Source: Fidelibacterota bacterium
GTDB taxonomy: Bacteria; Pseudomonadota; Alphaproteobacteria; Rhodospirillales; Rhodospirillaceae
DNA: 33,526 nucleotides
NCBI GenBank assembly: GCA_945903705.1
Contig: CAMDOZ010000014.1
Location: 1-33,526, forward strand
Reading direction: 5' to 3'
Made by a program: the position numbers and the translations under genes. Under the pieces are notes generated by a model. That model did not search any database and had not been told where the DNA came from. It saw nothing but the letters and a program-made list of their open reading frames with translations. Shown here piece after piece: positions 1 through 33,526 of the stretch (position 1 is its first letter; each line of letters begins with the position of its first letter).

Positions 1-1
1 C

Positions 2-1951
2 GCCGCCATCGATTTCGCGAAACGGGTCGGCGATGTGCCGCCAGGACCGGCGACGACGTCGGCCTCGTTGCACCTGCCGGATATGACGGGCGCCGTCGAC
101 CGCAGCAAGTACGAGACAATCCAGACCGCCAAGGCGCTGGAAAGCTGGATGCGCCGGGCGCAGGCGAACGGTTGGATGGCCGTGGACACGGAAACCGACG
201 GGCTCGACCCGATGCAGGCGAAGCTTGTGGGCGTTTCGATTTCGGTCGAGCCCGGCAGCGGCGCTTATATTCCGTTGCGCCATGTCGGCAGCAAGGCCCA
301 AGGCACCCTCGATCTCGATGCCAACTCGACCGACGCGCCGCCGCAAATTCCGATCAAGGAGGCGATCCGCATCCTGAAGCCGATCTTGGAGGATTCAAGC
401 ATCCTGAAGATCGGCCACAACATCAAATTCGACATGCACATTCTGGGTGGCGAGGGCATCAACGTCGCGCCGGTCGATGACACCATGGTGATGTGTTACG
501 TGCTCGAAGCCAGTCCGCAAGTGCGCCACGGCATGGACGACGCCGTGGAACGCCACCTCAGCCACAAGACGATTACCTTTCAAGAGGTCTGCGGCACGGG
601 CAAAAACCAAATCACCTTTGACAAGGTGCCGCTCGACAAAGCGACGCCCTATGCGGCGGAAGACGCCGACGTCACCCGTCGCCTTTACGCCAAGCTGCGC
701 CCGCGCCTCGTCTCCGACCGCCTCGTCTCGGTCCATGAGACGCTGGACCGTCCGCTGATTCCGGTCCTGCGCGAGATGGAACGCAAGGGCATCCTGGTGG
801 ACCCCAAGGTGCTCAACGATCTTTCCACGGATTTCGCCAAGCGCATGGTGGAGTTGGAAGGCGAGATCCACAAGCTTGCAGGCGGATCGTTCAACATCGC
901 CTCGCCCAAGCAGCTCGGCGAGATCCTGTTCGAGCGCATGAGCCTGCCCGGCGGGAAGAAAAGCGCGAAGACCGGCGCCTACGGAACGGATGCGGATGTG
1001 CTGGAGGAACTGGCCGCCCAAGGCCACGATCTGCCCGCGCGCGTCCTCGACTGGCGCCAACTTTCAAAACTGAAGAGCACCTATACCGATGCCCTTGCGA
1101 AAGTGATCAATCCCACCACCAAGCGGGTGCACACCTGCTTTGCGCAAACCATCGCCTCGACCGGACGTCTGTCGTCGGTGGACCCAAACCTCCAGAACAT
1201 CCCGATCCGCACCGAGGACGGCCGCAAGATCAGAAAGGCGTTCGTGGCGCCGAAAGGCCGGACGCTTCTGTCGGCGGACTACAGCCAGATCGAATTGCGC
1301 CTGGTCGCCGACGTGGCGGACGTGAAGCGCCTCAAGCAGGCATTTAAAAACGGCGAAGACATTCACGCAGCGACCGCGTCGGAGATGTTCAATGTGCCCA
1401 TTGAGGGCATGGACCCCATGGTCCGCAGGAGCGCCAAGGCCATCAACTTCGGGATCATCTACGGCATTTCAGGTTTCGGCCTCGCCCGGCAACTCGGCAT
1501 CCCGCGCGGCGAAGCGCAGAGCTACATCGAGGCCTATTTCGCGAAATTCCCCGAAATCCGCGCATATATGGAAGAGACCAAGGCCAGCGCGCGCCGGCAG
1601 GGATTTGTAACTACGCTTTTCGGGCGAAAGATCTTCACCCCGGGCATCAACGATAAGAACCCCAACATGCGCGGCTTCGCCGAACGCGCCGCCATCAACG
1701 CCCCGATCCAAGGGGGTGCAGCGGACATCATCAAGCGCGCCATGATCCGGCTTCCCGATGCCCTTCGCGCAGCCGGCCTCGAAACGGATATGCTCCTTCA
1801 GGTGCACGACGAACTGGTGTTCGAGGTGCCGAATGGGGAGGTGGAGGCGGCCACGCCGGTGATCAAAAGGGTGATGGAAGGCGCTGCCAGCCTTTCCGTC
1901 CCGTTGACCGTGGACGTCGGCTCCGGTCATAACTGGGCGGAAGCCCATTGA
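2..1951 (+). CDS. polA: DNA polymerase I, C-terminal part (5' end outside window)
   Basis: This is the proofreading and polymerase part of DNA polymerase I, which fills gaps in repair and replaces RNA primers. The reading frame is open to the window edge, so the gene starts upstream; a GTG at 35 is an internal codon, not the start. The 5'-3' exonuclease domain is therefore not seen. The 3'-5' exonuclease motifs are intact: DTETDGLD (about nt 185), GHNIKFDMHIL (about 413) and YAAEDADVTRRLY (about 650). Polymerase motif A, SADYSQIELRLVAD, lies near 1272, motif B, RRSAKAINFGIIYGIS, near 1425, and motif C, LQVHDELVFEV, near 1797. All three carry the expected catalytic residues, so both proofreading and synthesis should work. 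The stop is TGA at 1949, directly followed by a palindromic repeat. Family assignment is certain. Confidence 0.97.
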   Translation, partial: AAIDFAKRVGDVPPGPATTSASLHLPDMTGAVDRSKYETIQTAKALESWMRRAQANGWMAVDTETDGLDPMQAKLVGVSISVEPGSGAYIPLRHVGSKAQGTLDLDANSTDAPPQIPIKEAIRILKPILEDSSILKIGHNIKFDMHILGGEGINVAPVDDTMVMCYVLEASPQVRHGMDDAVERHLSHKTITFQEVCGTGKNQITFDKVPLDKATPYAAEDADVTRRLYAKLRPRLVSDRLVSVHETLDRPLIPVLREMERKGILVDPKVLNDLSTDFAKRMVELEGEIHKLAGGSFNIASPKQLGEILFERMSLPGGKKSAKTGAYGTDADVLEELAAQGHDLPARVLDWRQLSKLKSTYTDALAKVINPTTKRVHTCFAQTIASTGRLSSVDPNLQNIPIRTEDGRKIRKAFVAPKGRTLLSADYSQIELRLVADVADVKRLKQAFKNGEDIHAATASEMFNVPIEGMDPMVRRSAKAINFGIIYGISGFGLARQLGIPRGEAQSYIEAYFAKFPEIRAYMEETKASARRQGFVTTLFGRKIFTPGINDKNPNMRGFAERAAINAPIQGGAADIIKRAMIRLPDALRAAGLETDMLLQVHDELVFEVPNGEVEAATPVIKRVMEGAASLSVPLTVDVGSGHNWAEAH

Positions 1952-1956
1952 TTTGA

Positions 1957-2003
1957 CGCGCGATCTCGTCCGAAAACCGCAGGACACTTTTCAGGATCGC
2001 GCG
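1957..2003. repeat. Palindromic intergenic repeat, copy A
   Basis: Nine-base arms CGCGCGATC (1957-1965) and GATCGCGCG (1995-2003) are perfect reverse complements. Inside lies AAAACCG, five bases, then CACTTTT (1973-1991). The same core and spacing occur at 21055-21104, so this is a repeat family and not a one-off hairpin. It sits six bases after the polA stop. There is no U-tract after the stem, so it is not a classical terminator. Confidence 0.7.
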
Positions 2004-2047
2004 GTAAAACCATAAGATTATGGGCACCTGAACACGGCCATGATTCC

Positions 2048-2063
2048 GCCCCACCCGTGGGGC
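2048..2063. other. Short GC hairpin upstream of the TPR gene
   Basis: GCCCCA (2048-2053) and TGGGGC (2058-2063) form a six-base stem with a four-base loop. No T-run follows on either strand. Just upstream, CCATAA (2010-2015) and TTATGG (2018-2023) form a second small inverted repeat with a two-base centre. Either could be a protein site or an mRNA leader structure of the TPR gene; nothing in the sequence decides this. Confidence 0.3.
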
Positions 2064-2111
2064 AGGAAAGAGCGTTCGCAGAAGCGGACGCTGAGATGAG
2101 TAAAGGGTGGT

Positions 2112-3680
2112 ATGTCGAACGCACGCAGACTGAAATGCGCGCTGACTGGTGTTGTGCTGGGCCTTAGTGCGCCCGCCTTCGCCCAAGATACGACTCTCTC
2201 TTGCTTTGCCGCCAAGGCGGACACCGTCGAACGCATCGCCAATTGCACGCAGGCGCTTCGCGGCACAAGCCTGGCCGCCGACACGCGTTCCCTCGCCCTC
2301 ATCACCCGTGCCCAGGCATATGTCACCGCAGGCGATTCCGCGAAGGCGATCGCGGACTTCGACGCGGCGCTGGTGATTACGCCTCAGGATGCGGTGGCGC
2401 GCCTTGGCCGCGGCAAGCTCAAGGAGCAGGCCGCGGATCTCGTTCAAGCCGAGGCCGACTACAGCGCCGCCATTGCCGCCGACCCGCTCGGCAAGAGCAC
2501 GGTCACCGGCGAGGCCTATACACGCCGCGGCGCCGTACGCATGAAACGCGGCCGCATGGACGCAGGCGTCGCCGACCTCGGCGAAGCGCGGCGCTTCAAT
2601 CCAAAAGATCCCGGACCGTTCAAAGCGCGGGGGAATTATTTCCTCGAGCGGGGCGATGCCCAAAAAGCCATCATCGAGCTGGAGCAAGCGACCGCGCTCG
2701 ACGCCAAAGACGCGGAAGCTCACACCCTTTTAGGCTACGCACGACTGCGCGCCGGCAAGGGTGACGAGGCCGTCGTTGCTTTCTCGGCAGCGTTGAATGT
2801 CGATGGCTCAAACAGCGCCGCCCTCCGGGGCCGCGGCACGGCTCACGGCCAGTTGCAGAACTACGAGGCCGCGATCTCGGACTTCACCCGCGCGCTCAGG
2901 CTCGATCCCAAGGACATCGCGGCCTTGGAAAGCCGCGGCGTCGCGGAACTCCAAAGCGGCGCCTACGGCGCTGCGGTGGCGGACTTCACACTGCTTCTGG
3001 ATGCGCGGCCCGGCGACCTGTCGGCGGCGCTCCTGCGCGGCAACGCGCGCCTCCAAAGCGGCAACCCCGAAGGCGCCGTGCAGGATTTCACCGCGGTGCT
3101 GCGCCGGCGACCCGGCGATACGGACGCGCTGATGGCGCGCGCGATCGCGCGGCAGTACACCGGCGAATTCGACGGCGCCGACGACGACCTGACCGCCATC
3201 CTCGAGCGCGTCTCGGACGCGGCCCAGCCACTGGCCAACCGCGGCTATGTGCGGATGATGAAGGGCGACTATGCGGGCGCGGCCAAGGACCTTTCCATTG
3301 CCATGGACCTTCCCGACGCGCCGCCGGCTCTGACGGTCTGGCGTTTCGTGGCGGAAGCCCGTGCCGGGCACAAGCCCGCCGATATCCTGAAAGCAACCGC
3401 CGATACCCTGGCCGCCGACAGCTGGCCGGCGCCGCTCCTCTCCTACTTCTTGGGCCGGGTCTCCGGCGATCAGCTTCTGGCGGCCGCCGCCAAGGATCCA
3501 GCGGAGGCCAAAGGCCGGGCCTGTGAGAGCTACTATTTCCTGGGCCAAGCCGCGATGCTGTCCAAGGACGCCCGGCAGGCCATGAAGCTTTTCCAGGCCG
3601 CCGTGGCCACAGGAATGACCCGGCACACCGAATACGTTGCCGCCAAAGCGGAATTAGCCCGCCTGGGGCAGCGGCCTTAG
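2112..3680 (+). CDS. Exported tetratricopeptide-repeat protein
   Basis: This 522-residue protein starts with a Sec-type signal peptide: basic residues RRLK, a hydrophobic stretch, and a likely cut after APAFA (about residue 24). It should act in the periplasm. The rest is a chain of about nine or ten TPR units, seen as repeated blocks of the type AIADFDAAL..P.D, AISDFTRALRLDPKD and AVADFTLLLDARPGD. The C-terminal part (CESYYFLGQAAMLSKDAR) resembles the end of NlpI-like TPR proteins. TPR proteins are scaffolds; no enzyme domain is visible and the partner is unknown. The ATG at 2112 follows a purine-rich AAAGGGTGG. It is transcribed with polA on one side and chvI on the other, separated from each by about 150 bases. 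Confidence 0.85.
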   Translation: MSNARRLKCALTGVVLGLSAPAFAQDTTLSCFAAKADTVERIANCTQALRGTSLAADTRSLALITRAQAYVTAGDSAKAIADFDAALVITPQDAVARLGRGKLKEQAADLVQAEADYSAAIAADPLGKSTVTGEAYTRRGAVRMKRGRMDAGVADLGEARRFNPKDPGPFKARGNYFLERGDAQKAIIELEQATALDAKDAEAHTLLGYARLRAGKGDEAVVAFSAALNVDGSNSAALRGRGTAHGQLQNYEAAISDFTRALRLDPKDIAALESRGVAELQSGAYGAAVADFTLLLDARPGDLSAALLRGNARLQSGNPEGAVQDFTAVLRRRPGDTDALMARAIARQYTGEFDGADDDLTAILERVSDAAQPLANRGYVRMMKGDYAGAAKDLSIAMDLPDAPPALTVWRFVAEARAGHKPADILKATADTLAADSWPAPLLSYFLGRVSGDQLLAAAAKDPAEAKGRACESYYFLGQAAMLSKDARQAMKLFQAAVATGMTRHTEYVAAKAELARLGQRP

Positions 3681-3681
3681 C

Positions 3682-3795
3682 GTCCTAACGGCTGCAAACA
3701 CCGCTAAGAGGACATACCTGCGCGATATTTTCGCCATAATACCCGCGTGTTATCACCACGGGTGAGAACCATGGGGGCACCACAAGCGTTAGGAC
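3682..3795. promoter_or_regulatory. Inverted repeats in the chvI upstream region
   Basis: The 147-base gap before chvI holds two inverted repeats. GTCCTAACG (3682-3690) is exactly complementary to CGTTAGGAC (3787-3795), with 96 bases between. Inside, TTATCACC (3750-3757) and GGTGAGAA (3761-3768) form a near-perfect dyad (7 of 8) around ACG. A TATA-like CATAAT lies at 3735-3740 but I see no convincing -35. The dyad is a candidate operator for the chvI promoter; this is inference. Confidence 0.3.
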
Positions 3796-3827
3796 ACCTG
3801 CTCCTGTCTCCCGGAAAGTGAGGTTTT

Positions 3828-4559
3828 GTGGCTTACCGCATCGCTTTAGTCGACGACGATCGCAACATTCTAACGTCCGTTTCCATGGTGTTGGAGGCCG
3901 AAGGATTCGGCGTCACGCAATATCGTGACGGCGCCGAGGCCCTCCGCGGCATGACCGCGGAACTGCCCGACCTTGCCATTCTCGATATCAAGATGCCGCG
4001 CATGGACGGCATAGAGCTTCTGCAGAAGCTACGGGAGAAGAGCACCCTGCCCGTCATCTTCCTGACGTCGAAGGACGACGAGGTCGACGAGCTCCTGGGC
4101 CTGCGCATGGGCGCGGACGACTACATCAAGAAGCCGTTCTCGCAGCGGCTGTTGATCGAGCGCGTCCGGGCGGTGTTCCGCCGCCTCGAGGCCCAAAAGC
4201 AGATGGATAGCCCGGGCGCGTCCGCGACCTCGCTGAAGCGCGGTGAGCTTGTGCTCGATCCGGCGCAACATCTTTGCCTGTGGAAGGGTGCTGCGGTGAA
4301 TCTGACCGTGACCGAGTTCCTGATCATTCAGGCGCTCGCCCAGCGGCCTGGCCACGTTAAGAGCCGTGACCAATTGATCGACGCAGCTTACGGCGAGCAC
4401 ATCTACGTCGACGACCGCACCATCGACAGCCACATCAAGCGGTTGCGCAAGAAATTCCGTGAGGTGGACAAGGATTTCGGCCATATCGAAACCTTGTACG
4501 GCGTCGGCTACAAGTATAACGAAACCAACGGCACGACGGCCGCCTCGACCGAAGTGTAA
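3828..4559 (+). CDS. chvI: ChvI-type DNA-binding response regulator
   Basis: This 243-residue OmpR/PhoB-family regulator is the partner of the kinase encoded next. The receiver domain (about 1-120) has the acidic cluster DDD at 9-11, the phosphoacceptor D53 in [14 protein letters not shown]80, and K102 in KKPF. The winged-helix domain (about 135-230) ends with the typical [14 protein letters not shown] and YGVGYKYNE. The opening [23 protein letters not shown] is characteristic of alphaproteobacterial ChvI. In that group ChvI/ChvG controls envelope, exopolysaccharide and acid-stress genes and is often essential or important for host association. The start is GTG at 3828 behind GTGAGG; no ATG in frame is closer to the domain edge. 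The 27-base gap to chvG points to one transcript. Confidence 0.93.
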
Positions 4560-4586
4560 ACACGGGCTACGGCCGGAGAACGAAGC

Positions 4587-6338
4587 ATGGAATTCCTGGC
4601 CGTGAACGCGGACCGCGATTTTCGCCTTGATGATCTTCGCATCAGGTCCGATGCCTCCAGCCTGGACGCCGGGGCCGGCAAACGTGGCCGGCTGCGCCGC
4701 CTCTTCTCGCCGCTGACGTTACGCATCCTCGCGGTCAACTTGAGCGCGCCAGTGCTGCTGGTGCTCGGTATTCTGTTCCTCGACCAGTATGAGGATACTC
4801 TCATCGCGGCCGAGTTGGACGACTTGCGCACGCACGGCGAGGTGATCGCCGCTTCCATCGGCGAAGGCGCTGTCATCGTCTCGGACACCGACGCGATTCC
4901 CCTGTTCACGACCGAGGGCGCGACGCGGGTGATCGATCCCGATTCCGCGCGGCAGCTCCTGCGCCGCCAGGCCTCGTTCGCGCGATTGCGGGCACAGCTT
5001 TTCGACCGCGACGGCAAACTGCTGGCGGATTCTCGCCTGTTGCAGGGCCCGGGCGGTGAGGTGCAGGTACAGGACCTGCCACCGTTGGAAAGCAGCGCTG
5101 TTCTACGGTTTGCTCGGGACATCTATGGCAAGACCATCGGACGCCTGACCGTCGACCGCAGCCTTGAGCCTTATAACGACCAGATGCGCCCGAGCGCGCC
5201 GGACTACAAGGAAGTCGTGATGGCGCTGCAGGCCGGCGAAACGGGGAACTCCGTGCGCCTGCGCGCCGACGGCCAGAAGGTGCTCTCGGTGGCCGTGTCG
5301 GTCCAATTCTATAAGCAGATCGTAGGCGCGCTTCTGGTCTCGCGCGACAGCAGCAATGTGGACAAGCGAATGTTCGCCGTACGCGGCTCGATCCTCGGCA
5401 TGTTCGCCTGGGTGCTGGCGCTGAGCGTGCTCACCTCGCTTTTCCTCGCCAGCACGATCGCGCGGCCGGTGCGCCAACTCGCGATCTCGGCAAAACGCGT
5501 GAGGGACTCCAAGAACCGCCAGCACACCATCCCCGATTTTACCAAGCGGAACGACGAGATCGGCGAGCTGTCGGAGGCGTTGCGCGACATGACCGAATCC
5601 CTGTGGCGGCGCATGGACGCCACGGAGCATTTCGCAGCCGACGTCGCCCACGAAATCAAGAATCCCCTCACCTCCTTGCGCAGCGCCGTGGAGACCGTCG
5701 GCCGCGTGAAGGATCCGGAGCAACAGAAGCGCCTGATGTCCATTATCATGGACGACGTCGCGCGCCTCGATCGGCTGATCTCGGAGATCTCGGACGCGTC
5801 GCGCCTGGACGCCGAAATGTCGCGCGCGGAAATGTCTCCAATGAAGATCAAGCCGCTGGTGCAAGCCCTGGCGGAAGTTCAGAACGCCAACGACAGTGCC
5901 ACCGCGCCGCGCGTGCAGGTGCTTGAGGATACCCCGCAAAAGGGCGTAAACCCGAAAGGCGCGGGCGAGCTGGTGGTCTTTGGCCTCGAAAGCCGCATCG
6001 GTCAGGTGCTCCGCAACCTGATCGGCAATGCCGTCTCCTTCAGCCCGCCGCAGGGCGTGATTTCCATCGGCGCGGGTCGCCAAGGCCGCTACGTGATCGT
6101 CACTGTGGAAGATCAAGGTCCGGGCATCCCCGAAGGCAAGGAAGCGGCGATCTTCGGGCGCTTCTATTCCGAGCGCCCGGAAGGCGAAAAGTTCGGCACC
6201 CACTCAGGTCTCGGACTTTCAATCTCTAAAACCATCGTCGAGGGCCACCGGGGCCAGATCTACGCCGAGAACATCGTCGGCGACGACGGGACGGTGCGCG
6301 GCGCGCGCTTCGTCGTGCTGCTGCCGGCGGCGACGTAG
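4587..6338 (+). CDS. chvG: ChvG-type membrane sensor histidine kinase
   Basis: This 583-residue kinase should sense envelope or acid stress and phosphorylate ChvI. A basic cytoplasmic N-terminus (about 1-44) leads into membrane helix 1 (about 45-65), a periplasmic sensor domain (about 70-262) and helix 2 (about 267-290). A HAMP linker (IARPVRQLAISAKRV) follows, then the phosphoacceptor H355 in FAADVAHEIKNPLTSLR. The ATPase domain has the N box (LRNLIGNAVSFS), G1 (EDQGPGIPE), F box (IFGRFYSERPEG) and G2 (SGLGLSISKTIVEGHRG). All catalytic elements are present. The stop at 6338 is three bases before the next gene, so the downstream DUF4169 and flavin genes are probably read from the same message. 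In many relatives hprK comes next; here it is about 9.2 kb away. Confidence 0.94.
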   Translation: MEFLAVNADRDFRLDDLRIRSDASSLDAGAGKRGRLRRLFSPLTLRILAVNLSAPVLLVLGILFLDQYEDTLIAAELDDLRTHGEVIAASIGEGAVIVSDTDAIPLFTTEGATRVIDPDSARQLLRRQASFARLRAQLFDRDGKLLADSRLLQGPGGEVQVQDLPPLESSAVLRFARDIYGKTIGRLTVDRSLEPYNDQMRPSAPDYKEVVMALQAGETGNSVRLRADGQKVLSVAVSVQFYKQIVGALLVSRDSSNVDKRMFAVRGSILGMFAWVLALSVLTSLFLASTIARPVRQLAISAKRVRDSKNRQHTIPDFTKRNDEIGELSEALRDMTESLWRRMDATEHFAADVAHEIKNPLTSLRSAVETVGRVKDPEQQKRLMSIIMDDVARLDRLISEISDASRLDAEMSRAEMSPMKIKPLVQALAEVQNANDSATAPRVQVLEDTPQKGVNPKGAGELVVFGLESRIGQVLRNLIGNAVSFSPPQGVISIGAGRQGRYVIVTVEDQGPGIPEGKEAAIFGRFYSERPEGEKFGTHSGLGLSISKTIVEGHRGQIYAENIVGDDGTVRGARFVVLLPAAT

Positions 6339-6341
6339 CCC

Positions 6342-6521
6342 GTGGCCGAGATCGTCAACCTTCGAACGGCACGCAAGCGCAAGGCGCGTGACGATGCGGA
6401 TGCCAAAGCCGACGCCAATCGCGCGAAGTTCGGACGGACGAAAGCCGAGAAGACGCGCGACGAAAAGAAAGCAGAGCACCTCAAGCGCATCGTCGACCAT
6501 AGCAAGCTCGACAGGGAATGA
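6342..6521 (+). CDS. DUF4169 family small protein
   Basis: A 59-residue, highly charged protein starting at GTG 6342, three bases after the chvG stop. It begins VAEIVNLRTARKRKARD and contains NRAKFGRTKAEK and a C-terminal HLKRIVDHSKLDRE. This layout (xEIVNLRxARK, then NRxxFGRTKAE) is the pattern I know for DUF4169, a family of unknown function common in Alphaproteobacteria. The sequence is rich in Lys, Arg, Ala and Asp and is likely one long helix. Its stop TGA overlaps the ATG of the apbE gene (ATGA at 6518-6521), so the two are translationally coupled. No function can be given. Confidence 0.78.
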   Translation: MAEIVNLRTARKRKARDDADAKADANRAKFGRTKAEKTRDEKKAEHLKRIVDHSKLDRE

Positions 6522-7375
6522 TGATCCGGGCGCGGCCTCTTCTGGGCACGCGGGTCGATATCCGCGTCGAGGATCCCGACGAGGACGCCGCCAACGCGGC
6601 CATCGATAGGGGCTTCGCCGCAATCGCCGATATCCACCGGCTGATGAGTTTTCATGAAAGCATGAGCGACGTGAGCCGGCTGAACCGGGACGCGGCGCGA
6701 GAGGCCGTGGCGGTCGATGCGCGTACCTTCGAGGTCTTGCGCCGCGCTCAGGATTTCTCGGCGCAGAGCGATGGATTGTTCGACATCACGACGGCACCCC
6801 GGCTCGTCGAATGGGCCTTCCTGCCGCGGCCTGACTGTGCACCCACGCCAGCGCCGGAGGCCTCGTGGCGGGATATCATCCTCGAGGACGAGAACCGCGT
6901 ACGATTCAGAAAACCTCTCTGGATCGATTTGGGCGGCATCGCAAAGGGATTCGCCGTAGATCAGGCGATGACTGCGGTGGGCGCCCGCCCCGAGATCCAG
7001 GTCTACATCAATGCCGGCGGCGACCTGCGGGTCGCCGGACCGAACATCGAGATGGTGCGGCTGCGATCCGCGATAGACATGGACGTCGTCCCGGTGATCG
7101 AAATGGAGGACGGCGCCCTGGCCAGCAGCAGCGGCCGCGAGCACCTGAAAGACCACCGGAATTCCCGCGTCGGACCCCATGTAGACGGGCGGAGCGGCGC
7201 AAGCGTGGGCGCCGACACATTCGCCTGTGTCGCGGCGGCCAACTGCCTGACGGCCGATGCGCTTACAAAAGTGGTCTTGGCGGCCGGTTCCCGGGCCGAA
7301 CCAATCCTTGGCCATTTCGGCGCAATCGCATATTTCTATGACCTGAGCGCCGGTTGGGTGACGTTAGGGGCGTAA
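6518..7375 (+). CDS. apbE: ApbE-family FAD:protein FMN transferase, no export signal
   Basis: ApbE enzymes split FAD and attach FMN through a phosphoester to a Thr or Ser of a target protein. This 285-residue copy has the family marks: LLGTRVDI near the N-terminus, SFHESMSDVSRLNR (about 44-57), GLFDITTAP (about 87-95), IDLGGIAKGFAVDQA (about 136-150), YINAGGDLRV (about 163-172), DGRSG (about 222) and TADALTKVVLAAG near the C-terminus (Mg and FAD site region). It lacks any signal peptide or lipobox, and the frame has a stop (TAG at 6500) just upstream, so an unseen leader is excluded. It is coupled to DUF4169 and followed by a membrane protein and an FMN-binding-domain protein, the likely target. 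The stretch around residues 218-226 is diverged from the usual SHIIDPRTG. Confidence 0.88.
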   Translation: MMIRARPLLGTRVDIRVEDPDEDAANAAIDRGFAAIADIHRLMSFHESMSDVSRLNRDAAREAVAVDARTFEVLRRAQDFSAQSDGLFDITTAPRLVEWAFLPRPDCAPTPAPEASWRDIILEDENRVRFRKPLWIDLGGIAKGFAVDQAMTAVGARPEIQVYINAGGDLRVAGPNIEMVRLRSAIDMDVVPVIEMEDGALASSSGREHLKDHRNSRVGPHVDGRSGASVGADTFACVAAANCLTADALTKVVLAAGSRAEPILGHFGAIAYFYDLSAGWVTLGA

Positions 7376-7390
7376 GGGGAATCTAAGTCT

Positions 7391-7849
7391 ATGAGTGAGC
7401 GCGTGGAGCGCGGCCCGTTGAAGTTGCCACGGGGCCGCCGGTGGACGGTTTATGGCATTTGCTTCGGCACCTGGATCACCGGCGTGCTGTGGCTCATCTA
7501 CCACTACTTCATGACTACCGAGGGCCGGTTCGGGCCGGAAACGCACCCCCTTGAGCAGTGGTGGAAAATTCTTCACGCCGGCTTCTCATTCTTTGCCGTC
7601 GGGATTCTGGGGCTTTTGTGGGGCGTACATATCCTGCGCGGATGGAACGCCAACTGGCGGCGCTGGTCCGGCGGGACGATGGCGGGCCTCTTCTTCGTTC
7701 TGACGGTGACCGGCTTTGGCCTCTACTACATCTACGTCATCGACGAGGCGTGGCGCGCCTGGACATCGATCATCCATTGGGTGCTGGGGCTTGCCGCCAT
7801 TGCGGCGTTTTTCATTCACTGGCTGTCGAAATCGACACCCCGAAACTAA
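7391..7849 (+). CDS. Four-helix membrane protein, candidate b-type heme protein
   Basis: This 152-residue protein has four predicted membrane helices (about 18-40, 59-81, 97-118 and 125-145). Arg/Lys-rich segments at the N-terminus (KLPRGRR), between helices 2 and 3 (LRGWNANWRRW) and at the C-terminus place both ends inside. Under that topology H62 and H129 lie at the outer side of helices 2 and 4, and H80 and H143 at the inner side, which would suit two stacked bis-His hemes. H38 and H52 are also near the outer face; THPLEQWWKILHAG resembles the HPxE...H segment of small cytochrome b-like or DUF4405-like proteins. It lies 15 bases after apbE and 46 before the FMN protein. I infer a transmembrane electron conduit between the quinone or cytosolic side and the exported flavoprotein. 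The family name is uncertain. Confidence 0.65.
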   Translation: MSERVERGPLKLPRGRRWTVYGICFGTWITGVLWLIYHYFMTTEGRFGPETHPLEQWWKILHAGFSFFAVGILGLLWGVHILRGWNANWRRWSGGTMAGLFFVLTVTGFGLYYIYVIDEAWRAWTSIIHWVLGLAAIAAFFIHWLSKSTPRN

Positions 7850-7895
7850 CAGGATATTGATGAGGCGGCCCAGCCGCCCGTGATAGATTGAAACC

Positions 7896-8444
7896 ATGCG
7901 TAGCAAGTTCCTGCTTTATCCAGCCGCCATTATCGCGAGCATCGCCGCCGTCCAGCCGGCGATCGCGGGTGCGCAGTACCTCACGGCCGAGCAGGCCATG
8001 GCGCTCCTGTATCCAAAGGGCGTGACCTTCACCGAGGATTTCCGACTACTGACCGACAAACAGATGCGCGACATCCGCGAATTCAGCGGCATCGAGCTGC
8101 GCGACCGCAAGGTACGCGCCTGGCGCGTGTCCAATGGCGACTGGCTTTTTGTCGACCACGTACTCGGCAAGGACGACACCGTCTACTACGCGCTTGCGCT
8201 TTCCGCGAAGGGTGAAGTCAAAGGCATCGAGATCATGGAGTGCTGGGAGCTCTACTCCAAGATCCGGTTGCCGGAGTGGCGCGCGCAGTTCACGGGCCGC
8301 AAGGACGGCGAACTGCGGATCAAGGGCGACATCGAGAACATCACCGGCGTGACGCTGTCGGCCAAGCACATTACCGAGGGCGTGATCCGGATGCTGGCGA
8401 CTCATACGCTGGTATTCGCCGATCCGACGTCGCCCGCCGGCTAA
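7896..8444 (+). CDS. Exported FMN-binding-domain protein, likely ApbE target
   Basis: A 182-residue protein with a Sec signal peptide (MRSK, hydrophobic 5-19, likely cut after AIA at 24); no twin-arginine motif. The C-terminal part fits the FMN_bind domain of NqrC/RnfG: GEVKGIEIMECWELY (about 106-120) and DIENITGVTLSAKHITEGV (145-163). The flavinylation consensus is D-x-x-[ST]-G-A-T; here it reads E147-N-I-T-G-V-T153, with Glu for Asp and Val for Ala, and T153 the expected attachment site. Function inferred: covalent-FMN electron carrier in the periplasm working with the upstream membrane protein. The gene converges on the metallophosphoesterase with a four-base overlap. The deviation from the consensus is the main doubt about whether FMN is really attached. 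Confidence 0.72.
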   Translation: MRSKFLLYPAAIIASIAAVQPAIAGAQYLTAEQAMALLYPKGVTFTEDFRLLTDKQMRDIREFSGIELRDRKVRAWRVSNGDWLFVDHVLGKDDTVYYALALSAKGEVKGIEIMECWELYSKIRLPEWRAQFTGRKDGELRIKGDIENITGVTLSAKHITEGVIRMLATHTLVFADPTSPAG

Positions 8445-9604
8445 GCGTCCTGTCTCAGCGTTATCAGCGTAATCTCTGACGGTACCGCCGTGCGCAGCGG
8501 CGGGCCCCAATAGCCCGTTCCCTGATTCACGTAGATCCACATATTCTCGAACCGGTTCAGGCCGCGGGAGAAGCGGTGGAAGAGTCCGATCAGGAGATTG
8601 AACGGGAAGTACTGCCCGGAGTGCGTATGCCCCGAAAGCTGGAGGTCGCAACCGGCAGCATGGCAGTCCTCAAAGCTCGCCGGTTGATGAGCGAGAATGA
8701 TACGTGGCGCGCCTTCCGGGGCGCCCGCGACCGCGCGCCGCGCATCGGAAGCATGATCGTTCGGCAGTGCGCGCGTCGACCAGTCCGTCACACCCGCCAC
8801 CACAATCGACTCCCCGTCTCGCGTGATCACGTCGTGAGCGTTGTTGAGAACGCGGGCACCCAGGCGGGCGAACTCGTCGATCCAGCCCATGGGATCGCTG
8901 AAATACTCGTGATTGCCGGTGACAAAATACATGCCGTGTGGCGCCTTGAGTTCACCCAAGGGCGCAACATGCTCGGCGAGGTCGTCCACGGCCCCGTCGG
9001 TGAAGTCGCCGGTCAGCGCGATTAAGTCGGGCTTCAAGCCATTGACGATATCGACGACGTTCTGAGTATAGCCCCTGCGCACCGTGAGACCGACGTGCAG
9101 ATCGGACACTTGCGCGATGGTGAAACCGTCAAAGGCTTTCGGAAGATTACGCAGCGCAACTTCGACCCGCTTCACCATGGGGCCGGTGCGCGCCTGGAAG
9201 ATGCCGAGCGCCGAGGTTCCCAACGCAAGCGCGCCAAGCGTGATCAAGGTGCGGCGGTCGAAGTCGACCATATCCGCCGGCGGCGCCACCTTCTTCCAGA
9301 TCAAGGTCACGATGTCGACTGCGAACACCATCGCCACGAAGGCCGTCATGACGCCGAAGACGACGTAAGACACCCAGTTAATGGCGACGATCATCGCCTC
9401 GCCGCCCTCACGCTGGGCGAGGTCGGCGAACCAGAGCCTGTTGCCAAAGAAGGCCGCAAGCTGCAGGGCGAGGATCGCGAGGACGATCAGCCAGGAGACG
9501 GTGAGATGTTGGCTGGCGAGCGGCCAACGCGCGATGACGCGCGCGCCTGCGTAAATATTGAAGGCAACGAGGACGCCAAGGATGAGCCAGATACGCGGCG
9601 GCAA
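8441..9604 (-). CDS. Membrane-anchored metallophosphoesterase (YkuE/YaeI-like)
   Basis: A 387-residue protein with four N-terminal membrane helices or hydrophobic segments (about 5-23, 36-54, 72-101 and 119-137) and a calcineurin-type phosphoesterase domain from about 160. The metal-binding motifs are complete: SDLHVG (D168, H170), GDFTDG (D200), GNHE (N231, H232), AHQP (H306) and SGHTHSGQ (H326, H328). Relatives hydrolyse phosphodiesters or UDP-diacylglucosamine-like pyrophosphates, but the substrate here cannot be read from the sequence. The start is TTG at 9604 with GGAG eight bases upstream on the minus strand. Its end overlaps the FMN protein gene tail to tail. Confidence 0.87.
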   Translation of the reverse strand: MPPRIWLILGVLVAFNIYAGARVIARWPLASQHLTVSWLIVLAILALQLAAFFGNRLWFADLAQREGGEAMIVAINWVSYVVFGVMTAFVAMVFAVDIVTLIWKKVAPPADMVDFDRRTLITLGALALGTSALGIFQARTGPMVKRVEVALRNLPKAFDGFTIAQVSDLHVGLTVRRGYTQNVVDIVNGLKPDLIALTGDFTDGAVDDLAEHVAPLGELKAPHGMYFVTGNHEYFSDPMGWIDEFARLGARVLNNAHDVITRDGESIVVAGVTDWSTRALPNDHASDARRAVAGAPEGAPRIILAHQPASFEDCHAAGCDLQLSGHTHSGQYFPFNLLIGLFHRFSRGLNRFENMWIYVNQGTGYWGPPLRTAVPSEITLITLRQDA

Positions 9605-9746
9605 GGGCGGTTCTCCGAGCTAGGCGCAGCATTTTAGCCGGCCGGGATGGTTAGCACAGTTTCGCCACAGTCGGTTGTTTTTCGTCCTATTCTCGCCGCG
9701 AAGCGCTGCGACAGTTCCACCCTCGAACCTAACTCTGGGGGCTGTC

Positions 9747-9917
9747 TTGAAATTCCTTGCCATTTTTTTCGTGTGCGCTGTGGTGAGCGCATCCGCACGC
9801 GATATCAATTTCGCGGTGATGTTTAGCATCCTGGCTGGAGCGACGCTCATTGAAGCGACCGCGCGGAGCCTCGCCGAGCGCGCAGCGCGCCGCCAGATGC
9901 CAGTGCGAAGCGAGTGA
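9747..9917 (+). CDS. Possible small single-helix membrane protein
   Basis: A 56-residue frame starting at TTG 9747 behind GGGGG. It gives KFLAIFFVCAVVSASARDINF, then AVMFSILAGATLIEATARSL and a basic tail. It looks like one or two membrane segments with a charged end. An upstream TTG at 9675 in the same frame would make 80 residues but adds an unlikely Pro/Ser-rich leader. No family is recognised. Codon third positions are mostly G or C, which mildly supports coding; the lack of ATG and a clean ribosome site argues against it. Confidence 0.33.
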   Translation: MKFLAIFFVCAVVSASARDINFAVMFSILAGATLIEATARSLAERAARRQMPVRSE

Positions 9918-10052
9918 ACGCGACGTCACGCGCGATGCCGTCATCACTTTTTTCGCGCTGCTGAATTATTGACACTTTTTAACGTCATCAGTTGCGAACA
10001 CGGTGGCGTAATGCACTTTCGATTTTGCCGACGACGGAAGGGGGAATCACCG

Positions 10053-10862
10053 ATGCGTCGTTTACTTTTTTTCCCGCTTGCGAGCGCCTGCGCTGTCTTG
10101 CTTAGCGCGTGTGCGCCGAATTTCTCGCCCAATACCTATTCCAGCAACGCGGTCCAGCTCGCCAACAAGGTCGAGGCAGGAACGATCATCGGCTTCCGCG
10201 AAGTGCAGATCAGCGCCAACGGCAGCATTGGCGCGGTGACCGGCGGCGCCGTGGGCGGCGTCCTGGGCGCGGAGTATGCGAACTCCGCACTGGTGGCCGT
10301 AGGTGGAACCACCGTCGGCGGCATGTTGGGCAATGCCCTTGAACACGCCGCCCGCGACACCACGGGCTGGGAATACATTATCCGCAAAGACAATGGCGAT
10401 ATGCTGTCGGTGACGCAGCGCGAAGCGACTCCGCTCACCTTGGCACAGCGCGTTCTCGTTATCATGGGTCCGCAAGCCCGCGTCGTACCCGACTACTCTG
10501 TGCCGCAGGAGCCGAGGGTCGCCGCCGCGCCGATCGAGGAGAAGAAAGAGGCGAAGGCCGAACCGGTGAAGGTGGAAGTAGTGCTATCGCTGCCACCGGG
10601 CGTGACGGTGCAGCCGAGGCCCGCAGAAGTGAAGGCCGCAGCCGCCGAGGACCCCGCCCCGGCGCTGCGTCCGGCGCCGTTCGAGGAGCGTCTGCTCGAT
10701 GCAATTACAATGACAACGCCGCTCTCGGAAATCATGGCTCATGAAACGCCGGTCGTCGCAGAGTCGGTCACAGAGGCCGAACCCGCCCCGGAGCCTGCCG
10801 CAGAAGCCGCCTCGGAACCTGAAACGCCGCCAGCCAGCGTTAAGGCGGCGCCGCAGCCTTAG
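10053..10862 (+). CDS. Glycine-zipper outer-membrane lipoprotein (SlyB/17-kDa antigen-like)
   Basis: A 269-residue lipoprotein. The start is ATG 10053, preceded by AAGGGGGAA. Residues 1-20 form a lipoprotein signal ending in LLSAC, so C20 is the lipidated residue. A glycine-zipper segment follows (GSIGAVTGGAVGGVLGAEY, then VAVGGTTVGGMLGNALE), with the WEYIIRKDNGDMLSVTQ stretch typical of SlyB/PcP and rickettsial 17-kDa antigens. Next comes an unusual tail of about 110 residues rich in Pro, Ala, Glu and Val (from about residue 155), which the family normally lacks. The tail could span the periplasm or bind the cell wall; that is inference. The last 23 bases overlap the convergent EamA gene. 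Confidence 0.78.
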   Translation: MRRLLFFPLASACAVLLSACAPNFSPNTYSSNAVQLANKVEAGTIIGFREVQISANGSIGAVTGGAVGGVLGAEYANSALVAVGGTTVGGMLGNALEHAARDTTGWEYIIRKDNGDMLSVTQREATPLTLAQRVLVIMGPQARVVPDYSVPQEPRVAAAPIEEKKEAKAEPVKVEVVLSLPPGVTVQPRPAEVKAAAAEDPAPALRPAPFEERLLDAITMTTPLSEIMAHETPVVAESVTEAEPAPEPAAEAASEPETPPASVKAAPQP

Positions 10863-11739
10863 GGCCGAAGAATTTCGGCCAAAGGGTGTTGAAAGCAAGA
10901 CCTGATATGATCAGAGCGCAGGCGACAATCTTCCAAAGTGGGAGCCCTTCGCCCAGAAGTGCGACCGAGGCGCCAATCCCGAAAACGGGCACGAGCAATG
11001 ACACAGGCGCGATGGTGGCCGCGGGATGGCGAGCGAGAAGCCAGCCCCAGGCTGTGTAGCCAAAAAGCGTATTGCCGAAGGACTGCCACAAGACGCCGGC
11101 CCAGGTAGCCACGTCGGCCATCACTAATCCCTCATGGATCGCCGGCCAGCCGTCGTAGAGGAGCGAGAGCACGACGAGCGGCGGTACCGCAAAGGCGCTC
11201 GCCCAAACGACGTAGGAGAGCATGTCCACCTGGCCGGCCTGACGCGCCACCGTGTTGCCCCCGGCCCAGCTTGCGCCCGCGAGAAGCACGAGCGCGAGTC
11301 CCAGCATCGTAGCGCTGCCATCGGTGAATATCGCAATCACCCCGACACCGGCCACGGCGACAAGAAGAGCGAGCCATTGAAACGGCCGCACCTTCTCGCC
11401 GTTGAACCAGATGGAAAGGCCGATTGTAAAGAAGACCTGCATCTGGACGACGAGTGAGGCGAGGCCCGGCGAGATATAGCCGTCCACGGCGATGTACAGC
11501 AGCGCAAACTGCCCGACACTGATGAGCAGGCTATAGGCGGCGAGCTGCTTCCAGGGGACCGCGGGCCGCTTGATGAACAGCGCCGCCGGAAAAAATACGA
11601 AGACGAAACGTAGGCAGGCGAACAGAATCGGCGGGAGATTGTCGAGGGTCGTCTTGATTACGACGAAGTTCGTGCCCCAGACGGCGACGACCGCAAGCGC
11701 CAGTAGGATGTGAGAGAGAGGAAGCGAGCGGGACGTCAA
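10840..11739 (-). CDS. EamA-family (DMT) inner-membrane exporter
   Basis: A 299-residue protein with ten hydrophobic helices in two EamA halves. The first half begins LLALAVVAVWGTNFVVIK, the classic WGxxFxxxK opening of the drug/metabolite transporter family; the second begins LALVLLAGASWAGGNTVARQ. TAWGWLLARHPAATIAPVSLLVPVFG and LLGEGLPLWKIVACALIISG are typical helix 8-10 segments. Members export amino acids and other metabolites, e.g. cysteine or O-acetylserine; the substrate here is not known. The start is TTG at 11739, with an in-frame stop at 11752, so no longer form exists; the ribosome site is weak. The 136 bases behind it up to the surface-carbohydrate gene hold nothing I can name. Confidence 0.87.
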   Translation of the reverse strand: MTSRSLPLSHILLALAVVAVWGTNFVVIKTTLDNLPPILFACLRFVFVFFPAALFIKRPAVPWKQLAAYSLLISVGQFALLYIAVDGYISPGLASLVVQMQVFFTIGLSIWFNGEKVRPFQWLALLVAVAGVGVIAIFTDGSATMLGLALVLLAGASWAGGNTVARQAGQVDMLSYVVWASAFAVPPLVVLSLLYDGWPAIHEGLVMADVATWAGVLWQSFGNTLFGYTAWGWLLARHPAATIAPVSLLVPVFGIGASVALLGEGLPLWKIVACALIISGLAFNTLWPKFFGPKAAAPP

Positions 11740-11875
11740 AGGGAGGTGCCGTCAAAGAGCTTCGAGACGGACGTTCTACCGTTTATTTGCCAACGGCGTT
11801 AGCGTCTTCGGCGTCGACTGATCCGCCATTCCGGTATTCCAGCACTGCGGCGACGGCATAGGTGGGCACCGCCGC

Positions 11876-13120
11876 TCACGGCGGCATCAAGAAAACTACC
11901 GAATCATCGAGATCCATGCCTTCGATTTTTGCGCCGCCCGTGAGCGCGAGCACGCGCCCGAGTGCTTGGCGGAACTCCTGAGGAGAAACTGTGAACTTCG
12001 CACGTTCCTGCTCATTCCTCTGGGCCGGCGCCCATCCCATCTGATTCAATCGCGTCGGCTTGGGCAGCAACTTCACGAGCTCGCGCGCGGTGATTTCCGC
12101 ACTTTTTTCCGGAAAGATGTCGGTGCGGTAGGGCGCGGCCAGCGGCCCCGCCCCGGCCTTCAACAGCTGTTCCACGGGGCCATAAGCCTCTTCCGCAGAA
12201 GCGACGGTGAAGTTGACGTCACGGACGATCAACCGTTTCGACCAATCTTCCAACGGACTGATATTGAGAGCTGGCGTGCCCAACAGCGTGACTTCCACGC
12301 CTAGCGTCGAGTCACTGTGAATCATCAGCGCGGCGTGCTTCGTCCATGGGTAAGGATCGGACTCGGCGACGACGCGGACATGGGGATGACCTTTCGCGAC
12401 CTCCCGCCAAAGTTCCACACGCTCGCTGGGGTGGGGCCGAATGACGATGTCGTGGCTTTTTTGTTCGATAAACCACGCAAGTAGCGCTTTCGTCTCCCGC
12501 AGGGCGGCGACCTCGTAATCCACGCGAGCCTTCATCAGCGCGGCCGTCTCGGGCTTCGACCTGTCGAGCTGCAACGCCGTTGCATAGAGATCCATCGCCT
12601 TGTTGACGTCGCCCCAAGTACTGTTGGTTCGTCCAAAGGACGTATTGAACAGGATGTAGGGCCGCGGATGCGGACGCTCATACGAAGCAGAGCGCAGCAA
12701 GTCGCCGCGCGCCGAGCCAGTTACGACCACGCCATCGCGCGCTTTTGGAAACGCCTTGACGAGCGCTCGCTTGTGGCTCGCGTTGAACGCAAAGTAGCGA
12801 TCGCAGTGATCGAAGGTGGAGGCTTCGGTCGTATTGGCGGCGAGATCTTCCGACCAGCCGAGCGATTCTTCATCCGAGGCAACGACGGCGTGACCATGGC
12901 CTTTGACGGTTGCCATGCCGTCGGCCTGAATCTTATTCGCCGTCTTGAAATAGTAGACGCCGCGCAGGGCCTGGCCGGCGTTTTGACCGAGACCCCAGTA
13001 CTGCCCGACCACAGCGTAGTAGCCGAGTTTGACGAGATGCGCCGCGATCAGGAGTCGCGAATCGAGATCGCGCCCTTTTATTTCGCAGGTGAGATAGACG
13101 ATTGGAGCCGTCGCAGCCAG
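11876..13120 (-). CDS. Surface carbohydrate biosynthesis protein, GT-B-like; probable CTG start
   Basis: The protein belongs to a family annotated as surface carbohydrate biosynthesis, with a GT-B-like fold as in capsule and teichoic acid polymerases. Visible marks are VVASDEESLGW, VVTGSARGDLLR, IVIRPHPSERVELWREV and MIHSDSTLGVEVTLLGTPALNI. The first usual start (GTG at 13012) would cut into the conserved N-terminus: the frame continues upstream as IVYLTCEIKGRDLDSRLL and LIAAHLVKLGYYAV, which matches the family opening. The only plausible start there is CTG at 13120, with AGGAGA seven bases before it, giving 414 residues. It is soluble, probably cytoplasmic, acting on a nucleotide-activated or lipid-linked sugar. 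It lies downstream of a terminator ending the amidohydrolase gene. No other polysaccharide genes are nearby. Confidence 0.75.
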   Translation of the reverse strand: MAATAPIVYLTCEIKGRDLDSRLLIAAHLVKLGYYAVVGQYWGLGQNAGQALRGVYYFKTANKIQADGMATVKGHGHAVVASDEESLGWSEDLAANTTEASTFDHCDRYFAFNASHKRALVKAFPKARDGVVVTGSARGDLLRSASYERPHPRPYILFNTSFGRTNSTWGDVNKAMDLYATALQLDRSKPETAALMKARVDYEVAALRETKALLAWFIEQKSHDIVIRPHPSERVELWREVAKGHPHVRVVAESDPYPWTKHAALMIHSDSTLGVEVTLLGTPALNISPLEDWSKRLIVRDVNFTVASAEEAYGPVEQLLKAGAGPLAAPYRTDIFPEKSAEITARELVKLLPKPTRLNQMGWAPAQRNEQERAKFTVSPQEFRQALGRVLALTGGAKIEGMDLDDSVVFLMPP

Positions 13121-13134
13121 GATGTCTCTCCTGC

Positions 13135-13171
13135 AAAAAAGAATCGGCCGTCGGCGAAAATCGCCGACGGC
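13135..13171 (-). terminator. Rho-independent terminator of the amidohydrolase gene
   Basis: A perfect 11-base stem, GCCGTCGGCGA (13147-13157) and TCGCCGACGGC (13161-13171), has a three-base loop. On the minus strand it is followed by CGATTC and six T (13140-13135). It ends the 13203-14429 gene. The T-run directly abuts the ribosome site of the next minus-strand gene, so read-through would be needed for cotranscription. Confidence 0.85.
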
Positions 13172-13202
13172 GCGGTCCTTTTCAAGTCAGTCGGCGTAGA
13201 TG

Positions 13203-14429
13203 CTAGGGGTAAGCCTTGCGATCCACAGCGACGCCCTTCAGGTAAACGGCATTGATCCGCCTCGTGTTCTTGATGTCTTCCAGCGGATTGCCGTCGAGCA
13301 CAAGGATGTCGGCGGTCTTGCCGACGGCCAACGTGCCGGAGTCCGGAATACGCAGCCATTTCGCCGCATCGCCCGTGGCGGAGACGAGGACCTTCATCGG
13401 CGACATGCCGGCGAGGACCATGTCTTCCATTTCGAAGTGCGGCGCGTACGGCGTGTTGCCGTCGGTGCCCATGACGATGACGGCGCCTGCGTCCGACATT
13501 TTCTTGAGATTGCGCGCCTGGATCGCATGACCCTTCGCGGCCCCTTCATTGGCGACATTACCGGCTTCGACCTTGGCGTATTCGGCGGCTGGAAGAGCCG
13601 CCTTCAGCCATGAGGCATCGGCGACCGCACCGCGGGCGCCCATGTTCGGGTTCAAGACGAAGTTCGGCTTCTGCTTCAGAAGGCCCATGAATTCGTCGTC
13701 CACGTCGGCGTCACGCACACCGTGGGCAAAGGCGTCGAGATTGGCGCGGAGCAGTCCTTTGGCGTCTGCGAGGTCGAAGATGTGGGCTGTGACGCGCAGT
13801 TTAGCCTTATGCGCGGCGTCAATGATCGGGCCGTAGAGCGCGGGCGTGAGCTTCTCGTACTTTTCGTCGCGGTCATCGACCCAGATTTTGAGGATATCAA
13901 CCTTCTTCGCCGCCTGCTCGCCGACGGCCTTGATGCCTTCCTCAGCGGTGTTGATCCAGTAGGCCTCTCCTCCCCGCCCAGGCTCGTGCCGGGTGATGCC
14001 GCGGCCGGCCGTGAAGTAGCGCGACGACGCTGCCGACTGTGCCGCGCGGTATTGATAGGGCGGTTCGGTATTGTCGATGCCCAAGCTCATCGAGGCGCTG
14101 ACGCCGAAATAGGCGCGGCGCTTAAAGTCCGTATCGATGCCTTCCTTGGTCTGGCTGAGATGTTCGTGCGTATTGATGAGCGTGGGCATGATGGTCTTGC
14201 CCTTCGCATCGACGCGTGTCGCACCGGCGGGCGCCTTCACGCTGGCGGCCGGGCCAACCTGCGTGATCTTGCCGTTCTCGACGACGACCGTACCGTTCTC
14301 GATCGGCGCGCTGCCGTCGCCGACGATAACGCGGCCGCCTTCGAAGACGAGATTTTGCGCGGCCGCGGGGCCTGCCAGCCCCATCGCGGCGACGAGCGCG
14401 GCGGCGGCGGTAAACTTCAAGGTTCGCAT
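13203..14429 (-). CDS. Exported metal-dependent amidohydrolase (imidazolonepropionase-like)
   Basis: A 408-residue amidohydrolase of the COG1228 type, related to imidazolonepropionase and Xaa-Pro dipeptidase-like enzymes. The start is ATG 14429 with a strong GGAGGGAGG six bases away; an upstream in-frame ATG at 14477 lacks one. Residues 1-24 are a Sec signal peptide ending AGPAAAQ. The metal site is visible: H88 and H90 (NTHEH), K181 (DILKIWVD, probable carbamylated Lys), H216 (TAHIFD), H236 (AHGVRD) and D323 (GTDGNTP). The C-terminal SGTLAVGKTADILVLDGNP is the usual beta-domain return. It should hydrolyse a C-N bond of a small amide or peptide in the periplasm; the substrate is unknown. AEC transporter upstream on the same strand, 112 bases away. 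Confidence 0.88.
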   Translation of the reverse strand: MRTLKFTAAAALVAAMGLAGPAAAQNLVFEGGRVIVGDGSAPIENGTVVVENGKITQVGPAASVKAPAGATRVDAKGKTIMPTLINTHEHLSQTKEGIDTDFKRRAYFGVSASMSLGIDNTEPPYQYRAAQSAASSRYFTAGRGITRHEPGRGGEAYWINTAEEGIKAVGEQAAKKVDILKIWVDDRDEKYEKLTPALYGPIIDAAHKAKLRVTAHIFDLADAKGLLRANLDAFAHGVRDADVDDEFMGLLKQKPNFVLNPNMGARGAVADASWLKAALPAAEYAKVEAGNVANEGAAKGHAIQARNLKKMSDAGAVIVMGTDGNTPYAPHFEMEDMVLAGMSPMKVLVSATGDAAKWLRIPDSGTLAVGKTADILVLDGNPLEDIKNTRRINAVYLKGVAVDRKAYP

Positions 14430-14541
14430 GAAAGCCTCCCTCCAGAGATTGAGAGGAAGCACTCTAACGCATTCCAAATCCGGGGAAAGACCCCGCGCAC
14501 CACTATGGCATATCCGTTACAGGCACACGGGGTCGTGAGGA

Positions 14542-15423
14542 TCAGCCGGTCAGTACGAATCCCATCAAAAAGGGAAGCAGGAGGAAGGCCGTGATGGTCG
14601 AAATGACAACCATCGCACCCACCTCTTCGTGTTTGCCGCCGTAGCGCAGTGCAAAAAGATAGGAGAACACAGCCGTCGGCATCGACGATTGAATCAATAC
14701 GACACCGCGCACGGGTCCTTCGAGACCAAGCACCGTCACCAATCCGAGCGCCACGCCGAAGCCGAGACCGAGGCGCAGGACTGAAAGCGCGAACGTGCGC
14801 GTAAAGGTGACGATACGCAGGCGTCCGAGCGAGGTCCCGAGGGAAATGAGCATGAGTGGGATGACCATGCGTCCAATCGCGTCGGTCGTGGTCATGATCA
14901 CGTCGGGCGGCGTTACGTCCGCCGCCAGACAGGCAATTGCAATGCCAATGCTCCAGAGGATCGGATTGCGCAACAGAATCGTCGGATGCATGTGCCCCGA
15001 GGCGACGCTTTGACCGATCGTGAATTGTGTAATCGTCATCGCGCAAAAAAAGGCGACGGCGAGCGAGAGTCCGGTATTGCCGAAAGCCAGCAGGCAAAGC
15101 GGAAGGCCCATGTTTCCGGCGTTGGGAAAAACCATCGCCGGCCAATAGGTCTTCAGCTCCATGCGCGCGAGCTTGAGAACGACGGCGGAGAGCAGGCCAA
15201 CGATGGCTAGCATCGCCAACCCAACGCCGGCGATTTCGCCGAGGGCCGAGAGTTCCGGCCGCCGGATCAGAAGCGTCGAGAACAACAGGCACGGCGTGCC
15301 GATGTTGATAATGAGATCCGTGATGGTGTTGTTGTCGAACGGCATACGCAGCCGCACCCAGGCAAAGCCGATGAAGGCCATGACAAGGACCGGCGCAATG
15401 ATGGTGAAGATCTGCTGGAGCAA
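14542..15423 (-). CDS. AEC-family transporter (auxin efflux carrier type)
   Basis: A 293-residue integral membrane protein with about ten helices. The opening FTIIAPVLVMAFIGFAWVRL, the NIGTPCLLFSTLL segment, FPNAGNMGLPLCLLAFG and the final VLIQSSMPTAVFSYLFALRYGG are the conserved blocks of the AEC/MdcF permease family. Members move malonate, malate or other small anions; no substrate can be read here. The start is TTG at 15423; an in-frame TAA at 15430 excludes a longer form, and the ribosome site is poor. It diverges from hprK across a 95-base gap. Confidence 0.87.
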   Translation of the reverse strand: MLQQIFTIIAPVLVMAFIGFAWVRLRMPFDNNTITDLIINIGTPCLLFSTLLIRRPELSALGEIAGVGLAMLAIVGLLSAVVLKLARMELKTYWPAMVFPNAGNMGLPLCLLAFGNTGLSLAVAFFCAMTITQFTIGQSVASGHMHPTILLRNPILWSIGIAIACLAADVTPPDVIMTTTDAIGRMVIPLMLISLGTSLGRLRIVTFTRTFALSVLRLGLGFGVALGLVTVLGLEGPVRGVVLIQSSMPTAVFSYLFALRYGGKHEEVGAMVVISTITAFLLLPFLMGFVLTG

Positions 15424-15481
15424 AGGGACTTACGCGACAGCCGAAGAGAGAGACAAAGAGATATCATACTGCTAGTCGAGA

Positions 15482-15499
15482 TTGACAGGGGAACCCCTG
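15482..15499 (+). promoter_or_regulatory. Consensus -35-like TTGACA overlapping a GC palindrome before hprK
   Basis: TTGACA (15482-15487) lies in the divergent AEC/hprK gap and overlaps the palindrome CAGGGG-AA-CCCCTG (15486-15499). No matching -10 is visible at 16-18 bases, so the promoter call is weak. The palindrome could be a binding site for a repressor of either gene. Confidence 0.28.
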
Positions 15500-15518
15500 C
15501 CCCTCCACCCTCGCCGCT

Positions 15519-15956
15519 ATGGATAAGATCAACGGGACGTGCGTGAGCATCGGAAATACGGGTGTTCTCATCCGGGGCAGGTCGGGCGCGGGTAAGTCGG
15601 ATCTCGCGCTGCGCTTGATCGACCGCGGCGCGGCCTTGGTGTCCGACGACTATTGCGAGATTGAGAAGAAGGACGGAGCGATTATCCTAAGCCCACCGGC
15701 AACGATCGCCGGTCAGATTGAAGTCCGCGGCTTGGGCATCGTACGCACGGAGTACCGTTCACACGTGCGATTGGATCTTGTTGTGGACCTTGCAAGCGAA
15801 ACTGGAATCGAGCGACTTCCTGAAAAGACCACGGAGGAGATTTCCGGCGTCATGGTGGCTTGGATGCAGGTGGATCCCACGCGCGCTTCGGCGGATGCCA
15901 AAGTGCGGTTGAAGGTTGCCTCACTTCATTCGGGCGACAAGGACTCGTCGCGATGA
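15519..15956 (+). CDS. hprK: Short HPr kinase/phosphorylase (catalytic domain only)
   Basis: A 145-residue protein, about half the length of Firmicutes HprK, because the N-terminal domain is absent, as is usual in Alphaproteobacteria. It has the Walker A motif GRSGAGKSD (about 19-27), the ALVSDDY segment that binds metal and takes part in phosphotransfer, and the HprK signature IEVRGLGIVRTEYR (about 67-80). It phosphorylates a serine of HPr; here S48 is the likely target. It overlaps rapZ by four bases (ATGA at 15953), so translation is coupled. The ATG at 15519 has no strong ribosome site but begins exactly at the domain edge. Confidence 0.93.
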   Translation: MDKINGTCVSIGNTGVLIRGRSGAGKSDLALRLIDRGAALVSDDYCEIEKKDGAIILSPPATIAGQIEVRGLGIVRTEYRSHVRLDLVVDLASETGIERLPEKTTEEISGVMVAWMQVDPTRASADAKVRLKVASLHSGDKDSSR

Positions 15957-16903
15957 CCGCCGCACAGAAAAAGGCGGGGCGCACTCCGCTGAAGGTCGTG
16001 ATCGTCACGGGGATGTCCGGCGCCGGCAAAAGCCTCGCCCTGCGCGCGCTGGAAGATGCCGGCTTCGAGACCGTCGACAACTTGCCTTTGGCGCTCCTTG
16101 GCTCCTTTGCCGCGGGCCACGACCACGGTCCGGTCGCCATCGGGGTGGACGTGCGCACCCGCGACTTCGACGGACCAGGTCTGATGACGCGGATCTCCGC
16201 CTTGCGCCGCGACCAGACCCTTTCCATCGATCTTGTCTTCCTCGACAGCGATACCGAGGTGCTGCAGCAGCGGTATACGGAATCGCGCCGCCCTCACCCG
16301 CTGGCGGACGATCTTCCTGTCGCCGTCGCCATCGAGACCGAGCGGAGGCTGATCTCGTCCTTGCGCGAGCAGGCGGATCTCGTCATCGACACCACCCGTC
16401 TCGCGCCGACGGACCTGAAGCGCATTCTGATGGGGCAGTTCGGAGGACCGGGCAAACGGCCGCTCAGAATCTTCCTCACCTCGTTCGGTTATCGCAACGG
16501 GTTGCCGCGCGACGCGGATCTGGTTTTCGACGTGCGGTTCCTCAAGAACCCGCACTACGTGCCGGAGCTCAAGTCGAGGACCGGTCTCGAGCGGGCGGTC
16601 GGCGCCTACATCGAAGAGGACCCCGCCCTTGCCCCGTTTCTCGGACGTCTCACCTCGTTCCTCGAACCGCTGCTGCCGCTCTATGAAGCGGAAGGCAAAA
16701 GCTATCTCACCGTCGCCATTGGGTGCACCGGCGGGCAGCACCGGTCGGTTTACGTCGTCGAGCGCTTAAAGGCCTGGCTCGCGGACCGGGGCGTCGGTGG
16801 GGAAGCGCGCCACAGGGATATCCACACCGGTGCTGTCCATAGTCCGGGGCAGGCAAGCACGCCCACAGGTAGCGTAACAGTCGGTAAAACCACCAGTAAC
16901 TAG
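15953..16903 (+). CDS. rapZ: RapZ family nucleotide-binding protein
   Basis: A 316-residue P-loop protein starting at ATG 15953 inside the hprK stop. Walker A is GMSGAGKS (20-27) and a DVRTRDF segment lies at about 66-72. The C-terminal domain carries the family blocks LTSFGYRNGLPRDADLVFDV, RFLKNPHY and VAIGCTGGQHRSVYVVE. In Enterobacteria RapZ is an RNA-binding adaptor that controls glucosamine-6-phosphate synthase mRNA; in Alphaproteobacteria its role is less clear, but its place beside hprK and PTS genes is conserved. The last 30 residues (from GGEARHRD) are a Gly/Thr/Ser-rich tail beyond the usual end. The 128 bases after it hold no feature I can support. Confidence 0.94.
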   Translation: MTAAQKKAGRTPLKVVIVTGMSGAGKSLALRALEDAGFETVDNLPLALLGSFAAGHDHGPVAIGVDVRTRDFDGPGLMTRISALRRDQTLSIDLVFLDSDTEVLQQRYTESRRPHPLADDLPVAVAIETERRLISSLREQADLVIDTTRLAPTDLKRILMGQFGGPGKRPLRIFLTSFGYRNGLPRDADLVFDVRFLKNPHYVPELKSRTGLERAVGAYIEEDPALAPFLGRLTSFLEPLLPLYEAEGKSYLTVAIGCTGGQHRSVYVVERLKAWLADRGVGGEARHRDIHTGAVHSPGQASTPTGSVTVGKTTSN

Positions 16904-17031
16904 GTGTCGATTCCCGCTTTCCGATTGGCTAAGCTGCGCCGCCCTTAAGCCCCGGCCCGGCCGCAAATCCGCCCCGCCCCCGGTTCAAGCTGGCACGACC
17001 CGCTGAAGTTAAGGATACGCGTCTTACCTCC

Positions 17032-17472
17032 ATGCCACTTTCGAAACCGCTGATCGGCTTGGTGCTCGTCACCCACGGGCGTCTCGCTCTCGAACTCGTC
17101 GCCGCGATGGAACATGTCGTTGGTCCACAGTCGCAAGTCGCGACCGTGTGCATCGGCCCGGAAGACGATATGGAGAAGCGGCGCGCCGATATCGTCAGCG
17201 CCGTAGAGGCCACCAACGCGGGATCCGGCGTGGTCGTATTGACCGACATGTTCGGCGGCACCCCCTCGAACCTTGCGATCTCCATCATGGATACCGCACC
17301 CGTCGAGGTGATCGCAGGCGTCAATCTGCCCATGCTGATCAAGCTGGCTTCGATGCGGAGCACGGAAAACCTGCAGACCGCCGTGGCGCAAGCCCAGGAC
17401 GCCGGACGAAAGTACATCAACGTCGCATCCTCGCTTCTCGCGCAGGAAGGACCGCGCAAGAAGTCGGTCTAG
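17032..17472 (+). CDS. PTS mannose-type EIIA domain protein
   Basis: A 146-residue stand-alone EIIA of the mannose family. The phosphoacceptor is H15 in LVLVTHGRLALEL. VVLTDMFGGTPSNLAISIMD is the conserved second block and VEVIAGVNLPMLIKLA the third. No IIB, IIC or IID gene is in the window, so it should serve regulation and not sugar uptake. In several Alphaproteobacteria this protein sits next to HPr and chvIG. Gap to HPr is 57 bases. Confidence 0.94.
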   Translation: MPLSKPLIGLVLVTHGRLALELVAAMEHVVGPQSQVATVCIGPEDDMEKRRADIVSAVEATNAGSGVVVLTDMFGGTPSNLAISIMDTAPVEVIAGVNLPMLIKLASMRSTENLQTAVAQAQDAGRKYINVASSLLAQEGPRKKSV

Positions 17473-17529
17473 CCTGAGCTTGCTCAAGCTCTGATCTCCT
17501 CGCGTAACCCTTAGGATTTTAACGTAACC

Positions 17530-17802
17530 ATGAGCGAGCTCACGCGCACCGCTGAGATCCGCAATTCCAAAGGTCTGCACGCGCGCGCCGCTGCGAAGTT
17601 CTGCAAGACGGTGGGACAATTCGACGCTGAGATCCGCGTTATACGTGGAGAGAACAACGTGTCGGGTAAGTCCATTATGGGCCTGATGATGCTGGCCGCC
17701 GCGATGGGATGCTCGATTGAAATCCGCGCGAGCGGTCCGGACGCCGAACGCGCGATGGACGCGCTGTGCACTCTGGTCGCCAACAAATTCGATGAAGAAT
17801 AG
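17530..17802 (+). CDS. ptsH: HPr phosphocarrier protein
   Basis: A 90-residue HPr. H17 in NSKGLHARAAAKF accepts phosphate from Enzyme I. S48 in VSGKSIMGLMMLAAAMG is at the position of the regulatory serine phosphorylated by HprK. Both sites are intact, so it can integrate PEP and ATP signals. The C-terminal 11 bases overlap the likely start of the Enzyme I gene, suggesting translational coupling. Confidence 0.95.
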   Translation: MSELTRTAEIRNSKGLHARAAAKFCKTVGQFDAEIRVIRGENNVSGKSIMGLMMLAAAMGCSIEIRASGPDAERAMDALCTLVANKFDEE

Positions 17803-19576
17803 GCAGGCAAAAGACGAACCCGGCCAAAGCCGCGGCGAACGCGCGTTCGACGGCATTGCCGTCGGTGCGGGCATAGCCCTTGGCGTCGTGCACCGTCATA
17901 GCTCCCGCGCGATGGTGCAGGTGCGCGAGCGCCGCATCACGCAAGCGAAAGTGCGCACCGAGCAGCACCGCGTGCTGGAAGCCGCCGCCGACGCAGTGGG
18001 GCGCATCGAAGTGCTGCAAAACCGCGCCAAGCGCATGGCGGGCGCAGCAGGCGAAGAGGTGGGCTACCTGCTCGAGGCCTACCAGCAGATGTTGAGCGGC
18101 TCGCGCCTTGTGCGCGGCGTCCAGAAGCGGATCGCCACGGATCGGATCAACGCCGAAGCGGCGGTGATGAAAGAAATCGGCCTTATGGCCGAAGCCTTTG
18201 CCGCCATAGAGGATCAGTACTTAGCGGCCAGAATGGCCGATATCCGCGAGGTCGGCCGCCGCTTGGTGGAAAGCCTCGGGAAAGCCGAATCCACCGGGCT
18301 CGAGGACTTGCCGGCGAACGCGGTGATCGTCGCGGACGAGCTTTCGCCAGCAGACACCGCACTCCTCGATCCAAAACGCGTCGCGGGGCTCGCGACCATT
18401 CTCGGCGGGGTCGAAAGCCACACGGCGATCGTCGCGCGCAGCCTGGGCTTGCCTGCAGTCGTAGCACCGCCCGAACTGTTGAATGCGGTCGAAAACGGCG
18501 ACGAGATCATCATCGACGGAACCGCCGGCCGGGTGATCGTCAATCCGGGCGCTGCGAGCCTCGCCAAATACAAGAAGCGCCGCGCGGCCTTCCTGCGCTC
18601 GCAACAGTCGCTGAAGAAACTGAAGACCGTGCCGGCGGTGACGCGGGACGGCGTTCGCATCCATCTGCATGCCAATATGGAATTGCCCAACGAAATCGCC
18701 GGCGTGCTGAACGCGGGCGCGGAAGGCATCGGCCTCTTCCGCAGCGAGTTCATGTTCATGAACCGCCCCGATCTGCCGAGCGAAGAAGAGCAGTTCGAGG
18801 AACTTTCGCGTGTCGTAAAGAAGATGAACGGGCGGCCCGTGACGGTGCGCACACTGGACGTCGGCGCCGACAAGCTGGGCGAAGCCGTCGGCCTCACGCC
18901 GGGGCCGAACCCGGCCCTGGGCTTGCGCGCCATCCGCTTCTCGCTGAAGCGGCGTAAACTCTTGCTCACTCAACTTTCCGCGATCCTGCGCGCCAGCGCC
19001 TTCGGACCCGTGCGGATCCTTCTGCCGATGGTGTGCATGGTGGAGGAGATCAAGCAGGTGCGGCGCGCGCTTGCCCGCGTGATCGCGACGCTCAAGCGAA
19101 AAGGCGTGCGGATCTCGGACCCGCCGCCGCCGCTGGGCATCATGATCGAAATTCCGGGGGCGGCGCTGGCCGCCGATGCCCTGGCCGCGGAATCGGATTT
19201 CTTCGCGCTGGGCACCAACGACCTCACTCAATACACCCTGGCCATCGACCGCAGCGACGAGCAGGTGGCCTACCTTTACAACCCGCTGCACCCGGCGGTG
19301 CTGCGGCTCATTCAATTCACTGCGGAAGCGGCATCGGCCGCCGGGATCCCCGTTTCGGTTTGCGGCGAGATGGCGGGCGACGAACGCATGACGCCTGTTC
19401 TGCTGGGTTTTGGAATCACCGAGCTCTCCATGAATCCGGCGAGCCTCCCGCGGGTGAAGAAGCGCATTCTGGATCTGAACCTCGCCTCTATCAGCGGGCA
19501 GGTCCGGCGCATGACCGCCGAGTCCGATCCCCAGCGCCTCAAGGCCTTCGTGGACACGCTCTATCACGCGAGCTAG
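17792..19576 (+). CDS. ptsI: PTS Enzyme I, phosphoenolpyruvate-protein phosphotransferase
   Basis: A 594-residue Enzyme I that takes phosphate from PEP and gives it to HPr. The start chosen is ATG 17792, overlapping the HPr end; an earlier in-frame ATG at 17717 would run deep into HPr. The N-terminal domain begins at DGIAVGAGIALGVVH (about 20). The active site is H210 in GGVESHTAIVARSLGLPAVV. PEP-binding blocks are AEGIGLFRSEFMFMNR, RTLDVGADK, GIMIEIPGAALAAD, FALGTNDLTQYTLAIDRSDE and the catalytic Cys block SVCGEMAGD. There is no N-terminal GAF domain, so it is ordinary EI and not the nitrogen type PtsP. It closes the hprK-rapZ-EIIA-HPr-EI run. No terminator is seen before ahcY. Confidence 0.95.
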   Translation: MKNRQAKDEPGQSRGERAFDGIAVGAGIALGVVHRHSSRAMVQVRERRITQAKVRTEQHRVLEAAADAVGRIEVLQNRAKRMAGAAGEEVGYLLEAYQQMLSGSRLVRGVQKRIATDRINAEAAVMKEIGLMAEAFAAIEDQYLAARMADIREVGRRLVESLGKAESTGLEDLPANAVIVADELSPADTALLDPKRVAGLATILGGVESHTAIVARSLGLPAVVAPPELLNAVENGDEIIIDGTAGRVIVNPGAASLAKYKKRRAAFLRSQQSLKKLKTVPAVTRDGVRIHLHANMELPNEIAGVLNAGAEGIGLFRSEFMFMNRPDLPSEEEQFEELSRVVKKMNGRPVTVRTLDVGADKLGEAVGLTPGPNPALGLRAIRFSLKRRKLLLTQLSAILRASAFGPVRILLPMVCMVEEIKQVRRALARVIATLKRKGVRISDPPPPLGIMIEIPGAALAADALAAESDFFALGTNDLTQYTLAIDRSDEQVAYLYNPLHPAVLRLIQFTAEAASAAGIPVSVCGEMAGDERMTPVLLGFGITELSMNPASLPRVKKRILDLNLASISGQVRRMTAESDPQRLKAFVDTLYHAS

Positions 19577-19657
19577 GCAAAAACGCGCGCGGCTGGTATA
19601 TGGCGCGGCCTTATTCCCACTCTATCCGCCGGCGATCCCGGAGACAGGATAAAAACA

Positions 19658-21055
19658 ATGAATTTCAATGACTTCCGGGTGAAAGACATCGGCCTTGCTG
19701 ACTGGGGCCGCAAGGAAATTGCCATTGCCGAGACCGAGATGCCGGGCCTCATGGCGCTCCGCTCCGAATTCGGCGCCAAACAGCCCCTGAAGGGCGCGCG
19801 CATCGCGGGCTCCCTGCACATGACTATTCAGACGGCGGTGCTGATCGAGACCCTGAAGCACCTGGGCGCCGACGTGCGCTGGGCGTCGTGCAACATCTTC
19901 TCGACCCAAGACCAGGCGGCCGCGGCGATCGCCGCGAAGATGACGCCGGTGTTCGCCGTGAAGGGCGAGAGCTTGGAAGAATACTGGGACTACACCCACA
20001 AGATCTTCGAGTGGACCGACGGCGGCACGCCCAACATGATCCTCGATGACGGCGGCGACGCGACGCTCCTGATCGTGCTCGGCACGGAAGCCGAAAAGAA
20101 CCCGGCGCTGATCACAAAGCCGGGCAACGAAGAAGAGACGGTGCTGTTCGCCGCCATCGCCAAGCGCAACAAGGAGCAGCCGGGCTGGTACGCGAAAGTG
20201 CTGAAGAACATCCGCGGCGTGTCGGAAGAAACCACCACGGGCGTGCACCGCCTGTATCAGATGGCCAAGGACGGCCGTCTCCACTTCCCCGCCATCAACG
20301 TCAACGACAGCGTCACCAAGTCGAAGTTCGACAACATCTACGGCTGCCGCGAGAGCCTCGTGGACGGTATCCGCCGCGCCACCGACGTGATGATGGCCGG
20401 CAAGGTTGCCATGGTCGCGGGCTTTGGCGACGTCGGCAAAGGTTCGGCCGCGTCGCTGCGCAACGCCGGCTGCCGCGTGATGGTGTCGGAGATCGACCCA
20501 ATCAACGCGCTGCAAGCCGCCATGGAAGGCTACGAAGTCGTGACCATGGAAGAAGCCGCGCCGAAGGCCGACATCTTCTGCACGGCGACCGGCAACCTCG
20601 ATGTCATCACTGTCGATCACATGCGCGCCATGAAAGACCGTGCGATCGTGTGCAACATCGGCCACTTCGACACCGAGATCCAGATCGAAGCCCTCAAGAA
20701 CTTCAAGTGGCACAATGTGAAGCCGCAGGTCGACGAGATCGAGTTTTCGGACGGCAAGCGCATCATCCTTCTCGCCGAAGGCCGCCTCGTGAATCTCGGC
20801 TGCGCCACCGGTCACCCGAGCTTCGTCATGAGCGCCTCGTTCTCGAACCAAGTGCTGGCGCAGATCGAGCTGTGGACCAACAACGCCAAGTACGAAAAGA
20901 AGGTCTACGTGCTGCCCAAGCACCTGGACGAGAAGGTCGCCGAACTTCACCTCGCCAAGGTCGGCGCCAAGCTGACCAAACTGAGCGTCAAGCAGGCCTC
21001 CTACATCGGCGTTAACCAAGCCGGACCGTATAAGCCCGAGACCTATCGCTACTAG
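19658..21055 (+). CDS. ahcY: S-adenosylhomocysteine hydrolase
   Basis: A 465-residue cytoplasmic enzyme that splits S-adenosylhomocysteine to adenosine and homocysteine, removing the product inhibitor of methyltransferases. Family marks are [33 protein letters not shown], the NAD-binding [45 protein letters not shown] and the C-terminal [18 protein letters not shown] and [10 protein letters not shown]. Length is normal. Its leader is 81 bases; TATCC (about 19622) could pair with GGATA overlapping the ribosome site (about 19647), but I see no known SAH riboswitch. It is followed by a palindromic repeat. Confidence 0.97.
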
Positions 21056-21104
21056 GGCGTGATCGGGCGCAAAAACCGGTACCCACTTTTTGCTGATCAC
21101 GCCC
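21055..21104. repeat. Palindromic intergenic repeat, copy B
   Basis: Ten-base arms GGGCGTGATC (21055-21064) and GATCACGCCC (21095-21104) are perfect reverse complements, with a second inner stem GCAAAAA (21069-21075) and TTTTTGC (21087-21093). The core AAAACCG, five bases, CACTTTT has the same spacing as at 1973-1991. Similar sequences are common between genes in Alphaproteobacteria (from memory). It begins in the last base of the ahcY stop codon. Confidence 0.75.
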
Positions 21105-21121
21105 CGGGCCGCTATTAACCT

Positions 21122-21160
21122 TCGGAATCGCTCGCGGCTGGCGACAGCCGCGAGTTCCGA
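21122..21160. promoter_or_regulatory. Strong hairpin in the leader of the DivL-like gene
   Basis: CTCGCGGCT (21131-21139) pairs with AGCCGCGAG (21146-21154) over a six-base loop. The stem is extended by TCGGAA (21122-21127) with TTCCGA (21155-21160) across a three-base bulge, 15 pairs in all. No T-run follows, so it is not an intrinsic terminator by sequence. It lies 40 bases before the GTG start at 21200 and may be an mRNA structure or the ahcY 3' end. Confidence 0.5.
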
Positions 21161-21199
21161 GGGTATCTTCCCGACCAGGGAAGAGGGTGAGGAGTTACG

Positions 21200-23581
21200 G
21201 TGCCGACCGGGACGCTGGAGTTCTTAACACCGCCGGTCCTGGTAGGGCTGATCGCGGTGCTTGTCCTGGTCCCGCCGGCGGCGTGGGCGCTTTGGCGTCA
21301 GCATAAATACTGGCGGGAAGCCGAACACGCCGCGAGCCGCGCAAGCTACGGCCGCACGGCGATCCAGGCCGCGCTCGAAACCGCGCCCGACGGCTATTTC
21401 GCCTGGTTCCACCAACCCATCGCCGCCGAAGACCAGGACGCCCGCGCCCTGCCGCGATTTCGGGAAAACGGCACCTGCTCGCGCCGGCTTGCGGTCTTGC
21501 TCGATCTGTTCCGCGGCATGGAAGCCACCTTCGACGACGTCATGGAAGGCTTCGACAAGGAGTCCCAGGACCGTCTGCGCGCCGTGATCCACCAGCTTCG
21601 CGGCGGCGGCGCCGGTTTCCAGATCGACTTGAACCACAACGCGACCGGCCGGCGCATCCAGGCGCGCGGCGTGCGGGCGACGGACCCGGACGGGCGCACC
21701 ATGGCCGATGTCGTGTGGATGAGCGACGTCACCGAGGGGGCGGCCGCCGTCGATTCCTTGACCTTCGAGAGCGAGGCCCTCAAACGCGAATGCGCGCTCT
21801 TGAAAGCCGCCTTGAACGGTATCGTCGAGCCGGTCTGGCTGCGCGACGACGATCTATCGCTGATCTATTGCAATACGGCTTATGTGAAGGCCGTCGACGG
21901 CAAGGACGCCCAGGACGTCGTGGCCCGCGGCCGCGAGCTGGCGCCCCGCGTGGCGGTCCGCGAAGCCCGTGCCCTCGCCGCGGCAGCGCGCGCTTCAGGT
22001 GAAACGCGGCGCACGCCTTTTCACATGGTGATCGAGGGCAGCCGCCGGTTGATGGAGGTGACGGAATCGCCCGTCGACGGCGAAGCAAATCCGCGCGAGG
22101 AAAACGGCGAAGGCGGTGCGCCCCTCTTTTCCGACGGCAGCGGACGCCTCACCGCGGGTGTTGCTTACGACATCACGCGCCAGGAAGAGCTCGAGGTGCG
22201 CCTCAAGCGTGAGGCCGCGGCGCATGCGGACGTGCTCGAACGCTTAGGCACCGCCATTGCCATCTTCGGTCCCGACACGCGCCTGATCTTCTTCAACACG
22301 GCCTACGCGATGCTCTGGGATCTTAGCCCCGGCTGGCTCCTGGACGGTCCGTCCTATGCCACCGTGCTCGATACCTTGCGCGGCGAGCGCCGTCTTCCGG
22401 AGGTCGCGGACTTCCCGGCCTATAAAGACAAAGAGCTCGCGCGTTTCAACTCCCTCCTCGAGCCGACTGAAGATGTCCTGCACTTGCCCGGCGGCGGCAC
22501 GTTGCGCCGCGTGATTGCGCCCCACCCCATGGGCGGGCTTCTGACCACCTACGAAGACATCACCGACCGCCTCGCGCTCGAACGCTCATACAACACTTTG
22601 ATCGCCGTGCAACGCGAGACCATCGATAACCTGCAGGAAGCCGTGGCCGTGTTCGGCGCCGAGGGCCAGCTCCAGCTCGCCAATCCGGCCTTCGCCGAGC
22701 TGTGGAACATCGGCGTCGACGTCCTGCGGGAGGGCCCCGCCATGGGCGCCGTGATCGACGCCTTCCGCGACTTCTTCGACGACGAGACAGTCTGGAGCCG
22801 CCACCGCGCCGTCATGCTTGCGGCCCTCGATGCCGAACGGCAGCGGGTGACGCAACAGGGCCGCGTCGTGCGCCGCGATGGTTCGGTGCTGGAATTCATT
22901 TCCGTGCCGCTGCCCGATGGCGGCGCCTTGTTCTGCTACAACGACGTCTCGGCGCCGGAGCGCGTGGCGCAGGCCTTGCGCAGCCGCGCCGAGGCCTTGG
23001 CGGCGACGGACAAGCTGCGCTCGGAGTTCATGAGCAACTTCCTGGTCGAACTCGAAGCTTCGGCCCAGGCGGCCGACGCCGACCCAACCCGCGCCCGCGT
23101 GTTCAAAACGCTCGTGGACGACATGCGCGACCTGTCCGGCATCGACGCCGGCCAGCAGACCCTCCACCTCGACTCATTCGATGTCGGCGCGCTGGCCGAC
23201 CGCATCGCGACAGCGACCTACGAGAGCTTCAAGCGGCGCAACAAGAAGTTGATCGTCGACTGTGCGCCGGACGCAGGCTGGATGGTGGGCGATGCCGCCC
23301 GCATCAAGCAGACGCTTTACCACCTCGTCATCGCCGCGTTGAAGACGACCGAGGGTGACGTCGTCGCCGTTGTGGTCACCCGGGAAGGAACGAGCGTGAT
23401 CTTCGCCATCCGCTACGCCGCCGCGCACGACAACCGCACACCAGCCTTGAGTATCCACCTCGCCCAGCGGATCGCCGAATTGCACGGAGGCGGCCTCAAG
23501 ACGAAGGCCGAAGGCGCCGACACGGTGATCAGCGTCCGCTTGCCGGCCGGCGGCCAGGCCGCACGGGCCGCGAGCTCTTAA
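21200..23581 (+). CDS. DivL-like PAS-domain pseudo-histidine kinase
   Basis: A 793-residue protein with one membrane helix (about 11-33), several PAS domains (about 50-180, 195-330, 345-460 and 475-590) and a degenerate kinase core. The segment TYEDITDRLALERSYNTLIAV is typical of the alphaproteobacterial DivL-like family, in which Caulobacter DivL has Tyr in place of His. Here the H-box region LRSEFMSNFLVELEASAQ (607-623) has V616 at that position and lacks RTPL. The N-box aligns as LYHLVIAALKTT, with A712 for the metal-binding Asn, and the G1 and G2 glycine boxes are gone. It cannot be an active kinase by sequence; a scaffold or sensor role that modulates another kinase is inferred. GTG start 21200 behind GAGGAG. 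The gene leads the tsaE-amgK-murU-addBA run, five bases before tsaE. Confidence 0.82.
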   Translation: MPTGTLEFLTPPVLVGLIAVLVLVPPAAWALWRQHKYWREAEHAASRASYGRTAIQAALETAPDGYFAWFHQPIAAEDQDARALPRFRENGTCSRRLAVLLDLFRGMEATFDDVMEGFDKESQDRLRAVIHQLRGGGAGFQIDLNHNATGRRIQARGVRATDPDGRTMADVVWMSDVTEGAAAVDSLTFESEALKRECALLKAALNGIVEPVWLRDDDLSLIYCNTAYVKAVDGKDAQDVVARGRELAPRVAVREARALAAAARASGETRRTPFHMVIEGSRRLMEVTESPVDGEANPREENGEGGAPLFSDGSGRLTAGVAYDITRQEELEVRLKREAAAHADVLERLGTAIAIFGPDTRLIFFNTAYAMLWDLSPGWLLDGPSYATVLDTLRGERRLPEVADFPAYKDKELARFNSLLEPTEDVLHLPGGGTLRRVIAPHPMGGLLTTYEDITDRLALERSYNTLIAVQRETIDNLQEAVAVFGAEGQLQLANPAFAELWNIGVDVLREGPAMGAVIDAFRDFFDDETVWSRHRAVMLAALDAERQRVTQQGRVVRRDGSVLEFISVPLPDGGALFCYNDVSAPERVAQALRSRAEALAATDKLRSEFMSNFLVELEASAQAADADPTRARVFKTLVDDMRDLSGIDAGQQTLHLDSFDVGALADRIATATYESFKRRNKKLIVDCAPDAGWMVGDAARIKQTLYHLVIAALKTTEGDVVAVVVTREGTSVIFAIRYAAAHDNRTPALSIHLAQRIAELHGGGLKTKAEGADTVISVRLPAGGQAARAASS

Positions 23582-23586
23582 ACTTC

Positions 23587-24072
23587 ATGAGTGACCTGCC
23601 ACTCCTCGCCGACGTCGGCCTTCCCGCGGAACGCGACACCGTTGCCCTTGGTGGTGCGCTCGCGAAACTGGCGCGGCCGGGCGACGTCCTCGCTCTGCAC
23701 GGCCCTCTCGGCGCCGGCAAAACCACGCTCGCCCGGGGGTTCATCGGCGCGCGAACGGAAGTGGTGGAAGATGTCGTCAGCCCGACCTTTACCCTCGTAC
23801 AAGTTTACAATGCGGACGATGATGACGTGGGTGCGCCGATATGGCATTTCGATCTCTACCGGCTCAAAGGCGCCGAGGAAGTCTTGGAGCTGGGGTGGGA
23901 AGAAGCCCTGAGCGGGGGGATCAGCATCGTGGAATGGCCGGACCGGCTGGGCGCACTTCTGCCCGCGGCACGGCTCGACGTTGTTTTGTCGGCGACCGGC
24001 AATGAGCGCCGCGCGCAGCTCCGCGGGGGAGCGAAGTGGAAGGACCGGATTGCGGCAATGGAACATGTCTGA
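23587..24072 (+). CDS. tsaE: tRNA t6A modification ATPase TsaE
   Basis: A 161-residue P-loop ATPase that works with TsaB and TsaD to make t6A37 in ANN-decoding tRNAs. Walker A is GPLGAGKTTLARG (39-51); SPTFTLVQVY (65-74), HFDLYRL (87-93), the ELGWEEAL segment and VEWPDR (115-120) are all conserved. The start is ATG 23587, five bases after the preceding stop. It overlaps the next gene by eight bases. Confidence 0.95.
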   Translation: MSDLPLLADVGLPAERDTVALGGALAKLARPGDVLALHGPLGAGKTTLARGFIGARTEVVEDVVSPTFTLVQVYNADDDDVGAPIWHFDLYRLKGAEEVLELGWEEALSGGISIVEWPDRLGALLPAARLDVVLSATGNERRAQLRGGAKWKDRIAAMEHV

Positions 24073-25066
24073 GAACCGTGAAGGCGTCATCGCCGGATTC
24101 TTGCGCAAGCACAACTGGCACGAGGCCGCGCGTGGCCCGCTGGCCGGCGACGCGTCGTTCCGCAGGTATGACCGTCTGCAAGGAACGCGCGGCCCCGCCG
24201 TGCTGATGGACGCGCCGCCGCCGCAGGAGGATGTACGCCCCTTCGTGCGCATAGCGCGCCATTTATTCAATCACGGCTTCGGCGTGCCGGAGATCCTGGC
24301 GGAGGATCCCGATGCCGGCCTTCTGCTGCTCGAAGACCTGGGCGACGACACGTATACGCGCCTCCTGGCCCGCGGCCACAATGAGCGCGAGCTCTATACC
24401 CTCGCTATCGACGCCTTGATTGCGCTGCATCGCTTGCCGGCCCGGGATGCGATCCCCGATGGGGTCATTCCTTACGGGGAAGCGCGGCTTATTGAAGAAG
24501 TGAGCCGGGTGAACAGCTGGTATCGGCAACTCGTCGGCGCCCCCGTCCTCTCGTCGCATACCGAGCGCTCGTACGGCGATATTTGGGCGCGCGTGCTGCC
24601 GCGGGCGTGGAAGGTCCCGACGTCCTTAGTGCTCTTTGACTTCCACATCGACAATCTCATGATTGTCCCCGGCCGCACCGGCCTTAAGGCCTGCGGCATC
24701 CTGGATTTTCAGGACGCGGTCGCGGGGCCGGTGACCTACGACCTCATGTCGCTCTTGGAGGATGCGCGTCGCGACATCAGTCCTGCGCTGGTGACGGAGA
24801 TGAAGGAGCGCTATCTCGCGGCGTTCCCGAATATCAAGCGCGAGGATTTTGATCTGTCCTGGGCCGTGATGGCGGCGCAGCGTCATACGCGCGTCATCGG
24901 AACATTCGCGCGCCTCAAGCTCCGGGACAACAAACCGCACTACCTCGTCCATATGCCGCGGCTGTGGCGCTATATGGATGCCTGTCTTGCACATCCCGCC
25001 CTCAAGGACTTGAAGACGTGGTTCGACATGCATGTACCGCAAGAGCTCCGGATCGTTCCTTCATGA
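24065..25066 (+). CDS. amgK: Amino-sugar kinase AmgK (anomeric MurNAc/GlcNAc kinase)
   Basis: A 333-residue kinase of the aminoglycoside phosphotransferase fold. With MurU it recycles N-acetylmuramate to UDP-MurNAc, bypassing de novo synthesis and fosfomycin-sensitive MurA. Visible are GDASFRRYDRL (28-38), LLLLEDLGDDTYTRLL (86-101), the catalytic loop LVLFDFHIDNLMI (188-200, with D192 and N197) and the metal-binding ILDFQDAVAGPVTYD (212-226). The His usual two residues before the catalytic Asp is Leu. The start is ATG 24065, overlapping tsaE. The pairing with murU makes the assignment firm. Long forms from upstream starts run through tsaE and are not real. Confidence 0.9.
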   Translation: MSENREGVIAGFLRKHNWHEAARGPLAGDASFRRYDRLQGTRGPAVLMDAPPPQEDVRPFVRIARHLFNHGFGVPEILAEDPDAGLLLLEDLGDDTYTRLLARGHNERELYTLAIDALIALHRLPARDAIPDGVIPYGEARLIEEVSRVNSWYRQLVGAPVLSSHTERSYGDIWARVLPRAWKVPTSLVLFDFHIDNLMIVPGRTGLKACGILDFQDAVAGPVTYDLMSLLEDARRDISPALVTEMKERYLAAFPNIKREDFDLSWAVMAAQRHTRVIGTFARLKLRDNKPHYLVHMPRLWRYMDACLAHPALKDLKTWFDMHVPQELRIVPS

Positions 25067-25082
25067 CGCCGAAGAGGGCATG

Positions 25083-25802
25083 ATGCCGAAGAAAGCCATG
25101 CTGCTCGCGGCCGGCCTAGGGCAACGCATGCGTCCGGTGACGGACACTATTCCGAAACCGTTGGTCAAGATCGGCGGCAAGAGCCTGATCGACTGGACGC
25201 TGGACTCGCTCGCGGGCGTGGGCATTGGCGAGGCCATCGTCAACGTCCATTACCTTGCGCCGCTGCTTGTGCGCCACCTTTCCGGACGCATGAGCCCGCG
25301 TGTCGTCATATCCGATGAAACCGAGCGGCTCCTGGATACGGGCGGCGGCGTTGCGAAGGCATTGCCGCTCTTGGGCACTGAGGCCTTCTTCGTGTGCAAC
25401 TGCGATGCCATCATCATTGACGGAGCCGTACCGGCGCTGCGCCGGATCGCGAGCGCGTGGAACGACGGCCTGGATGTTCTGATGCTGGCTCATCCGCGCG
25501 AGACGGCCCACGGCTTCGACGGCGCCGGGGATTTTTTCATCGACGGCGAGGGCCGCATGACCCGGCGCGGATCCGCGGCCACGGCGCCTTTCGTCTACGC
25601 CGGCCTTTTCATCATCCATCCCCGCGCCTTCGCCGGAACGAAGCCGGAGCCCTTCTCGCTGAACCGTGTGTGGGACACGGCGATCGCGGCCGGCCGGATG
25701 CGCGCCCTGATCCACGACGGGCAATGGTTCCACGTCGGAACGCCTGACTCGATCGGCGAAACTGAGGCCTTGCTGATGCAAGGTCGGCAAGCGGCATTGT
25801 GA
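25083..25802 (+). CDS. murU: N-acetylmuramate-1-phosphate uridylyltransferase MurU
   Basis: A 239-residue nucleotidyltransferase that turns MurNAc-1-phosphate and UTP into UDP-MurNAc. The signature is AMLLAAGLGQRMRPVTDTIP followed by KPLVKIGGKSLIDWTLD. Others are IVNVHYLAP, SDETERLLDTGGGVAKALPL, FFVCNCDAIII and the end WFHVGTPDSIGETEALL. Two ATG codons stand side by side (25080 and 25083); the second has the better spacing from GAGG. It lies 16 bases after amgK and overlaps addB by four bases. Confidence 0.93.
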   Translation: MPKKAMLLAAGLGQRMRPVTDTIPKPLVKIGGKSLIDWTLDSLAGVGIGEAIVNVHYLAPLLVRHLSGRMSPRVVISDETERLLDTGGGVAKALPLLGTEAFFVCNCDAIIIDGAVPALRRIASAWNDGLDVLMLAHPRETAHGFDGAGDFFIDGEGRMTRRGSAATAPFVYAGLFIIHPRAFAGTKPEPFSLNRVWDTAIAAGRMRALIHDGQWFHVGTPDSIGETEALLMQGRQAAL

Positions 25803-28786
25803 CGCGCGCCAAGGGTGAAAGCTGGAGAGCCTCAGCCGCACTTAAGCCGGCGGTCTTCACCATTCCGGCGCGCTTGCCTTTCGTCGATGTCCTCGCCGAG
25901 GGAATTCTCGCCGACACCGGTGACGACCCCCTCACGCTTCCCGGACTTACCGTACTTTTGCCGACGCGCCGCGCCTGCCGGTCGCTGCGGGAAGCGTTTC
26001 TGAGACTCACGGGCGGCGCGCCGATCCTGCTGCCGCGAATGCTGCCGCTCAACGACCTCGACGAAGAAGATGCGCTGTTCAGCGGCTTTGCGTCCGCCGA
26101 GACATTGGAAGCCATTCCGCCTGCGATCGCGCCTCTCAAGCGGCAGCTATTCCTGGCGCGGCTGATCCAGTCCCGCCCCGTGGCAGGCCGTACGCCGCAT
26201 TTCGAGGAAGCGCTGCATCTTGCGGCGGAGCTCGCGCACCTCATCGACCAGGTTCAAACCGAGCGGTTGAGCTTCGAGCGCCTTAAAGACCTAGTGCCGG
26301 ATGCCTACGCTGAACACTGGAAGGAAACGCTCACGTTCCTCGAGATCGTTACGCGCCTTTGGCCGGCAGTGTTAGCGGACGACGGCTCCATCGATCCGGT
26401 CGATCACCGCAACCGCGTGTTCGCAGCGCAGGGCGCGGCCTGGAGCGCGCGATCGCCCGGACCGGTAATCGCTGCAGGCTCCACCGGCAGCGTGCCGGCG
26501 ACGGCCGATCTGCTGGCAAACATAGCGCGCCTTCCCGAAGGGTGCGTGGTGCTTCCTGGCCTCGATCTGGACCTGGACGATGACGGGTGGGAGGCCGTGG
26601 ACGAGACTCATCCGCAATACGGGATGAAGGCGTTGCTGGCTCATCTCGAGATCTCCCGCGAGGTCGTGCGGCCGTGGCCCAGTACCAAGGGCATCGCAAC
26701 AGTGCGGGAACGCCTGGTGACCGAAGTGATGCGCCCCGCCGCCACCACCGAGACCTGGCGCGCGCTCCAAGGATTTAACGAAGGCGCAGTCGCAAACCTG
26801 ACGCGCTTGGACTGCGCCGGAGCGCGCGAAGAGGCGGAAGCCGTCGCGCTGATCATGCGCGAGGCCCTGGAGACTCCGGAACGAACGTGCGCGCTGGTGA
26901 CTCCGGACCGCCGCCTCGCCGAACGCGTGGGCGCCGAACTCAAGCGCTGGAAGATCGACGTCGACGATTCCGCCGGACGCAGCCTCGATCGCACTCCGGT
27001 CGGCACGTTCCTGCGGTTGACCGCGGCAATGGTTGCTGAAGAATTTGCCCCCGTTGCGACCCTTTCCGCCTGCAAGCATCCGCTGGCTACCGCAGGCATG
27101 GACGACGTTGTCTTTCGCACCCTCACCCGCACCGCGGAACGTTTCATGCTGCGCGGGCCGCGGCCGGCCGCCGGCCTCGAGGGACTCAAAGGACTGGCCA
27201 CGACGCTGCCGCCGTCTCTGCGCGACGTCGGTCGATGGGTTGACCGGCTCGAAACCTGTTTCGGCGCTTTCGCCGAGGTCATGGCAGGGGACGCCGTGAC
27301 GCTCGAGGCGGTCCTGAACGCCCATATGGAGGCCGCCGAAGCCTTCGCCGAAACGGCCGACACGCCCGGCCCGCTGCGGTTATGGGCGGGTGACGCGGGC
27401 GAAGTCATGGCCGCCTTCGCGGCGGAATTAGCTCTGCACGGCGTTGACGTCGCGCCGTTCGCGCCGAAGCTCTATCCCGCGGTACTGAATGCGCTACTGA
27501 CGGGTCAAGTCGTACGGCCGAAGTTCGGGCGGCACCCGCGTCTGGCCATTCTCGGGCCGCTGGAAGCGCGCCTGCAACGCTTCGACATCCTGATTCTCTC
27601 GAGCCTCAATGAAGGAACCTGGCCCGGCGAGACGATGCCGGACCCGTGGATGAGCCGACCGATGCGCGAGGCCTTTGGCCTGCCCGCGCCGGAGCGGCGC
27701 ATCGGCCTTGCCGCCCACGACGTGGCGCAGGCCGTCTGCGCAGCGCGGGTGATCATGACGCGGGCGGTGAAAGCGGACGGAACACCGACTGTGCCGTCCC
27801 GGTGGCTGATGCGCCTGGAAGAAGTGATCAAGGCAGCGGGGCTGAAGGAGACGTGGCGGGCGGCCAACGATCCTTGGCTGGCATGGGCCAAGGACCTGAC
27901 GCACCCGGGACAATTCACGGCAGGCAAGCCGCCGGCACCGCGTCCACCGGTCGCAGCGCGGCCACGCAAACTTTCGGTCACCCAGGTTGAAACATGGATG
28001 CGCGACCCGTACGGGATCTATGCGATGTGTGTGCTCGGTCTAAGGGCGCTGCCTAAGTTAGACCAGGACGTGAGCCTTGCCGACTACGGCTCTCTCACGC
28101 ATGCGGCCCTGCAACAGTTTGTCGCAGCACATCCCGCCGGACCGCTGCCGGACGACGCCGCCGAAAAACTTTGCGCCATCGGCCGGCGGCTGTTCGATAG
28201 CGGTACCGTCCGTCCGGCCGTCATGGCGTTCTGGTGGCCACGGTTCGAGCGGATCGCACATTGGTTCGCCGCCCACGAGCGAGCCCGCCGCGGCGGCCTG
28301 AAGCGCGCGCATGTTGAAACACGCGGCGAAATGATTCTGGACGGGCCTGCTGGGCCCTTCACCTTGATCGCAAAGGCGGACCGCATCGACGAGACCGCTC
28401 ATGGCCTCGCGGTGATCGACTACAAGACCGGCGCGGTGCCGACCGACAAGATGGTGCTTGCGGGTTTCGCGCCGCAATTGCCTCTGGAGGCCGCCATGGC
28501 GCTGGCGGGCGCTTTCAAGGACGTGCCACGCGCGGCGATCGGCGAGATCGCCTTCTGGCAATTGCATGGTCGCAACGACGGTGGCGAAGCGTCGGCGGTT
28601 GAAGGCGACCCAGCGGTACTGGCGAAGAACGCGCACGAAGGTTTGACGCGCCTAATCGCCACCTTCGACGATCCGAATACGCCTTATGAAGCGCGACCCA
28701 ACCCGGATATGGCGCCGACTTACAGCGACTATTTGCACCTCGCGCGCGTCAAGGAATGGATTTCCGCCGGCGAGGAAGAATCGTGA
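25799..28786 (+). CDS. addB: AddB subunit of the AddAB double-strand-break nuclease
   Basis: A 995-residue protein of the alphaproteobacterial AddB type. It joins AddA to resect double-strand ends for recombination, the counterpart of RecBCD. The N-terminal PGLTVLLPTRRACRSLREAF replaces a working Walker A, as known for this group. The middle has ILGPLEARLQRFDILILSSL and LNEGTWPGETMPDPWMSRPM, typical of UvrD-like folds. The C-terminal RecB-family nuclease has AVIDYKTGAVP with D874 and K876. GTG start at 25799 overlapping the murU stop. It ends in GTGA with addA. Cysteines for an iron-sulfur cluster, as in Bacillus AddB, are not evident. Confidence 0.93.
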   Translation: MTRAKGESWRASAALKPAVFTIPARLPFVDVLAEGILADTGDDPLTLPGLTVLLPTRRACRSLREAFLRLTGGAPILLPRMLPLNDLDEEDALFSGFASAETLEAIPPAIAPLKRQLFLARLIQSRPVAGRTPHFEEALHLAAELAHLIDQVQTERLSFERLKDLVPDAYAEHWKETLTFLEIVTRLWPAVLADDGSIDPVDHRNRVFAAQGAAWSARSPGPVIAAGSTGSVPATADLLANIARLPEGCVVLPGLDLDLDDDGWEAVDETHPQYGMKALLAHLEISREVVRPWPSTKGIATVRERLVTEVMRPAATTETWRALQGFNEGAVANLTRLDCAGAREEAEAVALIMREALETPERTCALVTPDRRLAERVGAELKRWKIDVDDSAGRSLDRTPVGTFLRLTAAMVAEEFAPVATLSACKHPLATAGMDDVVFRTLTRTAERFMLRGPRPAAGLEGLKGLATTLPPSLRDVGRWVDRLETCFGAFAEVMAGDAVTLEAVLNAHMEAAEAFAETADTPGPLRLWAGDAGEVMAAFAAELALHGVDVAPFAPKLYPAVLNALLTGQVVRPKFGRHPRLAILGPLEARLQRFDILILSSLNEGTWPGETMPDPWMSRPMREAFGLPAPERRIGLAAHDVAQAVCAARVIMTRAVKADGTPTVPSRWLMRLEEVIKAAGLKETWRAANDPWLAWAKDLTHPGQFTAGKPPAPRPPVAARPRKLSVTQVETWMRDPYGIYAMCVLGLRALPKLDQDVSLADYGSLTHAALQQFVAAHPAGPLPDDAAEKLCAIGRRLFDSGTVRPAVMAFWWPRFERIAHWFAAHERARRGGLKRAHVETRGEMILDGPAGPFTLIAKADRIDETAHGLAVIDYKTGAVPTDKMVLAGFAPQLPLEAAMALAGAFKDVPRAAIGEIAFWQLHGRNDGGEASAVEGDPAVLAKNAHEGLTRLIATFDDPNTPYEARPNPDMAPTYSDYLHLARVKEWISAGEEES

Positions 28787-31700
28787 GCACCGCCTCGCCA
28801 ATTCAGCTCGCCGAGCGTACGCAGCGCAAGGCTGCCGACCCACGGGCCAGTGTGTGGGTTAGCGCATCCGCCGGCTCAGGCAAGACCAAGGTCCTGACCG
28901 ACCGCGTGCTGGCGTTGCTTCTCGCGGGCACCCCGCCACACAAGATTCTTTGCCTGACCTTCACCAAGGCCGCCGCCGCGGAAATGAGCAACCGCGTCAA
29001 CGAGCGATTGGCCTCCTGGGTGACAATGGATGACGTCGTCCTGCGGGGCGAATTGACCGCCTTATATCCCGAAATCGTTGACCGACCGCTCATAGATCGG
29101 GCGCGCCGCCTGTTTGCCCATGTGCTCGATGCACCGGGCGGCCTCGCGATCTCGACGATCCATGGCTTCTGCCAGTCCCTGCTGCGCCGGTTTCCGCTGG
29201 AAGCCGGCGTTACTCCGCATTTTACTGTCATGGACGAGCAGGACGCGCGCGAGACGCTCGCGAGCGCTCAGGAGCAGTGCATCGGCCAGGCCCACGGCGG
29301 TGACGATGCTGATCTCGCTGAAGCGCTGAAGCTCATCACCGCGCGCGTCCACGAAGTGCACTTTGCGGACCTGATGAACGACTTGGCCTCCTGCCGCACC
29401 AAACTCGCGCGCATGCTCGACGGCTATGGCGGCCTCACGAACGTCGCACGCGCCCTTCGCCGAAAGTTGGGACTGCCCGAGACCGCGACGGAAATCTCGT
29501 TGCTTATTGACGCGTGCAAGGATGTGGCCTTCGATCCGACGGCTCTTGCGCGCGCCTGCACGGCGCTCGATGGCGGATCGGCGACAGATAGAGAGCGGGC
29601 GACCGCGCTACGCGCGTGGCTTGCGCAAGAAAACAGGCGTGTTGAGGGGTTTGACGCCTATGCCGGCGTCTTCCTGACGCAGAAAGACGAGCCGTTAGTG
29701 CGGCTCGCAACCAAAGGAGCCGTGGCAGCGCTACCCGACGTGCTCGCCATCCTCGAGATTGAGGCGCGCCGTGTGCAATCGGTCCGCATGATGTGCAAAG
29801 CGGCCCGGGTCGCGGCGAACACCGAGGCTCTCCTTCGCCTCGGCGTGCGGATGCTGGAAATTTATTCGGCCGAGAAATCGCGGCGCGGACTTCTGGATTA
29901 TGACGATCTGATCCAAACCGCGCGCCGGTTGGTGGAACGCGAGGGCGCGGCGGCCTGGGTACTCTATAAACTCGACGGCGGCCTCGACCATATCCTCATC
30001 GATGAAGCGCAGGACACAAATCCGGACCAGTGGGCGATCGTCGACGCCCTGACCAAAGAGTTCTTTGCCGGCGAAGGCGCGCACGAGCAGGTTTCTGCGC
30101 AAACGCGGACCGTGTTTGCCGTCGGCGATCGCAAACAGTCCATCTACGGCTTTCAGGGCGCAGCGCCCGACGAGTTCGACCGGATGCAGGAGGTGATGTC
30201 GGGGCGTGCCGTCGATGCCAACAAGCAGTGGGAGAACGTGACGCTCAACGTCTCCTTCCGCTCGGTGGCGGCCGTGCTCGACGTCGTGGACCTTGTCTTT
30301 CAGCAGCCGGCGGCACGCGACGGCGTCGCACGCCCGGAAGAAGACGTGAGGCATATCCCTGCCCGCACCGCCAGCGGTGGTCTCGTCGAGCTGTGGCCGC
30401 CGGTTGAGCCGGAAGCAACGGATGCGATAGCCCCATGGAAGCCTCCCGTGGAGCGCAAGCGCGGCGACTCGCCACCGGCCCGTCTTGCTGCCCTGGTCGC
30501 CAAGCGAATTCAAAGCATGGTGAATTCGGGCGAGGTGCTGCAATCGCAGGACCGCCCGATCCGCGCCGGCGACATCATGGTGCTCGTGCGCCGGCGCACC
30601 GGTTTCGTGGAAGACCTCGTGCGCCAGCTAAAAACCCTGAAGGTCCCCGTGGCCGGCGTCGACCGCATGGTGCTGACCGATCAGATGGCGGTGATGGATC
30701 TTATGGCCCTTGGCCAATTCCTGCTGCTGCCGGAGGACGACTTGACGCTGGCCACGGTCCTGAAGGGTCCGCTCGTCGATCTAACCGAGGACGAGTTGTT
30801 CAACTTGGCGCATGGCCGTGGCGAGAAACGCTTGTGGGACGTCTTGAATGCACACGCGGGGAGCTCGTCGCGCTTCGGGACTGCACATCGCGTGCTCGCC
30901 GATCTTCTCGCAAAGACCGACTATCTTACGCCGGTTGAGTTGTATGGCTATGTACTGGTGGCGTGCGAGGGGCGCATGAAACTTCTGTCGCGCCTAGGCC
31001 TCGATGCGGAAGACCCGATCGATGAGTTCATGACGCTGGCGTTGTCCTACCAGGACGATCACGCTCCGTCGCTTCAGGGATTCCTTCACTGGCTATCGGC
31101 CGGGGACGCGGAGATCAAGCGCGACCTGGACAGCGGCGAAAGCGGTGCGGTGCGTGTCATTACCGTTCATGGCGCGAAGGGCCTGCAGGCCCCCATCGTT
31201 TTCCTGCCGGACACGATGCAGGCGCCGACTCTCCAAGAGCGGCTTCTGTGGACACAGGACAAGCAGCCGTTGATGCTGTGGTGTGCGGCAGCGACGGAGA
31301 TCGATCCCGTGACGCGCGCCACCCGCCAGGCGCTGGTCGACGCGCAGGACAGGGAATACCGCCGGCTCCTCTATGTCGCTATGACTCGCGCCAGGGATCG
31401 GCTGTATGTCTGCGGCTGGCAGAACCGGCGACCGCGCACGGGAGCGGCGACCTGGTACGAGATGGTGAAAGCCGGCCTCACGGCGTCATCGGCGCAACCG
31501 ATCGTGGATCCAGTCCTTGCCGGCTCGGCCATTCTCGGCGATGCGACGGTCACGCGACTGACGTCGCGCCAGCTGAAGCCGGCGCCGGAGGCCGAGAAAC
31601 CGAATACCGCGCGTCCCGCCGCGCCCGGTTTGCCGGACTGGACCCGCACCGATGCGCGGCCGGAACAGACGCCGCCGCGTCCACTAGCGCCGTCGCGCGC

Positions 31701-32262
31701 CGCGATGCAGGACCCTCCGGTGAATTCACCGCTCGCCGGAGACGCGCGCTCGCGATTCCAGCGCGGCCTGATCATTCACCGCCTGCTCCAAAGCCTGCCC
31801 GACCTTCCGCCGGACCGGCGACAGATCGCAGCAGAGGCTTTCGCTGCGCGCCCATCCTGGAAACTCGACGATATGACCCGCGCCGCGCTGGTACGCGAAA
31901 CTATCGCCGTTCTTGAAGATCCCGACTTCGCGCCATTGTTCGCACCGGGAGCATCGCGAGCCGAAGTGCCGGTGACTGGGCTGTTGGGCCGGTTCGCGCT
32001 GTCAGGCCAAGTGGACCGTTTGGCCGTCACCGATGACGAAGTTTGGATCATCGACTACAAGACCAATCGCCCGCCGCCTCGCGCGGCCGTGGATGTCGAC
32101 AGGGCCTATGTTTACCAGATGGCCGCATACCGACGCGCTTTGCAGGCCATCTACCCGCGCCACACGGTGCATTGCGTGCTGCTATGGACCGACGGCCCCT
32201 TCCTGCTGGAGCTTCCGGCCCAGCAAATGGATGACCTGCTCGCGTCTTCCGGCCTAATCTAG
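28783..32262 (+). CDS. addA: AddA helicase-nuclease subunit
   Basis: A 1159-residue UvrD/Rep-type helicase with a C-terminal nuclease. Helicase motif I is WVSASAGSGKTKVLTDRV (Walker A about 27-35), then CLTFTKAAAAEM, motif II HILIDEAQDTNPDQW, motif III AVGDRKQSIYGFQGA, VRVITVHGAKGLQAPIVFLP and motif VI RRLLYVAMTRARDRLYV. The nuclease motif IIDYKTNRPPP has D1091 and K1093. The start is GTG at 28783, overlapping addB by four bases, which fits the domain edge; an ATG at 28756 would add residues read from inside addB. The proline-rich part about 940-985 is a linker between helicase and nuclease. Confidence 0.94.
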   Translation: MSTASPIQLAERTQRKAADPRASVWVSASAGSGKTKVLTDRVLALLLAGTPPHKILCLTFTKAAAAEMSNRVNERLASWVTMDDVVLRGELTALYPEIVDRPLIDRARRLFAHVLDAPGGLAISTIHGFCQSLLRRFPLEAGVTPHFTVMDEQDARETLASAQEQCIGQAHGGDDADLAEALKLITARVHEVHFADLMNDLASCRTKLARMLDGYGGLTNVARALRRKLGLPETATEISLLIDACKDVAFDPTALARACTALDGGSATDRERATALRAWLAQENRRVEGFDAYAGVFLTQKDEPLVRLATKGAVAALPDVLAILEIEARRVQSVRMMCKAARVAANTEALLRLGVRMLEIYSAEKSRRGLLDYDDLIQTARRLVEREGAAAWVLYKLDGGLDHILIDEAQDTNPDQWAIVDALTKEFFAGEGAHEQVSAQTRTVFAVGDRKQSIYGFQGAAPDEFDRMQEVMSGRAVDANKQWENVTLNVSFRSVAAVLDVVDLVFQQPAARDGVARPEEDVRHIPARTASGGLVELWPPVEPEATDAIAPWKPPVERKRGDSPPARLAALVAKRIQSMVNSGEVLQSQDRPIRAGDIMVLVRRRTGFVEDLVRQLKTLKVPVAGVDRMVLTDQMAVMDLMALGQFLLLPEDDLTLATVLKGPLVDLTEDELFNLAHGRGEKRLWDVLNAHAGSSSRFGTAHRVLADLLAKTDYLTPVELYGYVLVACEGRMKLLSRLGLDAEDPIDEFMTLALSYQDDHAPSLQGFLHWLSAGDAEIKRDLDSGESGAVRVITVHGAKGLQAPIVFLPDTMQAPTLQERLLWTQDKQPLMLWCAAATEIDPVTRATRQALVDAQDREYRRLLYVAMTRARDRLYVCGWQNRRPRTGAATWYEMVKAGLTASSAQPIVDPVLAGSAILGDATVTRLTSRQLKPAPEAEKPNTARPAAPGLPDWTRTDARPEQTPPRPLAPSRAAMQDPPVNSPLAGDARSRFQRGLIIHRLLQSLPDLPPDRRQIAAEAFAARPSWKLDDMTRAALVRETIAVLEDPDFAPLFAPGASRAEVPVTGLLGRFALSGQVDRLAVTDDEVWIIDYKTNRPPPRAAVDVDRAYVYQMAAYRRALQAIYPRHTVHCVLLWTDGPFLLELPAQQMDDLLASSGLI

Positions 32263-32267
32263 GACCG

Positions 32268-33359
32268 ATGGATACCGCCACCCCCCAGACACCGGACCTC
32301 TCGGACCAGACCCACAACGTGGACGGAGTTCTGCTGCGCGAGTGCTGGTACTACGCCTTGCCCTCGCACGCGCTCAAGCGCCGCTCGACCGTTCACCGCA
32401 CTCTGCTGGGCGACGCGGTGTTGCTGGGCCGTGACGCGGACGGAAAGGCATTTGCGCTACGCGACACCTGCCCGCATCGCGGCACGCTGCTCTCCAAAGG
32501 CGCGTTCGACGGCCGCGAGGTGCAGTGCCCCTATCACGGCTGGCGCTTTCGCACCGACGGCCAGTGCACCGCCATTCCGTCGCAACTCGCCGACCAGAAA
32601 CCCCAAGCGCAGGACATCCGCGCCCTCGCCTACCGCCTCGTCGAGCGCGACGGGAATATCTGGATCTATATGGGCGCGAGGAAAGAGGGCCTGCCACCCG
32701 TGCCTTCGGTGCCGAACGTCGGCGTGCGCTTTCAGTTGCATGAGTCGGTCATCTTCGATTGCAACATCGACATTGCCGTGTCGGGGCTCATGGACCCGGC
32801 GCACGGCGCTTTCGTCCACCGCTCCGCACTCTGGCGCGCGGCGGACAGCATCCATGAAAAGCAAAAAGCCTTTTCTCCGCTACCGGAAGACGAAGGCCTG
32901 GGCTGGCGCATGGACCGCCATCCGGCGTCGAAGAACTCGAAGGCTTATAGATTGTTTCTCGGCGGCGCACCGGAGACGGAAATTAGTTACCGCATTCCCG
33001 CCACGCGCATCGAGCATGCGCAGACGAAAAAGTATAACTATTGCGGCTTGACCGCCTGCACGCCCATCACCGCCGAACGCACGGAAGTGCATCACGTCAT
33101 GTACTGGGACGTTCCAGGGGCTTCGATCATGCGACCCATCGTGAGGGTCTTGACGAAACGGTTCCTCGATCAGGATCGGCGCGCGGTCATGGCCATGCAG
33201 GACGGGCTCGCCTTCAATCCGCCAACCATGCTGATTCAGGACGCGGATACGCAGACCCGCTGGTACTTTCGCTTGAAACGGGAGCTTCTGGCGGCACAGG
33301 CGGAAGGCCGTGTGCCACGCAATCCTCTCATGCCTGTGATGCTTCGCTGGCGCAGCTGA
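32268..33359 (+). CDS. Rieske non-heme iron oxygenase, alpha-subunit type
   Basis: A 363-residue oxygenase. The Rieske 2Fe-2S site is C68-x-H70 (DTCPHRGTLLSKG) and C87-x2-H90 (VQCPYHGWRF). The mononuclear iron site is D176/H179/H184 in GLMDPAHGAFVH. It should need an electron-supplying reductase, which is not in the window. The substrate cannot be read; relatives act on aromatic rings, quaternary amines or sterol-like compounds. It starts five bases after the addA stop, so it is probably in the same transcript, although it has no known link to DNA repair. A trxA gene follows. Confidence 0.88.
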   Translation: MDTATPQTPDLSDQTHNVDGVLLRECWYYALPSHALKRRSTVHRTLLGDAVLLGRDADGKAFALRDTCPHRGTLLSKGAFDGREVQCPYHGWRFRTDGQCTAIPSQLADQKPQAQDIRALAYRLVERDGNIWIYMGARKEGLPPVPSVPNVGVRFQLHESVIFDCNIDIAVSGLMDPAHGAFVHRSALWRAADSIHEKQKAFSPLPEDEGLGWRMDRHPASKNSKAYRLFLGGAPETEISYRIPATRIEHAQTKKYNYCGLTACTPITAERTEVHHVMYWDVPGASIMRPIVRVLTKRFLDQDRRAVMAMQDGLAFNPPTMLIQDADTQTRWYFRLKRELLAAQAEGRVPRNPLMPVMLRWRS

Positions 33360-33372
33360 GGAATTGCCGTCC

Positions 33373-33401
33373 TTGACGCGCCAGATACCCCTCCCTAGAT
33401 T
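33373..33401 (+). promoter_or_regulatory. Sigma70-type promoter for trxA
   Basis: TTGACG (33373-33378) and TAGATT (33396-33401) are 17 bases apart, five of six and four of six matches to the consensus. It lies 51 bases before the ATG. A small hairpin GACGC-TTC-GCGTC (33421-33433) follows in the leader. This is the best promoter-like match I found in the window. Confidence 0.6.
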
Positions 33402-33452
33402 CGGCCCATCTCTCCATTCAGACGCTTCGCGTCTCCAGCAAGGACCTTCCCG

Positions 33453-33526
33453 ATGAAAGACGTTTCCGACGATTCCTTTGAACAGGACGTGCTCAAGGCC
33501 AACGGCCCGGTGCTGGTGGATTTCTG
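33453..33526 (+). CDS. trxA: Thioredoxin, N-terminal fragment (cut by window end)
   Basis: The first 24 residues read MKDVSDDSFEQDVLKANGPV and LVDF, then a split TG. which would begin Trp. This is the thioredoxin opening just before the WCGPC active site, which is outside the window. The position after addBA agrees with the usual alphaproteobacterial order addB-addA-trxA. Thioredoxin reduces disulfides in cytoplasmic proteins. Confidence 0.85.
   Translation, partial: MKDVSDDSFEQDVLKANGPVLVDF

Follow-up and report, generated by a model that had tools for sequence, protein, structure and literature searches.

The locus studied here raises the question of how an ApbE flavin transferase without a signal peptide could load FMN onto a substrate whose place of work is extracytosolic. 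In the window, by which we mean the whole analysed stretch of DNA (33,526 nucleotides), three adjacent genes encode an ApbE family protein, a four-helix membrane protein and an exported FMN_bind protein, and they lie downstream of genes for a ChvI-like response regulator and a ChvG-like sensor kinase (Table 1). We consider it likely that the trio forms a small ApbE-linked module for electron transfer, in which the heme, the FMN and the electron flow are predicted.

Table 1. Features of the trio and its surroundings in the window.
Feature	Position	Strand	Basis
chvI-like response regulator (context)	3828..4559	+	Response_reg and Trans_reg_C above cut-off
chvG-like sensor kinase (context)	4587..6338	+	Stimulus_sens_1, Sensor_TM1, HAMP, HisKA and HATPase_c all above cut-off
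DUF4169 small basic protein, 59 aa	6342..6521	+	PF13770 67.8 bits, cut-off 25
apbE (FAD:protein FMN transferase family protein, 285 aa)	6518..7375	+	PF02424 134.9 bits
Four-helix membrane protein, predicted two-heme b-type cytochrome (DUF4405/FezC kind)	7391..7849	+	Conserved His, AlphaFold helices
Exported FMN_bind protein, 182 aa	7896..8444	+	PF04205 near cut-off, RnfG/NqrC profile matches
hprK match (context)	15507..15875	+	PF07475 78.5 bits
rapZ, after hprK	15860-16903		RapZ domains

The three open reading frames were found where the original prediction had placed them. There are 3 bases between chvG and the DUF4169 gene, the stop of the latter and the start of apbE share 4 bases, and the following gaps are 15 and 46 bases. 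The DUF4169 gene, absent from the original prediction, lies between chvG and apbE, whose distance is 179 bases; it is a neighbour of the trio, which does not imply membership of the system. A scan of positions 3600-8700 was uninformative, with 0 promoter-like sites against 0.9 expected by chance and 5 terminator-like sites against 3.9 expected; one of the latter on the plus strand (7792-7807) lies inside the end of the cytochrome gene, and none was found on this strand between chvG and apbE.

Since the same genes recur together in other genomes, the trio is real and the order of its genes is not chance. Among 19 genomes of the genus, ApbE and the cytochrome were both present in 16 and both absent from the same 3 (Fisher p 0.001, uncorrected for relatedness). 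The FMN protein was present in 18 of the 19, including G009 and G017, which lack both ApbE and cytochrome, and all three genes were together in 8 of the 16. In a phylum sample of 398 genomes the cytochrome was matched in 14, the window's own included, and contiguous FMN-ApbE-cytochrome genes were found in 11 of the 13 others; the match in G604 (E 1.2e-4), with no ApbE or FMN gene nearby, was taken as chance. Thus the three-gene order, which the original prediction had proposed to search for elsewhere, is conserved well beyond the window's genome; Dyella japonica is one cultured carrier. On the examined stretches of 50 cytochrome loci, ApbE was missing from 7 and an FMN gene from 11, some of these loci lying at contig ends. 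At 17 loci the FMN genes stand apart from the cytochrome (one of these, L172, also holds ApbE), and glutamate synthase, identified by eye, recurs at 7 of them. This recurrence looks like local synteny of close relatives, and we do not propose glutamate synthase as a functional partner.

The protein encoded by apbE belongs to the flavin transferase family, as predicted: it matches PF02424 over profile positions 1-249 of 266 (134.9 bits, cut-off 25.6), and its profile matches 13 distinct ApbE sequences of the PDB. In the T. pallidum ApbE structure the Mg2+ ligands include Asp284 and Thr288 (PMC5655446). Characterised ApbEs carry the motif D-x-x-x-T, whereas the window protein has D247-A-L-T-K251, with the Asp kept and Lys251 standing where the Mg2+-binding Thr is expected. 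This is a property of the whole family, as D247, L249, T250 and K251 are each present in 43 of 43 aligned rows. As a control, 29 of 42 ApbE matches from a class sample were inspected; the motif was recognised in 23 (the pattern recognised none in 6), with Thr in 22 and Lys in 1, and this sole Lys belongs to L104, itself a member of the window ApbE family. The catalytic-base His is replaced in 13 of the 42 rows with a residue there. Because an invariant Lys replaces the Mg2+ Thr and the base His is kept in 29 of 43 rows, the flavin transferase activity of the window ApbE is not certain from its sequence.

Only 10 residues lie between the in-frame stop and the conserved RPLLGT motif of the window ApbE, so there is no room for a signal peptide. 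Fewer than 22 residues precede this motif in 13 of the 39 rows that have it; of the four rows without it, L069 is one and the other three are truncated by a contig end. As judged by hydrophobicity alone, an anchor is conceivable in one other row, L040. The canonical extracytosolic Mg-dependent ApbEs of V. cholerae and T. pallidum have a signal peptide or lipobox, whereas the window ApbE has neither.

The AlphaFold model of the membrane protein has helices at 14-40, 53-87, 92-114 and 119-148 (mean pLDDT 76.7, pTM 0.50), which agrees with the predicted four-helix protein with His near both membrane faces. H62, H80 and H129 were found in 50 of 50 homologues and H143 in 49, the remaining row being cut at a contig end, whereas H38 (36/50) and H52 (29/50) are not conserved. 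H62 and H129 are predicted on the periplasmic side, H80 and H143 on the cytoplasmic side. The conserved His fit a probable two-heme b-type cytochrome with H62/H129 and H80/H143 as the presumed ligand pairs.

Family searches gave mostly sub-threshold matches. The window protein scored 14.6 bits with DUF4405 (PF14358; cut-off 26.7) and 17.0 bits with Ni_hydr_CYTB (PF01292; cut-off 30.1). At E 0.1 or better, DUF4405 was matched in 5 of 19 near members (all sub-threshold, best 0.0087) and Ni_hydr_CYTB, also sub-threshold, in 13 of 19 (best 2.5e-5). Among six distant homologues tested against DUF4405, only L144, 38% identical over 141 columns, passes the cut-off (30.0 bits). The cytochrome profile found no PDB sequence up to E 10, and Foldseek with the model found nothing significant (best E 0.79, cytochrome b6). 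A second comparison, with VIA, placed its best cytochrome b, 8q1b_C (Z 7.7, rmsd 4.3, 113 aligned), level with helical proteins of no relation. In these comparisons cytochrome b6/bc1 and hydrogenase cytochrome b were near the top; because they did not stand above unrelated bundles, the fold is left unassigned.

The third protein scored 21.9 bits with PF04205 in one run, against a cut-off of 22.0, and 23.4 bits, over the cut-off, in another. A profile of this protein matches NqrC and RnfG in the PDB, the latter (7zc6) at E 7e-7 and with an alignment that takes in the ITGAT stretch. It has a Sec-like N-terminal signal-like sequence, and twin-arginine motifs were seen in two distant relatives. 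The predicted motif E147-N-I-T-G-V-T153 is present; compared with the flavinylation consensus D-x-x-[ST]-G-A-[ST] (PMC12052999), it has E for D and V for A. Among 39 readable rows of the family (one row cut short was set aside), G151 and T/S153 are each present in 39, S/T150 in 35 and A152 in 24, and the acidic residue at -6 (position 147) is D/E in 10. T153 is the predicted flavinylation site. Position C116 is Cys in 21 of the 39 and Tyr in 18; the matching residue of RnfG is presumably neither.

A further gene accompanies many of the distant trios. DUF6662 was found in 10 of the 398 phylum genomes, and in all 10 the trio lies directly downstream of one copy; G696 has a second match elsewhere. 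It is absent at two of the 11 contiguous phylum trios (G637 and G611), and was not detected in the window's genome. The model of DUF6662 is a 12-strand barrel (pLDDT 79.2, pTM 0.78), and its Foldseek matches include FapF (E 9e-12) and a COG4313 outer-membrane channel (E 2e-7). A literature search for DUF6662 found no paper.

We propose the following working of the module. ApbE would put FMN from FAD on T153 in the cytosol, before or during export, which is compatible with a recognition motif that is a short linear stretch. The FMN protein would then be exported, in the window by its Sec-like signal. Between its helices 2 and 4 the four-helix protein may hold a b heme close to each membrane face, two in all, and the periplasmic FMN would receive its electrons through this protein, either from the quinone pool or from a donor in the cytoplasm; we infer this step because of the invariant His pairs and the heme-binding DUF4405/FezC relatives. 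The FMN protein would hand the electrons to some periplasmic or outer-membrane acceptor. In the 10 sampled genomes with DUF6662 upstream, its presence suggests a path or substrate channel through the outer membrane. As the window's genome has no detectable DUF6662, the acceptor there would be something else. Some genus members have several FMN genes and a single ApbE, so one pair of transferase and cytochrome can probably work with more than one FMN protein. It is awkward, and counts against the module, that a cytosolic ApbE would act on a substrate exported by Sec. The Lys and the varying base His of ApbE, the lack of a significant structural match for the cytochrome, the low count of D/E at -6, the loci and genus genomes with part of the set missing and the two trios without DUF6662 count against it too. 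As a possible but unlikely reading, the set could even be a distinct trans-envelope flavin conduit, in which a cytosolic ApbE subfamily with an invariant Lys at the place of the usual Mg2+ ligand flavinylates before export, a single-chain two-heme cytochrome of 150 residues reduces the substrate and, in many carriers, a dedicated 12-strand DUF6662 barrel completes the route over both membranes; the window would then hold a reduced form without the barrel.

The neighbouring regulator offers another explanation: ChvIG could have in the trio a target or sensor arm, which would share a transcript with chvG and report or repair envelope oxidative damage. The tight packing in the window speaks for it, as does, weakly, the scan, with no promoter-like site in 3600-8700 and no plus-strand terminator-like site from chvG to apbE. 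However, apbE adjoins chvIG in only 4 of the 19 genus genomes, two of which have an opposite-strand ORF between DUF4169 and apbE, and the distant trios examined sit in other neighbourhoods. In the 15 other genus genomes apbE was not found in the stretch 3' of chvG (usually 1.5 kb, 553 bases in one), and in 9 of them an HprK-like P-loop ORF lies there (8 recognised by pattern and 1 by eye, without family search). The Caulobacter operon is chvI-chvG-hprK (PMC9731502), with hprK following chvG. In the window, too, chvI and chvG are adjacent and hprK and rapZ lie further downstream, but about 9 kb including the trio separate chvG from hprK. The window contains no exact copy of the Caulobacter ChvI box TTGC-N3-GCAA (PMC9731502), though the box of this genus may be another; matches with one mismatch number 17 against 16.8 expected by shuffling. 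The chvG-like kinase itself scored 417 bits with NF058527 ChvG, below the cut-off of 740. We regard a ChvIG arm as quite improbable; only a few close relatives share the position beside an envelope-stress regulator. The original prediction of a membrane redox conduit coupled to envelope stress thus keeps its conduit, with the transferase, the exported flavoprotein and a cytochrome that probably holds two hemes, and loses its coupling, which is unsupported.

An assimilatory ferric reductase, whose FMN protein would reduce periplasmic or siderophore-bound Fe(III) for uptake, is possible but unlikely. It draws on L067, where an FTR1 iron permease and a Dyp-type peroxidase lie upstream of the trio, on TonB-dependent receptors within about 6 kb at four loci (L063 by Pfam; L024, L042 and L070 by eye), and on the connection with iron that flavinylated systems of the PepSY and MsrQ types are known to have (PMC8238504). 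But L067 is the one good neighbourhood, TonB receptors are common in such genomes, and no iron gene was seen beside the window trio or at most other loci in an unsystematic look by eye. The lack of a signal peptide, the invariant Lys and the varying base His would also suit an inactive ApbE, the FMN protein binding flavin non-covalently or being loaded by another enzyme and the set being a degenerate remnant. This we judge improbable: the invariant D247, L249, T250 and K251 and the substrate Ser/Thr kept across distant genomes point to selection and not decay, and the genome assembly yielded no PF02424 match besides the window apbE.

If flavinylation precedes export, as in the module we favour, an extracytosolic location of ApbE is not required, and whether ApbE has a signal peptide does not tell where its substrate acts. 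Gene order and co-occurrence also tie the small cytochrome and DUF6662, both without a function so far, to ApbE flavinylation.

A literature search for the gene set found no description, although the supplements of PMC11334425 and PMC8238504 may list the set. Five flavinylation-associated transmembrane systems (NapH-, MsrQ-, PepSY-, DsbD- and NQR/RNF-like) are described in eLife 2021 (PMC8238504), and like them the window clusters apbE with a membrane electron carrier and an exported protein, here predicted to be flavinylated. The Pfam markers of these systems, PF03929/PF16357 (PepSY), PF12801 (NapH), PF01794 (MsrQ), PF02683 (DsbD) and PF03116 (NQR/RNF), were not among the six matches of the window membrane protein at E <= 1, in which it differs from them. 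RnfG/NqrC share the FMN_bind domain, with RnfG aligned over the ITGAT stretch, but no Rnf or Nqr gene is among the neighbours identified. The closest known systems are the ApbE-linked DUF4405/FezC cytochromes (mSystems 2024, PMC11334425), so that the original view of the minimal set as unrecognised holds only in part. As purified proteins, both DUF4405 and FezC were found to bind heme b (PMC11334425). These systems and the window share a small membrane cytochrome beside apbE in Proteobacteria, a flavinylated extracytosolic partner (predicted in the window) and four conserved membrane His, whose pairing in the window protein is presumed. The partner described in PMC11334425 is Flavodoxin_4, whereas in the window it is an FMN_bind protein, the ApbE has no signal peptide and the cytochrome scores below the DUF4405 cut-off. 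DUF4405 has six membrane helices per chain and the window protein four in its model; and while FezC builds its sites by homodimerising (PMC11334425), the window protein carries all four His in one chain of about 150 residues.

The boundaries of the three genes and the candidate flavinylation site E147-NITGV-T153, both taken from the original prediction, were correct. We consider it quite probable that ApbE, the small membrane protein (a predicted two-heme b cytochrome, hereafter cytochrome) and the exported FMN_bind protein (FMN protein) form a membrane conduit carrying electrons to a covalently bound flavin in the periplasm. The 179 bases from chvG to apbE are occupied by the DUF4169 gene, which overlaps apbE by 4 bases. 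Elsewhere in the window, PD-(D/E)XK nuclease and UvrD-type helicase genes lie side by side (25799-32262), presumably an AddB/AddA-like pair.

Features of the trio locus and its neighbourhood in the window
Feature	Position	Strand	Remark
chvI	3828-4559	+	
chvG	4587-6338	+	
DUF4169 gene	6342-6521	+	
apbE	6518-7375	+	PF02424, 134.9 bits
small membrane protein gene	7391-7849	+	
FMN_bind protein gene	7896-8444	+	PF04205, borderline
metallophosphoesterase gene	8441-9604	-	convergent to trio, after FMN_bind gene
hprK	15507		
rapZ	15860		

Conservation of the trio, on which the original prediction depended, was found in the genus and beyond it. Among 19 genus genomes, the window's own included, cytochrome and ApbE were both present in 16 and both missing from the same three, and the FMN protein was present in 18, two of these lacking ApbE and cytochrome. 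Of the 16, eight kept the three genes together, in one case with the contig stopping inside the FMN gene. In seven more, ApbE and cytochrome were paired and the FMN genes lay at other sites; the remaining one, G003, had FMN-cytochrome at one site and ApbE-FMN at another. Several FMN genes occur in some genus genomes; G010 gave five matches, of which one is incomplete where its contig stops. On contig C43 (L024:7978-9112) the window's genome carries another cytochrome-FMN pair, with no ApbE of its own; about 2 kb away lies a large gene (11050-13995, - strand) which by eye is TonB-dependent-receptor-like. In the assembly apbE was the sole PF02424 match, and further ones are still conceivable because it is 93% complete in 240 contigs.

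The cytochrome was matched in 5 of 289 genomes of the class sample (taken as Alphaproteobacteria) and 14 of 398 of the phylum sample (taken as Pseudomonadota), own included in each. Eleven of the 13 other phylum genomes had a contiguous trio, in the order FMN-ApbE-cytochrome versus ApbE-cytochrome-FMN in the window, and G680 had only FMN and cytochrome. Genome G604, with a weak cytochrome match and no partner genes, was rejected as a carrier. One further genome-contig scan gave 28 loci, 16 on contigs already counted; the carriers were one isolate, Dyella japonica DSM 16301, and MAGs, some without a title and others labelled Rhodospirillaceae, Alpha- or Gammaproteobacteria, Pseudomonadales or Marinimicrobia (a label probably wrong). 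At four distant loci in three genomes (L059, L060, L063, L064), the FMN gene has two further genes beside it, one small and one encoding about 395 aa whose N-terminus is twin-arginine-like; in the L063 pair, the only one run against Pfam and NCBIfam, a methyltransferase domain was recognised, along with a weak match to DUF1153/SciP. At L150 and L151, of one genus, TauE-type-transporter-like and metallo-beta-lactamase-fold-like genes adjoin the trio by eye, and L150 additionally has a sulfide:quinone-oxidoreductase-like gene.

The AlphaFold model of the cytochrome has four helices (mean pLDDT 76.7, pTM 0.50), and by the positive-inside rule both termini would be cytosolic. Helix 2 carries H62 and H80, and helix 4 carries H129 and H143. 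In 50 homologues H62, H80 and H129 were kept in 50 and H143 in 49, the lone miss (L069) being located at a contig end. This anatomy matches two bis-His hemes, one close to each membrane face, which the protein would bind. No Pfam cut-off was reached by the window protein; 19 near members gave sub-cut-off matches to Ni_hydr_CYTB (13/19) and DUF4405 (5/19). Of six distant members run, only L144 (38% identity to the window protein across 141 columns) passed DUF4405 (30.0 vs cut-off 26.7). Neither sequence profile nor structure comparison gave a significant match among solved structures.

The FMN protein scored 21.9 and 23.4 bits with PF04205 (cut-off 22) in two runs, and its profile aligns with RnfG (7zc6, 9eri), the ITGAT or ITGST stretch included. 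G151 and T/S153 were each kept in 39/39 readable members, and T153 is the predicted site of FMN attachment; the acidic residue at -6 is poorly kept (D/E 10/39) and one at -8 is commoner (24/39). The N-termini resemble signal sequences by eye, those of L129 and L148 with twin-arginine motifs. Residues 1-12 had a mean pairwise identity of 0.67 versus 0.45 in the mature part (near set, n=11), which is unusual for a cleaved signal peptide; this stretch (window 7896-7931 and homologues) reads MRSxFLLxPAAI.

The apbE profile matched 13 distinct PDB ApbE sequences. Judged from its sequence, the window ApbE is set apart by a missing signal peptide and by Lys at the Mg2+-ligand Thr position. Only 10 residues separate the in-frame stop from the RPLLGT motif, and fewer than 22 precede it in 13 of 39 family rows having the motif (missing in 4/43, three at contig ends plus L069); the remaining 26 were assessed by hydrophobicity alone, L040 showing a possible upstream anchor. 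By reading, a signal is also seemingly absent at about 5 of 29 class-sample loci. A signal-less ApbE with a cytosolic substrate is reported from Klebsiella (PMC12052999). In the window's system, flavinylation is predicted to be cytosolic. In T. pallidum ApbE, Mg2+ is described as bound by the Asp284-Thr288 pair (PMC5655446), whose window counterpart is D247-A-L-T-K251, with Asp and Lys each in 43/43 family members. As control, class-sample ApbE matches (loci for 29/42, motif recognised in 23) had Thr in 22 and Lys in one, L104, itself a member of the window ApbE's family. The V. cholerae catalytic-base His aligns with H221, which is His in only 29/43.

Coupling of the trio to envelope stress through ChvI/ChvG, as originally proposed, was not supported and seems to us improbable. 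Of the 19 genus genomes, four have apbE after chvIG; in two of these (G002, G012) an opposite-strand ORF, which we take to resemble PNPOx-like FMN-binding regulators, separates DUF4169 from apbE. In the other 15 no ApbE was found downstream of chvG (usually within 1.5 kb; 553 bases in L118); nine had an HprK-like P-loop ORF there (eight by pattern, L112 by eye) and six did not. The chvIG-hprK genes are described as one operon in Caulobacter (PMC9731502). From chvG to hprK and rapZ there is about 9 kb in the window (6339-15506), versus at most 1.5 kb from chvG to the HprK-like ORF in those nine. In the simplest reading, a stretch of roughly 9 kb separates chvG from hprK in the window's lineage. 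The position of the trio beside chvG would then be little guide to its function, although read-through from chvG into the trio may occur in the window's genome. Turning to the preferred reading of a membrane electron conduit, flow towards the flavin and the acceptor are both putative; iron reduction would be a special case of it, which we hold doubtful, though likelier than the ChvIG coupling. These readings overlap, so their likelihoods do not sum to one.

Immediately upstream of the FMN gene, most distant loci carry a gene of 300-330 residues, identified in Dyella as DUF6662 (PF20367). When PF20367 was searched against 398 phylum genomes, seemingly the sample used for the cytochrome, 10 genomes matched. 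Nine of these were already cytochrome matches; in the tenth (G659), extended profiles placed the trio immediately downstream of DUF6662 as well, making 10/10. The raw association with the cytochrome (9/10 vs 5/388, Fisher p 3e-14) ignores kinship, four of the ten belonging to a single genus. DUF6662 is absent from two of the 11 contiguous trios: G637, with a Porin_O_P gene in its place, and G611; G680 likewise has Porin_O_P. The Dyella model is a 12-strand barrel (pLDDT 79.2, pTM 0.78) matching FapF and a COG4313 outer-membrane channel. No conserved flavinylation motif was found in DUF6662 (present in 1 of 12 sequences). Because DUF6662 adjoins distant trios and had no match up to E 10 in the window's genome, it belongs to the wider system and not to the window's version.

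In the main text of the open-access papers searched, DUF6662 was not named, and we found no description of this gene set as a whole, of the link between DUF6662 and the trio, of a signal-less Lys-type ApbE, or of a four-helix single-chain cytochrome below Pfam's reach. ApbE with a small cytochrome and a flavinylated protein is a kind of system already described (PMC11334425, PMC8238504). Compared with the ApbE-linked cytochromes of PMC11334425, the window protein differs in being four-helix, single-chain and below the cut-off in Pfam.
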